From Acidimicrobiia bacterium (lineage in GTDB: Bacteria > Actinomycetota > Acidimicrobiia > IMCC26256 > PALSA-555), in NCBI GenBank assembly GCA_040881685.1, contig JBBECS010000016.1:62001-126000 (forward strand): a DNA stretch of 64,000 nt, in the 5' to 3' direction. This document shows positions 1-64,000 of this stretch, piece by piece. The translations under genes were made by a program, and so were the position numbers. The notes beneath the pieces are model-generated. The model was not told where the DNA came from. It saw nothing but the letters and a program-made list of their open reading frames with translations, and did not search any database. Each line of letters begins with the position of its first letter. The first letter of the stretch is position 1.

Positions 1-60
1 CCCGACCCCGCCGATCTGGATGATCGAAACGAGACCGCGGCCGGAGCCGCGACGTCGTGA
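1..60 (+). CDS. C-terminal end of an upstream gene (partial)
   Basis: Frame 1 is open from the first base and ends at a TGA at 58-60, giving a tail that finishes in ETAAGAATS. The stop overlaps the GTG start of the acyltransferase at 57 in a GTGA arrangement, the same 4-base coupling used repeatedly in this genome, which is why I take it as the end of a real gene. Nothing can be said about its function from 19 residues. Confidence 0.45.
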   Translation, partial: PDPADLDDRNETAAGAATS

Positions 61-1295
61 CCACGACGGCGCGGGCCACGGAGGCGCGCACGTCGCGCTT
101 TCCGTGCTTCGATGGCTTCCGGGCCATCGCTGCGCTCGGCGTGGTTGTCAATCACGTCGGCTTCTTCAGCGGGAAGAACGTTCGCAGCGACACGTTCGGA
201 CCGTTCCTGGCGCGCCTCGACATCGGCGTCGCCATCTTCTTTCTGATCTCGGGGTTCCTGCTGTACCGGCCCTTCGTCGACCGGATCTTCGCTGGCACGA
301 AGAGCCCGGCGCTCGGTTCGTTCCTCAAGCGTCGGGCGTTGCGGATCTTCCCGGCCTACTGGGTGTGCCTCATCGTCGTGATCTTCGTGTTCGAGTTCCA
401 GACGGTGGACGTGAAGGGGTTCTTCCTCCACTTCAGCTTGCTGCAGATCTACAGCCACGACCACATCATCGGCGGCCCGGTACAGCAAGCATGGACCCTT
501 GCCGTCGAGATCACCTTCTATCTGTTCCTCCCGTTCTACGCGTGGCTCACGGCGCGCTTCACATGCGGCACGCGCAACGCGTTGCGCGTACAGCTCTGGG
601 GTGCCGCGATCTTGTACGCGATCAGTGTCCTCTACCGAGGCTTGTTGTACGCGACCAACGTCGAGGACACCGGCCGGTACCGCAGCTGGCTCCCTGGGTA
701 CTTCGACTACTTCGCGCTGGGGATCCTTCTCGCCGTCGCGAGCGCATGGGTCGCCCGGTCGGGTCGTCGAGAGTGGTCGTTCACCGCCTCCCGGGCGTTC
801 CCGTGGGTGTGCTGGACGATCTCACTGGTGATGTTCGTCATCGTCTCCAAAGGCATCGACCTCCAACCGGCCCCGGCGGAGCTCACGACGCGCAACGGGA
901 TCCAGGTCATCACCGACCTCCCGTTCGGCAAGGAGTTCGGGCTCCAGTTCTTCTACAGCACGGCCGCGTTCTTCTTCCTCTTACCCGGGGTGTTCGGACC
1001 CCAGGACCGCGGCCTCATCCGGCGCTTCCTCAGGAATCCGGTGATCGTCTGGCTTGGACTCATCTCCTACGGGATCTACCTCTGGCACGAAGCCGCGCTC
1101 GACGGGTACGCGAAGTGGACCGACACGCAGCCGTTCGCCGGCAACTTCTCGTCGATGCTTCCCGCGACGCTGGGAGCCACGCTCGTGGTCGCCGCGATCA
1201 GCTACTACCTGATCGAGCGTCCCGCGCTTGGTCTGAAGGACCGACCCCTCTGGCGCGCGCCACGTCCTCCAGCCGATGCCGAACCCGCCCCGTGA
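57..1295 (+). CDS. Acyltransferase 3 family membrane protein
   Basis: A 412-residue integral membrane protein of the acyltransferase-3 (OafA/YrhL-like) family, which moves acyl groups onto cell-surface sugars. The N-terminal family signature is clear: DGFRAIAALGVVVNHVGFF at about residues 20-38, with the conserved Asn-His pair. Roughly ten hydrophobic segments follow and the charged tail is short, so the extra SGNH domain found in longer relatives is absent. GTG start overlapping the previous stop. The genes downstream are envelope glycosylation functions, so the acceptor is probably a cell-wall glycan or glycolipid (inference). Confidence 0.85.
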   Translation: MTTTARATEARTSRFPCFDGFRAIAALGVVVNHVGFFSGKNVRSDTFGPFLARLDIGVAIFFLISGFLLYRPFVDRIFAGTKSPALGSFLKRRALRIFPAYWVCLIVVIFVFEFQTVDVKGFFLHFSLLQIYSHDHIIGGPVQQAWTLAVEITFYLFLPFYAWLTARFTCGTRNALRVQLWGAAILYAISVLYRGLLYATNVEDTGRYRSWLPGYFDYFALGILLAVASAWVARSGRREWSFTASRAFPWVCWTISLVMFVIVSKGIDLQPAPAELTTRNGIQVITDLPFGKEFGLQFFYSTAAFFFLLPGVFGPQDRGLIRRFLRNPVIVWLGLISYGIYLWHEAALDGYAKWTDTQPFAGNFSSMLPATLGATLVVAAISYYLIERPALGLKDRPLWRAPRPPADAEPAP

Positions 1296-1326
1296 CGGGG
1301 CCCGTCACCTAGAGTCCTTCACTTCC

Positions 1327-3039
1327 ATGGGCGCGGTGACGACGACCAAGTCAAAGTCTGCTCCCTCGGCCGGGAGCGGCACGACCTGGCGCAACCTCTC
1401 TCCCCGCTCCCTCGATCTGATCGCCTTCGCCATCCTCGCGGCGGGGTTCTTGCTGCCCCTCCGAGGCTTGCTCGGCAGCCCCGGCGCGCCGATGGAAGAG
1501 GGCTTCATGCTCGTGTTCCCCGAGCGCGTGCTCGCGGGCGACATTCCCAACAAGGACTTCCTGCACCTCTACGGCCCGGGCAGCCTGTGGGTGCTTGCCG
1601 CCGTCTACAAGGTGTTCGGCACGACGCTCGTCACCGAGCGACTCTTCGGGTTGATCCAGGAAGCGGCCGTCGTCTTCGGGATCTACTTCATCGTGCGTCC
1701 GTGGGGCCGCACGACCGCGCTCGGATGTGCACTCGTGTCGCTGCTCATCATCCTCGAACCGCACGGCCTCGTCGCCATGCCCTGGGTCGGCGCACTTGGC
1801 CTTGGGGTCTTCGGCATCGTTGCCGGCATCGCGAGTCGCGACGCAGGCGACTCACAACGAGGCCGACGCCTGGCGTTGACGTGCGGCCTGTTGTTCGGCC
1901 TAGCACTGCTCTACCGGATTGATCTCGTGATCGCGATCACCCTCGCGTCGCTCGCGCTTGCATCGGGTGTCGGCGCAGCGGTGCGCAAGCGCTTCGCGCT
2001 CGGGCTCACGATTGGCTTGTTCCCGTACCTCATCCACGTGGCCACCGCGGGACTCGAGAACGTGGTGCAAGGGATGCTCATCGACCCCGTCGTGCACCTT
2101 CGCGGCGGTCGGGCGCTCCCGATCCCGCCGAACTGGAACGTCTTCGACAGCGACGTTCAGTTCGTCGCCGACTTCATCAAGCTTCCGTGGCCGATCCCGC
2201 GCCTGGACGGGCCGGCCCAGATCAGCCTCTGGTTCTTCGGACTGCTCGGATCCCTCGTCTTCGTGGCCGTGGTCGCGATCTGGGCCGTGCGCCGCGACCG
2301 CACGTCGCCGCGTGCTCGCGTGCTGCTCGCGGCAGCAGGGTTCAGTGTCGGCCTCATCCCGCAAGCCCTCCAGCGGCCCGACCCCACCCACCTCGCCTGG
2401 GTGGCGTGTGTCGGGATGGCGTTCGTGCCGGTGGCGGCCGTCGAGGTCATCCAGGCGCGGCGCCCGGGTTGGGGTCGGCGACCGGTCGCGTTGGTGGTCG
2501 GAGCCGCGTTCCTGCTCGGCCTCACGCTGGTCATCCCCAACTACACGCTGCGCAGCTACGCGGACTTCACGGCGCAGACCTTCGGCGAGCACGTCGACTC
2601 GCACCCCATGAAGAACGGCGGACGCACCTTCTACAACGGCAATGAAGCAAATGCGAAGGCCGCCAACAAGATGTTCAAGGTGATCAATCGCATCACGAAA
2701 CCCGGTGATCGCCTCTTTGTCGGATCAAAGGACTTGCGGAAAGCGCCGCTCAGCGAAGCGTCGTTCTATTTCCTTCTTCCCGACTTGCCTCCGGCCACCT
2801 ATTACATCGAGATGGATCCGGGCATCGCGAACGCTCCCGACTCCGGCCTCGCGGACGAGGTGCGGAACTCCGACATCCTCATCCTGTCTTCGACATGGGA
2901 GATCTGGGATGAACCGAACGACTCGCGCAAGTTCGGACCGAACGAACCGAACGAAGTCGTGCGCGACGAGTTCTGCCTGGTCGACAAGTTCGGGCCTCAC
3001 TACTACCTGTACCAGCACTGCCGCGGAGGCGCACGGTAG
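1327..3039 (+). CDS. GT-C-like polytopic membrane protein
   Basis: About 570 residues with ten or more membrane spans and a soluble C-terminal part. The first loop carries an acidic pair (EE in APMEEGFMLVFPERVLAGD) followed by KDFLHLYGPGSLW. That is where polyprenol-phosphate-dependent GT-C transferases (PMT/ArnT/RgtA types) hold their catalytic acid and sugar-binding loop. The frame is open from 1276, but I prefer ATG 1327 because the earlier start lies inside the acyltransferase. It is followed after 9 bp by a polyprenol-phosphate-mannose synthase, which would supply the lipid-linked sugar donor. Family assignment is moderate; the exact transferase family is not resolved. Confidence 0.65.
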   Translation: MGAVTTTKSKSAPSAGSGTTWRNLSPRSLDLIAFAILAAGFLLPLRGLLGSPGAPMEEGFMLVFPERVLAGDIPNKDFLHLYGPGSLWVLAAVYKVFGTTLVTERLFGLIQEAAVVFGIYFIVRPWGRTTALGCALVSLLIILEPHGLVAMPWVGALGLGVFGIVAGIASRDAGDSQRGRRLALTCGLLFGLALLYRIDLVIAITLASLALASGVGAAVRKRFALGLTIGLFPYLIHVATAGLENVVQGMLIDPVVHLRGGRALPIPPNWNVFDSDVQFVADFIKLPWPIPRLDGPAQISLWFFGLLGSLVFVAVVAIWAVRRDRTSPRARVLLAAAGFSVGLIPQALQRPDPTHLAWVACVGMAFVPVAAVEVIQARRPGWGRRPVALVVGAAFLLGLTLVIPNYTLRSYADFTAQTFGEHVDSHPMKNGGRTFYNGNEANAKAANKMFKVINRITKPGDRLFVGSKDLRKAPLSEASFYFLLPDLPPATYYIEMDPGIANAPDSGLADEVRNSDILILSSTWEIWDEPNDSRKFGPNEPNEVVRDEFCLVDKFGPHYYLYQHCRGGAR

Positions 3040-3048
3040 CCTTCCTCG

Positions 3049-3840
3049 GTGCGCACGCTGGTCATCACGCCGACGTACCAAGAGGCCGAGAACATCGAGC
3101 AGTTTCTGAGGCTGGCGCGCGCCGCGGCACCCGACGCGGACATCCTCGTCGTCGACGACACCAGCCCTGATGGCACGGGCGCCATCGCCGAGCGCGTCGG
3201 CAAGGAGCTGGGACGCGTGAGCGTATTGCACCGGCCGAAGAAGGAAGGCCTCGGCGAAGCGTACCGCGAAGCGTTCTCGCTGGCACTCGGACAGGACTAC
3301 GACCGGCTCGTGCAGATCGACGCAGACCTGTCGCACGACCCCGCCGTCATCCCGAAGCTCCTCGCGGTGGTCGAGAGCGGCGCCGACGTGGCCGTTGGGT
3401 CGCGGTACGTCGCCGGGGGCCAGATCCCCCACTGGCCGTGGTTCCGACGCGCGTTGTCGCGCTACGGCAACCGTTACGCCGGATTCGTGCTGGGGATCAA
3501 GATGCGCGACGCCACGTCGGGGTACCGCGCCTATCGAGCCGACACCTTGCGCGAGCTCGACCTCGGCTCCACCCGCGCCAAGGGGTACGGGTTCCAGATC
3601 GAGACCGCGTACCGCGTGCACCGCGCTGGCGGGAAGGCCGACGAGTACCCCATCGTGTTCACCGACCGCGTCCGCGGCTATTCCAAGATGACCTGGGGCA
3701 TCTTCGCCGAGGAGCTCCTGCTGGTCACCTGGTGGGGCGTACGCGACCGCATCTTCCGTCGCCGGCGTTCGTCACGGGCTCCGACGGAAGCGAATCACGC
3801 AGTTCCAGGACAGCACCTCTCGGATGCCGGGGACGCGTGA
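3049..3840 (+). CDS. Polyprenol-monophosphomannose synthase (GT2)
   Basis: A 263-residue GT2 transferase of the Dpm1/Ppm1 type, which makes polyprenyl-phosphate-mannose at the inner face of the membrane. The N-terminus VITPTYQEAENIEQFL, the nucleotide-binding DDTSPDGTG, the QIDADLSHDP (DAD) metal site and the RYVAGG loop are all in family order. There is no C-terminal membrane or Lnt domain, so it is the stand-alone actinobacterial synthase form. GTG start. Its last 69 bp overlap the convergent methyltransferase, so the final 20 or so residues are probably a non-conserved tail. Confidence 0.88.
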   Translation: MRTLVITPTYQEAENIEQFLRLARAAAPDADILVVDDTSPDGTGAIAERVGKELGRVSVLHRPKKEGLGEAYREAFSLALGQDYDRLVQIDADLSHDPAVIPKLLAVVESGADVAVGSRYVAGGQIPHWPWFRRALSRYGNRYAGFVLGIKMRDATSGYRAYRADTLRELDLGSTRAKGYGFQIETAYRVHRAGGKADEYPIVFTDRVRGYSKMTWGIFAEELLLVTWWGVRDRIFRRRRSSRAPTEANHAVPGQHLSDAGDA

Positions 3841-4515
3841 GATGAACCGCGCCCACGGCCAGTACCTCGGCTCGACGCGCTCGACGCGCAGATCGTCACG
3901 CGCCCTCACGTAGCGCAGCGTCGGACCGATGTGCACCGCGAAGAGGCCCTCCCCGTACCGGTTCTTGCGGGGAGGACCATGGAACCGCTCGTAGAGCTTC
4001 GGGCCGAGGCGAGGACCAAGGAACTGGTACGGCGTCATGTCGTGCCCTCCCCACGGGGAGTACCAGTTGGTCCACGACAGGTACCCCCAGCCGCCCGGTC
4101 GAAGGATCCGCTCCATGTCCCGGATCACTGATTGCGCGTCGCGGGCATGCTCGAGGAGGTTCGAGCAGAACACGCCGTCGACGCACGCGTCGCGCAACGG
4201 GAGCTGACCGGCATCGCCGATCACCGCGCCCTTCGGCGGCGCTCCGCCCGCCATGAGCTCCTCGCGCGACCCCTCCAGCGGGACGACGAACGCCCCTCGC
4301 TCGCGGAACGCCAGCGCGTAGTAGCCGGGACCGCACCCCAGGTCTGCGATCGTGCGACCTTCGAGTGCGCCGTACCGGCGCTCGAGGTCGACCACGGCCT
4401 CCTTCGCAAGCAGCGAGTAGAACGGAGCCGGATTCTCTTTCTCGTCGCGCCAGAGTCGGAAGAGCTCGCGCGTCCGCGCCAAGCCCCGCTTCCGCTCTTC
4501 TTCAACGGCACGCAC
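3772..4515 (-). CDS. Class I SAM-dependent methyltransferase
   Basis: A 247-residue methyltransferase with motif I IADLGCGPGYYALAF, the acidic post-I region, GDAGQLPLRD (motif II region) and RILRPGGWGYLSW (motif III). The substrate is not evident. The frame extends upstream to 4614, but GTG at 4515 is preferred: it gives a clean N-terminus (RAVEEERKRGL) and lies 11 bp after the stop of the upstream gene at 4527. Placed next to envelope glycosyl and acyl transferases it may modify a glycolipid (inference). It overlaps the convergent mannose synthase by 69 bp. Confidence 0.8.
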   Translation of the reverse strand: MRAVEEERKRGLARTRELFRLWRDEKENPAPFYSLLAKEAVVDLERRYGALEGRTIADLGCGPGYYALAFRERGAFVVPLEGSREELMAGGAPPKGAVIGDAGQLPLRDACVDGVFCSNLLEHARDAQSVIRDMERILRPGGWGYLSWTNWYSPWGGHDMTPYQFLGPRLGPKLYERFHGPPRKNRYGEGLFAVHIGPTLRYVRARDDLRVERVEPRYWPWARFISRVPGIREVLSWNCVIRFRRSP

Positions 4516-4526
4516 GGACGCTGACG

Positions 4527-5216
4527 CTACCGCTGCGCGGGTGGCGTCTTCCCGATGCGCTCGTACGCCTCGTCGGGGACATCGGCCACATCCTTGTAGA
4601 TGTGGTGAACACAACGCTCGCCCGGCTTCTCGGGTGGGTACTCCACACTCGTTGGCGCGTCACCCCACTCGACGGCTTGGATCTCGTTGTTGACCGAGCA
4701 GTGGGCGCAGTACACCCAGAGCTCATCACGCATGAACGTTCGACCGCTCTTCTCGCGCAACTTCATGTAGGGGTGCTCGCCCTCGTACTTGCCGCCATCG
4801 ATGAGCATCCCGCCGCTGCCGCACTTGAACGACAGGATGATCTTCTCGTCGTCCTCTTCGACGTCGACTTCGCCCATGTTGCCGAGCATGGCGCGAGCGA
4901 TGACCTTGGCGCGGGCCGCGGCCGGGAGCGACCCCCACTCAGTGCCGGTGTCGCGGCGGGGCCGCACGAACTCGTCACCCGTCTTGCGGAGCGCTCGCTC
5001 GACCGCCTCTTCTCCCATCTCCTCACCGATGAACGTGAGCAGCGAGGTGATCCAGTTGATCGAGTACTCCTTGAGACCTCTCCACTGCTCCACGGCGCGA
5101 TCGATCAGCGCTGCGGCCTCGTCGTGGTTGCCACGCCCGAGAGCGATCTTCGCCTGCTCCCAGAGCGGAGTGCGCATGCGCGCGATGTCGGCCGGGCTGA
5201 GCTCGTGTTCGGGCAT
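4527..5216 (-). CDS. Conserved hypothetical protein with Cys-rich C-terminal half
   Basis: 229 residues. An N-terminal helical part (a repeat-like segment around AKIALGRGNHDEAAALIDRAV) precedes a C-terminal region with FKCGSGG, YCAHCS and RCVHHIY, which looks like a metal-binding or zinc-ribbon arrangement. I do not recognise the family. ATG 5216 is preferred over the ATG at 5231 because a GGAGG ribosome site lies 8 nt before it. It is 21 bp downstream of, and co-directional with, the acyl-CoA dehydrogenase, so it may be co-transcribed. No signal peptide or membrane segment. Confidence 0.6.
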   Translation of the reverse strand: MPEHELSPADIARMRTPLWEQAKIALGRGNHDEAAALIDRAVEQWRGLKEYSINWITSLLTFIGEEMGEEAVERALRKTGDEFVRPRRDTGTEWGSLPAAARAKVIARAMLGNMGEVDVEEDDEKIILSFKCGSGGMLIDGGKYEGEHPYMKLREKSGRTFMRDELWVYCAHCSVNNEIQAVEWGDAPTSVEYPPEKPGERCVHHIYKDVADVPDEAYERIGKTPPAQR

Positions 5217-5237
5217 CTGGTCCCCCTCCACCGCTTT

Positions 5238-6431
5238 CTACGCCCTGGGCAATCCGAGCACGCGCTCGGCGATGATGTTCCGTTGGATCTCACTCGTTCC
5301 GCCGGGAATCGTGCCTGCGAACGAACGCAGGTACTGCTCGATCCACGCGCCGTCGCGCCACATCTTTGGACCCAAGTGGTCCACGTCGAGCGCGTCGTGC
5401 CCTTGCACCTCGCTCCCGGCGAGCAGCAGCCGCTGGAGGGTCTCGCTGCCGTACAGCTTGAGCAACGAGTGCTCGGGCGCCGACTTGCCCGCCATGACCT
5501 TGGAGAGACCGCGGTACCCCATCAGCGTCTGCGCCTGCGTGTCCACGTAGAAGCCGCCGAGCATGTCGCGAAAGTGGGCGTCGTCACGCAGTGGATGCCC
5601 GTCGTTCCCGGCGCGGTCGCCGAACTTCAGCATCTCCTGGAACGCTCGCTGTGCGGCGTACGCGTGATCGATCCACAGCATGGCGCGCTCGTGTGAGAGC
5701 GATCCCTGCGTGAGCGCCCACCCGTTGTTGAGATCACCGAGGAGCTGGTCCTTCGGCACGATCGCATCGGTGAAGAAGACCTCGTTGAAGTCGTAGTAGT
5801 TGGGCTCACTCAGCTCGGAGAACGGGCGGGCTTCGACGCCCGGGCTGTGCATGTCGATGAGGAGCACGCTGATGCCCTTGTGCTTGGGTACGTCGGAGTC
5901 CGTGCGCACGTAGCACATGCACCAGTCGGCGTGGTGGGCACCCGACGTCCACACCTTCTGACCGTTGACGACGAAGTGGTCGCCGTCGAGCACAGCCCGA
6001 GTCTTGAGGCTCGCGAGGTCGCTGCCGGCGCCCGGCTCGCTCATCCCGAGGCACCAGGCGACCTCGGCGCGCAGCGTGGGGAGCAACCACCGCTCCCGTT
6101 GCTCGGGCGTGCCGTAGTCGAGCAGCGACGGCGAGATGATGCCGAGACCTTGCGGATTCAGGCTGCGCGGGATCTCTCGCTGCGTGAGCTCTTCGAAGTA
6201 GATCATCTGCTCCGAAGCTGTGGCGTTGCGCCCACCAAGCTCGGGCGGCCATCCCGGAACGAGCCATCCCGCGTCGAACAGTGTGCGCTGCCATTCGCGC
6301 GCCCAGTCGGTCAGGAACGCGCTCGACTGCTTCGGCTCGTTCAGGAGCTCGCGCGCCGGCGCGTTCGCCTCGAGCCACCCCACGAGCTCAGCGCGAAAAG
6401 ACTCCTCCGCATCGCCATACCGCAGTCGCAC
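5238..6431 (-). CDS. Acyl-CoA dehydrogenase, large-type subunit
   Basis: 397 residues with the flavoprotein acyl-CoA dehydrogenase signatures WCLGMSEPGAGSDLASL and GQKVWTSGAHHADW, and the C-terminal GGTSEIQRNIIAERVLGLPR. The frame runs on upstream to 6758, but GTG 6431 gives the normal family N-terminus (RYGDAEESFRAELVGWL). The divergent partner at 6562 is a second, shorter dehydrogenase. In actinobacteria such adjacent pairs (FadE28/FadE29 type) form alpha2beta2 enzymes acting on bulky CoA thioesters such as steroid side chains, so the two probably work as one enzyme (inference). Confidence 0.9.
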   Translation of the reverse strand: MRLRYGDAEESFRAELVGWLEANAPARELLNEPKQSSAFLTDWAREWQRTLFDAGWLVPGWPPELGGRNATASEQMIYFEELTQREIPRSLNPQGLGIISPSLLDYGTPEQRERWLLPTLRAEVAWCLGMSEPGAGSDLASLKTRAVLDGDHFVVNGQKVWTSGAHHADWCMCYVRTDSDVPKHKGISVLLIDMHSPGVEARPFSELSEPNYYDFNEVFFTDAIVPKDQLLGDLNNGWALTQGSLSHERAMLWIDHAYAAQRAFQEMLKFGDRAGNDGHPLRDDAHFRDMLGGFYVDTQAQTLMGYRGLSKVMAGKSAPEHSLLKLYGSETLQRLLLAGSEVQGHDALDVDHLGPKMWRDGAWIEQYLRSFAGTIPGGTSEIQRNIIAERVLGLPRA

Positions 6432-6561
6432 GCCGGGAACGGTACTCGGTAACGTCAGCAGCGCCGCAGGCTCGACGCGACGCGGCGACCGAAGGGAGCT
6501 CGCCCAGCGAGCGAACGTCCGCGAGCCGGGTATCCCGGCTCGCAGAGAGCGAGCGAGACAA
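6432..6561. promoter_or_regulatory. Divergent promoter region with a 10-bp inverted repeat
   Basis: This 130-bp gap lies between the two divergently transcribed acyl-CoA dehydrogenase genes. It contains a perfect 10-bp inverted repeat, GCGAGCCGGG at 6521-6530 and CCCGGCTCGC at 6534-6543, separated by TAT. A TetR-like operator is the natural guess for such a site in a fatty-acid or steroid locus. It could also be a transcript hairpin, as it lies 18 bp before the TTG start. The flanks also contain short GAGCGA-type runs resembling the intergenic repeat described elsewhere. Confidence 0.45.
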
Positions 6562-7677
6562 TTGGATTTCGAATTCTCAGCCGAGCAAGAGGCGCTGCGC
6601 GACAGTGTGCGCAAGTTCCTTGCTGATCGTGCACCGCTGACGCACGTGCGCGAGATGCTCGATGACGATCGCGGCACGACCGACGCGGTGTGGCGCGGCC
6701 TCGCCGATCTGGGCGCGACGGGCCTTCTCGTACCCGAAGCCCACGGCGGCACGGGCATGGGAATGGTCGACGCCGCCGTCGTGCTCGAGGAGCTCGGCCG
6801 GGCGGTGAACCCCGGCCCGTACGCGTCGTCAGCGATCGGTGCGGTCAGCCTGGTCCTGCTCGCCGGTACCGACGACGATTACCAAGCCCTGTTGCCCGCA
6901 CTCGCCTCCGGAGACCGCATCGGCACCGTCGCGCTCTACGAGCCGGACCGACGGAACGAGTGGCGCACCACTCACACCACCGCGACTGCGGACGGTGACA
7001 ACTGGCGCGTCGATGGGCGCAAGGTGCACGTGCCCGACGCGATGGCGGCCGACGTGCTGCTCGTCACCGCGACCAAACCGGAGAGCGCGCTCGGCGTCTT
7101 CGTCGTGGAACACGCGGCCACGGGTGTGACCATCACGCCAACGCCGACCGTTGACGGGAGTCGCAAGCAAGGCGAGGTGACGCTGGAAGGTGCCGTTGCC
7201 CACAGGCTCGGTGGCGCAGACGCGGTCGAGGCGCTCGGGACCACGCTCGATCGGTTGCACGCGGGCGCGGTGGTCGACGGCGTAGGCGCTGCCGCGCAGG
7301 CACTCGAGATCTCGGTGGAGTACGCCAAGGAGCGCAAGCAGTTCGGCGTACCGATCGGTTCGTTCCAGGCCGTGCAGCACCTGTGCACCGACATGCTGCG
7401 CGCGGTCGAGCTCGCACGCGCCGCCGGGTACTACGCGTGCTGGGCCGCCGATGCTGCGGACACCGACGAGCGGCACCGCGCCGCCACGATGGCGCTCGCC
7501 TTCGCGGCCGACGAGCTGTACGGCGTCGGCGCGAGTGCGGTGCAGGTGCACGCCGGCATCGGGTACACGTGGGAGCACGACATCGGGCTCTTCTACAAGC
7601 GCTTGCTCACGCTCCAGCAAACCGGTGGCGGCACGGTCGACCAGCTCGAAGAGCTCGCGTCGATCGCGCTCGCCTAG
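6562..7677 (+). CDS. Acyl-CoA dehydrogenase, small-type subunit
   Basis: 371 residues beginning DFEFSAEQEALRDSVRKFLADRAP, the usual N-terminus of the family. LARDWASREG-type catalytic segments are weak here, while the C-terminal GIGYTWEHDIGLFYKR is typical of the smaller partner in FadE pairs. The frame is open far upstream, but only the TTG at 6562 gives the family start. Its TAG stop overlaps that of the convergent thiolase in a CTAG. Partner of the dehydrogenase at 5238-6431 (inference from divergence and subunit type). Confidence 0.87.
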   Translation: MDFEFSAEQEALRDSVRKFLADRAPLTHVREMLDDDRGTTDAVWRGLADLGATGLLVPEAHGGTGMGMVDAAVVLEELGRAVNPGPYASSAIGAVSLVLLAGTDDDYQALLPALASGDRIGTVALYEPDRRNEWRTTHTTATADGDNWRVDGRKVHVPDAMAADVLLVTATKPESALGVFVVEHAATGVTITPTPTVDGSRKQGEVTLEGAVAHRLGGADAVEALGTTLDRLHAGAVVDGVGAAAQALEISVEYAKERKQFGVPIGSFQAVQHLCTDMLRAVELARAAGYYACWAADAADTDERHRAATMALAFAADELYGVGASAVQVHAGIGYTWEHDIGLFYKRLLTLQQTGGGTVDQLEELASIALA

Positions 7678-8891
7678 CCAGACTTCGTCAGCAACAGGGT
7701 GCCCGCCATGGGGCCGCCGCCGGCGCAAGCGACGCCGACTTCGGGGTTGTTGGGGACCTGACGGTCGCCGGCTTCATCCCACAGCTGCACGCACGCCTCA
7801 TGCAGGAAGCCGAAGCCGTGGAGTCGACCGGCTGACAGCTGGCCACCGTTCGTGTTGAGCGGGAGCTCACCGTCGAGCGCGATGCGCTGCCCGCCTTCGA
7901 TGAACGCCCCGGCCTCGCCCTTCTTACAGAAGCCCATGCCTTCGAGCCACGCGACCGTGATGAACGAGAAGCCGTCGTACATCTCGGCCACGTCCACGTC
8001 GGTCGGCTTGAGGTCGGTGCGCTTCCAGAGCTCCTTGCCGGCGTCCTGCGCGGGCATCGAAGTGAGATCGTGGTACTGGTCCCACGAGGGACGCCCGTGC
8101 AGCGCGGTGGCGACAGCCTCCACGTTGATCGGTGGTTTGCGCAGGTCGGCGACGGTGTCTCGACGCGACACGATCATCGCGGTGCCGCCGTCACACGGGA
8201 CATCGCAGTCGTACAGGCACAACGGGGTCGAGATCATGCGCGCTGACAGGTAGTCGTCGAGCGTCATCGGGTCGGTGTAGATCGCCTTGGGGTTCAGCGC
8301 CGCGTTCTTCCGGGCGTTCACCGCGATCTGCCCCAGCTGCTCACGCGTCGTCCCGTACTCGTGGAAGTGCCGCTGGGCGTACATCGCGATCCACGTCGCG
8401 GCCGACGGCACCGAGAACGGCAGGAGCCATTCCATGAAGCCGCTGGCCTTGAACGACGTGGTCGTGCTCCCGCCGCCCGGCATCACTGCCGCGCGCCCAC
8501 CTTTGCCCTGCGCGCTTCCTTCGAACACGCTGCGCCAGACGAGCACGTGCTTGCACAGCCCGGCGGCCACTGCGAAGCAGGCGTTCACCACTGCGCCGAG
8601 CTGACCCGGTTGCTCAAAGCCGCCCGTGAACCAGTTGACCTCGAGCCGCAGCGCATCGTGCACGTCGGTGATCCCACCGCCCGAGAAGCCTTGCGGCCCG
8701 CCGGCCCCGGGATACGTGGACAGCCCGTCGATGTCGGTCGTGGTCAGGCCGGCGTTCTCGATCGCGGCGAGGCACGCATCGATCGTCAGCTCGAGCGGGT
8801 CGCGGAACAGCCGGCGGCCGATGTCGGATTGCCCGACACCGCTGATGACCGCGCGCCGTTCCCCGATGAGGTCGGTTGCCTCGGAGGCCAC
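7674..8891 (-). CDS. Thiolase-fold protein of the Ltp (lipid-transfer/aldolase) type
   Basis: 405 residues with a thiolase fold (AVISGVGQSDIGRRLFRDP at the N-terminus, CAGGGPMAG near the C-terminus). The usual GHPxGATG histidine motif is replaced by GGQLSAGRLHGFGFLHEA, as in the Ltp2-like subgroup rather than true thiolases. Ltp2 pairs with a DUF35 domain and acts as a retro-aldolase removing the last side-chain unit in sterol catabolism. A DUF35 gene lies directly upstream here, which fits that model. GTG start preceded by GAAGGAG and, further up, the purine-rich intergenic repeat. Confidence 0.8.
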   Translation of the reverse strand: MASEATDLIGERRAVISGVGQSDIGRRLFRDPLELTIDACLAAIENAGLTTTDIDGLSTYPGAGGPQGFSGGGITDVHDALRLEVNWFTGGFEQPGQLGAVVNACFAVAAGLCKHVLVWRSVFEGSAQGKGGRAAVMPGGGSTTTSFKASGFMEWLLPFSVPSAATWIAMYAQRHFHEYGTTREQLGQIAVNARKNAALNPKAIYTDPMTLDDYLSARMISTPLCLYDCDVPCDGGTAMIVSRRDTVADLRKPPINVEAVATALHGRPSWDQYHDLTSMPAQDAGKELWKRTDLKPTDVDVAEMYDGFSFITVAWLEGMGFCKKGEAGAFIEGGQRIALDGELPLNTNGGQLSAGRLHGFGFLHEACVQLWDEAGDRQVPNNPEVGVACAGGGPMAGTLLLTKSG

Positions 8892-8912
8892 TACTTCTCC
8901 TTCACTCTTGGT

Positions 8913-8979
8913 GCTGCTCCCACTCCGCTACTTCCGCTCACTTCGCTCGCTCCATTCGCTCCGTTCGCAGCACCGCTCG
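8913..8979 (-). repeat. Intergenic GAGCG-type repeat, copy D
   Basis: On the minus strand this gap contains CGGAAGTAGCGGAGTGGGAG preceded by several GAGCGA/AACGGAGCGAATGG units. The same string occurs upstream of the genes at 13534, 46796 and 61118. Here it lies between the DUF35 gene and the Ltp-type gene, inside an apparent operon, about 20-90 bp before the GTG start. Confidence 0.7.
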
Positions 8980-9423
8980 CTACCGTTCGCGAGCTGGCTC
9001 GAACAACGGGATCCACACCTCGTCATCCGGGTGTGGCTCGAACACGACCTGCACGGGCATTCCGATCGTCACCTCGTACGGATCGATGTTCACGATGTTG
9101 GTGGTGAGCCGAAGATCGTCCTGCTCGACCAGGCCCACGATGGCGAGCACGAACGGCGGCTCGAGCCCGGGCATCCAGTTCTGGACGTTCACGGAGAACG
9201 TGAGCACTTCCGCCCGACCCGACACGGTCGCGATGGCGATGTCCTTCGACCAGCACTTCGGGCAGATCACTGACGGCGGGTGGATGAAGTAGCCGCAGCC
9301 GTTGCACTTCTGGAAGCGGAGCTCGCCGTCGCGCCCTCCCTGCCAGAAGTGCTTGTTGCGATCCGAGACCGCCGGCACGATCCGGAACGGCACCTCGGAC
9401 ACGCCTGCCTCAGTCTTCGCCAT
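8980..9423 (-). CDS. DUF35 OB-fold protein with zinc ribbon
   Basis: 147 residues: a rubredoxin-like zinc ribbon (CNGCGYFIHPPSVICPKCW) followed by an OB-fold (VLTFSVNVQNWMPGLEPPFVLAIVGL). DUF35 proteins act as acyl-CoA-binding partners or scaffolds for thiolase-fold enzymes. The next gene downstream is an Ltp-type thiolase. ATG 9423 gives the start MAKTEAGVSEVPFR and overlaps the end of the upstream gene by 14 bp, suggesting translational coupling. Confidence 0.85.
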   Translation of the reverse strand: MAKTEAGVSEVPFRIVPAVSDRNKHFWQGGRDGELRFQKCNGCGYFIHPPSVICPKCWSKDIAIATVSGRAEVLTFSVNVQNWMPGLEPPFVLAIVGLVEQDDLRLTTNIVNIDPYEVTIGMPVQVVFEPHPDDEVWIPLFEPARER

Positions 9424-9766
9424 CGTCCTCCTCGGGCTCGGGCGCGGCATCGACGCCGCGCCGGGCATGTGGGATCGCTTCGACCGCGGGCAGCAGCCCG
9501 AAGCCGGGACTCGTCAGCAGGATCGCGCCGAGCACCTCGTCCCAGGAGGCGCCGACCTCGCGCGCCAGCCGCGCGTGACGCGCGACGCCGGCCGGGTTGC
9601 GCAAGGCGACCGTGCACGCGAGCCGGATGAGCTCGTGGGTCTTGCGGTCGGGTGCACGGAGCGAGTCGATCTGGCTCAGCCACGCGTTCTGAGCCTCGTG
9701 GAGCGCGGGGAAGACCTCGTGCAGCGGGCCCTCGAAGGGGAAGCTCCAGTCGTCCCGGTGCGTCAT
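9410..9766 (-). CDS. Carboxymuconolactone decarboxylase-like (AhpD-fold) protein
   Basis: 118 residues of the CMD/AhpD-like helical fold: HELIRLACTVALRNPAGVARHARLAREVGASWDEVLGAILL matches the conserved core. The CxxC pair found in peroxidase-active members is absent (RNPAGVARH in its place), leaving only the histidine, so a disulfide-based peroxidase role is unlikely. It is embedded between two DUF35 genes with overlaps on both sides (14 bp and 4 bp), so it belongs to this catabolic operon; its reaction is unknown. Confidence 0.65.
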   Translation of the reverse strand: MTHRDDWSFPFEGPLHEVFPALHEAQNAWLSQIDSLRAPDRKTHELIRLACTVALRNPAGVARHARLAREVGASWDEVLGAILLTSPGFGLLPAVEAIPHARRGVDAAPEPEEDDGED

Positions 9767-10161
9767 GTCGGCACGAAGACTGGCACGGTTATCTCGGGCG
9801 TGAGCTCTCTGTAGGAGACCCGCAATCCCATGCCCACCTTCAGTACATCCACGTCGCAGTCGACGACGTTGGTCATCATGCGTGGCCCCTCGACGAGGTC
9901 GACGATGGCCGCGACGTAGGGCACGCGCTCGTGGAACGGCGGGAGGTCGTTCACGTGCACAACCGACCACGTATAGAGGATGGCGTCACCCGAGGCTTCC
10001 TCGGCCGAAACGTCCTCGCTCCAGCAGTTCGGGCAGAACGGTCGCGGATAGAAGTACGCCTCGCCGCATGCGCCGCACCGTTGGATGAGCAGTCGATGCT
10101 CGCGCGCAGCAGCCCAATACTCCCGAGTGTCGTTGTCGGGTGACGGGAGATCGAAGCGCAC
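9763..10161 (-). CDS. Second DUF35 OB-fold protein with zinc ribbon
   Basis: 132 residues beginning MRFDLPSPDNDTREYWAAAR, with CGACGEAYFYPRPFCPNC as the zinc ribbon and an OB-fold after it (ILYTWSVVHVNDLPPFHERVPYVAAIV). The long open frame upstream is a shadow of the MaoC gene; GTG 10161 is the sensible start, 16 bp after the MaoC stop. It overlaps the next gene by an ATGA. In sterol catabolism a MaoC domain is joined to a DUF35 domain in ChsH2; here the two are separate adjacent genes, which may be the unfused equivalent (inference). Confidence 0.85.
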   Translation of the reverse strand: MRFDLPSPDNDTREYWAAAREHRLLIQRCGACGEAYFYPRPFCPNCWSEDVSAEEASGDAILYTWSVVHVNDLPPFHERVPYVAAIVDLVEGPRMMTNVVDCDVDVLKVGMGLRVSYRELTPEITVPVFVPT

Positions 10162-10177
10162 GCGGCGCTCTTGATCG

Positions 10178-10606
10178 CTAGCGCGACGGGAGCGCGGCGG
10201 TAGCCACCCCCGACACCTTGGCCTCGCCGTCCTGGTTGACCACCTCGCACTCGAGATCCACGCGGTGCTCGCCATCCTCGTCATACTTCTTGGCGACGGT
10301 GACCTTGGTGGTGAGCTTCTCGCCCGGCCAGGTCTGCTTCGTGAAGCGCACCTGATACCGCTTGAGGTTGCCAACACCCACGTAGTCGGTGAGCGCCTTG
10401 CCCAGGATGCCCATGGTGAACATGCCATGGCCGAACACACTCGGCAGTCCGGCCGCCTGCGCGGACACCTCGTCGCTGTGCATCGGGTTGAAGTCGCCCG
10501 ACGCCCCGGCGTACTGCACGAGGTCGATGCGCGTGAGCTCGTGGCTGAACTCGGGCGCGGCGTCGCCTTCCTTCACATCGTTGAAGAAGAGCTTCTGCTC
10601 CCCCAT
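10178..10606 (-). CDS. MaoC-like enoyl-CoA hydratase (hot-dog fold)
   Basis: 142 residues. The hydratase-2 motif is intact: YAGASGDFNPMHSDEVSAQAAGLPSVFGHGMFTMG, with the catalytic Asp and His of the D-x-N-P-x-H loop. Likely hydrates an alpha,beta-unsaturated acyl-CoA made by the dehydrogenase pair nearby. First gene of a compact minus-strand operon (MaoC, DUF35, CMD-like, DUF35, Ltp) and divergent from the P450. ATG start follows GGAGGGGACCGCAG-type purine-rich leader. Confidence 0.87.
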   Translation of the reverse strand: MGEQKLFFNDVKEGDAAPEFSHELTRIDLVQYAGASGDFNPMHSDEVSAQAAGLPSVFGHGMFTMGILGKALTDYVGVGNLKRYQVRFTKQTWPGEKLTTKVTVAKKYDEDGEHRVDLECEVVNQDGEAKVSGVATAALPSR

Positions 10607-10687
10607 CTGCGGTCCCCTCCCGGTCTCGACGGGTTACGGCTGCGCAGGCAGCGTACCGGCACTCGTCGAGGCGGTGCCGCTCGACCC

Positions 10688-12037
10688 ATGGCCCGGACGT
10701 CCAGCACGAACGGCGTCTACGCTCCGCTCGTGCGGCGGGCGCGCGAGGTCGTCGTGGATCCGATGCCGCCGCGCGTCACCGGGCCGGTCCCGTGGGTCGG
10801 CGCCGGCGCCGCGCTGCTGCGGAACCCGACCGAGTTCTTCACCTGTGCCCGCCAACGGCACGGCGACACCTTCGTCGTCGACGCGTTCGGGTTCCGCATG
10901 TTCTGCGTGTTCCCTCCCGAAGGAGTGCGCCGCCTCTACGACGTGCCGGAACAGCAAGCCAGCTTCGGACTCGCCACCTACCGCCTCATCGGGTTCAAGC
11001 TCCCACCCGAGCTGCTCGTCGGTCGCCGGAACTCGCCGCACCATCTGTTCGGCAACCAACGCGTCGAGGGATACCTCGGCAACCTGGAGGTCGCGGTCAA
11101 CCACGAGGTCGACGAGCTCGGGGCCGCGGGCACGTTCGAGGCGTTCGCCCAGGCGCGCCGACTTGGGCACCGACTCGGGTTCGCGTCATGGGCCGACGTG
11201 GAGGCGGCCTCGCCGCTCTACCTCGACCGTCTCGTCCCGCGGTTCGACGCCATCGATTCGAGTGAGGCGTTCGTGCGCCCGGCGCAGGCGTTCCGGACCT
11301 GGGCGACGCGGCGAGCCCGAGAGCGGCGCGCGATGCACGGTATCGAACGCGTCATCGCCGAGATCTGGACCGCACGTGAACGCGCGGGCACCCTCCGCGG
11401 GGACTTCCTCGAGCAGATCGGGGCGTCATATGCCGACCTCCCGAGGGACGACGCGCTCGTGGGCACAGCACGCGACGTGATCATGCTGCACACCGGCGCG
11501 CAGTCGAATCTCTACGCCGCGCTGGCGTGGACGGTGCTGAACGTGGTCTCCAACGCGGACCACGCCGAGCGCATCCGCTCGGGTGACGACTCGCTGCTCG
11601 AGGCGTGCGCCAACGAATCGATCCGCATGGCCCAGCGATCGATCACGCTGCGCGAGGTCCTGACCCCGATCGAGGTCGACGATGGGGACCGCACGTACGA
11701 GCTCGGCCCGGGCGCGTTCCTCACCACGATGCTGAGCGTGAACAACTGCACCGCCGCGCCAGGCCTCGAGCACTTCGACCCCGCTCACTATGACGACCGG
11801 CGACGACTCCTGCCCGAGGTGCTGGTCGCCACCAAGGAGCTCGTGAGCACGTTCGGCCACGGCCCACACTCGTGCCCGGCCGCGCGCTTTTCGATCTCGG
11901 CGATTCGCATCGCAGTGCGCACGCTCCTCGAAACGTACGACCTCGAACTCGACGGGACACCCGAGCCACGGCGTCGCCAGATCGGCGGCATCGCCCGGGC
12001 GCAGCACCCGGTGCACGTCCGCTTTCGCCGTCGATAG
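10688..12037 (+). CDS. Cytochrome P450
   Basis: 449 residues. The K-helix ExxR is E310-S-I-R313, and the haem loop is FGHGPHSCPAARF with the ligand Cys at 396. The I-helix is MLHTGAQSNLYAALAW, in which the usual acid-Thr pair is replaced by HTGAQS, so proton delivery may differ. Frame open far upstream; ATG 10688 gives the normal N-terminal length. The N-terminal proline-rich segment (DPMPPRVTGPVPWVG) resembles class E/CYP51-like enzymes. Divergent from the MaoC operon. P450s start terminal oxidation of side chains in sterol operons; substrate unknown here. Confidence 0.88.
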   Translation: MARTSSTNGVYAPLVRRAREVVVDPMPPRVTGPVPWVGAGAALLRNPTEFFTCARQRHGDTFVVDAFGFRMFCVFPPEGVRRLYDVPEQQASFGLATYRLIGFKLPPELLVGRRNSPHHLFGNQRVEGYLGNLEVAVNHEVDELGAAGTFEAFAQARRLGHRLGFASWADVEAASPLYLDRLVPRFDAIDSSEAFVRPAQAFRTWATRRARERRAMHGIERVIAEIWTARERAGTLRGDFLEQIGASYADLPRDDALVGTARDVIMLHTGAQSNLYAALAWTVLNVVSNADHAERIRSGDDSLLEACANESIRMAQRSITLREVLTPIEVDDGDRTYELGPGAFLTTMLSVNNCTAAPGLEHFDPAHYDDRRRLLPEVLVATKELVSTFGHGPHSCPAARFSISAIRIAVRTLLETYDLELDGTPEPRRRQIGGIARAQHPVHVRFRRR

Positions 12038-12050
12038 CCTCGACTGCTGC

Positions 12051-12674
12051 ATGCCCGTCGACCTTGCTGCGCTGATCGATCCGTCTCATACGGCGGTGCT
12101 CACGATGGAGCTCCAACGCGGTGTGGTGGGTGCCGAGTCGCCGCTGCGTGAGCTCGCCGACGCTGCGACCGCGGCCAACGTGGTCACGAACACCGCGAAG
12201 GTTGTGCACGCAGCGCGTGCTGCGGGGACGCACGTCGTGCATTGCACGTTCGAGGCTCGTGCCGATCGCACCGGCGCCGTGGCCAACGCACCGTTCCTGC
12301 GCATGCTCGCGAAGCGCGACCCACACCTCCTCCCCGGAAGCAGTGCGGCCGCGCTGGTGCCCGAGCTCGGGCCCGAGCCGTCCGACGTCATCTGCTCGCG
12401 TCGCCACGGGCTCACACCCTTCCCCGGCACCGATCTCGACCCGACGCTGCGCAACCTCGGGGTGCGCACGGTGATCGCCACCGGCGTGTCGGTGAACGTC
12501 GGCATCCTCGGCATGGTGATGGGCGCCGTCGACCGCGGCTACGACGTCGTTGTCGTCACCGACGCCGTCGCGGGCATCCCCGCCGCGTACGCCCAAGCGG
12601 TCGTGGACAACACGCTCTCGGCCCTCGCCACTCGTGCCACGAGCGATGAGATCGTGGCAGTGTGGGCCTCATGA
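12051..12674 (+). CDS. Isochorismatase-fold protein lacking the catalytic cysteine
   Basis: 207 residues with the isochorismatase/nicotinamidase fold. The nucleophile loop, usually G-V-x-T-N-V-C, reads GVSVNVG, so Gly 151 stands where Cys should be. The N-terminal catalytic Asp position reads TMELQRG (Glu instead of Asp), and the Lys position reads CSRRHG (Arg). All three members of the catalytic triad are changed, so a classical hydrolase role is unlikely; it may bind a ligand or use another chemistry. 13 bp after the P450 and overlapping the next SDR by ATGA, so clearly operonic. Confidence 0.75.
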   Translation: MPVDLAALIDPSHTAVLTMELQRGVVGAESPLRELADAATAANVVTNTAKVVHAARAAGTHVVHCTFEARADRTGAVANAPFLRMLAKRDPHLLPGSSAAALVPELGPEPSDVICSRRHGLTPFPGTDLDPTLRNLGVRTVIATGVSVNVGILGMVMGAVDRGYDVVVVTDAVAGIPAAYAQAVVDNTLSALATRATSDEIVAVWAS

Positions 12675-13462
12675 CCATCGCCGCCGGCCTCGACTTCTCC
12701 GGCCTCCTCGCCGACAAGGTCGCGCTCATCACGGGCGCGGCGTCAGGCCAGGGGCGCGCCGCGGCGCTGCTCTTCGGTGCGCAGGGTGCAAAGGTGATCG
12801 TCGCCGACTTCAACGACGACGGCGCGGCGGAGACCGTGAAGATGCTCGAGGAGCAGGACTCCGAAGGTGTCGCCGTGCACGCCGATGTGTCCGTGCGCGC
12901 CGAAGTGGACGCGATGGTCGACACCACGATGGAGCGCTACGGCCGCCTCGACGTGCTCTACAACAATGCAGCGGTCCAGATGTCCGGCCGCCTCGTTGAC
13001 TGCACCGAGGACGACTGGGATCTCACGATCGCCACCAACCTCTCCGCGATCTTCTGGGCGTGCCGCAAGGCGTTGCCCCATCTGCTCACCGGTGACGGCG
13101 GGAGCATCATCAACACCGCATCCACGCTGGGGCTCATCGGCTCGGAGGGCTACGCCGCCTACGGCGCGGCCAAGGCCGGGCTCGCCGTGCTCACCAAGCA
13201 GATCGCGGTCGAGTACGGGCCCGCGGTGCGAGCCAACGTCATCGCGCCCGGATCCATCGACACGCCGCGGTTCCGCAAGGTGCTCGACAAGACCCCGGGC
13301 GCCCAGGAGTTCGTCGAGGGGCTCAAGCGCAGCATCCCGGTGCGGCGGCTGGGTACCGCGGATGACGTGGCCCGCATCGCGTTGTTCCTGGCGAGCGATC
13401 TGTCGTCGTACGTGTCCGGAGCGGTGATCCCGGCCGACGGAGGATTGGCGGTGTACCGCTAG
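12671..13462 (+). CDS. Short-chain dehydrogenase/reductase
   Basis: 263 residues of a classical SDR: cofactor motif TGAASGQG, the acidic ADF after beta-2 (NAD preference likely), NNAA, Ser in NTASTLG, and YAAYGAAK active site. ATG 12671 overlaps the stop of the isochorismatase-like gene. Probably oxidises a hydroxyl in the same pathway as the neighbouring SDR at 13534 (inference). Confidence 0.87.
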   Translation: MTIAAGLDFSGLLADKVALITGAASGQGRAAALLFGAQGAKVIVADFNDDGAAETVKMLEEQDSEGVAVHADVSVRAEVDAMVDTTMERYGRLDVLYNNAAVQMSGRLVDCTEDDWDLTIATNLSAIFWACRKALPHLLTGDGGSIINTASTLGLIGSEGYAAYGAAKAGLAVLTKQIAVEYGPAVRANVIAPGSIDTPRFRKVLDKTPGAQEFVEGLKRSIPVRRLGTADDVARIALFLASDLSSYVSGAVIPADGGLAVYR

Positions 13463-13528
13463 TGCGTAGCGAACGGAGCGGATGGAGTGAACGTAGTGAG
13501 CCGAAGTAGCGGAGTGGGAGCGGAGCAA
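13463..13528 (+). repeat. Intergenic GAGCG-type repeat, copy A
   Basis: The whole gap between the two SDR genes is filled by a purine-rich repeat: GCGAACGGAGCGGATGGAG, then CCGAAGTAGCGGAGTGGGAG and CGGAGCAA, ending 5 bp before the GTG of the second SDR. The core is shared with copies at 8913, 46748 and 61055. Confidence 0.75.
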
Positions 13529-13533
13529 TCAAG

Positions 13534-14310
13534 GTGACGCAACAGCTCGCGGATCGGGTGGCGATCGTGGTCGGCGGTGCGTCGGGCCTCGGCGACGTGA
13601 TCTGTCGTCGCTTCGCTCGCGAGGGCGCCACCGTCGTCGTGGCCGACATCGACGAGCCCGGCGCGAAGGTCGTCGCCGACGCCATCGTCGCCGATGGCGG
13701 CAATGCCGTCGCCGTGGCCTGCGATGTCACCAAGAGCGCCGAGGTGAACGCGATGGTCGACGAGGCCGCGCGCCTCGGACCTCGGATCGGCGTGCTCGTG
13801 TGCTCGGCCGCAATCGAGAGCCTCGTGCCGGTGGTCGACCTGTCCGACGAGGAATGGCAGCAGGTCCTCGACATCGACCTGAAGGGTCCGTTCCTCTGCA
13901 TGAAGGCCGCGATCCCACGCATGGTCAAGGGCGGTGGCGGCTCGGTGATCGCCATGGGCTCGACACTCGGGTTAATCGTGGCGCCCGGCCACCCGGCGTA
14001 CTGCGCAGCCAAGGGCGCGCTCCTCAACCTGTGCAAGCAGGCGGCGATCGAGCACGCTCCCGACAACGTGCGCGTGAACATGCTGGCACCGTCGGCGACA
14101 ACGACCGGGCTGTTCATGAAGCATTCGGGCAAGGCGCCCGACCCCGACAAGCTGCGCGCCCAGGTGGCAGCGGGCATGCCGATGAAGCGACTCGGCGACC
14201 CAGAGGAGGTCTGCGACGCGGCCGTGTTCCTCGCGTCCGACCAGTCCACCTATCTGAGCGGCGCCGTGGTCCCCCTCGACGGCGGCCTCGCGGCTCGCCG
14301 CATCGTCTGA
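13534..14310 (+). CDS. Short-chain dehydrogenase/reductase
   Basis: 258 residues, classical SDR: VVGGASGLG cofactor loop, ADID acidic residue, AMGSTLG Ser and HPAYCAAK Tyr/Lys. The NNAG element reads VCSAAIE. GTG start at 13534 follows the intergenic repeat. Fifth gene of a plus-strand operon running from the P450 to the CoA-transferase at 16449. Confidence 0.87.
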   Translation: MTQQLADRVAIVVGGASGLGDVICRRFAREGATVVVADIDEPGAKVVADAIVADGGNAVAVACDVTKSAEVNAMVDEAARLGPRIGVLVCSAAIESLVPVVDLSDEEWQQVLDIDLKGPFLCMKAAIPRMVKGGGGSVIAMGSTLGLIVAPGHPAYCAAKGALLNLCKQAAIEHAPDNVRVNMLAPSATTTGLFMKHSGKAPDPDKLRAQVAAGMPMKRLGDPEEVCDAAVFLASDQSTYLSGAVVPLDGGLAARRIV

Positions 14311-14317
14311 GTCACGC

Positions 14318-15385
14318 ATGCACAACGGGATGCGGGTGCTCGACGCCGACGGGCACGTGGTCGAGGCCGGTGACGTGTTCGCCGACTTCGTGCCAGCCGG
14401 GACACCGATCTACGACCTTCCGACCACCACGCCGATCCAGATGTGCGGCGACATCGAGAAGCTGCGCGACCAGCTCGACCACGGCTTCGACGCACCTTCC
14501 TATCTGCGGGCAATGGACGCGCAGGGCATCGACGGCGCGGTCTTGTACCCCTCGATCGGACTGTTCGTCCCCTATATGCCCGAGCTCGACGCCGACGCGT
14601 CGGCGGCGGCGTGCCGCTCGTACAACGACTGGATAGCCGGGTACTGCGCCACCGACCCGCACCGGCTGGCGGCGGTGGCCATCGTCCCGCGCGACCCGGT
14701 CGCTGCCGCGGAGGAGGCCCGACGCGCCGCCGAGCTCGACCTCGTCGGCGTGACGGTGCGACCGAACCATCTCGACGAGGAGTACCTCGACGCCGAGTCG
14801 TGGGCACCGCTGTACCACGCGCTCGAGGAGACCGGCGGTGTGCTCGCGGTGCACGAGGCACTCGGCGTGCGCGCCGGTCGCACGATCGGTTCCGACCGGT
14901 TCACGGGCTTCGCAGCGCGTCACATGTGCTCGCACCCGCTCGAGCAAATGACCGCGGCGGTCGCGATCCTGCTTGGTGGCGTGTGCGAGCGGCACCCCGA
15001 GCTCCAGGTCGCCTTCCTGGAGTCGGGCACCGGTTGGCTCCCCTACTGGTTGGCCCGCCTCGATGACCACCACGAGTGGATGCACGACACCGAGTGCACC
15101 GAGCTCTCGATGCGTCCGAGCGAATACTTCGCGCGGCAGTGCACCATCTCGTCAGATCCCGAGGACGTGCTCGCGCCGTTCGTGATCAGCCGGGTCGGCG
15201 CCGACCACGTGCTCTGGGCGAGTGACTTCCCTCATCCAGACGCCGCGTTCCCTGACGCGGTCGACGAGTTCCTCGAGAAGACCGAGGGCGTGCCGGAAGC
15301 CGACCTCCAGGCGGTGCTCTGGGACACGCCGTTGCAGTTCTACCGACTTGACGACCGCTTCGCGGGAGTGGAGAGCCCCACATGA
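14318..15385 (+). CDS. Amidohydrolase-2 family metal-dependent hydrolase
   Basis: 355 residues of the COG2159 (ACMSD-like) TIM-barrel family: N-terminal VLDADGHVVE with the metal-binding D-x-H, then HE in AVHEALGV, FLESGTGWLPYWLARLD and the C-terminal WASDFPHPD with catalytic Asp. Members do decarboxylation, hydration or C-C hydrolysis of cyclic or aromatic intermediates. 7 bp after the SDR and overlapping the CoA-transferase by ATGA. Confidence 0.85.
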   Translation: MHNGMRVLDADGHVVEAGDVFADFVPAGTPIYDLPTTTPIQMCGDIEKLRDQLDHGFDAPSYLRAMDAQGIDGAVLYPSIGLFVPYMPELDADASAAACRSYNDWIAGYCATDPHRLAAVAIVPRDPVAAAEEARRAAELDLVGVTVRPNHLDEEYLDAESWAPLYHALEETGGVLAVHEALGVRAGRTIGSDRFTGFAARHMCSHPLEQMTAAVAILLGGVCERHPELQVAFLESGTGWLPYWLARLDDHHEWMHDTECTELSMRPSEYFARQCTISSDPEDVLAPFVISRVGADHVLWASDFPHPDAAFPDAVDEFLEKTEGVPEADLQAVLWDTPLQFYRLDDRFAGVESPT

Positions 15386-16449
15386 GCGGACTGCTCGACG
15401 GGATGAAGGTGCTCGACCCGTCGTGGTGGCGACCGATGCCCCACGCCACGCAGATCCTCGCCGACCTCGGTGCGCAGGTGCTCAAGATCGAGCCACCGGG
15501 CGGCGACCCGATGCGCGCGTACCCCGACATCTTCGCCGGTCTCGCCCGGCACAAGCGCAGCATCGAGCTCGACCTGAAGTCCGACGACGGCCGCGCTCGC
15601 GCGCTCGAGCTCGCTGCGAAAGCCGACGTGTTCTGCGAGGCGTGGCGACCCGGTGTCGCCGAGCGGCTCGGTCTCGGCTACGACGCGCTGCGCGGTCAGA
15701 ACCCAGGGATCATCTACTGCTCGATCTCGGGATACGGCCAGACCGGTCCGTGGCACGACGTCGCGGGACATGACCTCAACTACCAGGCCCTCGGCGGCGC
15801 CGTCGCGCCACGTCCGAACGACGTCGGCACACCCGAGATCCCGCGCCTGCCCGCGGCGGACCTCGAGGCCGGCACACTCGCAGCGTTGCTGGTGTGCGCA
15901 GCCTGGGGTCGGCGTCACCTCTCCGGCGAAGGCGAGCGCATCGACGTTGCGATGGCCGACGCCATCGCGTGGTGGATCGGACCGAACACCGCGGTGCGGG
16001 TCGAGGGGTCCGAACACTCGACCGGCGGTCATCCCGGGTACGGGGTGTTCCGGACTGCTGACGACCGTTTCATCGCGCTCGCGCCGCTGGGCGAGCAGCA
16101 CCTCTTCGACGGCATCTGCACCGCGCTCGAGCTCGACGAGCTCGTAGGTCTCCCGTTCCTCGAGCGCCTCGCGCGCACGGAGGACGTGAACGCCGACGTG
16201 GAAGCAGCCATCGCCAAGCTCAGCGCTGACGACGCGTTTGCCCGGTTACGAGGTGCCGGTGCACCCGTCTCGCTCGTGCTCACGCCCGAGGAGATGGTGC
16301 AGCACCCACAGATCCAAGCGCGCGGCATCGTTGCCGACGCCAGTGGCACCGAGGTGATCGCACTCCCCGCGACCCTCAGCGTCAACCCGGCGCGCCGCAG
16401 CGGGCCACTCCCGGGGGTCGGCGAGCACACCGAGGGATTCGCCGACTGA
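15382..16449 (+). CDS. Class III (CaiB/BaiF) CoA-transferase
   Basis: 355 residues of the family III CoA-transferases, which move CoA between carboxylic acids. N-terminal MKVLDPSWWRPMPHATQILADLGAQVLKIEPP and the catalytic Asp region VAGHDLNYQALGG are recognisable. Usual N-terminal DLT/DLS is replaced by DPSWW. Last gene of the plus-strand operon; it may activate or recycle the acid intermediate of the pathway. Confidence 0.85.
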   Translation: MSGLLDGMKVLDPSWWRPMPHATQILADLGAQVLKIEPPGGDPMRAYPDIFAGLARHKRSIELDLKSDDGRARALELAAKADVFCEAWRPGVAERLGLGYDALRGQNPGIIYCSISGYGQTGPWHDVAGHDLNYQALGGAVAPRPNDVGTPEIPRLPAADLEAGTLAALLVCAAWGRRHLSGEGERIDVAMADAIAWWIGPNTAVRVEGSEHSTGGHPGYGVFRTADDRFIALAPLGEQHLFDGICTALELDELVGLPFLERLARTEDVNADVEAAIAKLSADDAFARLRGAGAPVSLVLTPEEMVQHPQIQARGIVADASGTEVIALPATLSVNPARRSGPLPGVGEHTEGFAD

Positions 16450-16484
16450 GCCCCACCGTCACCTGATTCGTCTTTGAGGAACGC

Positions 16485-17321
16485 TCAGTCTTCGCCCCAG
16501 CCCGGCACCAGCCCGCGCTCGCGGCAGAAGTCCTGGGCTTCGATGTTGACGCCGTTCATACCTTCGGCTTCAGGATCTGTGACCAACCATGCAACCACCG
16601 CGCCCACCACATCGGGTGGCGCGCCCAGCGACGCGTCGAACCCGAACTCCCCCATGTCCATCGCCATGCGCTCGGTCGCCACGAAGCCGGGTTGCACGTT
16701 GTACGCGCGAATGCCCAGCGGCGCGAGCTCGACCGCGAGCACGCCGGCGATTCGGTGGAACGCACCCTTCGAGACGCCGTAGCCCATCCCCCACCCACCC
16801 TCGCCCGGCGGCGCCGGCGGGTCGCCGTAACCGGCAGCAGACGTGATGTCGACGATCACCCCCTTGCCGCGCTCGATCATCTGTGGGAGCACGAACTGCG
16901 CGAGCACCATCGGCGCGATCACGTTGGCCTCGATCTGCTTCTCGAGCAGCTCGATCGGCGTGTCGAGGAAGCGGTCCATGTGTCCCGGCCCGATGTATCG
17001 ACCGTTGTTCACGAGCACGTCGATCGCGCCCCACTCATCGAGCACACTGGCGACCGCGTCCTCGAGCGTGGGCCGGGCAAGCAGGTCCAGGAACACCGGA
17101 AGCGCGCGGCGGCCTCGTTCTTGGACCAGTGCTGCAGTCGTCTCCAAGCTCCCGGGCAAGGGACGCATGTCGGAGCGCTGGATCGTTGACGAGTGCTCGC
17201 GTGCCTCACCCTCCACGAGGGTTCGAGCGCCGAGTGCCACATCGAAGCCAGCTTCGGCGAGGTAGAGCGCGCACGACTTACCAATCCCGCGGCTCGCTCC
17301 GGTGACGAGTGCGACCGGCAC
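16485..17321 (-). CDS. Short-chain dehydrogenase/reductase
   Basis: 278 residues, SDR with VTGASRGIGKS, VNNGRY in place of NNAG, DITSAAGYG Ser and MGYGVSKGA Tyr/Lys. An insert (REHSSTIQRSDMRPLPG) follows beta-2. Convergent with the CoA-transferase and 11 bp downstream of the phospholipase-like lipoprotein gene. Confidence 0.85.
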   Translation of the reverse strand: MPVALVTGASRGIGKSCALYLAEAGFDVALGARTLVEGEAREHSSTIQRSDMRPLPGSLETTAALVQERGRRALPVFLDLLARPTLEDAVASVLDEWGAIDVLVNNGRYIGPGHMDRFLDTPIELLEKQIEANVIAPMVLAQFVLPQMIERGKGVIVDITSAAGYGDPPAPPGEGGWGMGYGVSKGAFHRIAGVLAVELAPLGIRAYNVQPGFVATERMAMDMGEFGFDASLGAPPDVVGAVVAWLVTDPEAEGMNGVNIEAQDFCRERGLVPGWGED

Positions 17322-17332
17322 GGGAGTCGACG

Positions 17333-18406
17333 CTAGCCCGCAGCGCCCCGACCTCGCCGCAGGCCGCGTGCGTTCTCGATGTCCGACGTGTCACACCGAG
17401 ATGGCGCGTTGATCGGGTTGCACCGCAATGTGCGCTGGTTCGGAAGGCGTACGACGTAATCCGAGATCGTGACGTCCGGCACGGGATAGTCGGTGCTCAC
17501 GATCTGCGCACCGCTGTGGATGGCGGCGTCACTCCGAGACTGGTCTTCGGCACGCACTTCGACGCCGTCGGCGTCGGCTCTCGTGCGGACGATGAAGCCC
17601 TTCTCAACCAAGCGACGGATCTCGGCTTCCACCGGTTGGTCGTGCTCGATGAACGCCGCCGATGGTGCGTTCTCATAGGCCGGCACGAACATGGCCCGCC
17701 CCTCGAGGGACGGGTTGCCGTCGAGGTACTCCCGTCGCAGCGCGATGCGGTTGAGCACGACCACGAACTTGCCCCGCACCGCGTCGAGGGTCGGCCAACC
17801 TTTGTTCACGACTGCCTCACGCAACGTGGATTCGTTGCCACGCACGTCGTCGGGCGTCACGAGATCGTCCGGATGGAGCACCGACCGCACCGCCTTGTCG
17901 AGTCGGTTGAACGCGCGCTCGTCCCACGCGTCGCGCACCGGGTCGAACACGGGACTCGGGTCCTTGGGCTCCAGCAGGATGACGATCGGGATGTGGCCGG
18001 GATGCTGGTCAGACCAACGTCTCAGCCGCCGCAGGCACGCCGCGAGCGGACTGCAGTTCGAACGGTCGTCGAAGTACGGGTCGTGCCCCACGCTGAATCC
18101 GTCGGTGTTCGAGATGTCGAGCTCGACGCTGCGGATCCCCTGCTCGTCGAGCTGCACCTCGAGCTCCGGGTGCGCGTAGTTGCTCCACGCACCGGGGACG
18201 CCCGACGACGGGCGTCGGTGGTAGCTGTTGTGCGTGCCCAGGACCTGCACCTGGTTCAGGCGCAGCACGTCGTCAAGGGGATACGGACCGCGGCGTCGTA
18301 CCGGCGTCGATGTGCTCGAGCTACACGCCGCGACCAGCGCGAGCGCCAGCACCGCCCCCCGTCGGCAGCGCCACCGCTTCAAGTGATGCCACCCCTTGCC
18401 AGACAA
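17333..18406 (-). CDS. Lipoprotein, calcium-dependent PI-PLC-like phosphodiesterase
   Basis: 357 residues. A basic n-region, hydrophobic stretch and lipobox LVAAC (Cys 28) indicate an exported lipoprotein. The mature part has QVLGTHNSYH and SVELDISN...VGHDP, the catalytic His-containing pieces of the PI-PLC-C1-like TIM-barrel phosphodiesterases, and TDYPV near the end. Start is a TTG at 18406; no better start was found that keeps the signal sequence. Probably hydrolyses phosphodiesters outside the membrane; the substrate is unknown. Confidence 0.8.
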   Translation of the reverse strand: MSGKGWHHLKRWRCRRGAVLALALVAACSSSTSTPVRRRGPYPLDDVLRLNQVQVLGTHNSYHRRPSSGVPGAWSNYAHPELEVQLDEQGIRSVELDISNTDGFSVGHDPYFDDRSNCSPLAACLRRLRRWSDQHPGHIPIVILLEPKDPSPVFDPVRDAWDERAFNRLDKAVRSVLHPDDLVTPDDVRGNESTLREAVVNKGWPTLDAVRGKFVVVLNRIALRREYLDGNPSLEGRAMFVPAYENAPSAAFIEHDQPVEAEIRRLVEKGFIVRTRADADGVEVRAEDQSRSDAAIHSGAQIVSTDYPVPDVTISDYVVRLPNQRTLRCNPINAPSRCDTSDIENARGLRRGRGAAG

Positions 18407-18619
18407 TCCGATCCTTCGGCCGCGCCCGAACGTAGTCGCGGCAACCCGCCGATCTGCGCCGCCTACTGGATGAGCGTGGTCTCCTCGACTTGATCATCCG
18501 CGCATTGATCGACCGGACCATGCCCTCGATGTTGGTCCCTGCGGCTCCCAAGTCAGGTGGCGTCGGCCATCATTGCGCGCGCCGTCGCCGCGTTGCCGAG
18601 CATGGAACACTGAGCCCTG

Positions 18620-19318
18620 ATGCCGTCGGAACCGCTGCCGTTGCTCGCCAGCGGGCGCGACGGTGACGTCTTCGAGTTCGGACCTGGGTTGGTGCTCCGA
18701 CGGCCGCGCGACGGTCGCAACATCGAGCACGAGGCCCGCATCATGGAGCACGTCGGCGCCTTGGGGTTCCCGGTACCGAAGATCCGCGAGGTCCACGCGA
18801 ATGGCACGGAGATCGTGATGGAGCGCATCGACGGCGGCAACATGCTCGACGTCATCTCCCGCCGTCCCTGGACACTCGCACGCCACGCGAAGGTGCTCGC
18901 CGACCTGCATCGCCGGCTGCACGACCTCCACGCGCCGAGCTGGCTCCCTCAGCACCCCGGTGGTGGCGATCGCATCGTGCACCTCGACCTCCATCCGCTC
19001 AACGTTCTCTACGGGCCGAGCGGCCCGGTGCTCATCGACTGGCCGAACGCGCAGCGCGGGCATCCCGAGACCGATCTTGCCCAGACGTGGCTCATCGTGG
19101 CGGCATCCGACACCTCCGACCAGGGTTTCGTTGCCCGGCTCGGCGCGCCGCTCCAGCGCTACTTCGCGTCCCGAGTGATCCGCGAGTTCGACCGACACAC
19201 GATCGTGCCCTTCCTCCGACCCGTCGCCGAAGAACGGGCCAAGGATCGCAACGTTCGCCCCGGCGAGGTCGACGCGATGTTCCGCATCGTCGAGCGCGAA
19301 GAGCGCCGGCTGCGCTGA
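18620..19318 (+). CDS. APH-type small kinase-like phosphotransferase
   Basis: 232 residues of the aminoglycoside/choline kinase-like fold. The catalytic loop HLDLHPLNVLY (H-x-D-x4-N) and the metal Asp in VLIDWPNA are intact, and IVMERIDGGNML gives the hinge. Shorter than typical APH enzymes (about 300 residues) with an abbreviated N-lobe. Substrate unknown; resistance is not implied by the sequence. Confidence 0.75.
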   Translation: MPSEPLPLLASGRDGDVFEFGPGLVLRRPRDGRNIEHEARIMEHVGALGFPVPKIREVHANGTEIVMERIDGGNMLDVISRRPWTLARHAKVLADLHRRLHDLHAPSWLPQHPGGGDRIVHLDLHPLNVLYGPSGPVLIDWPNAQRGHPETDLAQTWLIVAASDTSDQGFVARLGAPLQRYFASRVIREFDRHTIVPFLRPVAEERAKDRNVRPGEVDAMFRIVEREERRLR

Positions 19319-19387
19319 CGCACTCGCGCTACTGATCTGCTCCCACGACCGCGGACAGGTGCCGTCGCCGACCTCTAGGGTTGCCGT

Positions 19388-22300
19388 GTGGCGGCGGGCG
19401 GCGATCGGGCTACGGGAGGTTCGGGCCTCGTCGCGATTCTCTTCACCGACCTGGTGGGGTCCACCGAGCTCGCCACCAAGCAGGGCGACGTGGCCGCCGA
19501 TGCCCTACGCCGCGACCACTTCTCCCACCTGCGTGAGGCACTGGCTTCCACGGGTGGCATCGAGATCAAGACCATCGGCGACGCATTGATGGCGTCGTTC
19601 GCGAGCGCGTCCGACGCGCTCGGCGGCGCGGTCGCGATGCAGCGCGCCGTGGAACGCCACAACCGGCGGCTCACCGACGGCGCCCTCGAGATGCGCGTCG
19701 GCGTGAGTGTGGGGGACGCGGCGTACGAGGACGGCGACTGGTTCGGCACGCCCGTGGTGGAGGCGTCTCGTCTGTGCGCGGCCGCAGCAGGCGGTCAGAT
19801 ACTCGTCAGTGACCTCGTGCGTGCGCTCGCGGGCACGCGCCACGAAATCGCGCTCGAGACGCTCGGGCCGCGCGAGCTCAAGGGCCTCACCGAGCCGCTC
19901 GTCGTGTGCGAAGCGGTCTGGGAGCGGAGCGGTTCCGAAGTCACCGTGCCGCTGCCGGCGTTCCTGGAAGTGGCGGCGTCGTTCCCGTTCTCGGGTCGTA
20001 GCACTGAGCTCGAGCGGGTCACCACGCTATGGAAGGAGAGCGCCGAGGGCTCCCGACGCGTGGTGCTGGTATCGGGAGAGCCGGGCATCGGCAAGACGCG
20101 CCTCATCACCGAGCTGTGCCTCACCGCGCACGATCGCGGCGCAACCGTGCTGTGGGGCCGCTGCGACGAGGAGCTCGGGATCCCCTACGAGCCGTTCGCC
20201 GAAGCGCTGCGCCAGTACATCGCCTCGGTGGCACCCGAGCGGCTGCGCGCCGAGGTCGGTCCCCTGGGCGGCGAGCTCACGCGCATCGTGCCCGACCTTG
20301 CGGCACGCGTGCCCGGTCTCGCCGAGCCGCTCCAAGGTGAGCCCGAAGCGGAGCGCCACCGCCTGTTCGAGAGCGTGGTCGATCTGCTCGGAGAGATGTC
20401 GGTTGCCGCGCCGATCATCCTCGTGCTCGACGACGTGCACTGGGCCGACAAGCCCTCGCTCCTCCTGCTCCGCCACCTCCTGCGCGCCAACGCGCCGCTG
20501 CGACTGCTGGTGATCGCCACGTACCGCGACACCGACCTCGACCGCTCGCACCCGCTCAGCGACGTGCTCGCCGACCTGCGCCGCGAGGCGGGCGTCGAAC
20601 GGCTCGATCTCCACGGTCTCGACGCCGACGACGTGAGCGCGCTGATGACCGCGACCGCCGGCCACGAGCTCGGCGAGGACGCGCTCGCACTTGCCCAGGC
20701 ACTCGTCGACGAGACCGAAGGCAACCCGTTCTTCGTCGGCGAGGTCCTGTTGCACCTCGCCGAGACGGGCGCCATCGTGCAGCGCGACGGCCGCTGGACC
20801 ACCAACGTCGCGCTCGGCGACATGAGCATCCCGGAGGGGATCCGCGAAGTCGTCGGGCGTCGCCTGTCGCGCTTGTCGGAGACGGCCAACCAGGCGCTCG
20901 TGCTCGGCGCGGTGATCGGACCGACCTTCGACATCCCGACGATCCAGGGCGCCGATGGCCCCACGGGAGAAGAGCTCTTCGACGCGCTCGACGAAGCCAC
21001 GCGTGCCGCGATCATCCGGGAGGTCCCAGGAGTGGTCGGGCAGTACTCGTTCTCGCACGCGTTGATGCGCGCGGCGCTCTACGAGGAGCTCACCACCACC
21101 CAGCGGGTTCGCATGCACTTGCGCGTCGGTCAGGCGATCGAGGCGCGCCACGCCGCCAACATCGAAGATCACCTCGACGAGCTCGCGCATCACTACGGCG
21201 AAGGCGCGCTCGCCGGTGATGCGACCAAGGCAGTCGACTACGCACGGCGGGCCGGCGAGCGGGCAATGTCCGAGCTCGCGTTCGAGGCGGCAGCCCGCCA
21301 CTTCGAGCGCGCGCTCGGCTCGACCGAGCTGCTCGAGTCACCCGATCCGGTGGCGCGCTGCGACCTGCTGATCACCTGGGCTCGTTCGCTCGCGGCCGGC
21401 GGCGACGACCGGCGCGCCAACGTCCGCAACCAGGCCGCAGATGCCGCGCGTAATCTCGATGATCCGGAACGCTTCGCGACGGCCGTGGTGTCAATCACTG
21501 AGCACTCGATGAACTCGTCGCGGATGGGTTTCGCCGACGACGAGTTCGTCGCGCTGCTCGAAGAGGCCCTCGAGCGCCTTCCGGAGGAGCCGTCGCCGAT
21601 CCGCGCGCAGATCCTCTCGACCCTCGCGATGGAGCTGCAATGGACCCCGCAGTCCGAGCGCCGTCGCGCGCTTGCACGCGAAGCCCTCGAGATGGCCCGC
21701 GCAACGCAGGACGCGCAGGCGCTCACACTCGCGTTGGCGCGCGGTTGGACCCTGGTGGACGGGTCGCGCCCCTTCTGGGGCGAGCTCGAACTCTTGCTCG
21801 ACGAAGCCGAGACCATTGCAACCGCGACCGACAACGCATCGGCGGCCGTGTATGTGCATCGCGTGAAGGCGTTTGCGGCTGGCGTCCGTGGTGACCGGGC
21901 TGAGATGGATCGCCGCCTCACCTTGGCGCGTCCGATCGCTGAGCGGCTGCGAGAGCCCGCGCAGCGTGCATACCTGCTGAGCGACGAAACGTGCTCGGAA
22001 GCGTTTGCCGGGAACCTCGAGCGTGCCGAGGCGCTCGCGCTCGAATGCGCGGAAGCGACGCGCGTCGCCGACTTCCCCGACGACGTGATCATGGCCGTGC
22101 TCGGCGCGCAGCTCTACATGATTCGGTTGTGTCAGGGCCGCGTCGGTGAGTTGACCGAGCTGCTCGCCCAGCGAGTGGTGGAATCACCCGGCGCGCCCGT
22201 ATGGCGGGTGGCGCTCGCGGGTGCGCTCGTTGAGAGCGACCGGGTCGATGAAGCCCGTCCGCACTTCCATGCCCTGGCCGACGACGACTGCGCCGGGACT

Positions 22301-22723
22301 CCGCCCGACATCACGTTTCCCGTCGTGGTGTGTGGCCTGGGGCGAATCTCGTACCGGATCAAGCCCGACGCCGCGATCGTGCGCTCGATCTACGAGCATC
22401 TTGCGCCCTTCAGCGGCTACTTCAACTGGACGGGCGGCACGATCGCCGACGCCAACGACCTCGGACTCGCAATGGCTGCCGCCACCTTGGGTGACGACGA
22501 CGCTGCCGACACGCACTTCGCGAAGGCGATCGAGCTGTGCGAGCGCGCTGGCGCGCGCGCATACGAAGCACGGTGCACGCTCGACTGGGCCCGCGTGCTC
22601 GACGGCCGGGGCGACGCCGAGCGGGCACGCCCGCTCGCCGAGCACGCGCTCGCGCTCGGCACCGAGCTGGGCATGGACGGTCCGTCAGGTGTCGTCCCCC
22701 GGGCGAGTGCCCTTCTCGCCTGA
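19388..22723 (+). CDS. Class III nucleotide cyclase-like/AAA ATPase/TPR regulator
   Basis: 1111 residues in three parts. Residues about 13-175 are a class III cyclase domain (FTDLVGST metal Asp 21, K61, metal Asp 65, TLGPRELKG). The transition-state Asn position is Val 124 while Arg 128 remains, so activity may be weak or lost. Residues about 205-560 form an AAA/STAND-type ATPase (Walker A GEPGIGKTR at 230-238, Walker B ILVLDDVHWAD). The rest is helical TPR-like repeats. There is no LuxR-type DNA-binding tail. Such proteins are signalling switches; GTG start. Confidence 0.85.
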   Translation: MAAGGDRATGGSGLVAILFTDLVGSTELATKQGDVAADALRRDHFSHLREALASTGGIEIKTIGDALMASFASASDALGGAVAMQRAVERHNRRLTDGALEMRVGVSVGDAAYEDGDWFGTPVVEASRLCAAAAGGQILVSDLVRALAGTRHEIALETLGPRELKGLTEPLVVCEAVWERSGSEVTVPLPAFLEVAASFPFSGRSTELERVTTLWKESAEGSRRVVLVSGEPGIGKTRLITELCLTAHDRGATVLWGRCDEELGIPYEPFAEALRQYIASVAPERLRAEVGPLGGELTRIVPDLAARVPGLAEPLQGEPEAERHRLFESVVDLLGEMSVAAPIILVLDDVHWADKPSLLLLRHLLRANAPLRLLVIATYRDTDLDRSHPLSDVLADLRREAGVERLDLHGLDADDVSALMTATAGHELGEDALALAQALVDETEGNPFFVGEVLLHLAETGAIVQRDGRWTTNVALGDMSIPEGIREVVGRRLSRLSETANQALVLGAVIGPTFDIPTIQGADGPTGEELFDALDEATRAAIIREVPGVVGQYSFSHALMRAALYEELTTTQRVRMHLRVGQAIEARHAANIEDHLDELAHHYGEGALAGDATKAVDYARRAGERAMSELAFEAAARHFERALGSTELLESPDPVARCDLLITWARSLAAGGDDRRANVRNQAADAARNLDDPERFATAVVSITEHSMNSSRMGFADDEFVALLEEALERLPEEPSPIRAQILSTLAMELQWTPQSERRRALAREALEMARATQDAQALTLALARGWTLVDGSRPFWGELELLLDEAETIATATDNASAAVYVHRVKAFAAGVRGDRAEMDRRLTLARPIAERLREPAQRAYLLSDETCSEAFAGNLERAEALALECAEATRVADFPDDVIMAVLGAQLYMIRLCQGRVGELTELLAQRVVESPGAPVWRVALAGALVESDRVDEARPHFHALADDDCAGTPPDITFPVVVCGLGRISYRIKPDAAIVRSIYEHLAPFSGYFNWTGGTIADANDLGLAMAAATLGDDDAADTHFAKAIELCERAGARAYEARCTLDWARVLDGRGDAERARPLAEHALALGTELGMDGPSGVVPRASALLA

Positions 22724-22868
22724 CGGTGGTGTATCGTCGAGTCGTTCGCTGCTCTTGGGGAGCGACGCCGAGTTCGAGTTCTGTGGCCTGGACCCAGCTC
22801 TCGACTTGAGCCCTTCGCCTCTTCCCTGAGTCCAGGTGCTGGACGGTGCAGGAAGAGGTGGGGCACTG

Positions 22869-23624
22869 ATGAACCGTCGAATCCGCGTGTGTGTCGGGCG
22901 CGCGACCACGTCGATGGTGGTGCTGTCGCTCGGGTTGGTTGGAGCGTTCGCGACTCCTGCGGGGGCATCGGACAAGAGCGCGGCTAAGAAGTTGTTACTC
23001 ACGAAAGCCGACGTGGGCAGCGGGTACGACTCGCAGCCAGTTCTGGCCGGTGCTCCGGCCTCGGCTGGCGCCGAGGACTCGGCTCGGGTCGCGCTCGCCC
23101 AGTGTGTCGGCACGCCGGTACCGGATCCGACGGATCGGGTGGTCACCGCCGACGTCGCGGGTCTGCAGTTCGACAGCCCGGCAGAACTGGTTCCCGATGA
23201 GCTGCATCCGAAGGAGAGCATCTCCTCGATTGTGACGATCTTGAAGACCAAGGCCATGGCTGCTGCGGATTTTGCGTTCGCCTCGGATCCGCAGTTCCCG
23301 AGTTGTTTCGCGCAGCTGAACATCGCCGCCAACCCACTCAATTCGGCGGTGACGGCGGAGCCGGTCCCGGTCAAGCGCTACGGAAGCTCCACCGCTGCTT
23401 TCCGGGTGTCCTTCATCGCCCAGACTTCATTCGGGCCAACCCCGGGCACGCTTGTGTTCGTGGCGATCCGGCAGGGCCGCGCCGAGATCCTCGTGATCTT
23501 CGGCACCCTCGGTCAAAGCCGCGGCTTTGATCCAGCCGAGACGAGCGTGATCGCCTTCGACCAGACGAAGATGTACGAGATCCTCGACAAGCTCAAGCCC
23601 CGCCTCAAGCGCGCGCCGAAATAG
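22869..23624 (+). CDS. Secreted protein of unknown function
   Basis: 251 residues with a Sec signal peptide (MNRRIRV basic start, hydrophobic core, cleavage near AGASDKS). The mature part is a single domain ending DKLKPRLKRAPK. I do not recognise a family. ATG 22869 is chosen over the upstream ATG because it begins the signal sequence. A 3' fragment nearly identical to the last 14 codons recurs at 30582-30626 inside the attachment-site array, so a relative of this gene once sat there. Confidence 0.65.
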   Translation: MNRRIRVCVGRATTSMVVLSLGLVGAFATPAGASDKSAAKKLLLTKADVGSGYDSQPVLAGAPASAGAEDSARVALAQCVGTPVPDPTDRVVTADVAGLQFDSPAELVPDELHPKESISSIVTILKTKAMAAADFAFASDPQFPSCFAQLNIAANPLNSAVTAEPVPVKRYGSSTAAFRVSFIAQTSFGPTPGTLVFVAIRQGRAEILVIFGTLGQSRGFDPAETSVIAFDQTKMYEILDKLKPRLKRAPK

Positions 23625-23940
23625 ACCGAGCGGCGACTTCGGCAAGGAAGCGAACTGACGTGCGGGTCGCAGTCGGGTCGGGTGGGTGCTCGCGGTGACG
23701 ATCGCGGTCGTTGTCGGTGTCGTCGCACCTTTGGGGGCTGTCGACAAGAAGGGTCGGGTCACCGACTTTCTGGCAGCTGCGGGGCACCGGCTGACCTGCC
23801 TCTCTGCCTTGAGCAAGCTGTGCTCAGGGCACCTTCCCGACGAGGAAAGGTCGCGCTGCGTGTGACGCGGAGTTCGTTGGCAAACCGTCGGCGCGCTCGA
23901 CGGGACCCATCTCCAAAGTGTGCCCTGACCAGCAAGAATG
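23625..23940. other. Intergenic; right-end-type arm next to first att copy
   Basis: No convincing gene. From about 23866 the sequence GCGTGTGACGCGGAGTTC, then GTTGGCAAACC, then a GACCAGCA-type string before the att core matches the segment left of the att copy at 26958. So this side also carries an element end, not plain chromosome, which hints at a further decayed unit to the left. Confidence 0.5.
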
Positions 23941-23983
23941 TGAGGCGGCGGCGGGAATCGAACCCGCGTCCAGGGTTTTGCAG
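23941..23983 (-). repeat. att copy 1: tRNA-Cys 3' fragment
   Basis: Copy of the CCA-to-anticodon-loop half of the tRNA-Cys gene at 35261-35335, same orientation, with one G missing near its CCA end. The 5' half of a tRNA is absent, so it cannot be a working tRNA. Together with the copies at 26958, 29666, 32687 and the tRNA itself it forms a ladder of direct repeats expected from site-specific integration at a tRNA 3' end. Confidence 0.85.
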
Positions 23984-24113
23984 GCGGAATGCAACCGTCC
24001 AGGCCATGCACCTGAGTCACGTTCTGGCTGATCAGCTCACTGCGACTGTCTATCCAGTATGCCTCAGCGCGCCTGAGCATCGGCGTGTTCGTTGGCAAAC
24101 CGTTGGCAAGTTC
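23984..24113. repeat. Conserved arm right of att copy 1
   Basis: About 125 bp that are strongly conserved after copies 1, 2 and 3, including GTTCTGGCTGATCAGCTC, AGTATGCCTCAGCGCGCCTG and a terminal doublet GTTGGCAAACC/GTTGGCAA. Paired short direct repeats at this distance from a core site are typical of arm-type sites for tyrosine recombinases (inference). Confidence 0.7.
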
Positions 24114-24236
24114 CGACACGTCGCGCCGAGCCTCACAAGGTCGAGCGCTGGATTGTCTGTGCGAGAGTCCGCTCCCGCCAGCCTTGGGGGAAGATGGGGA
24201 GCGGCATGATCGTCGTCACCGTTGGGGAGGGACTGG

Positions 24237-24749
24237 ATGAGTTTCACGACTCGGGAATGGTGGGCGCTGATCCACGGGATGGGATTCGGCGCACTCTTCC
24301 TGCTGGCGTTCGCGGGTGGGTTCGCTGGTCTCTACAGCTTGCGCCCCGATCTCGTGACGGCCGCGGGGGTGCAAGAGCGCATGCGCCGGCTGAGGTTCGG
24401 TGTCGTCGCGATGGCCGCGGCCGCGTGGGGCACGGTGATCACCGGTTCTTGGGTCGTATACCCGTGGTACCGGGAGGACATTCCATCCAGTCCGAGGTCC
24501 ACGCTGTTAGCCGACGCCTCGACGGCCGATTGGCATGACTTCGGAATGGAATGGAAGGAACACATCGCCTGGATCAGCCCGATCCTGGCCACGGCGGTGG
24601 CGTTCATCGTCGTGTACTACGGGACGAACCTGATCCGTCACGATCGGGTCCGCCGCACCGCGATGACGCTGTTCGTGCTGTCGTTTGCGTGTGCGCTCGT
24701 CGCGGGCGCCTTTGGTGCCTTCATCACCAAGGTCGCACCAGTCAAGTGA
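24237..24749 (+). CDS. Four-span membrane protein, unknown
   Basis: 170 residues with four predicted membrane segments (ALIHGMGFGALFLLAFAGGF, VAMAAAAWGTVITGSW, ISPILATAVAFIVVYYG, MTLFVLSFACALVAGAFG). His residues lie in the first span and in EHIAW before the third, which would suit metal or haem binding but is not proof. ATG 24237 is preferred over TTG 24222 because GGGAGGGA lies just upstream. First gene of the unit between att copies 1 and 2; probably co-transcribed with the next gene. Confidence 0.6.
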   Translation: MSFTTREWWALIHGMGFGALFLLAFAGGFAGLYSLRPDLVTAAGVQERMRRLRFGVVAMAAAAWGTVITGSWVVYPWYREDIPSSPRSTLLADASTADWHDFGMEWKEHIAWISPILATAVAFIVVYYGTNLIRHDRVRRTAMTLFVLSFACALVAGAFGAFITKVAPVK

Positions 24750-24780
24750 TCGCGCCGGCCGAATTTCAGGAGGAGCTTCG

Positions 24781-25158
24781 ATGACCACCAAGTCGCCAAG
24801 TGGCGCTGCGGGCGCCGCGTTGACGGGGATCGAGTTCGAGGACAAGCCCGAAGGCCCGATTTCGGCGGCGATCATCGCGGCCGGCATCGGCGCGCTCGCA
24901 TTGGGCATCTTCACGACACTTGCCGAGGCCAGCGAGTCGATCGCCAAGTTCTTCGAGTGGAGCGTGCGCGTCGGTCCGCTCTCGGGCAAGACGATCTCCG
25001 CCGTCATCGTCTGGCTGATCGCCTGGACGGTGCTGTACGTGTGGCTCAGGGCGAAAGCGTACGAAAGCCGCCGGGCGCTCACCATCGCGCTTGTGCTGGT
25101 GGCGCTCGGGCTCATCGGTACGTTCCCGACGTTCTTCCAGGCGTTCATACCCGACTGA
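24781..25158 (+). CDS. Small membrane protein, unknown
   Basis: 125 residues with three hydrophobic segments (AAIIAAGIGALALGIFTTLA, AVIVWLIAWTVLYVWL, IALVLVALGLIGTFPTFF). A good AGGAGG site precedes ATG 24781. 31 bp after the four-span protein, so the pair is likely one operon and perhaps one membrane complex. No family recognised. Confidence 0.6.
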   Translation: MTTKSPSGAAGAALTGIEFEDKPEGPISAAIIAAGIGALALGIFTTLAEASESIAKFFEWSVRVGPLSGKTISAVIVWLIAWTVLYVWLRAKAYESRRALTIALVLVALGLIGTFPTFFQAFIPD

Positions 25159-25196
25159 GTCGCGCCGGGTCCGCATGAAGATCGCTCGGTGATCGT

Positions 25197-26357
25197 CTAC
25201 GCGACGAGCTTGAATGCCCCGATCGCCGCGCCCACGCCGAGCAGCCAGACCGTGCTCGGGTTCCAACGCACGAGGACCAGCACTGCCGCGATGCCGATTC
25301 CCACGGTGATCACGTCGGGGAACGCAGCCCGGGCGAGGACGAGGGTCACACCTGCCATCAGCCCGAGTGACGCGGCGTTGACCCCGTCGAGCGCGGGACG
25401 GACCCAGGGGGTGTTCCGAGCCCACCCGACGATGCGGGTCAACAGCGCGACGAAGACGAACGACGGTAAGAAGATCCCGACGGTCGCGACGACAGCTCCT
25501 GGGAGGCCCGAGACTTGGAAGCCCAGGAACGTAGCCGTCGTGAACACCGGTCCGGGAGTGATCTGCCCGATCGCGACCGCGTCGAGGAGCTCCTGCTTGG
25601 TCACCCATCCGAGGTGCTGCACCAGGTCGCGCTGCAAGAACGCGAGCAGCACATAACCGCTGCCGTAGAGCACGCTGCCGATCTTGAGGAACACGAAGAA
25701 GAGCCGCGCGAGCTCCGGGTCCACAGTCGTTCGGGCACGCGCGACGAGGACTCCAAGGCCGCCGGGCGCGACGAGGAGCGCGCCGAGGAGTGCAGTCGAC
25801 CCCCCTGGAGGTTTCGCCCGCCACGCACTGACGAGGATGCCGCCAAACGCGCCGGCCGCGAGCAGTAACAGCTCGTTGACACCGACCAAGTAGAGCGCCA
25901 TGACCGCGGCCGTGGTCGTTCCCAGCGCGAGTGTCTTGATCGCGGTGCGGGCCAGTCCCCACAGGGCCTGGCCGATGATCGCCATGACGACCGGCAGCAC
26001 CCCGTAGCTCAAGTCGACGAATGCGGCCGAACGCCCGTACTCGGAATAGAGCCACGCGAGGCCGGTCACAATGACCGCTGCAGGCAAGATGAACGCAACC
26101 CCCGCGACCACCAGACCCCGGGCGCCGGCTCGGCGCGCGCCCAAGTGGATCGCGAGCTCGGTCGAGTTCGGGCCCGGAATCAGGTTCGTCGCACCCACGA
26201 GATCGAGGAACTCTTGGTCGTCGACCCAGCCGCGCTGCTCGACGACCTCGCGCCGCATCATCGCGACGTGCGCCGCAGGACCACCGAACGCGGTCAACCC
26301 CAACCGAGCGAACAGGCACCCGACCTCCGCGACACGGCTTCGATCGGCCCGATCCAC
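25197..26357 (-). CDS. chrA: ChrA-type chromate ion transporter
   Basis: 386 residues with two CHR domains. The first has LGLTAFGGPAAHVAMMRREVVE and NLIPGPNSTE; the second has GQITPGPVFTTATFLGF. About ten membrane spans. Long-chain CHR proteins export chromate by proton antiport, although many homologues are untested. GTG start at 26357. Divergent from a PadR regulator with a palindrome between them, a common arrangement for self-contained resistance cassettes. Confidence 0.87.
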   Translation of the reverse strand: MDRADRSRVAEVGCLFARLGLTAFGGPAAHVAMMRREVVEQRGWVDDQEFLDLVGATNLIPGPNSTELAIHLGARRAGARGLVVAGVAFILPAAVIVTGLAWLYSEYGRSAAFVDLSYGVLPVVMAIIGQALWGLARTAIKTLALGTTTAAVMALYLVGVNELLLLAAGAFGGILVSAWRAKPPGGSTALLGALLVAPGGLGVLVARARTTVDPELARLFFVFLKIGSVLYGSGYVLLAFLQRDLVQHLGWVTKQELLDAVAIGQITPGPVFTTATFLGFQVSGLPGAVVATVGIFLPSFVFVALLTRIVGWARNTPWVRPALDGVNAASLGLMAGVTLVLARAAFPDVITVGIGIAAVLVLVRWNPSTVWLLGVGAAIGAFKLVA

Positions 26358-26364
26358 CCCCGGA

Positions 26365-26397
26365 CGATATCGGTTTCCGATATCGTTCTGCGATATC
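26365..26397. promoter_or_regulatory. Probable PadR operator between chrA and padR
   Basis: A 9-bp inverted repeat CGATATCGG (26365-26373) and CCGATATCG (26377-26385), separated by TTT, followed by a third CGATATC at 26391-26397. It lies within 10 bp of the chrA start and 20-50 bp of the PadR start, so bound repressor would cover both promoters. The AT-containing repeats stand out in this GC-rich DNA. Confidence 0.65.
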
Positions 26398-26415
26398 AGC
26401 AGTTACCATCAGAGC

Positions 26416-26712
26416 GTGCGGGAGTTCACGCGTGGCGCGGTGCGACTCCACATCCTCCACCACGCCGCCCGGCACGATGTCCACGGCGCGTGGATGCGGA
26501 CCGAGCTCGCGCATCATGGCCATCGCATCAGCCCCGGAACCCTCTATCCAACCCTTCACCGCATGGAATACGAAGGACTGCTGCGATCACGCCCCGTCGT
26601 CGTCGACGGCCGCGCCCGCCGCGTTTACCGAGCCACTGCACGCGGTCGGCGAGCCCTCGAGCAGTCTCTCGCCGCTCTGCGTGAGCTCGCTACCGAACTG
26701 CTCGAATCCTGA
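26416..26712 (+). CDS. PadR-family transcriptional regulator
   Basis: 98 residues of a winged-helix PadR protein: LHILHHAARHDVHGAWMRTEL, then HGHRISPGTLYPTLHRMEYEGL (recognition helix) and RRVYRATARGRRALEQSL. GTG 26416 gives the standard short form. It lies divergently next to chrA and probably represses both (inference). A neighbouring hypothetical promoter site supports this. Confidence 0.85.
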   Translation: MREFTRGAVRLHILHHAARHDVHGAWMRTELAHHGHRISPGTLYPTLHRMEYEGLLRSRPVVVDGRARRVYRATARGRRALEQSLAALRELATELLES

Positions 26713-26957
26713 CGTGCCAACCGGAGGCGCAACCCAATTGCAAGTGCGATGCACTCTGCGTCCAGGGTCTCGCGAAGACGCGCCGTCCGTCTATCTGGTG
26801 ATCTGCAGTGCCGTTGAGCGTCCCTGGTTCAGCGCCGCGTCCACCGCGCAATGCTCCGTCGCAGCGTGTGACGCGGAGTGACGCGGAGTTCATTGGCAAA
26901 CCACTATCGGGCACAAAGGTTCACCGACCCGGAAACGTGCTCTGACTAGGAGAAACT
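26713..26957. other. Intergenic; right-end arm of the chrA unit
   Basis: No gene supported. From about 26866 it repeats the segment left of att copy 1 (GCGTGTGACGCGGAG, duplicated here, then ATTGGCAAACC), which I read as the right-end arm of the unit. Confidence 0.5.
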
Positions 26958-27254
26958 TGGAGGCGGCGGCGGGAATCGAACCCGCGTCCAGGGTTTTGCA
27001 GGCGGAATGCCACTGTCCAGGCTGTGGCATTGAGTTGCGTTCTGGCTGATCAGCTCGCTATGGGTGTCCACGCAGTATGCCTCAGCGCGCCTGAATGTCG
27101 GCGTGTTCGTTGGCAAACCATTGGCAAAGATTCGGGCCCCGCGCCGGGTGGCTCCTGGTTCGCTGGTCTTGAGGTGGTGGCGGAGTGCTTCACGGATCAC
27201 TTCCGATACCGGCACCCCTTCGTCCTCGGCTCGGCGAACGAGAAGCTCCTTCAT
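26946..27254 (-). CDS. Possible ribbon-helix-helix protein reading into the att site
   Basis: The first 45 or so residues (MKELLVRRAEDEGVPVSEVI, then REALRHHLK) look like a ribbon-helix-helix DNA-binding or antitoxin-like segment. The remainder is a translation of the arm and att core and is probably not a natural tail. Upstream in the same frame a further 25 codons are open and encode a CxxC pair (RCIACGR) and EGWTHLAPHECTTE but contain no start codon, so the gene may have lost its start. Likely a decayed gene at the unit boundary. Confidence 0.35.
   Translation of the reverse strand: MKELLVRRAEDEGVPVSEVIREALRHHLKTSEPGATRRGARIFANGLPTNTPTFRRAEAYCVDTHSELISQNATQCHSLDSGIPPAKPWTRVRFPPPPPSFS
26958..27001 (-). 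repeat. att copy 2: tRNA-Cys 3' fragment
   Basis: Identical over 44 bp to the 3' half of the tRNA-Cys gene, from the encoded CCA to the anticodon loop. Followed by the conserved arm at 27002-27128 with GTTGGCAAACC and ATTGGCAA. Confidence 0.9.
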
Positions 27255-27656
27255 CTCGGTGGTGCACTCGTGGGGAGCAAGGTGCGTCCAGCCTTCAAGC
27301 GGGTCGGCTGCCGTCGCGGTGCGGCCGCAGGCTATGCATCGGATTCGAGTAGATGGACAAGAGGATGGGCAGGATCACAACCCTGAACATCGCCACCGGC
27401 GGCGAGGTACGTTGAGAGCGGCTGGGGAGGCCGTTGTCTCGACGCGTGGCTTCAACTTCAGACGTTGACCGCGCTCGTACCTGACGATGCTCGAGTCGAC
27501 GACGCGGCACTCGCGGAACGACTAGGACTCGCCGACATCGTGTACGGCACCACTGCACGGGGTGCTCCCACAACCTGATCACGAAGACTCTGCGCCAACG
27601 GCGCGGTGGGCACGTGAGGCCGCCGCGGCTGCCGAGTACTTCGCAAGGGGCGACGA
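27255..27656. other. Gap with gene remnants
   Basis: Contains the open upstream extension of the ribbon-helix-helix frame (minus strand, to about 27370). On the plus strand a start-less open segment ends DDAALAERLGLADIVYGTT near 27575. Both look like coding debris; no complete gene is supported. Confidence 0.35.
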
Positions 27657-28082
27657 ATGACCCGGGTCCCATCCAGGCTCCGGACACTGTGCGTCGTGGT
27701 GTTGGCGACGGGAGCAGTCTTGACCATGCCCACGCCCACGAGCGCGGGTGAGCAACCCTCCGCGCACGCCTTCGACCCGCTCGAGCTGCCAGGCGTGGAG
27801 AAGATGAAGGCCACGGCGCGCGCCGGTGATCGACCCCGCTTCACATGGGCCGCCGTCGATGACGCGACTGAGTACACGCTGGTGGTGCAGAACCTCCGCG
27901 GCCGTCCGTATTGGGCGTGGCGCGGCGTCGAGACCACGGTCTTCCTCGGCGGCGTCGACGAGCCGTCCGACGATGCGGTCGGCCCGGTGATCACCAAGGC
28001 GGCACAGTGGCAAGTGATCGCTTACGCCGCGGACGGGAGCATCGTGGGCGCCTCACTATGGCGGGTCGTTCGACCACGCTGA
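27657..28082 (+). CDS. Secreted small protein, unknown
   Basis: 141 residues with a signal peptide (MTRVPSRLRTLCVVVLATGA, cleavage near TSAGEQ). The mature part RPRFTWAAVDDATEYTLVVQN suggests a fibronectin type III-like beta-sandwich domain, which is inference from pattern only. ATG 27657. Cargo of the unit between att copies 2 and 3. Confidence 0.6.
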   Translation: MTRVPSRLRTLCVVVLATGAVLTMPTPTSAGEQPSAHAFDPLELPGVEKMKATARAGDRPRFTWAAVDDATEYTLVVQNLRGRPYWAWRGVETTVFLGGVDEPSDDAVGPVITKAAQWQVIAYAADGSIVGASLWRVVRPR

Positions 28083-28110
28083 GCCCTGGCACCGCGCCGG
28101 TGAATGGGCA

Positions 28111-28644
28111 TCAGCTGATCACTGCGTGTACGCGACCCTTGACCCGTTGGAGGTCGTCGCGGTAGTCGATCGAAAAGCACACTTCGTCGTCACTGAATTC
28201 GAGCACGCGTGCCTTCGCTCGCGCACCGGCTGTCGTTGCGTGTGCGCCGCCGCCGGAGTCCACGGTCACAGTGATGACGTCCCGGGGGGTCTTGAGCCGC
28301 TTGCCGGGTGCGAGATCGCCGGTCTCGGGACGCAAGAAGATGGTCACGACGGCCTCGCCTTGCGGCGCCGCGATCGTCGAGCCGAGGTCATCGGGATCGA
28401 GCGCATACGTCGCGAGGTACGCCGTGGTGTTGCGCGCGGTCCCGAAGTCGAAGGCCAAGCCCCGCTTCACCTCATCGCCACGGAGGCCCACACCTGGCTG
28501 GCCGGTGGCCGAATCCTCGCTGCGCGTGATCGAACCAGCAAATGGCTTCGCCGGGCACCCGTTCGTACCCGCGGTTGCGGATGACGACTCAAGAACCAGA
28601 GTGCTCGCCACGACGAGCACGACAGACACGATCCGCAACCGCAC
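28111..28644 (-). CDS. Secreted protein, unknown
   Basis: 177 residues with a signal peptide (MRLRIVSVVLVVASTLVLES, cleavage near SATAGTN). The mature protein is beta-rich in appearance, with no motif I recognise; a Cys pair (NGCPAK and EVCFSI) could form a disulfide. Convergent with the secreted gene at 27657. Confidence 0.6.
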   Translation of the reverse strand: MRLRIVSVVLVVASTLVLESSSATAGTNGCPAKPFAGSITRSEDSATGQPGVGLRGDEVKRGLAFDFGTARNTTAYLATYALDPDDLGSTIAAPQGEAVVTIFLRPETGDLAPGKRLKTPRDVITVTVDSGGGAHATTAGARAKARVLEFSDDEVCFSIDYRDDLQRVKGRVHAVIS

Positions 28645-28682
28645 GACGAAGACCCTAACGACCCCCGGCGTACGCTGCGGGC

Positions 28683-29144
28683 ATGGTCGAGCTTCTCACT
28701 CGCTCCCGATCCACTCGTTGGTCGGGCGCGGCGGCGTTCGTCCCAACCGTTGTGCGGGTCGGTGCCGGGGGGTTCTTCGTGGCCACCGGTGCTGGGAAGT
28801 TCCTCGATTACTCGCACGAGGTCGACGAGTTCCGCCGTTTCGAGGTTCCGCTTCCGGACATCGCTGTACCCCTCGTCGGGATCCTTGAGATCGTCGGTGG
28901 CGCGCTGCTGATTGTTGGTTTCGCCACGCGGTTTGCCGCGGGCACCCTCGCGCTGAACATGGTCGGTGCCCTGCTGACCGCCGGTCGCGTCGTCGGGGGA
29001 GACTTCCATCTCATCTACGCGCCCACGCTGCTCGTACTCATGCTCGTGCTGGTCTGGGTTGGTCCGGGTCGCTCTTCGGTTGACAACCACCTCCACCGGG
29101 CGCACGCCAGGTTGCCAAAGTCGGGCGACGCCCGCACGGACTGA
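28683..29144 (+). CDS. DoxX family membrane protein
   Basis: 153 residues with four membrane spans and the DoxX-type features VVRVGAGGFFVATGAGKFLDY and PLVGILEIVGGALLIVGFATRFAAG. DoxX-like proteins occur in respiratory or stress-related membrane complexes; the role here is unknown. ATG 28683, divergent from the secreted gene at 28111-28644. Confidence 0.8.
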   Translation: MVELLTRSRSTRWSGAAAFVPTVVRVGAGGFFVATGAGKFLDYSHEVDEFRRFEVPLPDIAVPLVGILEIVGGALLIVGFATRFAAGTLALNMVGALLTAGRVVGGDFHLIYAPTLLVLMLVLVWVGPGRSSVDNHLHRAHARLPKSGDARTD

Positions 29145-29665
29145 ACGACCGTCAGGTCAGCACCGGACCGCCGGTGGACCCGCTGATCAGGGTCCGCCAG
29201 GGGTTCAGAGTTCACGGCGGGGAGTTGTCGCGATCGTCTTGGCGCATCGCGGTTGCGATTTCTTCAGCTCCCCCGAAGCGCAGACGCGGCGGCTGCCCCC
29301 ATGGCTCAAGCCTCCGTCGGCGCACACGCGCGTGTGTGCGCGGCAGCGTAAGGAGGCATGCCGCGTGCATCGAGTTACGAACCCTCTCTCAACGAGAGCG
29401 GCCAGCGCTCTGCCTTGATCAAGCAGCGCTACTTGCACGGCGCCCGGGCTCGCGACTCAATGGCGCTGCAAGTCCTCGCCAGGGTCTTCAAAACTCTGGA
29501 CGTTCGTCCACGTGGCGCTATTCCGTTCTATGTAGTGCGCTCACGTGCCCCGTTGTCGTCGCTTCGGTCGGGGTGCCGCGCCGTTTGCCAACGGAATCGT
29601 TGGCAACTCGATGGCAAGAGCGAGCGGCCGCGCACTCGAAAGAGCGCGTTGACCAGCACAAACGT
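29145..29665. other. Gap with one Shine-Dalgarno-led open frame; right-end arm
   Basis: An ATG at 29358 has an excellent AAGGAGG site, and its frame (MPRASSYEPSLNESGQRSAL onward) stays open through the next att site. It does not resemble a known family and may be a truncated gene. Near 29582-29622 lie GTTTGCCAACGG, GTTGGCAA and ATGGCAA, an arm like those at other unit ends. Confidence 0.4.
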
Positions 29666-29709
29666 TGGAGGCGGCGGCGGGAATCGAACCCGCGTCCAGG
29701 GTTTTGCAG
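29666..29709 (-). repeat. att copy 3: tRNA-Cys 3' fragment
   Basis: 44 bp identical to the 3' half of the tRNA-Cys gene, followed by the conserved arm at 29710-29835 ending GTTGGCAAACC and ATTGGCAA. Preceded by GACCAGCACAAACGT, also seen in altered form at the other copies. Confidence 0.9.
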
Positions 29710-29866
29710 GCGGACTCCCAATGTCCAGGGTGTGGCGCGGAGTTGCGTTCTGGCTGATCAGCTCACTGTTGTCGTCTGCCCAGTATGCCTCAGCGCGCCT
29801 GAGGATCGGCGTGATCGTTGGCAAACCATTGGCAAGACGCGCGCACCTACGCCGGGCGGAAGTCGG

Positions 29867-30283
29867 TCATGCGACCACCGTGAGGCGGCCGCGGAGACCG
29901 AGACCGCGCAGCGACTTCCATCTCCGGTCGGTGGTCAGCAGGTGGTCGGCGTCGAGCTCGACTGCAGTTGCGATCACGAGCGCGTCAGGCAAGCGCAAAC
30001 TCGGGTGGCGTGCGCGGAGGGTGGCCGCGCGACGGGCGATGTCGCGCGTGGCGTCGGCAACCACAACCGGCAACGCGTCGAGGGCAGCGTCAAGGCGGGC
30101 GACCACCGCCTCCCCTTGAGCGGCAGGGCGCACCAGAATCTCCGCATACGCCGACGCGGGGACCACGAACTCGTCGCCGCGGTCGCGGGCGGCACCCAGG
30201 GCTCGGGCCGCGGCACCATGGCGGGCGTCGCTCGCGTCGAGCCCTGCGATCACGACGCCCGCGTCGAAGACACTCAAGCCCAT
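29867..30283 (-). CDS. vapC: PIN-domain toxin (VapC-like)
   Basis: 138 residues with the PIN fold: VFDAGVVIAGLD (first Asp), SAYAEILV (Glu), LRLPDALVIATAV (Asp) and a final LTTDRRW (Asp). The four acidic positions expected of this RNase family are present. The start overlaps the upstream antitoxin gene by 10 bp. It ends only about 30 bp from the att arm, at the edge of the unit. VapBC pairs often stabilise mobile DNA. Confidence 0.85.
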   Translation of the reverse strand: MGLSVFDAGVVIAGLDASDARHGAAARALGAARDRGDEFVVPASAYAEILVRPAAQGEAVVARLDAALDALPVVVADATRDIARRAATLRARHPSLRLPDALVIATAVELDADHLLTTDRRWKSLRGLGLRGRLTVVA

Positions 30284-30525
30284 TCTTCGCGCAATGCGTC
30301 GAGGTCGAAATCGTCGTACGCGCCGGTGAACAAGCCGAGGAACTCGTCGAGCGGCTCGGCTTCGCGCTCGAGCAGAACTCGGCCGGCGCCTTCAGCGCGA
30401 GCCCGGAGACGATCACCGGGCCGAAGCCCCGCGGCCTGCATAGCGTCAACCGGGATCGTCACCTGATGCTTGGCACTGATACCGGTAGTTCCCCGCCGAC
30501 GCTGTTTCCTTACTATTTTTGTCAT
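30274..30525 (-). CDS. vapB: AbrB/VapB-like antitoxin
   Basis: 83 residues. The N-terminal swapped-hairpin AbrB domain is visible in TTGISAKHQVTIPVDAMQAA, then GLRPGDRLRARAEG; the acidic C-terminal tail (DDFDLDALREEWA) would bind the PIN toxin. ATG 30525 lies about 8 nt after TATTCT, a possible -10 element, so the transcript may be leaderless. Directly upstream of vapC with an overlap. Confidence 0.82.
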   Translation of the reverse strand: MTKIVRKQRRRGTTGISAKHQVTIPVDAMQAAGLRPGDRLRARAEGAGRVLLEREAEPLDEFLGLFTGAYDDFDLDALREEWA

Positions 30526-30545
30526 AAGTAAAGAATACCACCCGA
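30510..30545 (-). promoter_or_regulatory. AT-rich vapBC promoter with inverted repeat
   Basis: A short AT-rich patch unlike the surrounding DNA. TTACT (30510-30514) and AGTAA (30527-30531) form an inverted repeat across the antitoxin start, and TATTCT on the minus strand (about 30533-30538) looks like a -10 element. Autoregulation by the antitoxin-toxin complex would fit. Confidence 0.4.
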
Positions 30546-30581
30546 GCACGGTGCTGCTTCGTGCCGTCAAGGCACCGCGCG

Positions 30582-30626
30582 ATGCTCGACAAGCTCAAGC
30601 CTCGCCTCAAGCGCGCGCCCAAGTAG
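30582..30626 (+). pseudogene. 3' remnant of a gene like 22869-23624
   Basis: 45 bp encoding MLDKLKPRLKRAPK and a stop, almost identical in DNA and protein to the last 14 codons of the secreted-protein gene ending at 23624 (ILDKLKPRLKRAPK). Similarity stops abruptly on both sides. It is the footprint of a lost paralogue or of a recombination end point. Confidence 0.7.
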
Positions 30627-30683
30627 ACAACGCAGCTCAGTACCGGTCGAAAGACCTACGACCGCCAGCTCGGCGGTTTGGGA

Positions 30684-31199
30684 CTACTCGTTCAGGGCCG
30701 TCATGAGCGCGTCGACGGCTTCGGTCCATTGTGCTTCGGGTGCCTCCAACACGACGAGGGCTGGCGTTTCTCCCGGCGGATTCACAATCACATAGCGGCG
30801 CACGAGACGCTCCCCTTGCACCGTTACCGACAACGTGATCACGGTGCCCGTGAGGCTTTCTCTGGATCCAAGCGTCACATCGGTCGGGCCGTCGACGAGC
30901 TCGGGATCCGAACCTCCGGCGTTCTTGAATCGCTTCACCAGCGGCTTCAAGCCCAGCTTGGTGCTCGGAACTCCGACGACTTGCGCGCGCGGGCCCGACG
31001 GAATGGCAGCGCTGAGATCGGCCTCGACTTCCGCGATGACGGTGCCGTCTGCGCTCGCGAACCAACCATCTGGCGCTACGAGCGTGACCGGCAAGGGCCC
31101 GGCGGACTGCGCGCGCGACGCGGCCATCGCAGCCACACCCGCGCCGACACCGAGCGCCAGCACGACGAGCGCCATGAGGACGCGGTTCGCGTTTCTCAT
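30684..31199 (-). CDS. Secreted or membrane-anchored protein, unknown
   Basis: 171 residues with an N-terminal hydrophobic segment (ANRVLMALVVLALGVGAGVA) that is a signal peptide or anchor. The rest (VTLVAPDGWFASADGTVIAE, LTGTVITLSVTVQGERLVRR) resembles small lipoprotein-like beta folds of the PsbP/LpqN sort, which is only a guess. Overlaps the upstream gene by ATGA, so they form an operon. Confidence 0.6.
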   Translation of the reverse strand: MRNANRVLMALVVLALGVGAGVAAMAASRAQSAGPLPVTLVAPDGWFASADGTVIAEVEADLSAAIPSGPRAQVVGVPSTKLGLKPLVKRFKNAGGSDPELVDGPTDVTLGSRESLTGTVITLSVTVQGERLVRRYVIVNPPGETPALVVLEAPEAQWTEAVDALMTALNE

Positions 31200-32128
31200 G
31201 GCGTTGGCGCGCTCGCGACGGCGTCTCTCAGCGCTACGACGCGGATGAGGGTCCTCAGGGCGTCAGCCGCTTTGGCGTCGCCCGGCGGCTTCAGCGCCGC
31301 ACCGGCGACCAGCGCGAACGCGGGCCCATCGACCAGGCTGCGCACGCCAGGGAATACAGGTTGACCCTTTGCATCGATTGCGGATAGCACCTCCGCAACA
31401 ACCACGGCCTTCGCAATGCTCTTGCGCACGGCGACGGGTGCGTCCGGAAATGCACGCTCGAGCGAGCGAAGGGTCTTGTCGAGATTCTTGCTGAGCGCGT
31501 CAGCCGACAGCGTGCCGGTCACTCCAAGCGCCCCGTTCCTGATCTCCACGGCGCACTCATTGCCAGGGAACGCGGTCGACAGCAGGAAGTCGAGATCGTC
31601 GTAGATTGCGGCCTCCTGCTTCGTGGCCTCCTGATCTCCTGCGCGCACGAATGAGCACGGCGGTTCCTCGCAAGGACCGCTCTGACACGTCAGTGTGAAG
31701 GGGTAGGCGCCGGTCGGAGTGACGAGCTCACCTTTGAGGACGGCGAGGGTGCGCCGGCTGAACGCGAAGGACGCCGTCCCGTCGACGATCGTCGGCGGAC
31801 CTCCCTCGACCTGGTTCGGCTCCTGGATGTGGACGGTGCCGTCGAGCGTGGACCCGTCGAAGGTGGCCGTCACGATCCCGACGAGCTTCGAGTGGGTTGC
31901 GGTCCCGTGGTATTCGCCCGTGTACCCACCCTGGCCGTCGCCGGTGAAGGTCCAAGGAGTGCCGTCCTGCGCGGTCCAGCCCCCGGAAAGGTCCTCGGTC
32001 CGCTTGGCCTGTGCGCCAGCAGTGCCACTGAGCCCCGGAGCGACAAGGGCCATCACAAGTGCCGCCACCACGGCGGCGCAGCGCCAGGTCGTGTTGCGAG
32101 GTCCCACGGTGAGCCTGCCCCCTGTCAT
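31196..32128 (-). CDS. Secreted protein, unknown
   Basis: 310 residues with a signal peptide (cleavage near GTAGAQAKRTED). N-terminal half is beta-rich with GGWTAQDGTPWTFTGDGQGG and two close cysteine pairs (TCQSGPCEEPPCSF); C-terminal half is helical (LSKNLDKTLRSLERAFPD). No family recognised. Coupled by a 4-base overlap to the next gene; the two may act together outside the cell. Confidence 0.6.
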   Translation of the reverse strand: MTGGRLTVGPRNTTWRCAAVVAALVMALVAPGLSGTAGAQAKRTEDLSGGWTAQDGTPWTFTGDGQGGYTGEYHGTATHSKLVGIVTATFDGSTLDGTVHIQEPNQVEGGPPTIVDGTASFAFSRRTLAVLKGELVTPTGAYPFTLTCQSGPCEEPPCSFVRAGDQEATKQEAAIYDDLDFLLSTAFPGNECAVEIRNGALGVTGTLSADALSKNLDKTLRSLERAFPDAPVAVRKSIAKAVVVAEVLSAIDAKGQPVFPGVRSLVDGPAFALVAGAALKPPGDAKAADALRTLIRVVALRDAVASAPTP

Positions 32129-32224
32129 CTCCGGTGAGGACTATTGCGCCTACAAGCTCGACGCGCCAGATCCGTTGACGAGCGCGAAGCGATCCACCGA
32201 GTACGCCCGTCTTAGATTGAGTTG

Positions 32225-32667
32225 ATGCCGCTGACCGTCGAGTCGACCTTGCGGGCCAACCGCTCAGAGGTTTGGGCGGCCGTCTCGACCATCCGTGGCG
32301 TCAACTGCGAAACGCACCGTTCGTCCGCATGACCGACCCCACGGATGGTGCGCCCTTCGGCACCGAGCCGTGGCGGGGCGCCGCACCGGTGCTCTGGCAG
32401 CTCCTCTTCGGGATCATCCCCGTCGACCGCCAGGGAGTCGAGCTGGTCGCCTTCCCTGACGGACGTGGCTTCCGTGAGTCCTCGTCCAGCTGGTGGCACC
32501 GTGTCTGGCGACACGAGCGCACCCTGCTGGACGGTCCCGATGGGTGAATCGTGCGCGACGTCGTGGAGATTGAGAACCGGCTCGGACTGCTCGCTCCGAT
32601 CGAGCGGCGGGCGGTGGACGCGACGTTCCGCCGTAGACATCGGCGGTTGCGTCACCGATTCGGCTGA
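32225..32667 (+). pseudogene. Broken SRPBCC-family gene
   Basis: Starts MPLTVESTLRANRSEVWAAV, a typical SRPBCC/polyketide-cyclase-like N-terminus. The frame is lost near 32312, where one base appears missing, and continues in the next frame as PFVRMTDPTDGAPFGTEPW and WWHRVWRHERTL. An in-frame TGA at 32545-32547 then interrupts it, and it resumes IVRDVVEIENRLGLLAPIER to the TGA at 32667. Reassembled, it would be about 147 residues, the normal size. Two independent lesions argue for genuine decay, not one sequencing error. Confidence 0.75.
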
Positions 32668-32686
32668 GCCGCTACGCACAAACAAC

Positions 32687-32730
32687 TGGAGGCGGCGGCG
32701 GGAATCGAACCCGCGTCCAGGGTTTTGCAG
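32687..32730 (-). repeat. att copy 4: tRNA-Cys 3' fragment
   Basis: 44 bp identical to the 3' half of the tRNA-Cys gene. The 13 bp to its left (CACAAACAACTGG region) equal those left of the intact tRNA. Its right arm (32731-32862) differs from the other three and ends with TTGATTCGCAA and TTGATTCGCAAG. Confidence 0.9.
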
Positions 32731-32835
32731 CGGCTCTAAGGCTGTCCGTCGAGTATCGCTGAGTCGCGTTACCGCTGCTCAGGTGCACTCTCTGTCCGTC
32801 TGATGCTGCCACGTGTCGGCGCGTATCGCCACGTT

Positions 32836-32863
32836 TGATTCGCAAATTGATTCGCAAGCGGCC
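32836..32863. repeat. Arm-type repeats TTCGCAA, left end of integrase unit
   Basis: Two direct repeats of GATTCGCAA in tandem. The same doublet occurs at about 35170-35193 between the integrase start and the tRNA. The two ends of this unit therefore share a repeat not found in the other units, as expected for binding sites of its own integrase. Confidence 0.6.
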
Positions 32864-32888
32864 TCCCGAAACCAGGCAATGTGTAGAC

Positions 32889-33296
32889 GTGCCGACAGTG
32901 ATCCATGGCGACGACGTGATGCCTCTTCTGCTCGTGGCTTGCCCGTCATTCACCGATGTTTGGAAGCAGATCGAATCCGAGAACGGGCCTGATTCGCCTG
33001 GTGAATCACGGCTTCACTACGTCGACGCCATTGAGTTCGCGGCGCATTTGGTTGGGCAGCTTCGTGCAGGAAACCGCACCGAGGTCAGCGCAGCGTTCGT
33101 GGTCATCGAACGGCTTCACCTAGAGGGCGATGCTTACGTGCGAGAACTCGCGACAATCGGCTATCTCGAGGGTCTCCTCGACCTCGACGACCCGGATCGA
33201 TTCAAGGAGTACCTCGGTCCCGAGAGCCAGAGGTGGTGGAGAGGACTTATCGCGTTCTGGTCCGGAAAGATCCCCACCGTCCAGGCAATCGACTGA
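32889..33296 (+). CDS. Small acidic protein resembling DUF7674
   Basis: 135 residues. The core MPLLLVACPSFTDVWKQIES, then YVDAIEFAAHLVGQL and FVVIERLHLEGDAYVRELAT and IGYLEGLLD resembles DUF7674, a family often seen in immunity-like or defence contexts; recognition is from memory and moderate. The frame opens at 32835, but that start lies in the att arm. GTG 32889 is preferred; ATG 32919 is also possible. Confidence 0.55.
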   Translation: MPTVIHGDDVMPLLLVACPSFTDVWKQIESENGPDSPGESRLHYVDAIEFAAHLVGQLRAGNRTEVSAAFVVIERLHLEGDAYVRELATIGYLEGLLDLDDPDRFKEYLGPESQRWWRGLIAFWSGKIPTVQAID

Positions 33297-33385
33297 GTGG
33301 AAACGGCCTCTTCTCGCGTTCGTCTGCACAGGTACTGGCACGAATATGGGGTGGCCCGATTACGGTTTCCGCCGTGCCACGAGAG

Positions 33386-33781
33386 ATGCCAACCGCGTTC
33401 GGGAAGCTCATGCTTCGTAAGCCGGTCCTCACCGCGGCGATCGCGTTCATCATGATTGCGATCATCGTCACAGGTTCAACGCGGGGCGACGACGATCTCG
33501 GCTCATGGGTCGGTTTCGTCGCGGCAGCCTTCATGCTGTACGGCGCAGCCCTGTCATGGTTCTTCCCGAAGATCGTCCATCGTTCGCCGGCAGATGTCAT
33601 CGAGGTAACGATGGCGAGCGCGATCAGCGCGGCGGGCATCGGTTTGGTTGCCTGGATCCTCGGGCAATCGGAGGGATTCCTTTTTGGCGGTGCCATCGAG
33701 AGCGCGGTATTGGTTGTCTACGTGCTCGTTCGTGCAACACGCGCAGACGCTGCCTCTGCAGTGAACCCATCGGAACCCTGA
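33386..33781 (+). CDS. Small membrane protein, unknown
   Basis: 131 residues with four short hydrophobic segments (PVLTAAIAFIMIAIIVTG, WVGFVAAAFMLYGAALSWFF, MASAISAAGIGLVAWILG, AIESAVLVVYVLVRAT). ATG 33386 has GAGAG nearby; the longer open frame overlaps the previous gene. No family recognised. Cargo of the integrase unit. Confidence 0.55.
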   Translation: MPTAFGKLMLRKPVLTAAIAFIMIAIIVTGSTRGDDDLGSWVGFVAAAFMLYGAALSWFFPKIVHRSPADVIEVTMASAISAAGIGLVAWILGQSEGFLFGGAIESAVLVVYVLVRATRADAASAVNPSEP

Positions 33782-33854
33782 CAGGCAGGACGAGCCAACC
33801 TTCCTCCTGCGCGCTCAGCAGCCACTTCGCCACGATCGAGTTGCATACACAATT

Positions 33855-33883
33855 GCAAGTTCCGCCCTCCGGGCGGAACTTGC
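33855..33883. other. Perfect 13-bp hairpin between cargo and integrase
   Basis: GCAAGTTCCGCCC and its exact reverse complement flank a 3-base loop TCC. It lies between the convergent membrane-protein and integrase genes, so it could be a bidirectional terminator, but no T-run follows on either side. A recombination-directionality or DNA-folding site is another option. Confidence 0.45.
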
Positions 33884-33981
33884 GTGGACGATGTGGTCGC
33901 GAAGGGGTCGACCACACGATGTTTTGCTCATCGTGAATTCCCTGCTGCCGCGCTTTGTGGCGCGCTCCCCTCATCGCGACC

Positions 33982-35157
33982 TCATCGCGCGGCCTCATCG
34001 CCGCGAGGATGAGCCTTCTTGAGCGCATCGCCGATCGCGTCGGCGGCGACGCGATCGAGGGCGCGGCGTCCGTGGGCATAGATCGATGTGGTCCGGATGT
34101 TCGAATGGCGGAGACGGTCGCGTACGACGGTCATGGGCACGCCGGCGGACGCGAGCTCGGTGCCGTGGAAGTGGCGCCAGTCGTGCAGGCGGATGTGGTC
34201 GAGACCGAGCTTCTTGCGGAGCCGCTCCCACTGCCCGCCGAAGTGGTCTGGGTGCCACGGCGCTCGTCCCCCGGGCTCAGGCGAAAACACGTACGAGTCG
34301 TCGTTGAAGGCGATGCCGAACGCGAATGCGTTCTCGATGGCTCGCACTCGGAAGCGCTGGAGCGTCTCGACGGTCTCGTTGTCGATCGCGAGACGCGCGT
34401 TCGCATGGGTCTTGGTGCCCTTCTCGAGGACCTGCGTGGGATCGATCTCGACTGGCGCAAGGCCGCGGTGCACATGGACGTCGCCGTTGTCGAGATCGAC
34501 GTCACACCAGTGCAGCGCGGCTGTCTCGCCGCGCCGTGTCCCCAGCGCGGCCGAGAGGCGGAGGAACACATGCAGCTCTTCGTCGAACTCCTGCGCAGCC
34601 TGGAGGGCGAGAGCAATCTCTTCCGGCTCGGGCGCCCGCATCGCCTTGAGGACCGCTCTCGGTGCGCGCACGTGGGCCAGCGGACTCACGGGCAGCCAAC
34701 CCCAGCGGACGGCCGTCGACAGGATCCCCGAGAGCAGCGTGTGGATCTTGCGCACCGTCAGCGGCGAGAGCGGCGGCGGGCCGGCCATCAACTTCGCGTA
34801 CCAACGCTCGATCTCGAGCGGCTTCAGCTTGTCGATGCGGCGCGAGCCGAACGTCGGCAGCACGTAGCGCCGGAGCATCCCTCGATACCCGATCCGCGTG
34901 TGCGGGCTCAGGTGGCTCGTGCACGCCTCCCACCATTCGTCGACGAGCTCGCTCAGTCTCGCTTTCGACGTCGACCGGGCCTGGCCGCTGTCGGCCGCGG
35001 TGATCAGCTGCGCGAGCCGCTTCTCGGCATCTCGGCGCGACCCACGGACGGTCTCCACGATGTATCTGCGCTTGCCGCTCCCGTCGACCCCGGCGTACAC
35101 GCGCAGCTCGTACGACGTGCCGCGCGATCCCTTCCGAACTCTGATGTGTCCTCGCAC
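33982..35157 (-). CDS. int: Tyrosine recombinase (integrase)
   Basis: 391 residues. An N-terminal arm-binding segment (GHIRVRKGSRGTSYELRVYAG), a SAM-like core-binding domain (about 66-155) and the catalytic domain. All catalytic residues are visible: R208 (GTRRGE), K249 (GTKTHA), H325 and R328 (LHDWRH), H351 (RLRHSN) and Y360 (TSIYAHG). The start lies 104 bp from the intact tRNA-Cys, the usual arrangement for tRNA-targeting elements. It is the only recombinase in the five-site array, so it either serves all units or the others lost theirs. Confidence 0.93.
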   Translation of the reverse strand: MRGHIRVRKGSRGTSYELRVYAGVDGSGKRRYIVETVRGSRRDAEKRLAQLITAADSGQARSTSKARLSELVDEWWEACTSHLSPHTRIGYRGMLRRYVLPTFGSRRIDKLKPLEIERWYAKLMAGPPPLSPLTVRKIHTLLSGILSTAVRWGWLPVSPLAHVRAPRAVLKAMRAPEPEEIALALQAAQEFDEELHVFLRLSAALGTRRGETAALHWCDVDLDNGDVHVHRGLAPVEIDPTQVLEKGTKTHANARLAIDNETVETLQRFRVRAIENAFAFGIAFNDDSYVFSPEPGGRAPWHPDHFGGQWERLRKKLGLDHIRLHDWRHFHGTELASAGVPMTVVRDRLRHSNIRTTSIYAHGRRALDRVAADAIGDALKKAHPRGDEAAR

Positions 35158-35159
35158 GA

Positions 35160-35260
35160 GGCCTCCGAGTGATTCGCAAATTTGATTCGCAAGTGCCCTG
35201 ACACGGCCTCACGACTTGCGTCACTCGGATCGGAACTGGCCTCTGAACTGCACAAACAAC
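35160..35260. repeat. Right arm of integrase unit
   Basis: Between the integrase start and the tRNA. Contains the doublet GATTCGCAAATTTGATTCGC (about 35170-35189), matching the arm repeats at 32836, and the 13 bp that adjoin the tRNA also adjoin att copy 4. Confidence 0.6.
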
Positions 35261-35335
35261 TGGAGGCGGCGGCGGGAATCGAACCCGCGTCCAGGGTTTT
35301 GCAGACCCTTGCCTGAGCCACTCGGCTACGCCGCC
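35261..35335 (-). tRNA. tRNA-Cys: tRNA-Cys (GCA), intact, attachment target
   Basis: 75 nt including an encoded CCA. The acceptor stem GGCGGCG pairs with CGCCGCC; the anticodon loop is CTGCAAA, anticodon GCA, in a 5-bp stem AGGGT/ACCCT; the T-arm is GCGGG/CCCGC with loop TTCGATT. The discriminator base is T (U73), the known identity base of tRNA-Cys. It is the only full tRNA among five copies of its 3' half. The array lies on its 3' side. Confidence 0.95.
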
Positions 35336-35348
35336 AGAACCGTTGAGA

Positions 35349-35993
35349 TTAGTGGGCCGGACGTCGAGCGACTCCGATGATGTGCGGTGCAACGGGCGCC
35401 GCGAAGATCGCCGGCCGGAACGTGAGCCGGCGGCTGCGCTCGATCTCGAATCCGGCATCGCCGATCGCTGCGGCCGTCTCACGGCTCGTGTGGCACCCAC
35501 CGAAGAGGTGCGGCCACATCACGTCGAGCGCGCGCTGCACCGAGCCAAGGACCGCGTTGGCCGACCGAACGTGCTCATAGAACCGGAGCTCGCCGCCGGG
35601 GCGCATGACCCGGCGCATCTCGGCGAGCGCCTTCGGGAGATCGCGCACGGAACACAGCATGAGTGACGCGACGACCGCGTCGAACGCGCCATCCGGTGCG
35701 GGCAGCTCACCTGCGGTGCCATCGACCACGGTCACCGTCACCGCCGCGTCGGCCGCAGCCTTCTCCGCGATCGCGCGCAGGTGCGGCTCGGGCTCGACCG
35801 CGAGCACCTCGGTCACCGTTGCGGGATAACGCTTGAAGTTCAGCCCGGTGCCAGCGCCGACCTCGATGACCCGTCCGGAGAGACCGGCAAGGAGCTCCTC
35901 GCGATGCTTGCGCGCGCCCGCGGCATCCATCTGTGGAGCGAAGCGCGAGTAGATCTTGGCGAAGATCGGGTGGCGAACCTGTTCTGCTCCCAC
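35349..35993 (-). CDS. Class I SAM-dependent methyltransferase
   Basis: 214 residues: HPIFAKIYSRFAPQMDAAG, motif I VIEVGAGTGLNFKRYP, VEPEPHLR, DAVVASLMLCSV and RRVMRPGGELRFYEHV. It belongs to the small UbiE/PMT-like type often acting on lipids or small molecules. GTG start; only 11 bp from the divergent quinoprotein start at 36005, so one promoter must lie inside one of the genes or transcripts are leaderless. Confidence 0.82.
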   Translation of the reverse strand: MGAEQVRHPIFAKIYSRFAPQMDAAGARKHREELLAGLSGRVIEVGAGTGLNFKRYPATVTEVLAVEPEPHLRAIAEKAAADAAVTVTVVDGTAGELPAPDGAFDAVVASLMLCSVRDLPKALAEMRRVMRPGGELRFYEHVRSANAVLGSVQRALDVMWPHLFGGCHTSRETAAAIGDAGFEIERSRRLTFRPAIFAAPVAPHIIGVARRPAH

Positions 35994-36004
35994 GACCCGA
36001 GGCT

Positions 36005-37972
36005 ATGCGGCCTACGATCCGACCCGTGCGCCTCGGAGGGAGGCGAACGGCAGGGTGCGTGCTCGCTCTTGCCGTGCTCGCCGCATGCTTGCTGCCAGCG
36101 TCAGGATCGTTCGGCGCCATTCGCCGCGACGTGCCGGCCAGCTCGTGCGACTGGCCCATGTGGGGTCGGACCATCGAGCGCACCTTCGCGACGGAGTGCC
36201 CCGGGCTCACTCCTGAGAACGCGGCCGACCTCAAGCGCATCTGGTTCTTCAACACGTTCGACGTGGTGACGGCCACGCCGGCAGTGGTCGGCAACACGGT
36301 GTACGTGGGTGACTGGTCAGGTCGCTTCTATGCGGTGCGCCGGTCGAACGGCAAGAAGAAATGGACGTACGCGACCAAGCCGCACGCACGCGTGTACGCC
36401 GGACAGATCGTCTCATCGGCCGCGGTCGAGCTCGTCGACGGCGTCCGCACCGTGTACTTCGGTGGCGGCAAGACGCTGTACGCGCTGCGAGCCCGCGACG
36501 GCAAGCTCCTCTGGAAGCACGAGATCGGCGCGCCAGGGGATGGCGCGGACTACTCCGAGATCGAATCCTCTCCGATCGTGGTCGACAACCTCGTCATCGT
36601 GGGGTGGGACGTGCACAACGATCCGAGTGGCCGCCCGGCGGGGGTGCTGGCGCTCGACGCGGCGACGGGCGAGGAGGCGTGGACCTCTGTACTGGCCCCG
36701 ACCGAGGGCGACAGCGCAACCGGCAGCGGCTGCGCCGATGTATGGGGTTCGCCCACCGTCGACATCGATCTGCGCTTCGTGTACGTGGGCACCGGCAACT
36801 GCGTCACCACCGAGGGGTGGGGACGCTTCGCGGAGGCAATCGTCGCGCTGCGACTCGACGACGGGTCGGTGGCGTGGTCCTACCAACCACACGAGCAGAA
36901 CAAGGACGACTTCGACTTCGCCGGCGCGCCCAACTTGTTCGAGACCGCGGACGGGCGCGCGCTCGTCGGGCTCGGCAACAAGGACGGCAACTACTACACC
37001 GTCGACCGCGCGACCGGCGAGGAGGTGTGGCAGACGCACGCCGCCGATGCCGGGCTACCCGAGCCGGGCAGCAACTTCTCGACTGGTGGGTTCATCGGAG
37101 GCACCGCGTACACCGAGGGCATCATCAGCGGCGGGACAGCAGTCGGCGGATCGCCGTTCCTCCATGCGCTCGACGCCACATCGGGCGAGATCATCTGGCA
37201 GCAGCCGGAGGCCGCCGCGACCTATGGCGCTGCCGCGGTGGCGAACGGCGTGCTCGTGATCGGCGGCACCGACTTCACGATCCGCGCGCTCGACGTCGCG
37301 ACCGGCGAGGTCCTGTGGCGCGAAGAGGTCAGCGGCGCGGTGTCCGGCGGCGCGGCGATTGTTGACGATGACGTCATCGCAGTGGCCGGGATCCGTGAGC
37401 CCGGCGTCGGAAATCGGAGTCGGACGAGCGGCGTCTACAAGTTCTCGCTGCACGGCAAGCCGGTCACGAGCACGACCGGCGAGACGAAGCCCGCACCCAC
37501 CGCAACCACCATCGCAGGGGCCATCCCCGACTGCGTCAAGGCGCCGTGCAACGTGGCGTTCGACCTCAAGCAGCCGCCGGCCGGCACGAACCCGACCATG
37601 ACACTCGAGCTCACGCTCGATCCGTGGCGCGCGGAGATCCGAACGACCGGGTTCGGGCCGCCCGAGACATGGCTGCGCGCGGGGAGCCCGGCTGCTACCG
37701 ACGGAGCCACTCGCTTCGGCGTGTTCATCTCCGAGAGCGACGACAACCCGCAGGGCGGGCTGCTCTGCATCTTGGAGGCCGACGGCTCGTGCGTGTCGTC
37801 GAAGATCCCACGACCCGGCGCGGCCTACAACCGCATCTCGGTGCTCGCGATCACCGATTCCGATGAGCTGCCGTCGACCGCACAAGGATTCGACCGGCTC
37901 GTGACCACCAAGTCGTTCAACCCGTTGCTCGTGCCGGTGGCCGGCAAGAGCAAGGGGAAGAAGAACAAGTAG
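36005..37972 (+). CDS. Exported PQQ-type beta-propeller protein
   Basis: 655 residues. Signal sequence with a possible lipobox VLAAC. Residues about 70-520 show repeated beta-propeller blades (VGNTVYVGDWSGRFYAVRRS, FGGGKTLYALRARDGKLLWK, LVIVGWDVHN, GVLVIGGTDFTIRALD) as in quinoprotein dehydrogenases and BamB-like folds. A C-terminal beta domain with KAPCNVAF, then LAITDSD, follows. Lys-rich tail. Whether it binds PQQ is unproven. 9 bp upstream of another exported propeller. Confidence 0.78.
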   Translation: MRPTIRPVRLGGRRTAGCVLALAVLAACLLPASGSFGAIRRDVPASSCDWPMWGRTIERTFATECPGLTPENAADLKRIWFFNTFDVVTATPAVVGNTVYVGDWSGRFYAVRRSNGKKKWTYATKPHARVYAGQIVSSAAVELVDGVRTVYFGGGKTLYALRARDGKLLWKHEIGAPGDGADYSEIESSPIVVDNLVIVGWDVHNDPSGRPAGVLALDAATGEEAWTSVLAPTEGDSATGSGCADVWGSPTVDIDLRFVYVGTGNCVTTEGWGRFAEAIVALRLDDGSVAWSYQPHEQNKDDFDFAGAPNLFETADGRALVGLGNKDGNYYTVDRATGEEVWQTHAADAGLPEPGSNFSTGGFIGGTAYTEGIISGGTAVGGSPFLHALDATSGEIIWQQPEAAATYGAAAVANGVLVIGGTDFTIRALDVATGEVLWREEVSGAVSGGAAIVDDDVIAVAGIREPGVGNRSRTSGVYKFSLHGKPVTSTTGETKPAPTATTIAGAIPDCVKAPCNVAFDLKQPPAGTNPTMTLELTLDPWRAEIRTTGFGPPETWLRAGSPAATDGATRFGVFISESDDNPQGGLLCILEADGSCVSSKIPRPGAAYNRISVLAITDSDELPSTAQGFDRLVTTKSFNPLLVPVAGKSKGKKNK

Positions 37973-37981
37973 GGAGAAGCA

Positions 37982-39148
37982 ATGAAGCGTGCACTGATGA
38001 CAGCTGTCGTGGTGACCGGATTGCTCGGCATCGTTGCCGCGTCGCCCGCGACCGCCGGCGGCAAGGAAGCCGGCACCGGGGTGATCGTGCTCAGCGGTCA
38101 GGGCAACGATCTCGACGCCTACAGCGGAACCGAGCCGTTCAAGCACCAGCTCGTGATCCAGAACCACAACGCCGACCCGAAGGGACGCGACATCAACGCG
38201 CAGATCTGCTTCTTCCCCGATGGGAAGACGTTCATCGCCGGCGAGGACACCGGCCAGCCCGACCCGCTCCAGGGGTGGGGCATCTTCAAGATGAAGGGCA
38301 CGAAGGTCGGCAAGCTCAAGACCAAGCAGATCGGCAAGCTCCAGCCCACGTACCAGGGCGCGAGCGACAACGCCGAGAACTACGGCTGCGGGATCCTGTC
38401 CGACGGCCGCGTCGTCACCTCCGACATCGGCAACCAGGCCGCCGGGCCTGAGAACGGTCAGCTCATCGTGTGGTTCCCACCCTTCACGGCCGGCTTCGAA
38501 GAGCTCGGCGCTCCCACGAACGGCACCAACGGCGACGTTCCGTTCTGCAAGATCGACATCGCCATCGGAACCGCGGGGAGCATCCAGATCGACAACGAGG
38601 ACCGCATCCTCGTGTCGTCTGCACGCGGCGCGACCACCGGTGTGCTGCGCTACACGGGACCGTTCCCCACGTCTGACGATGCTGAAGGCGGTTGCGGCAA
38701 GACCGACAGCACCGGCGCACCGCTGGCCGACAGCGTGACCAAAGAGCAGTTCATCGGCACCGACAACGAGCTGGCGACGCCGAATGGGCTCGCGCCAACC
38801 GGTGACGGTGGTTGGTACGTGGCGAGTGTGATCAACGGCCGCATCAACGAGTACGACGCCGACGGCAACTTCGTGCGCACCGTGCTCACCCCGCCCGCGG
38901 GTGAGGTGCTCGGGGCAGAGCCGTTCTCGACCGGGACACCGCTCGGGATCGGCGTCGCGCCCGACGGAACCCTCTATTACGCCGACATCAGCATCGTCAT
39001 CGACGGCACCAACATCGGCCCCGGCAACGGGACCGGCCGCGTGTTCCGGCTGCGCTTCGTCGACGGCGAGCCCCAGGCGCCCGAGCAGATGGCCGATGGC
39101 CTGGCCTTCCCGGACGGCATCGGCATCTACGTCCCCAAGAAGAAATGA
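37982..39148 (+). CDS. Secreted beta-propeller (SMP-30/NHL-like) protein
   Basis: 388 residues with a signal peptide (MKRALMTAVVVTGLLGIVAA, cleavage near ATAGGK). Repeats such as LSDGRVVTSDIGNQ, NEDRILVSSARG, TPNGLAPTGDGGWYVAS and GIGVAPDGTLYYADIS resemble SMP-30/gluconolactonase-like propellers. Ends PKKK like its neighbour ends KKNK. Probably acts with the upstream quinoprotein-like protein outside the membrane (inference). An AGGGAGAAGC site precedes the ATG. Confidence 0.75.
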   Translation: MKRALMTAVVVTGLLGIVAASPATAGGKEAGTGVIVLSGQGNDLDAYSGTEPFKHQLVIQNHNADPKGRDINAQICFFPDGKTFIAGEDTGQPDPLQGWGIFKMKGTKVGKLKTKQIGKLQPTYQGASDNAENYGCGILSDGRVVTSDIGNQAAGPENGQLIVWFPPFTAGFEELGAPTNGTNGDVPFCKIDIAIGTAGSIQIDNEDRILVSSARGATTGVLRYTGPFPTSDDAEGGCGKTDSTGAPLADSVTKEQFIGTDNELATPNGLAPTGDGGWYVASVINGRINEYDADGNFVRTVLTPPAGEVLGAEPFSTGTPLGIGVAPDGTLYYADISIVIDGTNIGPGNGTGRVFRLRFVDGEPQAPEQMADGLAFPDGIGIYVPKKK

Positions 39149-39200
39149 CCCGTCGGCTCCCCTGCCGGACGGGGGCTGAGCGCCGGTAGCATCGGAGGCC

Positions 39201-40622
39201 GTGACCCCCGGCGTGCAACTGCTGGCTGTCGGCGCGGCCGCGCCCGCGTGGCGCCTTGCTGCGTCTGAGGCCGCTGCCGCCTGGGGGCGCAAGGGCGGCA
39301 AGGGGCAGTCGGCCGTCTGTGCGCCCGACGAAGACGTCCTCACTCTCGCGGCCGAAGCGGCCACCCGGGCGCTCGCGGTCTCCGAGCTCCAGACCGACAT
39401 CGTCGACGGGCTCTGGTGGGGCACGTCACGCCCGCCGTTCGCCGAGGGTCCGAGCCATGCGGTGCTCGCCCGCGCGATCGGTCTCTCCCACCGTTCGAGC
39501 GGCGCGCTCTGCTCGGGCTCGCCGCACGCCGGCATGGAGGCGCTGCTCGGCGCCGCCGACGCGATCGGCGCCGGCTCCGCACGAGTGGCGCTCGTCGTGG
39601 TGTCCGATGCGATCGTGCCCGGGCTCGGCACGCCGTACGAGGCGCGCGCCGGAGCCGGCGCGGCTGCCGTCGTACTCGTCTCGCATGGTGGCGACGCCTC
39701 GATCGGCGCTCGCGTCACCCGCACGTTCCCCTTCCTCGATCGGTACCGCGGTGACGGCGAGAGCGGCACGCGAGACCTCTACGACGCCCGCCTGTTCCGC
39801 GAAGAGGTGTTCGTGCCGACGCTGCGTGAGCTCGGTGAGCAGCTCGCGGCGCTCGACGTGCGCGCGTGGTCGCTCCCCGATCCCGACGGTCGCCTCGGTG
39901 GCGTCGTCGCGAAGCAGCTCGGCACGTCGACCCCGGTGTCCGACGCGGTCTACACCGAGCTCGGCGACACCGGCGCCGCGGCTGCCTTGCTCGGCGGCAT
40001 CGGCGCGCTCGATGCGGCCGGGACGGTCGCGATCGTGGGTTGGGGTGGCGGACGCGCGACGGGGATCGAGATCAATGTGAAGTCGCCGGTGCGCGGCGCG
40101 GCCACCGTTGCGCACTCGATCACCGCCGGACGGCCTGCTTCCTATGCGGACGTGCTGCGCGCTCGCAACCAGCTCGTTGCGTCGGGTGAGACGGTGCAGA
40201 TGGCGGTCCCGCCCGAGAGCGCGCAGTTCGTGCGCGGCGCCGACGAGATGCTCGGCCTCATGGGCGCCCGGTGCGTGGACTGCGGCACCATCAATACCCC
40301 GCCGTCGATCCACCCGCATTGCACGTCGTGCGGCAGTGCGAAGTTCGTGCTCACCTCACTCGCCCGTCGCGGGAAGGTCCACACGTACGTAGTGAACCAC
40401 ACGATGCCCGCGCCGTTCGTCGCGCCACTCCCGATCGCGGTGATCGATCTCGAAGACGGCGCGCGCGTGATGCTCCAGGTCGTGGGCGACGGGTCCGATC
40501 TTGCGGTCGGTTCCGACGTCGAGCTGGTGCTGCGGAAGTACGCGCACGAGCGTGGCGTACCTGTCTACGGCTACAAGGCGCGCGCTACCGATGGGCCGGT
40601 CGAGGTGGAGGAAGCCGAATGA
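39201..40622 (+). CDS. HMG-CoA-synthase-like domain fused to DUF35
   Basis: 473 residues. Residues 1-340 form a thiolase-superfamily condensing domain with the HMGS-like DEDVLTLAAEAATRAL and a candidate nucleophile Cys 104 (SSGALCSGSPHAG). Residues about 350-470 are a DUF35 with zinc ribbon (CVDCGTINTPPSIHPHCTSC) and OB-fold. In some archaea thiolase, HMG-CoA synthase and DUF35 form a channelling complex; here two parts are fused and the thiolase is the next gene, overlapping by ATGA. True substrate unknown. GTG start. Confidence 0.8.
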   Translation: MTPGVQLLAVGAAAPAWRLAASEAAAAWGRKGGKGQSAVCAPDEDVLTLAAEAATRALAVSELQTDIVDGLWWGTSRPPFAEGPSHAVLARAIGLSHRSSGALCSGSPHAGMEALLGAADAIGAGSARVALVVVSDAIVPGLGTPYEARAGAGAAAVVLVSHGGDASIGARVTRTFPFLDRYRGDGESGTRDLYDARLFREEVFVPTLRELGEQLAALDVRAWSLPDPDGRLGGVVAKQLGTSTPVSDAVYTELGDTGAAAALLGGIGALDAAGTVAIVGWGGGRATGIEINVKSPVRGAATVAHSITAGRPASYADVLRARNQLVASGETVQMAVPPESAQFVRGADEMLGLMGARCVDCGTINTPPSIHPHCTSCGSAKFVLTSLARRGKVHTYVVNHTMPAPFVAPLPIAVIDLEDGARVMLQVVGDGSDLAVGSDVELVLRKYAHERGVPVYGYKARATDGPVEVEEAE

Positions 40623-41797
40623 GCTGGAACCGGGTCGCGGTCGTGGGCGCCGGGCTCATCAAGTTCGGCGAGCTGTTCGAGCAGAGCTACGAGCAGATGG
40701 CCTCCGACGCCTTCTCGGCCGCGGTGGAAAGCGTGGACGCCGGCTTCGAGCCCGAGCAGGTCGAGGCCGCGTTCGTGGCCACGCAACGCGGCACCCTCTG
40801 GGGTCAAGAAGGCATCGGCGGCAACACGATCCCGTCAGCCATCGGGCTGTCAGGCATTGCCTGCACCCGCATCGAGAACGCCTGCCCGTCAGGGTCCGAC
40901 GCCTTTCGCGTCGGGGCGATGGCCGTGGCGAGCGGTGTGCACGACGTCGTGCTCGTGATCGGCGTCGAGAAGATGCGGGACAAGTCGACCGAAGAGGGCC
41001 TGCTGGCACGCGCCGCGTCCGGCCATCCGATCTTCACTCGTGGCGAGACCGCGCCCGTGCTGTTCGCTCCGTTCGCCACCCGTCACATGCACGACTTCGG
41101 CACGACGCGCGAGATGCTCGCATCCGTTGCCGTGAAGAACCACCACAACGGCGCGCTCTGCCCGTACGCGCACTTCCAGAACGAGATCACCATCGAGGAC
41201 GTGCTGGCGTCGGCGCCGGTCTGCCACCCGCTCCACCTCCTCGACTGCTGCCCCCAGACCGACGGCGCCGCGGCGGTGCTCCTCGTGAACGCCGACCGCG
41301 CTGAGCAGTTCACCGACAAGCCGGTGTACGTGGCCGGCTTCGGCGTGGCGACCGACCACCCGTACCTGCACGAGAAGACGAGCTTCACCTCGCTGAAGGC
41401 CACGCAGATGGCAGCCGAACGTGCCTACGCGATGGCCGGCGTCGAGCCAGGGCAGATCGACATGGCAGAAGTCCACGACTGCTTCACGATCACCGAGATC
41501 CTCGACATCGAAGACCTCGGCTTCGTCGACAAGGGCAAGGGCGGCGTCGCCTCACTCGACGGGGAGACATCGCTCACGGGTCGCATCCCGATCAACACGT
41601 CGGGTGGACTGCTCGCCAAGGGTCACCCGATCGGCGCGACCGGCGTCGCGCAGCTCACCGAGTGCTGGTGGCAGCTGCGGGGCGAGGCCGACGCCCGCCA
41701 GGTGGAGATGCGCAATGGGTACGCGCTCCAGCACAACGTGGGCGGTCGCGGCTCCGGCGTCTCGGTCGTGAACATCCTCACCAACAACCGGCCCTGA
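40619..41797 (+). CDS. Thiolase (SCP-2 type)
   Basis: 392 residues. Nucleophile Cys 89 in ENACPSG and the His motif GGLLAKGHPIGATG are intact. The third position reads LQHNVGGRGSG, a His-Asn form seen in SCP-x-type thiolases in place of Cys-Gly. So it should be a catalytically competent thiolase, unlike the Ltp-type gene at 7674. Coupled to the HMGS-like/DUF35 fusion upstream and followed by an enoyl-CoA hydratase. Confidence 0.87.
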   Translation: MSWNRVAVVGAGLIKFGELFEQSYEQMASDAFSAAVESVDAGFEPEQVEAAFVATQRGTLWGQEGIGGNTIPSAIGLSGIACTRIENACPSGSDAFRVGAMAVASGVHDVVLVIGVEKMRDKSTEEGLLARAASGHPIFTRGETAPVLFAPFATRHMHDFGTTREMLASVAVKNHHNGALCPYAHFQNEITIEDVLASAPVCHPLHLLDCCPQTDGAAAVLLVNADRAEQFTDKPVYVAGFGVATDHPYLHEKTSFTSLKATQMAAERAYAMAGVEPGQIDMAEVHDCFTITEILDIEDLGFVDKGKGGVASLDGETSLTGRIPINTSGGLLAKGHPIGATGVAQLTECWWQLRGEADARQVEMRNGYALQHNVGGRGSGVSVVNILTNNRP

Positions 41798-41809
41798 CCG
41801 GCTGACTCG

Positions 41810-42607
41810 GTGACCGTTCGCTACGAGGTCGGGGCCGACCATGTCGGTCGCATCACGCTCGACCGCCCCGAGGCCAAGAACGCGCTCACCGTCGAGATGC
41901 GCGACGCCATCGTCGACGCGGTTCGCTCGGCACGCGGCGACGACAACGCGCGCGCGTTGCTCATCACTGGGGTGGGCAACGCCTTCTGCGCCGGCATGGA
42001 CCTCAGCGCGTCGACACTCGCGAAGGCGTCAGAGCCAGGGTTCAACAATCGGAGCACCGCCGAGGCGCTGCGCGTCGGGGTGCAGTCCTTCATCCGCGAG
42101 CTGTGGGAGCTCGACAAGCCGACGGTGGCCGCCGTGAACGGCGCTGCGGTCGGTCCGGGCGCGCACCTCGCCATCGCGTGTGACTTCGTGCTCGTGCACG
42201 ACGAGACGCGGTTCATGTGGTCGTTCGCCAAGATCGGGCTGGTGGTCGATGCCGGCGGTGCGTACCTGTTGCCGCGGCTCGTGGGCCTTCCCCGCGCCAA
42301 GGCGATGGTGTTGCTCGGCGAAGGCGCCAAGGGCGCGGAAGCGGTCGCCCTCGGGCTCGCATACCAGTGCGTCGCGCCCGCCGAGCTCGCGTCAGCCGCG
42401 GACGACCTGGCCGTGCGCCTCGCGGCCGGGCCCACCCGCTCGCTCGGGCTCTCGAAGCGGCTGCTCAATGCAAGCTTCGAGACCGACCTCGCGCACTCCC
42501 TCGACGTCGAGGGTTCGTTCCAGGCCCTCGCGGCGACGTCAGCCGATCTGGCGGAGGGCATGGCCGCGTTCACGGAGCGGCGCGACCCGAAGTTCACCGG
42601 CGGCTGA
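41810..42607 (+). CDS. Enoyl-CoA hydratase/isomerase family protein
   Basis: 265 residues, crotonase fold: AFCAGMDLS oxyanion region, NGAAVGPGAHLAIACD and FAKIGLVVDAGGAYLLPRLVG. The two Glu of classic hydratases are missing; the second is replaced by the Asp of DAGG, as in PaaG-like isomerases. So isomerase-type chemistry is more likely than simple hydration. GTG start 12 bp after the thiolase. Confidence 0.83.
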   Translation: MTVRYEVGADHVGRITLDRPEAKNALTVEMRDAIVDAVRSARGDDNARALLITGVGNAFCAGMDLSASTLAKASEPGFNNRSTAEALRVGVQSFIRELWELDKPTVAAVNGAAVGPGAHLAIACDFVLVHDETRFMWSFAKIGLVVDAGGAYLLPRLVGLPRAKAMVLLGEGAKGAEAVALGLAYQCVAPAELASAADDLAVRLAAGPTRSLGLSKRLLNASFETDLAHSLDVEGSFQALAATSADLAEGMAAFTERRDPKFTGG

Positions 42608-42720
42608 CCCACGCTTGCGGACGCAACGCGGCCGTGTCTGGACTAGCCCGGAGAGCGCGGCGTTGCGCCGGCCCGCGAATGGCGTCCATGATGTCGAGAT
42701 GACCTGGGGGAAGTTGGGAA

Positions 42721-43077
42721 ATGCCGGATCCTCTTGACGAGGCCTTCCGAGCCTCGGACCAGGCTGACGCCGCGGGCGAGCATGAGCGTCAACAGCAGGC
42801 CTTGGCGGACGCGACGGACCAGGCGGGGGGGCGGGTCCTCGACGTCGTGATGGGCGGCGCGCCGGTCACGAACTTCTTCGAGTTCCTCCTGATCCTCCTT
42901 CTGCTCATGGGCGTCGCGATGGCCGCGCTCGTGTGGGTGACGATCTTCGGCGACGACGAACCCGCCGGGGGCGAGGTTCCGGGGCATCACCACGACGACG
43001 GCTCCGAGACACCCACGTTCAACCCCCGGGGCGCCTACATCGTCGTCGTGCCCGCGGACCGCATCAACAGCGTCTAG
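42721..43077 (+). CDS. Small single-span membrane protein
   Basis: 118 residues: acidic, charged N-terminus, one membrane span (FFEFLLILLLLMGVAMAALVW) and a His/Asp-rich outer part (PGHHHDDGSETP). No family recognised. The GGGGGAAGTTGGGAA purine stretch before the ATG may serve as ribosome site. Possibly associated with the DUF6777 membrane protein that follows. Confidence 0.55.
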   Translation: MPDPLDEAFRASDQADAAGEHERQQQALADATDQAGGRVLDVVMGGAPVTNFFEFLLILLLLMGVAMAALVWVTIFGDDEPAGGEVPGHHHDDGSETPTFNPRGAYIVVVPADRINSV

Positions 43078-43214
43078 GCACCGAGCGGGAAGAGCTCTCT
43101 CAGCCGGTCGGTGCGACCCGCGGCGCTTGGCGGGGCGGCATTGAGATCCTCCGAGGTTGCGATCTAGGCTCTGGCCGACAGGGGGGTCATGAGCGCACGG
43201 GGCGGGGAGCTGCG

Positions 43215-44501
43215 GTGAGCACGACGCCGAGCGGGCCGCCGCCGTCGGGGCCGCCGTCGGGGCCGCCCGGTTCATCACGCCCGACGGGCGGGCCGCCCGC
43301 AGGTCAAGGCGTCAACCGCAACCAGCTGATCGCGATCGTCGCCATCATCGCGGTGCTGGCCGGCGTGCTGGTGGGCGCGCTCGCGTCCGGAGGCGGCGAC
43401 GAGGCACAGGGAAAGAAGGAGCGCACGATCAAGCTTGAGCCAATCAGCTCGATCGGCGAAGACGAGTTCACACCGCCGCTCTCTCCCGACACGACCGCGA
43501 CCCCGCCGAGCACTCTCGTGCCGCCGCCCGCCGGGAATACGCCGTTCGGAGGCACGGGCAACAACACGCTCTGCGATCGCGAGCAGCTCATCTCGTTCCT
43601 CACCGATCCGGCGAACTCGGCGCAGGCACGTGAGTGGGCGCGCGTGGTCAAGATCTCGGTGAGCGACATCCCGACCTACGTCCGCGACCTGATCCCGACC
43701 GTGCTGCAGTACGACACCCGCGTCACGAACCACACGTTCGCCAACGGGCGCGCGGTGCCACTCCAGTCGGTGCTCCAAGCGGGCACCGCGGTCCTCGTCG
43801 ACACGTACGGCAAGCTCGTGGCCCGCTGCCGCTGCGGCAACCCGCTCCTCGACCCCACCAAGATCGGCGACCCCATCTACCGCGGACCGAAATGGCCGGG
43901 CTTCGACCCCGGAAAGATCATCATCATCGTCATCTCCCAGACACCCATCTACCCGCCCGGTGGCTTCACCGAGCCGACCGCGTGGCAGCTGTTCGTCGAC
44001 GCCGAGGGCCAGAACGTCCGCGGCACGAGGGACAGCTTGGTGAGGGTCGATTGGAACGGATCCTTCCAGGTGAACGGTTCCTCGATCAGCGGGAGTGGCA
44101 CGGGCACGGTCCGATTCACCGGCGGCTGCTACGACCTCAGCTCCGGCGAGAAGATCTCGGACCAGCAGACGGCGGCGACCTTCGACGTCCAGATCACCGG
44201 CTCGGCGAGCGGCGCCGTGCCAAATCGAACGTACGCACTCAACTTCTCCGCGACGAACTTCCAGGTCACTGAGCCCGGCGTCCCCGAGTGCCTGAACGCG
44301 ACGACCCCACAATCGTTCCAGGACGGCACGACCGAGATCTTCGAGACCGTCACGCTTGCGGCGCAGAACACCGAGTCGCAGCAGTTCAACCGCGGGGAGT
44401 ACCAGGGCCACTACACGCTCTGCTCTGTCTCGAACGCGAGCTCTTTCACCCTCGTCGGTATCAGCTGCGGGAATGTGGCCCCGAACGACGCGCTTGACTG
44501 A
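43215..44501 (+). CDS. DUF6777-like membrane-anchored protein
   Basis: 428 residues: a Pro/Gly-rich cytoplasmic N-terminus (GPPPSGPPSGPPGSS), one membrane span (LIAIVAIIAVLAGVLVGAL) and an extracellular domain. CDREQLISFLTDPANSAQAR and DTRVTNHTFANGRAVP, LQAGTAVLVDTYGKLVARC, then RCGNPL match what I remember of actinobacterial DUF6777. The C-terminal third is beta-rich and unassigned. GTG 43215 starts at the Pro-rich segment. Function unknown. Confidence 0.72.
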   Translation: MSTTPSGPPPSGPPSGPPGSSRPTGGPPAGQGVNRNQLIAIVAIIAVLAGVLVGALASGGGDEAQGKKERTIKLEPISSIGEDEFTPPLSPDTTATPPSTLVPPPAGNTPFGGTGNNTLCDREQLISFLTDPANSAQAREWARVVKISVSDIPTYVRDLIPTVLQYDTRVTNHTFANGRAVPLQSVLQAGTAVLVDTYGKLVARCRCGNPLLDPTKIGDPIYRGPKWPGFDPGKIIIIVISQTPIYPPGGFTEPTAWQLFVDAEGQNVRGTRDSLVRVDWNGSFQVNGSSISGSGTGTVRFTGGCYDLSSGEKISDQQTAATFDVQITGSASGAVPNRTYALNFSATNFQVTEPGVPECLNATTPQSFQDGTTEIFETVTLAAQNTESQQFNRGEYQGHYTLCSVSNASSFTLVGISCGNVAPNDALD

Positions 44502-44588
44502 CTTCGCTCAAGTACGTCGCCCCAAGCCGCCGCTGATCCTGCCCATGCCGATGAGGCTCCGAGGGGGCGCCAGCGCTCGCAGTAGTCT

Positions 44589-44604
44589 CTGACGTCCACG
44601 TCAG
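44589..44604. promoter_or_regulatory. 7-2-7 palindrome upstream of SDR/FadE operon
   Basis: CTGACGTCCACGTCAG: 7-bp perfect arms with a 2-bp centre, 16 bp before the SDR start. A closely similar site lies at 55838 before the hydantoinase operon. Size and symmetry suit a TetR-family operator, though no tetR gene is in the window. Confidence 0.55.
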
Positions 44605-44619
44605 GAACCGGGAGCGGAC

Positions 44620-45528
44620 ATGGGGCTCTTCGACGGCAAGGTTGCAATCGTCACTGGCGCGGGCCGTGGCATCGGGCGCGAAGAGGCGCTCCTGCTCGCC
44701 CGCGAGGGTGCGTCCGTGGTGGTCAACGACGTGGGTGGCGCACGCTCGGGCGAGGGCAGCGACACGACTCCCGCGCAAGAGGTGGTCGACGAGATCGAGA
44801 AGGCGGGCGGCAACGCCGTCGCCAACTACGACGACATCTCGTCGTGGACGGGCGGCGAGGCCGTCGTCAACCAGGCCGTGAGCGACCTCGGCGGGCTCGA
44901 CATCCTCGTGAACAACGCCGGCATCCTCCGGGACAAGATGAGCTTCAACATGTCCGAGGAGGAATGGGACGCAGTCATCCAAGTCCATCTCAAGGGCCAC
45001 TTCGTCCCCAGCCGCTTCGCCGGCGCCTACTGGCGTCAGAAGAGCAAGGACACCGGCGAACCGGTGAACGCCAAGATCGTGAACACGTCGTCCGAGGCTG
45101 GCCTGTACGGCAACGCCGGGCAGCTCAACTACGCCGCGGCGAAGGCCGGGATCGCGGCCATGACGATCGTGCTCGCGCGTGAGCTCGAGCGTTTCGGCGT
45201 GCGCTCGAACGCCATCGCGCCGGTCGCGCTCACCCGGCTCACCGAAGACCTGATGGGCGGTCAGGCCGACGAGAAGACCCGCGCCGCGCTCGACCCGGCC
45301 AACGTGGCCGCCGGTGTCGGCTGGCTCGCGTCCGACCTGTCGGAAGGCGTCACGGGCCAGGTGCTCAAGATCCAAGGCGGGCTGCTCCAGATCGTGCAGG
45401 GCTGGCGCCCGGTGTCGAACGTGAAGAGCGACGGATCCTGGACGATCGAGTCGATCGACGAGGTCAAGAAGAAGCTCTTCGCCGACAGCGACCCCGGCGT
45501 GCCGCCGTTCCTCCTCGCGGCTCCCTAG
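44620..45528 (+). CDS. SDR of the multifunctional-enzyme (3-hydroxyacyl-CoA) type
   Basis: 302 residues. VTGAGRGIGREEALLLAREG cofactor loop, then VVNDVGGARSGEGSDTTPAQ, a signature of the dehydrogenase part of peroxisomal MFE-2/HSD17B4-like enzymes. NNAGILRDKMSFNM, NTSSEAGLYGNAGQLNYAAAK give the active site. Probably a 3-hydroxyacyl-CoA dehydrogenase. Start ATG after GGAGCGGAC. Heads an operon with the two dehydrogenases. Confidence 0.88.
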   Translation: MGLFDGKVAIVTGAGRGIGREEALLLAREGASVVVNDVGGARSGEGSDTTPAQEVVDEIEKAGGNAVANYDDISSWTGGEAVVNQAVSDLGGLDILVNNAGILRDKMSFNMSEEEWDAVIQVHLKGHFVPSRFAGAYWRQKSKDTGEPVNAKIVNTSSEAGLYGNAGQLNYAAAKAGIAAMTIVLARELERFGVRSNAIAPVALTRLTEDLMGGQADEKTRAALDPANVAAGVGWLASDLSEGVTGQVLKIQGGLLQIVQGWRPVSNVKSDGSWTIESIDEVKKKLFADSDPGVPPFLLAAP

Positions 45529-45537
45529 CAACCCGGA

Positions 45538-46740
45538 ATGCACCTCACCTGGGGCCCGGAGGAGGTCGCGTTCCGCGAGGAGCTCGGCGCGTTCCTCGAC
45601 GAGCACGTACCGCCCGAGTTCGAGCGCGGCTTCGACTACGCGGGCGAAGGCGGGGAAGTCGGTGACGACGGGCAACTCGACGCCGACAACATCATCCCCG
45701 ACTGGGCGCGACGTTGGCAGGCAACGCTCTTCGACCACGGTTGGATGATCCCGGCGTACCCACCGGAGCTCGGCGGGCGGAACGCAACCCTCGTGCAGAC
45801 GCTCGTGTACCTCGAGGAGCTAGCGCGCCGACGTGTGCTGCGCTCGTTCCACTACCCCGGCTACGGCATCGTCTCGCCGAGCCTGCTCGAGTTCGGCAAC
45901 GAGGAGCAGAAGAAGCTCGTGCCGGCTGCCGTCCGCGGCGACACGATCTGGTGCATCGGCATGAGCGAGCCGAACGCAGGGTCCGATCTCGCCGGGCTCC
46001 AGACGCGCGCCACGCGCGACGGTGACCGCTTCATCGTCAACGGTCAGAAGGTGTGGACGAGCTACGCCATGGTGGCGCAGAAGTGCTTCGTGTATGTGCG
46101 CACCGACGCTGACGTGCCCAAGCACAAGGGCATCAGCCTGCTGATCGTCGACATGGACACGCCCGGCATCGAGGTTCGGCCGCTGCGCCACCTCAGCCGT
46201 TCCGCGGGGTTCGCGGAGGTGTTCTTCACCGATGTGGAGGTGCCGGCGGAGAACATCGTGGGCGAGGTCAACGACGGTTGGCGCATCACGCAGGGTTCGC
46301 TTGCGCACGAGCGGGCCGGGCTGTGGGTCGAGGGTGTGTGCCGTCTCGACGCGAGCGTGCTCAGTCTCATCGACGTCGCTCAGCGGCGCGGTCTCGACCA
46401 GGACGCGGGCGTCCGCCGAGACATCGCCACGATGTACGAGCAGGCGTCATCGCTGCGCGCGCTCGGCTACAAGGGCTTCGCGTCGTTCGCCCAGGGCTCG
46501 TCGGCGCCCGAGCACTCCTACATGAAGATGGCGACGTCCGAGATGGGCAAGGCCGCGTGCGAGTACGGCATGCAGCTCCAGGGTGCGTACGGACCCGTGA
46601 TGGACCCCGAACGCGGGGAAGAAAACGGCCGTTGGGTGAACTACTTCTTCATGAGCTTCGCCAACACGATCGCCGGCGGCTCCTCGGAGATCCAGCGCAA
46701 CATCATCGCCCAGCGCGTGCTCGGGCTTCCTCGATCGTGA
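45538..46740 (+). CDS. Acyl-CoA dehydrogenase, large-type subunit
   Basis: 400 residues with WCIGMSEPNAGSDLAGLQTR, GQKVWTSYAMVAQKCF and C-terminal GGSSEIQRNIIAQRVLGLPRS. Closely like the product of 5238-6431 in architecture. 9 bp after the SDR and followed by a second, smaller dehydrogenase; together a FadE pair. Confidence 0.9.
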   Translation: MHLTWGPEEVAFREELGAFLDEHVPPEFERGFDYAGEGGEVGDDGQLDADNIIPDWARRWQATLFDHGWMIPAYPPELGGRNATLVQTLVYLEELARRRVLRSFHYPGYGIVSPSLLEFGNEEQKKLVPAAVRGDTIWCIGMSEPNAGSDLAGLQTRATRDGDRFIVNGQKVWTSYAMVAQKCFVYVRTDADVPKHKGISLLIVDMDTPGIEVRPLRHLSRSAGFAEVFFTDVEVPAENIVGEVNDGWRITQGSLAHERAGLWVEGVCRLDASVLSLIDVAQRRGLDQDAGVRRDIATMYEQASSLRALGYKGFASFAQGSSAPEHSYMKMATSEMGKAACEYGMQLQGAYGPVMDPERGEENGRWVNYFFMSFANTIAGGSSEIQRNIIAQRVLGLPRS

Positions 46741-46747
46741 ACACGAT

Positions 46748-46790
46748 GCGGAGCGAGCGAAGCGGAAGTAGCGGAGCGGGAGCGGAGCAA
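46748..46790 (+). repeat. Intergenic GAGCG-type repeat, copy B
   Basis: CGGAGCGAGCGAAG followed by CGGAAGTAGCGGAGCGGGAG and CGGAGCAA, ending 5 bp before the GTG of the small dehydrogenase gene. Same core as the copies at 8913, 13463 and 61055, again between two co-directional genes of an operon. Confidence 0.75.
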
Positions 46791-46795
46791 AGGTA

Positions 46796-47818
46796 GTGGA
46801 TTTCTCGTTCTCCGACGACCAGGTGCTCCTGCGTGACACGGCGCGCGCCATCCTCTCGAAGGAGTGCCCGCCGTCCCTGGTGCGCGCGCACATCGACGAT
46901 CCCGCCGCGGTCGCACCGCTGTGGTCGCAGCTGAAGGACTTCACGGCGCTGGGCGACGGACCGTGCACCGATCTCTGCCTGTTCATCGACGAGACCGGGT
47001 ACGTCGCGGCGCCCGGCGTGTTCTTCCCGACGACGGCGATGTTCGCGCCGCTACTCGCCGCACTGGATCACGAGCTGCTGCCGAGCGTCCTCTCGGGTGA
47101 GGTCACCGGCACGGTTGCCGTGGCCGGTGCGGATGGCCACTGGACATTGAACGACGAGCCGGTGAAGACCTTCGTCCCCGAGGCCGACCGCGTCGATTGG
47201 ATCGCCGTCGTCGACACGGGCCCCACGGTGCGCGTGCTTCCGGCTGCGGACGTGGCGACGCGCCAGACGCGCATGGTCGACTTCTCACGTCTTTTCTTCG
47301 AGGTGGACACGACGGGCACGCCCGGCTCCGGCGTCGGGCTGGATCCGGCGGTGTTCAACGACCTCACGGCCCGGGCCACGGCCGCGTTGGCCGCCGAGAT
47401 GGTTGGGACGTCCCGCCGGCTGCTCGAGATGGCGATCGCGTACGCCAAGGAGCGGATCCAGTTCGACGTTCCCATCGGCTCGTTCCAGGCGATCCAGCAC
47501 CGCCTCGCCGAGTGCTCGCTCGCGGTCGAGCGGGCCACCGCGGCGGCGCAGTACGCGTCGATGACACTCGACGCGTCTGATGCCGAGCTTTCGTCCTCAC
47601 AAGAGAGATTCCGCGCCGTGCACGTCGCCAAGGCTGCGGCAGGAAATGCGGCCACTCGGGCGGCCAAGGATTCGATCCAGGTCCATGGGGGCATCGGATA
47701 CACGTGGGAGCACGACCTGCACCTCTATCTACGTCGAGCGGTGGGATCGGAGCACTGGCTCGGTACGACGTCGTGGCACCACGATCGCCTCGCTGATCTC
47801 CTGTTCAAGGCCCGATAG
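46796..47818 (+). CDS. Acyl-CoA dehydrogenase, small-type subunit
   Basis: 340 residues: DFSFSDDQVLLRDTARAIL start, GSFQAIQHRLAECSLAVERA, then HGGIGYTWEHDLHLYLRRA typical of small FadE partners. Active-site base position not obvious, as in other small subunits. GTG 46796 directly after the intergenic repeat. Partner of the preceding gene. Confidence 0.87.
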   Translation: MDFSFSDDQVLLRDTARAILSKECPPSLVRAHIDDPAAVAPLWSQLKDFTALGDGPCTDLCLFIDETGYVAAPGVFFPTTAMFAPLLAALDHELLPSVLSGEVTGTVAVAGADGHWTLNDEPVKTFVPEADRVDWIAVVDTGPTVRVLPAADVATRQTRMVDFSRLFFEVDTTGTPGSGVGLDPAVFNDLTARATAALAAEMVGTSRRLLEMAIAYAKERIQFDVPIGSFQAIQHRLAECSLAVERATAAAQYASMTLDASDAELSSSQERFRAVHVAKAAAGNAATRAAKDSIQVHGGIGYTWEHDLHLYLRRAVGSEHWLGTTSWHHDRLADLLFKAR

Positions 47819-47859
47819 CAACGGCGCGAGACTCGCATCGAACGCCACGAGGAGGATCC

Positions 47860-48653
47860 ATGCCCGAGATGAAGAGGTACGACGCCGGAACACCGTGCTG
47901 GATCGAGCTGTCCACTACCGACATCGAAGCCGCGAAGAAGTTCTACGGCGACGTGCTGGATGGAAGGACTACGAAGTCGGCGGCGAAGACACCGGCAACT
48001 ACACGACACCGAAGCTCGACGGTCGCCGAGTCGCCGGGATGATGACGCAGATGGAAGAGCAGAAGAACATGGGCGTTCCGCCGAACTGGGCCACCTATGT
48101 GAGCGTGGCGAGCGCGGACGACACGGCGAAGAAGGTCGCTGGTCTCGGCGGCACCGTCATCGTCGAGCCGATGGACGTCATGGACTTCGGGCGCATGGCG
48201 GTCTTCCTCGACACCGAGGGTGCCGCGATCTGCGCGTGGCAGGCGAACCAGCACCATGGCTCAGAAGTTGTGAACGAGCCTGGCGCGTTCTGCTGGAGCG
48301 AGCTGTACGCGAAGGACCGCGACAAGGCCAAGGCGTTCTACAGCGGCTTGTTCGGGTGGAAGCCGGAGACCCACGAAGGTCCGATGGACTACACGGAGTG
48401 GAAGGTCGGAGACCGCTCGGTCGGCGGGATGATCCAGATCACCGACGAGATGGGTCCGATCCCCCCGAACTGGCTGACGTACTTCTCCGTGACCGACACC
48501 GACACGGCGACCGAAACGGCGAAGAAGGCCGGCGGCTCAGCGATGATGGGGCCGATGGACATCCCCGACGTCGGCCGCTTCGCAATCCTGGCCGACGGCC
48601 AAGGCGCGGTGTTCGCCGTCATCAAGATGGCCGACGCCCACGAGACGTCCTAG
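47860..48653 (+). pseudogene. Two-domain VOC/glyoxalase-like gene with one frameshift
   Basis: Starts MPEMKRYDAGTPCWIELSTT, then IEAAKKFYGDVLD; the frame is lost near 47958 and continues in the next frame as GWKDYEVGGEDTGNYTTPKL. A second VOC repeat follows (FCWSELYAKDRDKAKAFYSG, LFGWKPE). Adding one G in CTGGATGGAAG restores CTG-GGA-TGG-AAG and one 264-residue two-domain protein. A single-base change in a short G run may be a sequencing error. The rest of the frame has no further damage. AGGAGG precedes the ATG. Confidence 0.8.
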
Positions 48654-50185
48654 ATCTGCGACTCCCGGCCGGTCCAATGCTGGTCGCGTAGGACGCGCTT
48701 GAGCACCTTGCCGTTGGGCTGACGGGGGAGCTCGTCGACGAGCTCGACGGTCGCGGGCACCTTGAAGTCGGCGAGATGCGCGACGCAGTGCTCGCGTAGC
48801 TCGTCTGGAGTCGTGACGTCGCGGACCTCCACCACCGCGTGGAGCTGCTCACCGAGGCGATCGTCGGGCACGCCGAACACCGCGCAGTCCACGACGGCTG
48901 GGTGCGTGTGCAATACCTCCTCGATCTCGCGTGGGTACACGTTCACACCACCGCGGATCACCATGTCGGAGGCGCGGTCAGTGAGATAGAGATAGCCATC
49001 GGCGTCGACGTGGCCGACATCGCCGACCGTGAAACCAGCGTCCCTCCATGCGTCGGCCGTCTTCGCCGGATCATCGTGGTAGTGGAACCTCACTTCACCG
49101 GGCGGACGTATGTAGATGACACCGTCATCGCCCGTCGGGACCGCGTTGCCGTCAGCGTCGAGGATGTGCACTTCCACGCCCGGCCACGGGGTGCCCACGC
49201 TGCCTGGGCGCTCCAGCCACTGCGCGGCATTGATGCGGGTGGCCCCGCCCTCGCTCGCGCCGTACACCTCTGAGATCTCACACGGTGTGAGCGCGTCGAT
49301 GATGCGGCGCTTCACCGGGATCGGGCAGGGCGCACCCGCGTGCACCAACAGCCGGAGCGACGAGAGGTCGCGGACGGCGCGCTCAGCCTCTGGCACTTCG
49401 AGGATCCGGATGAAGTGGGCCGGTACCACGAAGCTGCAGGTGACCCGGTGCGTCTCGACCAACCGCAGCCATTCGTGCGCGTCGAACATCTCCAACACGA
49501 CGGTGGGCGCGCCAACGTACAGCGCGGCCATCGCCCAGCCGCCGGGACCCGCGTGATACGCCGGACCCGAGAGGATGTACACGTCGTCGGCCGACCAGTT
49601 CCACAGCGCGAGCTGACCTTCCATGTTGCGGCTCGCGGCTCCGGGGTCGGGCTTGCCGTGGATCACACCCTTGGGCCGGCCCGTGGTGCCCGACGTGTAG
49701 AACACCGGCGCGGTGAGCGCCTCGAGCTCGACCGGCGGCGCGTCGTCGGAGGCATCGGCGATGGCGGACTCGTAGCCGCGGTCGCCGCCCTCCCCCACGA
49801 CCAGCACGGCGGCTCCGGTGGCTTTGACGGCGGGGGTGAAGTGCTCTTCGAGCTGGGCGTGCGCCACCAGCACACGCGATCCCGAGTCCTCGAGGATGTA
49901 CGCCAGCTCCTCGGTCTTGAGGTGCCAGTTCACGAGCACGACGGAGGCGTTGAGCTTGTTGCTCGCGGCCCACGCCTCGAAGAACTCGACACTGTTCGGC
50001 AGCATGATCGCCACCCGGTCGCCCTCGCCGATGCCGAGAGCAGCCAGCACGTGGGCCAGGCGCGTCGTGCGGGCATCGAACTCGGCGTACGTGCGCACGT
50101 CGTCGCCACAGAAGAACGCCGGGCGGTCCGGCTCCGTGCGCGCCCACGCTGTCATGCCAAGGGTGGTCATACCAAGGGTGGTCAT
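48650..50185 (-). CDS. AMP-forming acyl-CoA synthetase
   Basis: 511 residues of the ANL superfamily: P-loop-like APVFYTSGTTGRPKGVIHG, EVYGASEGG (A5), GDVGHVDADGYLYLTDRASD (A7/A8) and PRQPNGKVLKR with the A10 Lys. The N-terminus begins with a tandem duplication MTTLG-MTTLG-MTAW, so three ATGs are available; the outermost gives a 4-base overlap with the amine oxidase gene. Convergent with the VOC gene through shared CTAG stops. Activates an acid of unknown type. Confidence 0.88.
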   Translation of the reverse strand: MTTLGMTTLGMTAWARTEPDRPAFFCGDDVRTYAEFDARTTRLAHVLAALGIGEGDRVAIMLPNSVEFFEAWAASNKLNASVVLVNWHLKTEELAYILEDSGSRVLVAHAQLEEHFTPAVKATGAAVLVVGEGGDRGYESAIADASDDAPPVELEALTAPVFYTSGTTGRPKGVIHGKPDPGAASRNMEGQLALWNWSADDVYILSGPAYHAGPGGWAMAALYVGAPTVVLEMFDAHEWLRLVETHRVTCSFVVPAHFIRILEVPEAERAVRDLSSLRLLVHAGAPCPIPVKRRIIDALTPCEISEVYGASEGGATRINAAQWLERPGSVGTPWPGVEVHILDADGNAVPTGDDGVIYIRPPGEVRFHYHDDPAKTADAWRDAGFTVGDVGHVDADGYLYLTDRASDMVIRGGVNVYPREIEEVLHTHPAVVDCAVFGVPDDRLGEQLHAVVEVRDVTTPDELREHCVAHLADFKVPATVELVDELPRQPNGKVLKRVLRDQHWTGRESQI

Positions 50186-51657
50186 GCGCCGCCGCCGCGC
50201 TCGTGAACCTCGGCCGCGGCCCGCAAACCGGATTCGATGGCGCCCTGGATCCAGGCATGCGCAAGGGATGCGTGCTCCCCAGCGAAGTGCACACGACCTT
50301 CGGGGGCGATGATCGCGTCGTACAGGAGCGTCTGCTGGCCCGGGTCGAACAACGCGAACGCCCCACCGGCGAACTCATCGTCGTGCCACATCTTCGACGC
50401 GCCGACCTCGAACTCCTCTGCGGCTTGCGGGTGGATTCGCGTAACGTCTTCGAGGGCTTGCACGATCCGGTCGTCGGGCGACAGCGATCCCCACCGTTGC
50501 GCGTCCTCGCCCCACGTGTAGCTCGCGAGCATGACCCCGCGGCCGGTGTCGCGCCCGTGGTCCGGGTAGTACACGTTGCGCACCGCGAGGTCGGTGACCG
50601 TCCCACCGCCGGTGATCCCGTCGTCCTCCTCCCAGAACCGGCGACGGAACTGGAGGAAGACCTTCGCCGACGCGTCGTAGTGGAGCTGGCGGATGGCGCG
50701 CTGCTTCGCGCGGGAGAATGGCGTCAGGACGTCGACGTGGCGGAGCACCGGGAACGGCGCCGTGACGATCGCGTAGTCCCCACTCACCGAGAAACGGCCC
50801 GCGCCGGTGCGGTAGTGGATGGTGACGTCTTGGTCGGACTGTTCGAGCGCGACCATCTTCGCTCCGAAGCGGATGCGGTCCGCCAGCTCGGGCAGGAACG
50901 CTCGAGGCAGGTGATCGGTGCCACCGTCGAGGTAGACGAGGTCGGTGTAGTACCCACCGAGCTCCTCGCGCAGCAACTCGAGGAACGACGAGTTCATGAG
51001 CGCTTCCTGGTTGAATAGGAGGCCGAACATCTCGATCGCGCCCTCGGACCAATTGCGCATCTCCAAGAACTCGCGCACCGCGTACTGGTCGTACTCCGCA
51101 GCGATCGCCAACCACGCGTCGTCTCCTTCGTCACGAAGGCGCGCGGCGAATGGCTCGAGCTCAGCGGTCCACAGCTGGGACGGCGGTACGCGCTCGTGCT
51201 CCACGACCTCGAAGCCGAGCGACGTCGGGTCGCCGGCAAGATCAGAGTGCCGCACGAGGTGGCCGCAGAAGTAGCAATAGGCCTCGGGGTTGTCCATGGT
51301 GAACGGCTGCGTGGCAAGCCCATAGCGCTCGATAAGCCCGAGCGTGAGCCGGTGCGAGCTCGGGATGCGCATCGCCCCAGCCTCGGCCCAGAGCCCGGGG
51401 GCAAACGGCTCGCGCATCGTGAGCACGCGACCGCCCACGCGTTGCTGCGCCTCGAGGATCACGGGGTCGTGGCCGGCGCGCATCAGCTCGCACGCCGCGA
51501 CGAGGCCGGCCATCCCGGCACCGACGACGACCACGCGCTTTGGCTCGGTGGTGGTCGGCTGGAGCCCACGCTCCAGCACCGTGAGGTGCTCGTCGACCGT
51601 CCGGGGAACCGCCATCGTGCCGAGGCTACGTCCCCCCGCCTTGGGTGCGTCCGTCAC
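50182..51657 (-). CDS. Flavin amine oxidase
   Basis: 491 residues of the monoamine oxidase/L-amino-acid oxidase fold: FAD-binding VVVVGAGMAGLVAACELMRAG, then VILEAQQRVGGRV, substrate-domain GGTDHLPRAFLPELA, and C-terminal GRVHFAGEHASLAHAWIQGA. GTG 51657 or ATG 51615 are both possible starts. Divergent from the decarboxylase/agmatine operon, so putrescine or another decarboxylation product is a candidate substrate (inference). Confidence 0.87.
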   Translation of the reverse strand: MTDAPKAGGRSLGTMAVPRTVDEHLTVLERGLQPTTTEPKRVVVVGAGMAGLVAACELMRAGHDPVILEAQQRVGGRVLTMREPFAPGLWAEAGAMRIPSSHRLTLGLIERYGLATQPFTMDNPEAYCYFCGHLVRHSDLAGDPTSLGFEVVEHERVPPSQLWTAELEPFAARLRDEGDDAWLAIAAEYDQYAVREFLEMRNWSEGAIEMFGLLFNQEALMNSSFLELLREELGGYYTDLVYLDGGTDHLPRAFLPELADRIRFGAKMVALEQSDQDVTIHYRTGAGRFSVSGDYAIVTAPFPVLRHVDVLTPFSRAKQRAIRQLHYDASAKVFLQFRRRFWEEDDGITGGGTVTDLAVRNVYYPDHGRDTGRGVMLASYTWGEDAQRWGSLSPDDRIVQALEDVTRIHPQAAEEFEVGASKMWHDDEFAGGAFALFDPGQQTLLYDAIIAPEGRVHFAGEHASLAHAWIQGAIESGLRAAAEVHERGGGA

Positions 51658-51713
51658 CCGGCTATTCCGGGCTCAAAGACGCACCCTGATCTGGTGGCCG
51701 ATACGGTCGATCC

Positions 51714-53066
51714 ATGCATCACTTTGACGAGATCGCCGATCGCGCGGCGCGCGCGTGCCTCGACTACGCGATGGAACGGCTGCAAGATGACCCCGCTCCG
51801 CTCGACCGGTCGGTGCCGCACGACGAGCTGGCGCGCCAGGCAGGACAAACGATCACCGCGGAGGGGCGGGATCCCGAAGACGTGCTGCGTGTCTTCACGG
51901 AGGTCCTTGCCCCCGCGTGCTTGTCGAGCGACAGCCCACGGTTCCTCGCGTTCATCCCGGCGGCACCGTCGAAGGCCGCACTCGTGTTCGACACCGTCGT
52001 GGGCGCGTCGTCGATGTGCGCCACGTCCTGGCTGGAGGCCTCCGGAGCTGTCTACGCCGAGAACGAAGCGCTGCGCTACGTCGCGGACCTTGCGGGAATG
52101 GGGCCAGAAGCCGGCGGCTGCTTCGTCTCGGGTGGGTCCGCGGGCAACCTCTCGGCGCTCGTCGCGGCGCGCGACACCGCCGCGCGCGTCCGCGGTGGAC
52201 GCCCCGATCGGTGGCGGGTCGCCGTCGGCGAGGAGTCACACTCGTCGATCATCAGCGCCTTGCGCGTGATCGACTGCGATCCGCTCGTGATCCCGTCGGG
52301 ACCCGCCGGACGGATGAACGGCGACTCGCTGCGGGCGGTCCTCGCCGCGGACCCCGATCCCTCATCGATCTGTGCAGTCGCGGCCACCGCGGGCACCACG
52401 AACGCCGGGATCATCGACGACCTGGCCAGCTTGTCCGTGGTCGCGCGCGACCGCGGCATGTGGCTCCACGTTGACGCGGCCTACGGGGGTGCCGCGCTCG
52501 CGGCACCCAGCGTGCGTGAGCGCTTCAACGGGATCGAGGCGGCCGACTCCTTGGTCGTCGACCCGCACAAATGGCTCTTCGCGCCGTTCGACTCGTGCGC
52601 ATTGCTCTACCGCGAGCCCGAGCTGGCGCGAGCCGTGCATGCGCAGCAAGCGTCGTACCTCGACCCGATGCGCATGGACGGAGAGTGGAACCCGGCCGAC
52701 TACGCGTACCACCTGAGCCGGCGGGCGCGCGGGTTGCCGTTCTGGTACTCCCTAGCCGTGTACGGCACCGACGCGTATCGAGTCGCGATCGAGCACGTGC
52801 TCGAGACGACCCGCGCCGCGGCCGCTCGCGTCGACGAGGTCGACCATGTCGCGCTGGTGCGAGAGCCCGAGCTGTCGGTGGTGTTGTTCCGCCGCCCTGG
52901 GTGGGATGACGCGGCATACTTCGAGTGGTCGCGCCGCCTGTTGCGAGACCAGATCGCGTTCGTGCTCCCCACGCGATGGCAAGGGGAGATCCTGGCCCGT
53001 GCGGTGTTCCTGAACCCGAACACCACCCTCGAGATCTTCGACGAGATCCTCGACACGATGCGATGA
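51714..53066 (+). CDS. PLP-dependent group II decarboxylase
   Basis: 450 residues: FVSGGSAGNLSALVAARD, ATAGTTNAGIIDDLASL, HVDAAYGG (PLP-binding Asp) and VVDPHKWLF with the Schiff-base Lys 286. Aromatic-L-amino-acid/glutamate decarboxylase type. Its gene overlaps an agmatine deiminase, so decarboxylation of arginine or a related guanidino amino acid is attractive, but residues alone do not show the substrate. Confidence 0.87.
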   Translation: MHHFDEIADRAARACLDYAMERLQDDPAPLDRSVPHDELARQAGQTITAEGRDPEDVLRVFTEVLAPACLSSDSPRFLAFIPAAPSKAALVFDTVVGASSMCATSWLEASGAVYAENEALRYVADLAGMGPEAGGCFVSGGSAGNLSALVAARDTAARVRGGRPDRWRVAVGEESHSSIISALRVIDCDPLVIPSGPAGRMNGDSLRAVLAADPDPSSICAVAATAGTTNAGIIDDLASLSVVARDRGMWLHVDAAYGGAALAAPSVRERFNGIEAADSLVVDPHKWLFAPFDSCALLYREPELARAVHAQQASYLDPMRMDGEWNPADYAYHLSRRARGLPFWYSLAVYGTDAYRVAIEHVLETTRAAAARVDEVDHVALVREPELSVVLFRRPGWDDAAYFEWSRRLLRDQIAFVLPTRWQGEILARAVFLNPNTTLEIFDEILDTMR

Positions 53067-54064
53067 CCGCGATGTGGTCGATGCCGGCCGAGTGGGCCGA
53101 GCACGAGCGCACGCTGATTGCGTGGCCGGCCCGCGCCTCCCTGTGGGGTGATCACCTCTCCGACGCGAAGGACTGCTCTGCCCACGTGATCTTGGCCGTG
53201 GGGCAATTCGAGCCGGTGTCGGTCGTCGCCGATGTCGGAGATGAGCCTGAGGTGCACGCAGCGTGCGGGAGCGGGCACCGCTTCCCGATAGAAGTGGTGG
53301 AGGAGCCGATCGACGACTCGTGGCTGCGCGATAGCGGACCGATCATCGTGCGTGACGACAACGGCCGGAGGACCGGAGTCGACTTCCGCTTCAACGGCTG
53401 GGGCGAGAGGTACAAACCGTACGAGAAAGACGACGCGATCGCGGCGCGGCTGTGCGAACGCCTCGGCATCCCGGTCAGCCGATCCGGCATGATCCTCGAA
53501 GGAGGGGCGATCACGGTCGATGGCGTGGGCGCGCTCGTCACCACCGAGCAGTGCCTCCTGCATCCGACGCGGAACCCGGGTCTCACCCGCGAGGAGATCG
53601 AGGACGAGCTCCGGCGGATGCTCGGAGTCGAGCGCGTCGTCTGGCTCGAGCGCGGGCTGGTCGAGGACCGTGACACCGACGGCCACGTGGACAACCTGTG
53701 CGCGTTCATCGAGCCCGGAGTCGCGCTCGTACAAGGCACCAACGACGCCGCCAATCCGAATGCAGCAATCCTCGCCGATAACCGGGCTCGGCTCGAGGCC
53801 GCCGGTATCGACACGATCCCGATCGACGTGCTGCCTTACGACTCAGTTGGAGACCGCGAGGTCGTCGTGCCGCCGTTGAACCTGTACTTCGTGAACGGTG
53901 GTGTGCTCGTGCCCGTCGCCGATGGCGATCCCGCAAGCGCGGACGCCGCTGTAGCGCAGCTCGCGGCTGCGATCCCCGACCGCGAGATCGTCCCGGTCGC
54001 GGCGTCAGTGCTCGCCTACGGCGGCGGCGGCGTCCACTGCATCACGCAGCAGGTCCCGGTCTGA
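53063..54064 (+). CDS. aguA: Agmatine deiminase
   Basis: 333 residues of the guanidine-modifying superfamily. Catalytic features are intact: SWLRDSGP (Asp), DTDGHVDN (His) and GGGGVHCITQQ with the nucleophile Cys 326. Converts agmatine to N-carbamoylputrescine in the known pathway. ATG overlaps the decarboxylase stop (ATGA). 16 bp before the amidohydrolase that would use its product. Confidence 0.9.
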   Translation: MTAMWSMPAEWAEHERTLIAWPARASLWGDHLSDAKDCSAHVILAVGQFEPVSVVADVGDEPEVHAACGSGHRFPIEVVEEPIDDSWLRDSGPIIVRDDNGRRTGVDFRFNGWGERYKPYEKDDAIAARLCERLGIPVSRSGMILEGGAITVDGVGALVTTEQCLLHPTRNPGLTREEIEDELRRMLGVERVVWLERGLVEDRDTDGHVDNLCAFIEPGVALVQGTNDAANPNAAILADNRARLEAAGIDTIPIDVLPYDSVGDREVVVPPLNLYFVNGGVLVPVADGDPASADAAVAQLAAAIPDREIVPVAASVLAYGGGGVHCITQQVPV

Positions 54065-54080
54065 GGCGAGACTGGGGACG

Positions 54081-55043
54081 ATGCGCGTCATCCGCGCGGA
54101 GGATCCGCTCAAGTCACCCGCCCGTGTCGAGCCGACGACGCGACCGCCGTTCCGGGTCGCGGCGGTGCAGCACCGATGGCACCGTGATCCCACGGAGCAC
54201 CGTGGTGCGATCGCCGACGGCGTCCGCCTCGCCGCCACTGACGGCGCTCAGCTCATCTGCCTGATGGAGCTCACGCTGTCGCCGTACTTCGCGGTCGACC
54301 CGACCGGACCAGGAGCCGCGGTGCTCGGCGTGCGCGTCGAACCGGAGTCGTTACTCGGCGGTCCGACCCATGAGTTCGCGGCCGGGCTCGCGGCCGAGAC
54401 CGGAGTACCGGTGCACGCGTCGCTCTATGAACGGGCCGACGACGGCGGGCTCGGCTACAACACCGCCATCTGCGTCGCGCCCACGGGCGAGCTGCTCGCG
54501 CGCACGCGCAAGATGCACCTGCCGGTCACCGAGGGCTACTTCGAAGATCGTTGGTTCCGTCCCGGCGACGGTGATTATCGGCCCGCACGCGTCGGACCTG
54601 CACAGGTCGGCTTCCCCACGTGTTGGGATCAGTGGTTTCCCGAAGTGGCTCGCGCGTACTCACTCGCCGGCGCCGAGGTCATCGTCTATCCCACCGCGAT
54701 CGGCTCCGAGCCCGACCACCCCCACTTCGACACCCAGCCGCTGTGGGAGCGGGTGATCACCGCCAACGGGATAGCCAACGGCACGTTCATGGTCGTGATC
54801 AACCGGATCGGTGACGAGGGCCGCGTGCAGTTCTACGGCTCGTCGTTCATCAGCGATCCATACGGTCGAGTACTCGTGCGCGCGCTTCGCGACGAGCCGT
54901 GCGTGCTCATCGCCGACCTCGACCTCGATCAGCGCCACGACTGGCTCGACCTGTTCCCGCTGCTCCGGACCCGCCGCCCCGACAGCTACGGGGCGCTGAC
55001 CTCTACTTCCGAAGAGCGCCGGGGTCGTCGAGCCAGCGGTTGA
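54081..55043 (+). CDS. aguB: Nitrilase-fold amidohydrolase, N-carbamoylputrescine type
   Basis: 320 residues. The Glu-Lys-Cys triad is E63 (LMELTLSPYF), K144 (RKMHLP) and C181 (PTCWDQWFPE); the last two match AguB-type enzymes, which release putrescine, CO2 and ammonia. The N-terminal 25 residues are an extension over the usual length. Gene position after aguA supports the call. The 3' end overlaps the convergent gene by 41 bp. Confidence 0.87.
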   Translation: MRVIRAEDPLKSPARVEPTTRPPFRVAAVQHRWHRDPTEHRGAIADGVRLAATDGAQLICLMELTLSPYFAVDPTGPGAAVLGVRVEPESLLGGPTHEFAAGLAAETGVPVHASLYERADDGGLGYNTAICVAPTGELLARTRKMHLPVTEGYFEDRWFRPGDGDYRPARVGPAQVGFPTCWDQWFPEVARAYSLAGAEVIVYPTAIGSEPDHPHFDTQPLWERVITANGIANGTFMVVINRIGDEGRVQFYGSSFISDPYGRVLVRALRDEPCVLIADLDLDQRHDWLDLFPLLRTRRPDSYGALTSTSEERRGRRASG

Positions 55044-55782
55044 GCGCGGCGGTGCGGGCGTTCCGGCACACGAGCACATGCTCGATGGCGCGCCGTACGC
55101 GCCGCTGCTGACCCGCGGTGTGCACCACCTGGCGCAGGAGGTTGTCGGCCATGCGGCCGTGGTCCTCCTCGGCGTACGCGTGCACCTTGAAGTTCTCCAC
55201 CTCAATGCCGTAGTGGGCGCGCATCCCCTCGTACATCATCTTGGCGTAGTTCGTGGACGCAGCGAAGCGCTCACCCGCCCACCCGAACGCCGCGAGCCCC
55301 TCTTCGTAGGTGCGGCGCATGTAGTAGAGCGTGGTGAACACCGACCCGATGCTCTCGGGCATCGCGCGGTACGAGAGCAGCTCGTCGTCGGTGATCCCCA
55401 GCTGGCACGCCCAGTTGATCTTCATGTCGACGTGGTTCGCGTCGCCCGTGTAGCCCGTCTCGTCCGCGAGGTTCTGGAGCCAGTGCAGGAAGTGCTGGCT
55501 CTGCCCCAGCTGGAGGGCGTCGACGTCGGGAGCGAGGCTCATGAGCGTGCCGAACTCGGTCGTGTACCACTTGCCGAGGAAGTAGTACTCCTTCGCCAGG
55601 CGCTTGAGCAGGTCCTCGGCCAGCGTGCCGTCGGCGACGCGCTCCCACACAAGGTTCTTCTCGGTCGCGACCTCGGCCTGGAGCGCCTCGAGGCTGGCCA
55701 TGTACTCGTCGACCGGCTGTCCGGGAGCGCCCTCGGCGTCGTCGCTGCCGCTGACGTCCTTGAACTCGCGGTGCTCTGACAC
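55003..55782 (-). CDS. Haem-oxygenase-like (TenA/HDO fold) metalloenzyme
   Basis: 259 residues, all-helical. RLAKEYYFLGKWYTTEF and VHAYAEEDHGRMADNLL give Glu and H-x3-E-x2-H ligand patterns as in PqqC/CADD/HDO proteins, many of which are non-haem di-iron oxygenases on amino-acid-like substrates. GTG 55782 has a perfect AGGAGG; the long upstream frame is a shadow. Faces the agmatine operon with a 41-bp overlap, so it may act on an amine in this locus (inference). Confidence 0.75.
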   Translation of the reverse strand: MSEHREFKDVSGSDDAEGAPGQPVDEYMASLEALQAEVATEKNLVWERVADGTLAEDLLKRLAKEYYFLGKWYTTEFGTLMSLAPDVDALQLGQSQHFLHWLQNLADETGYTGDANHVDMKINWACQLGITDDELLSYRAMPESIGSVFTTLYYMRRTYEEGLAAFGWAGERFAASTNYAKMMYEGMRAHYGIEVENFKVHAYAEEDHGRMADNLLRQVVHTAGQQRRVRRAIEHVLVCRNARTAALNRWLDDPGALRK

Positions 55783-55837
55783 GCTGCGCCTCCTAGATCG
55801 ACCGACGGCTGGTCCGAGGGGAAAGGATACGATTCCA

Positions 55838-55853
55838 CTGACGCGAGTGTCAG
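55838..55853. promoter_or_regulatory. 7-2-7 imperfect palindrome before the hydantoinase operon
   Basis: CTGACGCGAGTGTCAG: arms CTGACGC and GTGTCAG match at six of seven positions, with a 2-bp centre, 26 bp before the ATG at 55879. Near-identical design to the site at 44589. Candidate operator for the same regulator. Confidence 0.5.
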
Positions 55854-55878
55854 ATTCGAGCGCCGACGAGGGGATGCC

Positions 55879-57699
55879 ATGACGCACGCTGACCTTGTCC
55901 GACTGGCCGGCAGCCGCGGCCGCCTGAGCGAGCACCCCACCGTCGACCCGGTCACCGCCGAAGTGATCCGCGGGACGATGGAGACCGTCTGTTTCGAGAT
56001 GGCCACGTACGTGTCGCGCACGGCCACCACGCCGATCCTCAACCAGAGCAACGAGCGCAATGCCACCATCCTCGACGCCCAGGGCCGGCTCGCCGCGCTC
56101 TCGGTCGGCATCCCACAGTTCATGCTCACGTCCACACTCCCCGTGCGCTTCGCGCTCGAGTTCCTGGGCGTCGATGAGTTCCGCGAGGGCGACGTGTTCG
56201 TGGCCAACGACCCGTACCACGGCGGCGGTCACCTCCCCGACTACAACGTGTTCGCACCCATCTACGCGGCCGACGATGACGGCACACGCCGGATGGTGCT
56301 GATCGCCAGCATCCAGTGCCACCACGGCGACACCGGCGGCGGCGTACCCGGTGGGTACAACGTGACGGCCACCGACCTGTGGGGTGAGGGCGTGCGTTGG
56401 CCCGTCGTGAAGGTGATCGACCAAGGAGTCGAGCGCCGCGACGTTCTCTACGCGCTCCAGGCCAACAACCGAATCCCCGACTACATCGGCGACTTGCGCG
56501 CGCAGATCGGCGCCGCGCAGCTCGCCGCGAACCGCATGGCCCAGGTGATCGACCACTACGGCATCCACGCGGTGGAGGAGTCGGTCGACTTCATGATCGA
56601 CTACGCGGCCAAACGCTTCCGTGAGGAAGTGACCGCATGGCCCGATGGCGAGTACGAGGCCGACGCGTACGTCGACCACGATCCGCTCGGCAACCCCGAT
56701 GTGCACCTGCACGTGAAGATCACTGTTGCGAGCGACAGCCTCACCATCGATTTCACCGGCTCCGACACGCGCCAGGAGCTCCAGGCGTGGTCCACGTTCG
56801 GCAACACGCGCGGCTACACGGTCGGGCAGATCGCCGCGATGATGGACCCCGAGATCCCGAAGAACGAGGGTTTCTTCGACCAGATCAAGCTCGTGGTCCC
56901 GCAAGGCTGCGTGCTCAACCCCGCGCCCGGCAAGCCGGTGAGCGCTGGTACGCACCACCCGGGCGCCGACGTGGGCGAGGTGATCGCGGTCGCGATGCAG
57001 GACGTGCTGCCCGACAAGGCCGTCCCGCAGACGTACAAGACCGGAATCCCCACGATCATCGTGGGCGTCGACCCACGCACCGGCGCCACGTTCACCGACC
57101 ACTCGGCCGAGGTGTACGCGGGCTGGTGCAACGCCGCGAAGGGCATGGACGCCTGGGGCGCGCAAGCGGCGTCGTTCGGCAACCTGTGGAAGGCGACGGC
57201 TGAGTTCAACGAGAGCTTGTTCCCGCACATCCAATGGGGCCGCGACTATCGCACCGACTCCGGTGGCCCTGGTCAGTGGCGCGGCCTGTGCGGTAGCCAC
57301 TACGAGAAGGAAGTGCGAGTCGACGCCAAGGTGTACACGTACGTCGTTGGCATGAAGTACCCGATGCCCGGGATCTGCGGCGGCAAGAACGGCGCTCCGA
57401 ACAAGATGATCATCCGGTACGGGTCCGACGATCCGTACAAGGTGAAGCACACCGCCGACTGGGTTCCGATCGCCGCGGGCCAGCGCGTGATGTACGACTA
57501 CGGCGGCGGGGGCGGTTGGGGCAATCCGCTCGATCGCGACCCGCAAGCGGTGCTCGACGACGTGCTCGACGAGTACGTGAGCGTCGAAGCCGCCCCGCGC
57601 GACTACGCCGTCGTGCTCACCGGGTCGCTCGACGACCTCACGCTCGCCGTCGACGAAGCCGCCACCGCCAAGCTCCGCGCCGACCGGCGGGCCGCTTGA
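55879..57699 (+). CDS. Hydantoinase/oxoprolinase B-type subunit
   Basis: 606 residues of the HyuB family: VTAEVIRGTMETVCFEMA, then VANDPYHGGGHLPDYNVFAP, IDFTGSD, and GGPGQWRGLCG, all family landmarks. With the A subunit it forms ATP-dependent amidohydrolases or carboxylases (hydantoinase, 5-oxoprolinase, acetone carboxylase types). Which one is not decidable here. Followed after 18 bp by the A subunit. Confidence 0.88.
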   Translation: MTHADLVRLAGSRGRLSEHPTVDPVTAEVIRGTMETVCFEMATYVSRTATTPILNQSNERNATILDAQGRLAALSVGIPQFMLTSTLPVRFALEFLGVDEFREGDVFVANDPYHGGGHLPDYNVFAPIYAADDDGTRRMVLIASIQCHHGDTGGGVPGGYNVTATDLWGEGVRWPVVKVIDQGVERRDVLYALQANNRIPDYIGDLRAQIGAAQLAANRMAQVIDHYGIHAVEESVDFMIDYAAKRFREEVTAWPDGEYEADAYVDHDPLGNPDVHLHVKITVASDSLTIDFTGSDTRQELQAWSTFGNTRGYTVGQIAAMMDPEIPKNEGFFDQIKLVVPQGCVLNPAPGKPVSAGTHHPGADVGEVIAVAMQDVLPDKAVPQTYKTGIPTIIVGVDPRTGATFTDHSAEVYAGWCNAAKGMDAWGAQAASFGNLWKATAEFNESLFPHIQWGRDYRTDSGGPGQWRGLCGSHYEKEVRVDAKVYTYVVGMKYPMPGICGGKNGAPNKMIIRYGSDDPYKVKHTADWVPIAAGQRVMYDYGGGGGWGNPLDRDPQAVLDDVLDEYVSVEAAPRDYAVVLTGSLDDLTLAVDEAATAKLRADRRAA

Positions 57700-57717
57700 A
57701 GGTTATGGTGGGCTGAC

Positions 57718-59781
57718 GTGGGGTACCGCGTGGGCGTGGACGTGGGTGGCACCTTCACCGACGTGATCTGTGTCACGCCCGCGGGCGACGTGGTGCTCGA
57801 CAAGACGCCCACCACGACCGAGGACCAGTCGCTCGGAGTGATGACAGGCCTCGGCCAGCTCGCGGAGCGCTTCGGGCTCTCGCTCCACGACTTCTGCGCC
57901 GACCTCGACATCCTGGTGCACGGCACCACCACAGCCGACAACACGATGATCGAGATGAACGGCGCGGCCACTGGACTGCTCGTCACCGAGGGACACCGCG
58001 ACGAGATCGAGATGCGCCGGGTCCACAAGGAGGAGATCTGGGATCCCTCCTACCCCGCACCGGCGCCGATTGCGCGCCGGCGGGCGCGCATCCCTATCCC
58101 CGAGCGCCTCGACTACCAGGGCCAGGTCGTCCTCCCGCTCGACGAGGACGCAGTGCGCAAGGGTGTGCAGCGCCTGAAGGCGCTCGGAGTGCGGTCGATC
58201 GCGGTGATGTTCCTCTTCTCGTTCGTGAACTCCGAGCATGAGCGGCGCGCTGGCGAGATCGTGCGCGAGGAGTTCCCCGACGTCGACCACGTCTCGCTCT
58301 CGCACGAGGTGATGGCCCGTGGCCCGGAATTCGAGCGGGTCTCCACCACCCTCGTGAACGCGTACGTGGCGCCGAAGATCTCGGCGTACGTCGGACAGCT
58401 CCAGGAGAGCCTGCGCGCCGCGGGCTACGGCGGTCCTCTGCTCATCATGCAGTCGACCGGCGGCGTGATGCCGCCCGAGTACGTCGCCAAGCGCGCCGTG
58501 TCGTTGCTGGCGTCCGGCCCGACGGGCGGGGTCATGGGTGCGGCACTGGCCGCGGGCAAGGTCGGGGTCCTCGACTTCGTGTCGGTCGACATGGGCGGCA
58601 CGAGCTTCGACGTGTGTCTCGTGCGCGGCGGACGCCCCGAGATCAAGACCGACTGGAACTGGCGTTACCGCTATTACATCGGCATGCCGATGGTCGACGT
58701 GCAGAGCGTCGGCGCGGGCGGTGGGTCGATCGCGCGCGTCCGTCAGGGTGCGTTGCTCGTCGGTCCCGAGAGCGCAGGTTCGACGCCCGGACCGGTGAGC
58801 TACGGGCACGGTGGCACGCACCCCACCGTCACCGACGCCGACGTGGTGCTCGGCTACATCCCCACCGACAGCTTTGCCGGCGGGCGCATGAAGCTCGACG
58901 TCGACGCGGCCCGCGCCGCGATCATGCGCGATGTGGCCGAGCCGCTGGGTCTCGACGTGGTCGACGCGGCGTGGGGTATCGAGCGCATCGTCAACGCCAA
59001 CATGGCGAACGCCACTCGGCGCGTGCTCGCGTCGCACGGCGCCGACCCGCGGACACTGTCGATGATCGCCTTCGGCGGCAGCGGCGCTGTGCACGCGTGG
59101 GCCGTCGCCAAAGAGCTCGGCATCGACCGGGTGCTCGTGCCCAAGGCCGCACCCGCGTTCTCGGCGCTGGGCGTCTTGGTGGCCGACTACGTCGTCGACC
59201 TGGTGCGCGCCTACGTCGTGCCGCTCTCGCAGGTCGATGTCGCGCGCGTTCGGTCCCTGCTGAGCGATCTCCAGGAGGAAGCCGCCAAGGAGCTCGACCC
59301 CACGGGGTTGGCCGACACCGACATCGACGTCGGCCTGTACGCGCAGATGTGCTACCCGGGTCAGAACTTCGACATGAGCGTGCCGCTCCTCGAAGGGCCG
59401 TCCATCGACGAGCCTGGGTTGCTCGACCTCGCCGAGCGGTTCCACGATCAGCACGAGGCGGAGCGTGGGTTCGCGTTCCGCAACCAGCAGCCGCTGCTGC
59501 GTGGCGTGCGCCTCATTGCCCGCGGCCGCACGCCGAAGCCCGACCGTCTGGCTGAGGTCGGCGCGCTCGAGCAGGCCGACTCGGCACGAACCGGCACGCG
59601 ACCCGCATACTTTGGCGCGGGATTCGTCGAGACGACCGTGTACGACGGGTCCCGTCTCGGCCCCGGGAGCGAGGTCCATGGCCCGGCGCTCGTCGAGGAG
59701 CCGTTCACCGTGGTCGTCGTTCCGCCGGGCGGAAGCGCGCGCCTCGACGCGACCGGCAATTACCAGCTCGAACTGGCATGA
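57718..59781 (+). CDS. Hydantoinase/oxoprolinase A-type subunit
   Basis: 687 residues of the HyuA family. VGVDVGGTFTDVICV is the N-terminal nucleotide-binding segment and HGTTTADNTMIE, SVDMGGTSFDVCLV and AFGGSGAVHAWAVAKELG follow in family order. GTG start. Forms the ATPase partner of the preceding B subunit. Gene order B then A is reversed relative to the common A-B order. Confidence 0.88.
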   Translation: MGYRVGVDVGGTFTDVICVTPAGDVVLDKTPTTTEDQSLGVMTGLGQLAERFGLSLHDFCADLDILVHGTTTADNTMIEMNGAATGLLVTEGHRDEIEMRRVHKEEIWDPSYPAPAPIARRRARIPIPERLDYQGQVVLPLDEDAVRKGVQRLKALGVRSIAVMFLFSFVNSEHERRAGEIVREEFPDVDHVSLSHEVMARGPEFERVSTTLVNAYVAPKISAYVGQLQESLRAAGYGGPLLIMQSTGGVMPPEYVAKRAVSLLASGPTGGVMGAALAAGKVGVLDFVSVDMGGTSFDVCLVRGGRPEIKTDWNWRYRYYIGMPMVDVQSVGAGGGSIARVRQGALLVGPESAGSTPGPVSYGHGGTHPTVTDADVVLGYIPTDSFAGGRMKLDVDAARAAIMRDVAEPLGLDVVDAAWGIERIVNANMANATRRVLASHGADPRTLSMIAFGGSGAVHAWAVAKELGIDRVLVPKAAPAFSALGVLVADYVVDLVRAYVVPLSQVDVARVRSLLSDLQEEAAKELDPTGLADTDIDVGLYAQMCYPGQNFDMSVPLLEGPSIDEPGLLDLAERFHDQHEAERGFAFRNQQPLLRGVRLIARGRTPKPDRLAEVGALEQADSARTGTRPAYFGAGFVETTVYDGSRLGPGSEVHGPALVEEPFTVVVVPPGGSARLDATGNYQLELA

Positions 59782-59788
59782 TCCCCCG

Positions 59789-60427
59789 ATGAAGAACGAG
59801 GACACACCAAGACGACGCGCCTGGTTCGCCGGTGCTGTCGCCGTCACAATCCTTCTTGGCAACATCCCGAGTGCGGCCGCCGCCAGCTCGATCAGCCCGA
59901 AGAAGTGGGCGAAGTCGTTCTGCACCACGGTGCTCGACTTCCGCGACGAGCTGGTCTCCATCGGGGACCAAGTCGTGAACTACTCCGAGGAAGCAGCGAG
60001 CGCGGTCGACGCCGATCCGTCGGCAGTCTTCGACGTGATCGAGACCACGGCCGGCTATCTCGACGACGCTGTGGACGTGTCGAGCGATACGGCCGACGAC
60101 GTCCGGAAGCTGAAGAAGCCCGCAGTCGGCGGCGGCGCCAAGATCAAGCGCGTGATCTCGAAGATCCTGGGAGACGGTCTCGAAGACCTCGCGTTCGAGT
60201 TCGAGGCCGGCGCGACCGATCTCCGTTCGATCGCGGACCAGACGTCTGACCCGGTGGAAGCCGCCAACCTGTTCGTCACGGCTTCGCTTCAGCTCTCCAG
60301 CACCTTCAGCAGCGCCGGCAATGCAATCAGAGATGCTTTCAACGCCGTGCCCGACGATCCGTCCATCGATCCCGACCAGGTGCTCGACCGCGCGCTCGCA
60401 CGATCGTCCGCTTGTGAGGAATTCTAA
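59789..60427 (+). CDS. Secreted helical protein, unknown
   Basis: 212 residues with a signal peptide (RRRAWFAGAVAVTILLGN, cleavage near AAAASS). The mature protein looks wholly helical (DFRDELVSIGDQVVNYSEEA, then LEDLAFEFEAGATDLRSIAD) with two cysteines near the ends (SFCTTV and SSACEEF) that could pair. 7 bp after hyuA. No family recognised. Confidence 0.65.
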   Translation: MKNEDTPRRRAWFAGAVAVTILLGNIPSAAAASSISPKKWAKSFCTTVLDFRDELVSIGDQVVNYSEEAASAVDADPSAVFDVIETTAGYLDDAVDVSSDTADDVRKLKKPAVGGGAKIKRVISKILGDGLEDLAFEFEAGATDLRSIADQTSDPVEAANLFVTASLQLSSTFSSAGNAIRDAFNAVPDDPSIDPDQVLDRALARSSACEEF

Positions 60428-60454
60428 GGTCCGCGACGAACCGGTCACCTCGTC

Positions 60455-61021
60455 GTGCCCGTTTGGCTCACCGAGCACGAGCACGCGGTCGTCGCGGCCG
60501 CAGCTGACCGGCTGATCCCTCCATACGACGCACATCCGGGAGGCGCTGCCCTCGGCGTCGCCGACTTCATCGACGCCCTCCTCGGTGCGTTCACCTTTGA
60601 TCCGCCCCGGATCTGGGCCGGCGGGCCGTTCTCGGGACGGGCGGGTGGCGATCCCTCGTTCGAGCAGTTCATGGACCTCAGCGCGCTCGAGGAGCTCGCG
60701 TGGCGTACGCGCATCGAGGGCTCCAAGGGCATGGTCGAGCGCGAGCGCAACGGTGCCGTGATCGGGTGGCAGCAGCAGTATCACGAAGGGATCGCCGCTC
60801 TCGGCAGAGACTTCTGCGATGTCACGCCCGACGAGCAGGATGCACGGCTCGACCGAAATCCCGAGTTCAAGGCGCTGCTCTATGCGCAGTCCTGCGAGGG
60901 CGCGTACGCTGCGCCCGAATACGGCGGGAACCGCGGCCTCCGCGGATGGGCGTCCATCCAATACGACGGTGACGTGCAGCCACGCGGCTACACGGACGAG
61001 GAGGTCGCGGGACGTGACTAG
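60455..61021 (+). CDS. Gluconate 2-dehydrogenase subunit 3-like protein
   Basis: 188 residues: EHEHAVVAAAADRLIPPYDA, then GVADFIDALLGA fits the subunit-3 family that accompanies GMC flavoproteins, though no Tat signal is present. C-terminal YGGNRGLRGWASIQYDGD, also typical of the family. GTG start. Next gene is the GMC oxidoreductase, so the pair is probably one membrane-associated dehydrogenase. Confidence 0.78.
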   Translation: MPVWLTEHEHAVVAAAADRLIPPYDAHPGGAALGVADFIDALLGAFTFDPPRIWAGGPFSGRAGGDPSFEQFMDLSALEELAWRTRIEGSKGMVERERNGAVIGWQQQYHEGIAALGRDFCDVTPDEQDARLDRNPEFKALLYAQSCEGAYAAPEYGGNRGLRGWASIQYDGDVQPRGYTDEEVAGRD

Positions 61022-61054
61022 CTGCGCCGACCGAACGCACTGAGTGGGCCAATG

Positions 61055-61117
61055 CGCTGCGAGCGGAGCGAATGGAGGGAGCGCAGCGACCGGAAGTAGC
61101 GGAGCGGGAGCTGCGCA
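61055..61117 (+). repeat. Intergenic GAGCG-type repeat, copy C
   Basis: GCTGCGAGCGGAGCGAATGG, then a GGGAGCGCAGCGAC link and CGGAAGTAGCGGAGCGGGAG, ending directly at the GMC gene start. Same core as the copies at 8913, 13463 and 46748. Confidence 0.75.
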
Positions 61118-62827
61118 ATGGTGATGGACTGCGATGCAGTGATCGTCGGCACCGGTCCGGCCGGTGCCACCGTCGCGGAGGTGCTGACCACCGCAGGCTG
61201 GTCGGTCGTCATGCTCGAGAAGGGCCGCAACCACCTTCTCTCCCTCGACGCGCCGTTCGAGCCGCTCGGGGAGGTGAGCAACGACGAGCTGAAGCTGCTG
61301 TTCCGCCACTTCCTCGGCCCCGACCCGTGGTTGGAGCCACGCACGTTCCGCCACGACGAGACCGAAGGTGATCGCATCCACGTCGGCGACGTGAACAACC
61401 TCCCCTCCACGATTGGCGGGGGTGGCATCCACGCGGACGGCAAGCTGCCGCGATTTCGCGAGATCGACTTCCGCATCGCGTCCGAGCTCGCCCCAGTCGA
61501 CGGCGCGGAGCTCGTCGACTGGCCGCTCGACTATGACGAGCTGGAGCCGTACTACGCGGAGGCCGAGCGAGTGGTCGGCGTGGCCGGTGACGCCGACGCC
61601 AATCCGTTCGCGGCGTGGCGCTCTGGCCCCTACCCCATGCCCCCCGGACCCGACATGTTCTGCGCGGCACTCACTTCAGACGCAGCCACCCAACTCGGCT
61701 ACCACCCATACCGCGCGCCGACGGGAGTGAACAGCGTCGAGTACGACGGCCGACCTGCGTGCAACAACTGCGGCTTCTGCGGCTACTTCGGCTGTCCGAT
61801 CGATGCCAAGGGTGATCCGGTGGCACCCTTGCGCCACGCACTTCGCACCGGTCGTTGCGACATCCGACCCGAGTCGTATGCGACCGAAGTGCTGCTCGAC
61901 AGCTCCGGTCGGAAGGCGCGTGGCGTGCGCTACCTCGACGCTGACGGGAACGCGCATGAGGTGAGTGCCCGTCACGTAGTCCTCGGGGCAGGCGCCTTCG
62001 AGACGCCCCGTCTTCTCCAGCGCTCAGGTGTCGGCAACGCCGACGTCGTCGGGCGGTTCCTGATGTACCACTTTCAGACCTTCGCGATGGGCATCTTCCC
62101 GTTCCGCCTCCACGCGCACCGCGGCCGGTCGGTCACGCACCTGATGGACGACCCGATCCTCCCAGACCCCGCGGCCGACACGGCCGCACGCGAAGCCGGG
62201 CTCCCTTGGATGCGCGGCGGGATCGTGGAGCACGGCGGCGCGTCACACCCGATCACGGAGGCCATCCACCTGTCACCAGGCGAAGACCACACACGGCTGA
62301 TGCTCGGCTCTCCGATGCGCGATCGCATGGCGGTGTTCACGATGCAGGGCGAAGACCTCCCGCAAGCCACCAACCGAGTCGACCTCGATCCGCACGTCAC
62401 GGACGCCTGGGGCCTCCCCGCCGGGCGCGTCACGTACTCACCGCACCGCCACGAGATCGAGTGCGCGCGGCACTGGGCGCCGCGCCTCGAGGCGGTCATG
62501 CGCGAGGCGGGCGCTACGCACACGTTCTGGGCCACTTCGCCGGCGTTGCCCGAGCACGCGGCCCGCCGGCGCATCACCAACCCGAGCCCGATCTCCCGGC
62601 ACGTGATGGGAACCGCGCGCATGGGCAACGACGCTCGCACCAGCGTGTGCGACCGATGGCAGCGCCTGCACGATGTGGACAATGTGCTCGTCGCCGACTC
62701 ATCCGTCTTCCCGACCGGCGCCGGCTACGGCCCCACGCTCACGATCGTGGCCCTCGCGATCCGAGCTGCACGCGCCCTCGCCGACCTCGAGCCCCTCCGC
62801 TCCCAGCGTCAGGCGCGGGTGCCATGA
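61118..62827 (+). CDS. GMC-family FAD oxidoreductase
   Basis: 569 residues: VIVGTGPAGATVAEVLTTAG (FAD motif), NNLPSTIGGGGIHADGKLPR, PACNNCGFCGYFGCP (Cys cluster as in the gluconate/alcohol dehydrogenase subgroup) and C-terminal HVMGTARMGND, VADSSVFPTGAGYGPTLTIV. Oxidises an alcohol or sugar alcohol. Paired with the small subunit upstream; electron acceptor not visible. Confidence 0.88.
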   Translation: MVMDCDAVIVGTGPAGATVAEVLTTAGWSVVMLEKGRNHLLSLDAPFEPLGEVSNDELKLLFRHFLGPDPWLEPRTFRHDETEGDRIHVGDVNNLPSTIGGGGIHADGKLPRFREIDFRIASELAPVDGAELVDWPLDYDELEPYYAEAERVVGVAGDADANPFAAWRSGPYPMPPGPDMFCAALTSDAATQLGYHPYRAPTGVNSVEYDGRPACNNCGFCGYFGCPIDAKGDPVAPLRHALRTGRCDIRPESYATEVLLDSSGRKARGVRYLDADGNAHEVSARHVVLGAGAFETPRLLQRSGVGNADVVGRFLMYHFQTFAMGIFPFRLHAHRGRSVTHLMDDPILPDPAADTAAREAGLPWMRGGIVEHGGASHPITEAIHLSPGEDHTRLMLGSPMRDRMAVFTMQGEDLPQATNRVDLDPHVTDAWGLPAGRVTYSPHRHEIECARHWAPRLEAVMREAGATHTFWATSPALPEHAARRRITNPSPISRHVMGTARMGNDARTSVCDRWQRLHDVDNVLVADSSVFPTGAGYGPTLTIVALAIRAARALADLEPLRSQRQARVP

Positions 62828-62835
62828 TGAGCGGC

Positions 62836-64000
62836 CGTGCACAAGGTCCTGCGACGATTCCTCTATGCGGTGGCGATCGCCGCCCTTGCCGCCGCGCTGA
62901 CGGCCGGTGGTCTGTCTGCCGGCATCTTCGGTGGGTTCCAGCGGCGGGCGTCGGATGCGCTCTTTCCGTCCGCGAAGACCGACGATCGCATCGTGGTGGT
63001 CGGCATCGACGGGACGACGATCCGCGAGGTGGGTCAGGTGCCGTTGCCGCGCTCGGCCCAGGCACTGCTCGCCCGCCAGCTGACTGCGGCCGGCGCGTCG
63101 GTCGTCGTCTGGGACGTGCTGTTCTCTGGTGAGAAAGAAGGCGACGCCGAGCTCGAAGCGGCATTGCAGGAGGTCCGAGCCCCGATCATCGGCGCGTCGT
63201 ACATCGCCGAGCCGTCGGACACCGACCCGACCTTCCTGGAGGTCAAGAAGGTCGACTTGGCCCCGCTCGACCGGCTGGCCCAGGCCGGCAACACCGAGGT
63301 CGCCCACGTCAACGTCATCAACGATCCGTCCGACGGCGTCGTTCGATCCCTGACGCTGGTCTACGAGGACGGCGCCCAGTTCCGCTATGGGCTCGCCGTG
63401 CAAGCGCTGGCCGCGCTCCGCCACACCGAACCCATCGTGAGATCGAACGGCGACATCCAGGTCGGCCAGACCGTGATCCCCACCGAGGGACGCCGCCAGC
63501 TGCGCCTCAACTTCGCGCCCGGGCTCGACCGGCGCGATGACAAGGCCATCATCTCGGCCGCCGACGTGCTCACGGGCGCGGCCGACCCGGCGCGGTTCCG
63601 CAACAAGGTGGTCTTCATCGGCGCAACCACGCCGGTGCTCGGTGACACCAAGCTCGTTCCGGTCGACAAGTCGAACACGTTCCCTGGTGTGCTGATCCAC
63701 GCGAATGCGCTCAACACGATGTTGACCGCGTCGTACCTGGAGACCGTCTCCCCCACGGAGACCACGGTCTGGGTCGCACTCGTGACGTTGCTCGCCGCAC
63801 TCTCCGTGCTGTTCCTCCCGCTGTGGTTGGCTGCGCTCGCCAACTTCGTCATTGGGTTCGGCTACCTGCTGATCACCTTCGTGCGCTTCGACGACGGCCA
63901 CGTGATGAACGTCGTGTACACCACACTCGGCCAGTTCCTCGCCTTCCTCACGGCGCTCGGCGTGAAGTACGTGACCGAGACGCGTCAGCGCCGCCGAGTG
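62836..64000 (+). CDS. CHASE2-domain sensor protein (cut by window end)
   Basis: GTG 62836 opens a frame that runs without a stop to the last base (388 codons). An N-terminal membrane span (FLYAVAIAALAAALTAGGLS) precedes a CHASE2 sensor domain (RRASDALFPSAKTDDRIVVV, GIDGTTIREVGQ, VVWDVLFSGE, DGVVRSLTLVYEDGAQFRYG, VVFIGATTPVLGD, FPGVLIHANALNTML), then three spans. CHASE2 usually feeds an adenylate cyclase or kinase domain, which must lie beyond the window. Starts 8 bp after the GMC gene. Confidence 0.85.

Follow-up and report, generated by a model that had tools for sequence, protein, structure and literature searches.

We propose that a 473-residue protein encoded in a 64,000-nucleotide stretch of DNA from an Acidimicrobiia bacterium (the window) accompanies the thiolase encoded by the adjoining gene without being a catalyst itself, and that the two form a pseudo-HMGS/DUF35/thiolase assembly whose most likely function is beta-oxidation thiolysis, a reading to which we give a probability of about 0.6. 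The protein joins a domain with the fold of HMG-CoA synthase (HMGS) to a DUF35 module, and the HMGS catalytic positions are replaced throughout its orthologues. The features on which this proposal rests are the following.

39201–40622, + strand: fused HMGS-like/DUF35 protein, GTG start, 473 aa
39207–40181, + strand: HMGS-fold domain, residues about 3–327, with S76, P108 and P226 at the aligned catalytic Glu, Cys and His positions
40242–40580, + strand: DUF35 module, residues about 348–460, a zinc ribbon with Cys358, 361, 374 and 377, then an OB fold
40619–41797, + strand: SCP2-type thiolase, close to archaeal acetoacetyl-CoA thiolase, ATG start, 392 aa, with Cys89, HDCF (286–289) and GHP (335–337) intact

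An HMGS-like domain and a DUF35 module in one polypeptide

A sequence-only reading of this DNA had proposed that an HMGS-like domain and DUF35 share a single polypeptide, and this is what we find, both in the window and as fused frames in other genomes. Because such fused frames recur across dozens of genomes, the fusion is genuine and is no accident of assembly.

Sequence models give different views of the N-terminal part. No Pfam family matches it at an E value of 1e-3 and the NCBIfam archaeal HMGS model matches it below its cut-off (93.8 versus 244 bits), while the archaeal HMGS chain 6esq_I matches at 3e-12 with phmmer and at 1e-41 by profile. An AlphaFold2 model of the whole 473-aa chain, built from a 35-row alignment (mean pLDDT 87.2, pTM 0.89), has a predicted fold that superposes on 6esq_J with a Z score of 42.2 and a deviation of 2.0 Å over 322 residues; PhlA-type chains (Z 39–40), MucA (38) and MvaS (35.7) are further matches of the same model. 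The Z score of 42.2 together with the profile match places the N-terminal domain in the HMGS/KAS III fold of the thiolase superfamily.

The C-terminal part scores above both Pfam cut-offs for DUF35, at 38.3 versus 27.1 bits for OB_ChsH2_C and narrowly, at 23.9 versus 23.2, for zf-ChsH2. Folded alone (pLDDT 80, pTM 0.70) it matches at Z 11–13 the DUF35 chains of 6ESQ (6esq_F, Z 12.7), PhlABC, MucABC, BbsAB, Ltp2-ChsH2 and Sal-Shy and the factor Trf, with SSO2064 at Z 7.8 and the next rows at about 6; its top Foldseek match is BbsA (E 1.2e-8). The four zinc cysteines, 358, 361, 374 and 377, are kept in all 46 orthologues with a letter there; among the 15 paralogues 7 retain them and the others, roughly half, have lost them. 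Pfam matches, conservation and fold thus agree on a DUF35 module, that is, a four-cysteine zinc ribbon followed by an OB fold.

Distribution and linkage to the thiolase gene

At an E value of 1e-3 the protein matches 53 of the 58 genomes of its order, DUF35-only matches included, and an orthologue with 58–100% identity is present in 42 of the 58, counting the genome of the window and some orthologues that are in pieces. Wider searches find matches in 30 of 148 genomes of the class at E 1e-30 and in 24 of 396 genomes of the phylum at E 1e-20, the latter mostly more distant relatives. A contig scan gave 48 orthologous loci, chiefly from records titled Acidimicrobiia or Actinomycetota MAGs, together with Mycobacterium nebraskense, M. 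pinniadriaticum, Actinobacteria bacterium IMCC26207 (L087) and one record titled Acidobacteria.

By script, the thiolase gene lies directly downstream in 46 of these 48 loci, so that the three modules of a 6ESQ-type complex are encoded together. The two exceptions are L044, which has the thiolase on inspection, and L086, where the contig ends inside the fusion gene. The overlap of 4 bp between the fusion and thiolase frames, which the sequence-only reading had pointed out, is present in the window as ATGA, and is common but not universal among the 46 loci: it occurs exactly in 27, while the spacing is −1 in 5, 0–20 bp in 13 and 64 bp in one.

The window's own genome (3.1 Mb) encodes two more fused paralogues, with 28–29% identity. 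Matches that do not reach residue 455 were left out, which removed 5 of 68 loci (L086, L090, L091, L092 and L105), four of them paralogous, and 16 of the 20 paralogous loci were thus scored. An adjacent thiolase is present in 15 of these by script and in the sixteenth, L100, on inspection, at 11162–12352, about 20 bp past the fusion match. Long open frames had also suggested a natural triple fusion with the thiolase; we rejected this, as in the loci examined the thiolase is a separate gene wherever it is called beside the fusion.

The HMGS catalytic positions

Profile alignment to 6esq_I places Glu82, Cys114 and His238 of the archaeal enzyme at residues 76, 108 and 226 respectively; His238 is a residue of Mt HMGS that we take to be catalytic. 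For archaeal HMGS, PMC6392133 gives Glu82 and Cys114 as catalytic residues. Active-site residues were counted over 46 orthologues and the window, with letters at all three sites in 44; the orthologue of genome G030 (L081) is split over frames and only its C-terminal piece enters the residue counts. In the 44 orthologues the Glu82 position is occupied by Ser (22), Thr (20), Cys (1) or Gly (1), and the Cys114 position by Pro (19), Thr (13), Ala (10), Ser (1) or Gln (1) and by Cys in none, while the His238 position is Pro in 44 of 44. None of these orthologues has the catalytic Cys, Glu or His of a functional HMG-CoA synthase at the aligned positions. The three residues are likewise absent from these positions in all of 11 additional fused proteins found by searching the class and phylum, which represent 11 of the 23 other genomes matched in the phylum search and include two orthologues.

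The fused paralogues are similar in that Cys is found at position 108 in 0 of 15, and none has Glu at 76 or His at 226. However, Glu is present at residue 77 in 3 of the 15 and His at residue 229 in 14, displaced by one and three residues respectively, and because of this only the loss of Cys is firm in the paralogues; whether Glu and His are gone is less sure there, and the shifted His may survive.

The sequence-only reading had placed an active HMGS-like site on Cys104, and held that its loss in homologues would count against the proposal. Cys104 is present in the window, but it lies four residues before position 108 and only 14 of 44 orthologues share it, and we reject it as the nucleophile of an active HMGS. 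This refutes only the part of that reading concerned with an active HMGS, and leaves the fusion and the partnership with the thiolase as they stand. To judge from the alignments, the HMGS site looks dead.

The HMGS domain is not decaying, and purifying selection on it persists. Its dN/dS is 0.067–0.075 in comparisons with three close relatives (L040, L041 and L042), similar to the values for DUF35 and the thiolase, and 0.199 with the more distant L045; the comparison with L043 is saturated. Beside the old site, S107, H109, D227, D229 and D256 show no variation among the 44 orthologues with letters there, whereas the paralogues have other residues at most of these positions. H109 is one residue past the old Cys position, and D227 and D229 follow the old His position. 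So many invariant residues are more than a pure scaffold obviously needs.

We therefore considered that the site may have been repurposed in the orthologue clade, with Ser107, His109, Asp227, Asp229 and Asp256 taking a catalytic or binding role and the complex being bifunctional. The invariance of the five residues and the closeness of three of them to the old Cys and His positions are what would be expected of such a site. Even so we think this rather unlikely, as the paralogues use other residues, which argues against a common new chemistry, and invariance within one clade can be structural. A related suggestion, about which we are equally doubtful, is that in this actinobacterial clade the degenerate HMGS-DUF35 protein has become a bifunctional or substrate-gating subunit whose rebuilt pocket binds or processes a bulky acyl chain beside the thiolase; if true, this would make the complex a new two-site beta-oxidation enzyme.

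The adjoining thiolase

The thiolase matches 6esq_A, the archaeal acetoacetyl-CoA thiolase, at 8e-82, and PhlC at 5e-31. It scores 437 bits against the cut-off of 420 for PRK06064, and 405 against 600 for the Methanothermococcus equivalog model. Like SCP2-type thiolases and archaeal acetyl-CoA C-acetyltransferases, it has a nucleophilic Cys together with HDCF and GHP motifs, whose roles in thiolase we take to be the usual ones, and they are kept in every sequence with letters at the relevant positions (Cys89 in 47/47, HDCF in 45/45 and GHP in 43/43).

Neighbouring genes and pathway setting

Beyond the thiolase gene the window encodes the following.

41810–42607, + strand: enoyl-CoA hydratase/isomerase (ECH) family protein, the gene next to the thiolase
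44620–45528, + strand: SDR oxidoreductase, candidate 3-hydroxyacyl-CoA dehydrogenase (PRK07791, 381.8 versus cut-off 373)
45538–46740, + strand: acyl-CoA dehydrogenase 1, matching the pimC large subunit model best but under its cut-off
46796–47818, + strand: acyl-CoA dehydrogenase 2, matching the IpdE2 model best but under its cut-off
48650–50185, − strand: acyl-CoA synthetase, which may be the activating enzyme of this pathway

An ECH gene lies no more than 150 bp past the thiolase in 36 of the 39 orthologous loci with at least 900 bp of sequence beyond it, the exceptions being the two mycobacteria and L085; this and the other neighbour counts use limits on identity and distance. The downstream SDR is present in 19 of 31 loci (missing in 12), each of the two acyl-CoA dehydrogenases in 15 of 29 (missing in 14), and the acyl-CoA synthetase downstream in 5 of 29 and upstream in 5 of 26. 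From their family assignments, the downstream genes could supply the remaining reactions of beta-oxidation, and neighbours of this type support the degradative setting that the sequence-only reading had suggested. The pathway may differ between lineages, because the ECH gene is not adjacent in the mycobacteria and because the SDR and acyl-CoA dehydrogenase genes are missing from many of the loci counted. Of the two mycobacterial copies, that of M. nebraskense had its neighbours annotated, and it adjoins extradiol dioxygenase, acetyl-CoA hydrolase/transferase-type, flavin and MaoC-like genes.

Elsewhere in the window, at 5238–10606, lies a cluster for an Ltp2-like retro-aldolase. Within 10 kb upstream of the fusion, a DUF35a-like gene occurs in 5 of 31 loci and Ltp2 in 2 of 31, a proximity that hints, weakly, at steroid-like side chains. 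Looking for signs of complete aerobic steroid breakdown, we find in the window's own genome a match to KshA_C (102 bits versus a cut-off of 23.3) and none to the extradiol dioxygenase model BphC_D1.

Comparison with known complexes

The archaeal thiolase/DUF35/HMGS complex (6ESQ) is built from the same three homologous modules, as seen in the thiolase match of 8e-82 and the fold matches of the HMGS (Z 42.2) and DUF35 (Z 12.7) parts. It differs in that HMGS and DUF35 are separate chains there, with an HMGS that carries Cys114 and Glu82, whereas here the two are fused and these positions are replaced.

The Friedel-Crafts acyltransferase PhlACB (5M3K/5MG5; relative 9SKH) likewise combines an HMGS-like subunit lacking the Cys and Glu, a DUF35 bridge and a catalytic thiolase subunit, and the fold of its HMGS-like chain matches ours at Z 39–40. 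According to PMC6392133, the residues that act in acyl transfer all belong to PhlC, and PhlA, which has neither the Cys nor the Glu, is presumed necessary for assembly. The same account has PhlACB as three separate chains with a biosynthetic, CoA-independent role, in contrast to the fused A and B parts and the beta-oxidation setting seen here. A second acyltransferase, MucABC (9VBO/9VBT), has an HMGS-like fold (Z 38) and a DUF35-like subunit, again as separate chains; PMC10161427 proposes that it acetylates C-3 of a tetramate.

These likenesses raise the question of whether the complex is itself a biosynthetic C-acyltransferase, passing an acyl group from Cys89 to a carbon nucleophile with the pseudo-HMGS and DUF35 parts as assembly subunits. 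By fold, the nearest solved assemblies include two whose entry titles name acyltransferases, and the HMGS-like part here lacks the catalytic Cys and Glu just as PhlA is described to do. We nevertheless regard this as unlikely, as the gene is surrounded by catabolic genes of beta-oxidation and has an acyl-CoA synthetase gene in the vicinity, no polyketide synthase is found among the annotated neighbours in the window, and the thiolase is nearest to archaeal acetoacetyl-CoA thiolase, its match to that enzyme being far above its match to PhlC.

BbsAB, the benzoylsuccinyl-CoA thiolase (7PXP) that presumably serves anaerobic toluene degradation, also pairs a thiolase with a DUF35-type partner, but BbsA is a 146-aa chain, DUF35-sized and without an HMGS-like part. 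In the steroid aldolases Ltp2-ChsH2 and Sal-Shy (6OK1 and 9MYR), a thiolase-fold enzyme is accompanied by a DUF35 within a two-domain protein. There, DUF35 is joined to a hydratase of the MaoC type, and the enzyme with the thiolase fold catalyses retro-aldol cleavage by means of different residues. A retro-aldolase of this kind acting on steroid-like side chains would fit with the DUF35 partners reported for Ltp2 and Sal, and with the Ltp2-cluster-like genes found upstream in a few loci. We consider it quite improbable here: the thiolase keeps its nucleophilic Cys, HDCF and GHP, all of which in our alignment are missing from TcLtp2 and from the Ltp2-like protein of the window, and PMC12329534 reports that Sal and Ltp2 use other residues.

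The sequence-only reading had regarded the fusion as a counterpart of the archaeal complex, and in one respect this stands, as the 6ESQ chains are the best or nearly the best match for each part; the channelling of acetoacetyl-CoA into HMG-CoA that goes with that complex is unlikely because the positions of Glu82, Cys114 and His238 are replaced. An active thiolase/HMG-CoA synthase is hardly credible, notwithstanding the match of overall fold and gene set to the archaeal complex, as all three positions have been replaced and nothing in the window's genome scores above the cut-off of the archaeal HMGS model, the one HMGS model searched.

Proposed role of the assembly

The most likely mechanism for the pseudo-HMGS/DUF35/thiolase assembly is argued by analogy with PhlACB and with DUF35 proteins in general, which act as scaffolds according to PMC12329534. 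The N-terminal domain would retain the HMGS fold with its three catalytic positions replaced, and would carry out no catalysis there. The C-terminal DUF35 module would dock onto the thiolase dimer, giving an assembly resembling PhlC/PhlB/PhlA or the archaeal complex with two of the subunits merged into one chain. The chemistry would take place in the thiolase, with Cys89 and the HDCF and GHP motifs, while the two parts of the fused protein would probably keep the dimer together and enclose the cavity for CoA and substrate. The direction of the thiolase reaction cannot be read from its sequence; we infer that the most likely task of the complex is thiolysis of a 3-ketoacyl-CoA with CoA, as the final reaction of the beta-oxidation set whose genes lie downstream.

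Fusion of DUF35 to members of the thiolase superfamily was noted in general terms in 2010, in PMC2954200, and none of the open-licence papers listed in our searches deals in its title or abstract with an HMGS-DUF35 fusion. What we describe looks to be an unstudied variant of the known thiolase/DUF35/HMGS complex, not a new kind of system, and does not look to be an HMG-CoA synthase. All of the fused HMGS-DUF35 proteins scored (44 orthologues, 15 paralogues and 11 further relatives) lack the HMGS catalytic Cys, and such genes should not be annotated as HMG-CoA synthases. From these losses follows a clear claim that can be tested, namely that in Actinomycetota catabolic thiolases have kept the HMGS fold as a structural or gating partner, comparable to PhlA in biosynthesis. 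The natural two-chain version would also be simpler to study than the three-chain complexes when asking what a dead HMGS subunit contributes.

Surroundings of the fusion gene

Directly upstream of the HMGS-like/DUF35 fusion gene lie genes for a PQQ-type beta-propeller protein and an SMP-30/NHL-like protein. Among 26 loci, relatives of the first are found no more than 7 kb upstream of the fusion in 7, and relatives of the second in 8. Beyond these is a small integrated element (32676-35304), bounded by a perfect direct repeat that spans the 3' part of a tRNA gene.

32676-32730 and 35250-35304, 55 bp perfect direct repeat
33982-35157, minus strand, tyrosine integrase adjoining tRNA-Cys
35261-35335, tRNA-Cys, beside the integrase
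35933-39148, PQQ-type beta-propeller protein and SMP-30/NHL-like protein, immediately upstream of the fusion

Other gene sets of the window

An Ltp2-like retro-aldolase cluster occupies 5238-10606. A possible polyamine gene set, assigned by NCBIfam scores that lie under the cut-offs, is situated downstream of the fusion and is followed by a hydantoinase pair; the hydantoinase B gene is found downstream of the fusion in seven loci, at 84-87% identity.

5238-10606, two genes each for acyl-CoA dehydrogenases and DUF35 proteins, one for a thiolase-fold protein of Ltp2 type (6ok1_A is its best PDB match, 8e-57), together with a HadB-like hydratase and a small member of the CMD family
10688, P450, following this cluster
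50182-55043, amine oxidase-family protein, PLP decarboxylase, and relatives of agmatine deiminase and of N-carbamoylputrescine amidase
55879-59781, hydantoinase B/A pair, caprolactamase-like with scores under cut-offs

Across the 3.1 Mb genome, one CaiB-type CoA-transferase model gives 26 matches, none of them above the cut-off: genes of the CoA-transferase family form a large set here.

Relatives of the fusion

A second fused HMGS-DUF35 family (L088-L107) is about 26-30% identical, and the four zinc-ribbon cysteines are retained in only 7 of the 15 paralogues scored. Among the orthologues, the Mycobacterium nebraskense copy lies in a stretch (L071:2073-20414) that also encodes a second thiolase, a BphC-type extradiol dioxygenase, an acetyl-CoA hydrolase/transferase-type protein, luciferase-like and FAD monooxygenase-like proteins, and one resembling MaoC. 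Four further orthologues, with 54-93% identity, are in records titled as Bifidobacterium breve MAGs (L040, L048, L077 and L078); their neighbours resemble genes of the window, and these titles are probably wrong.
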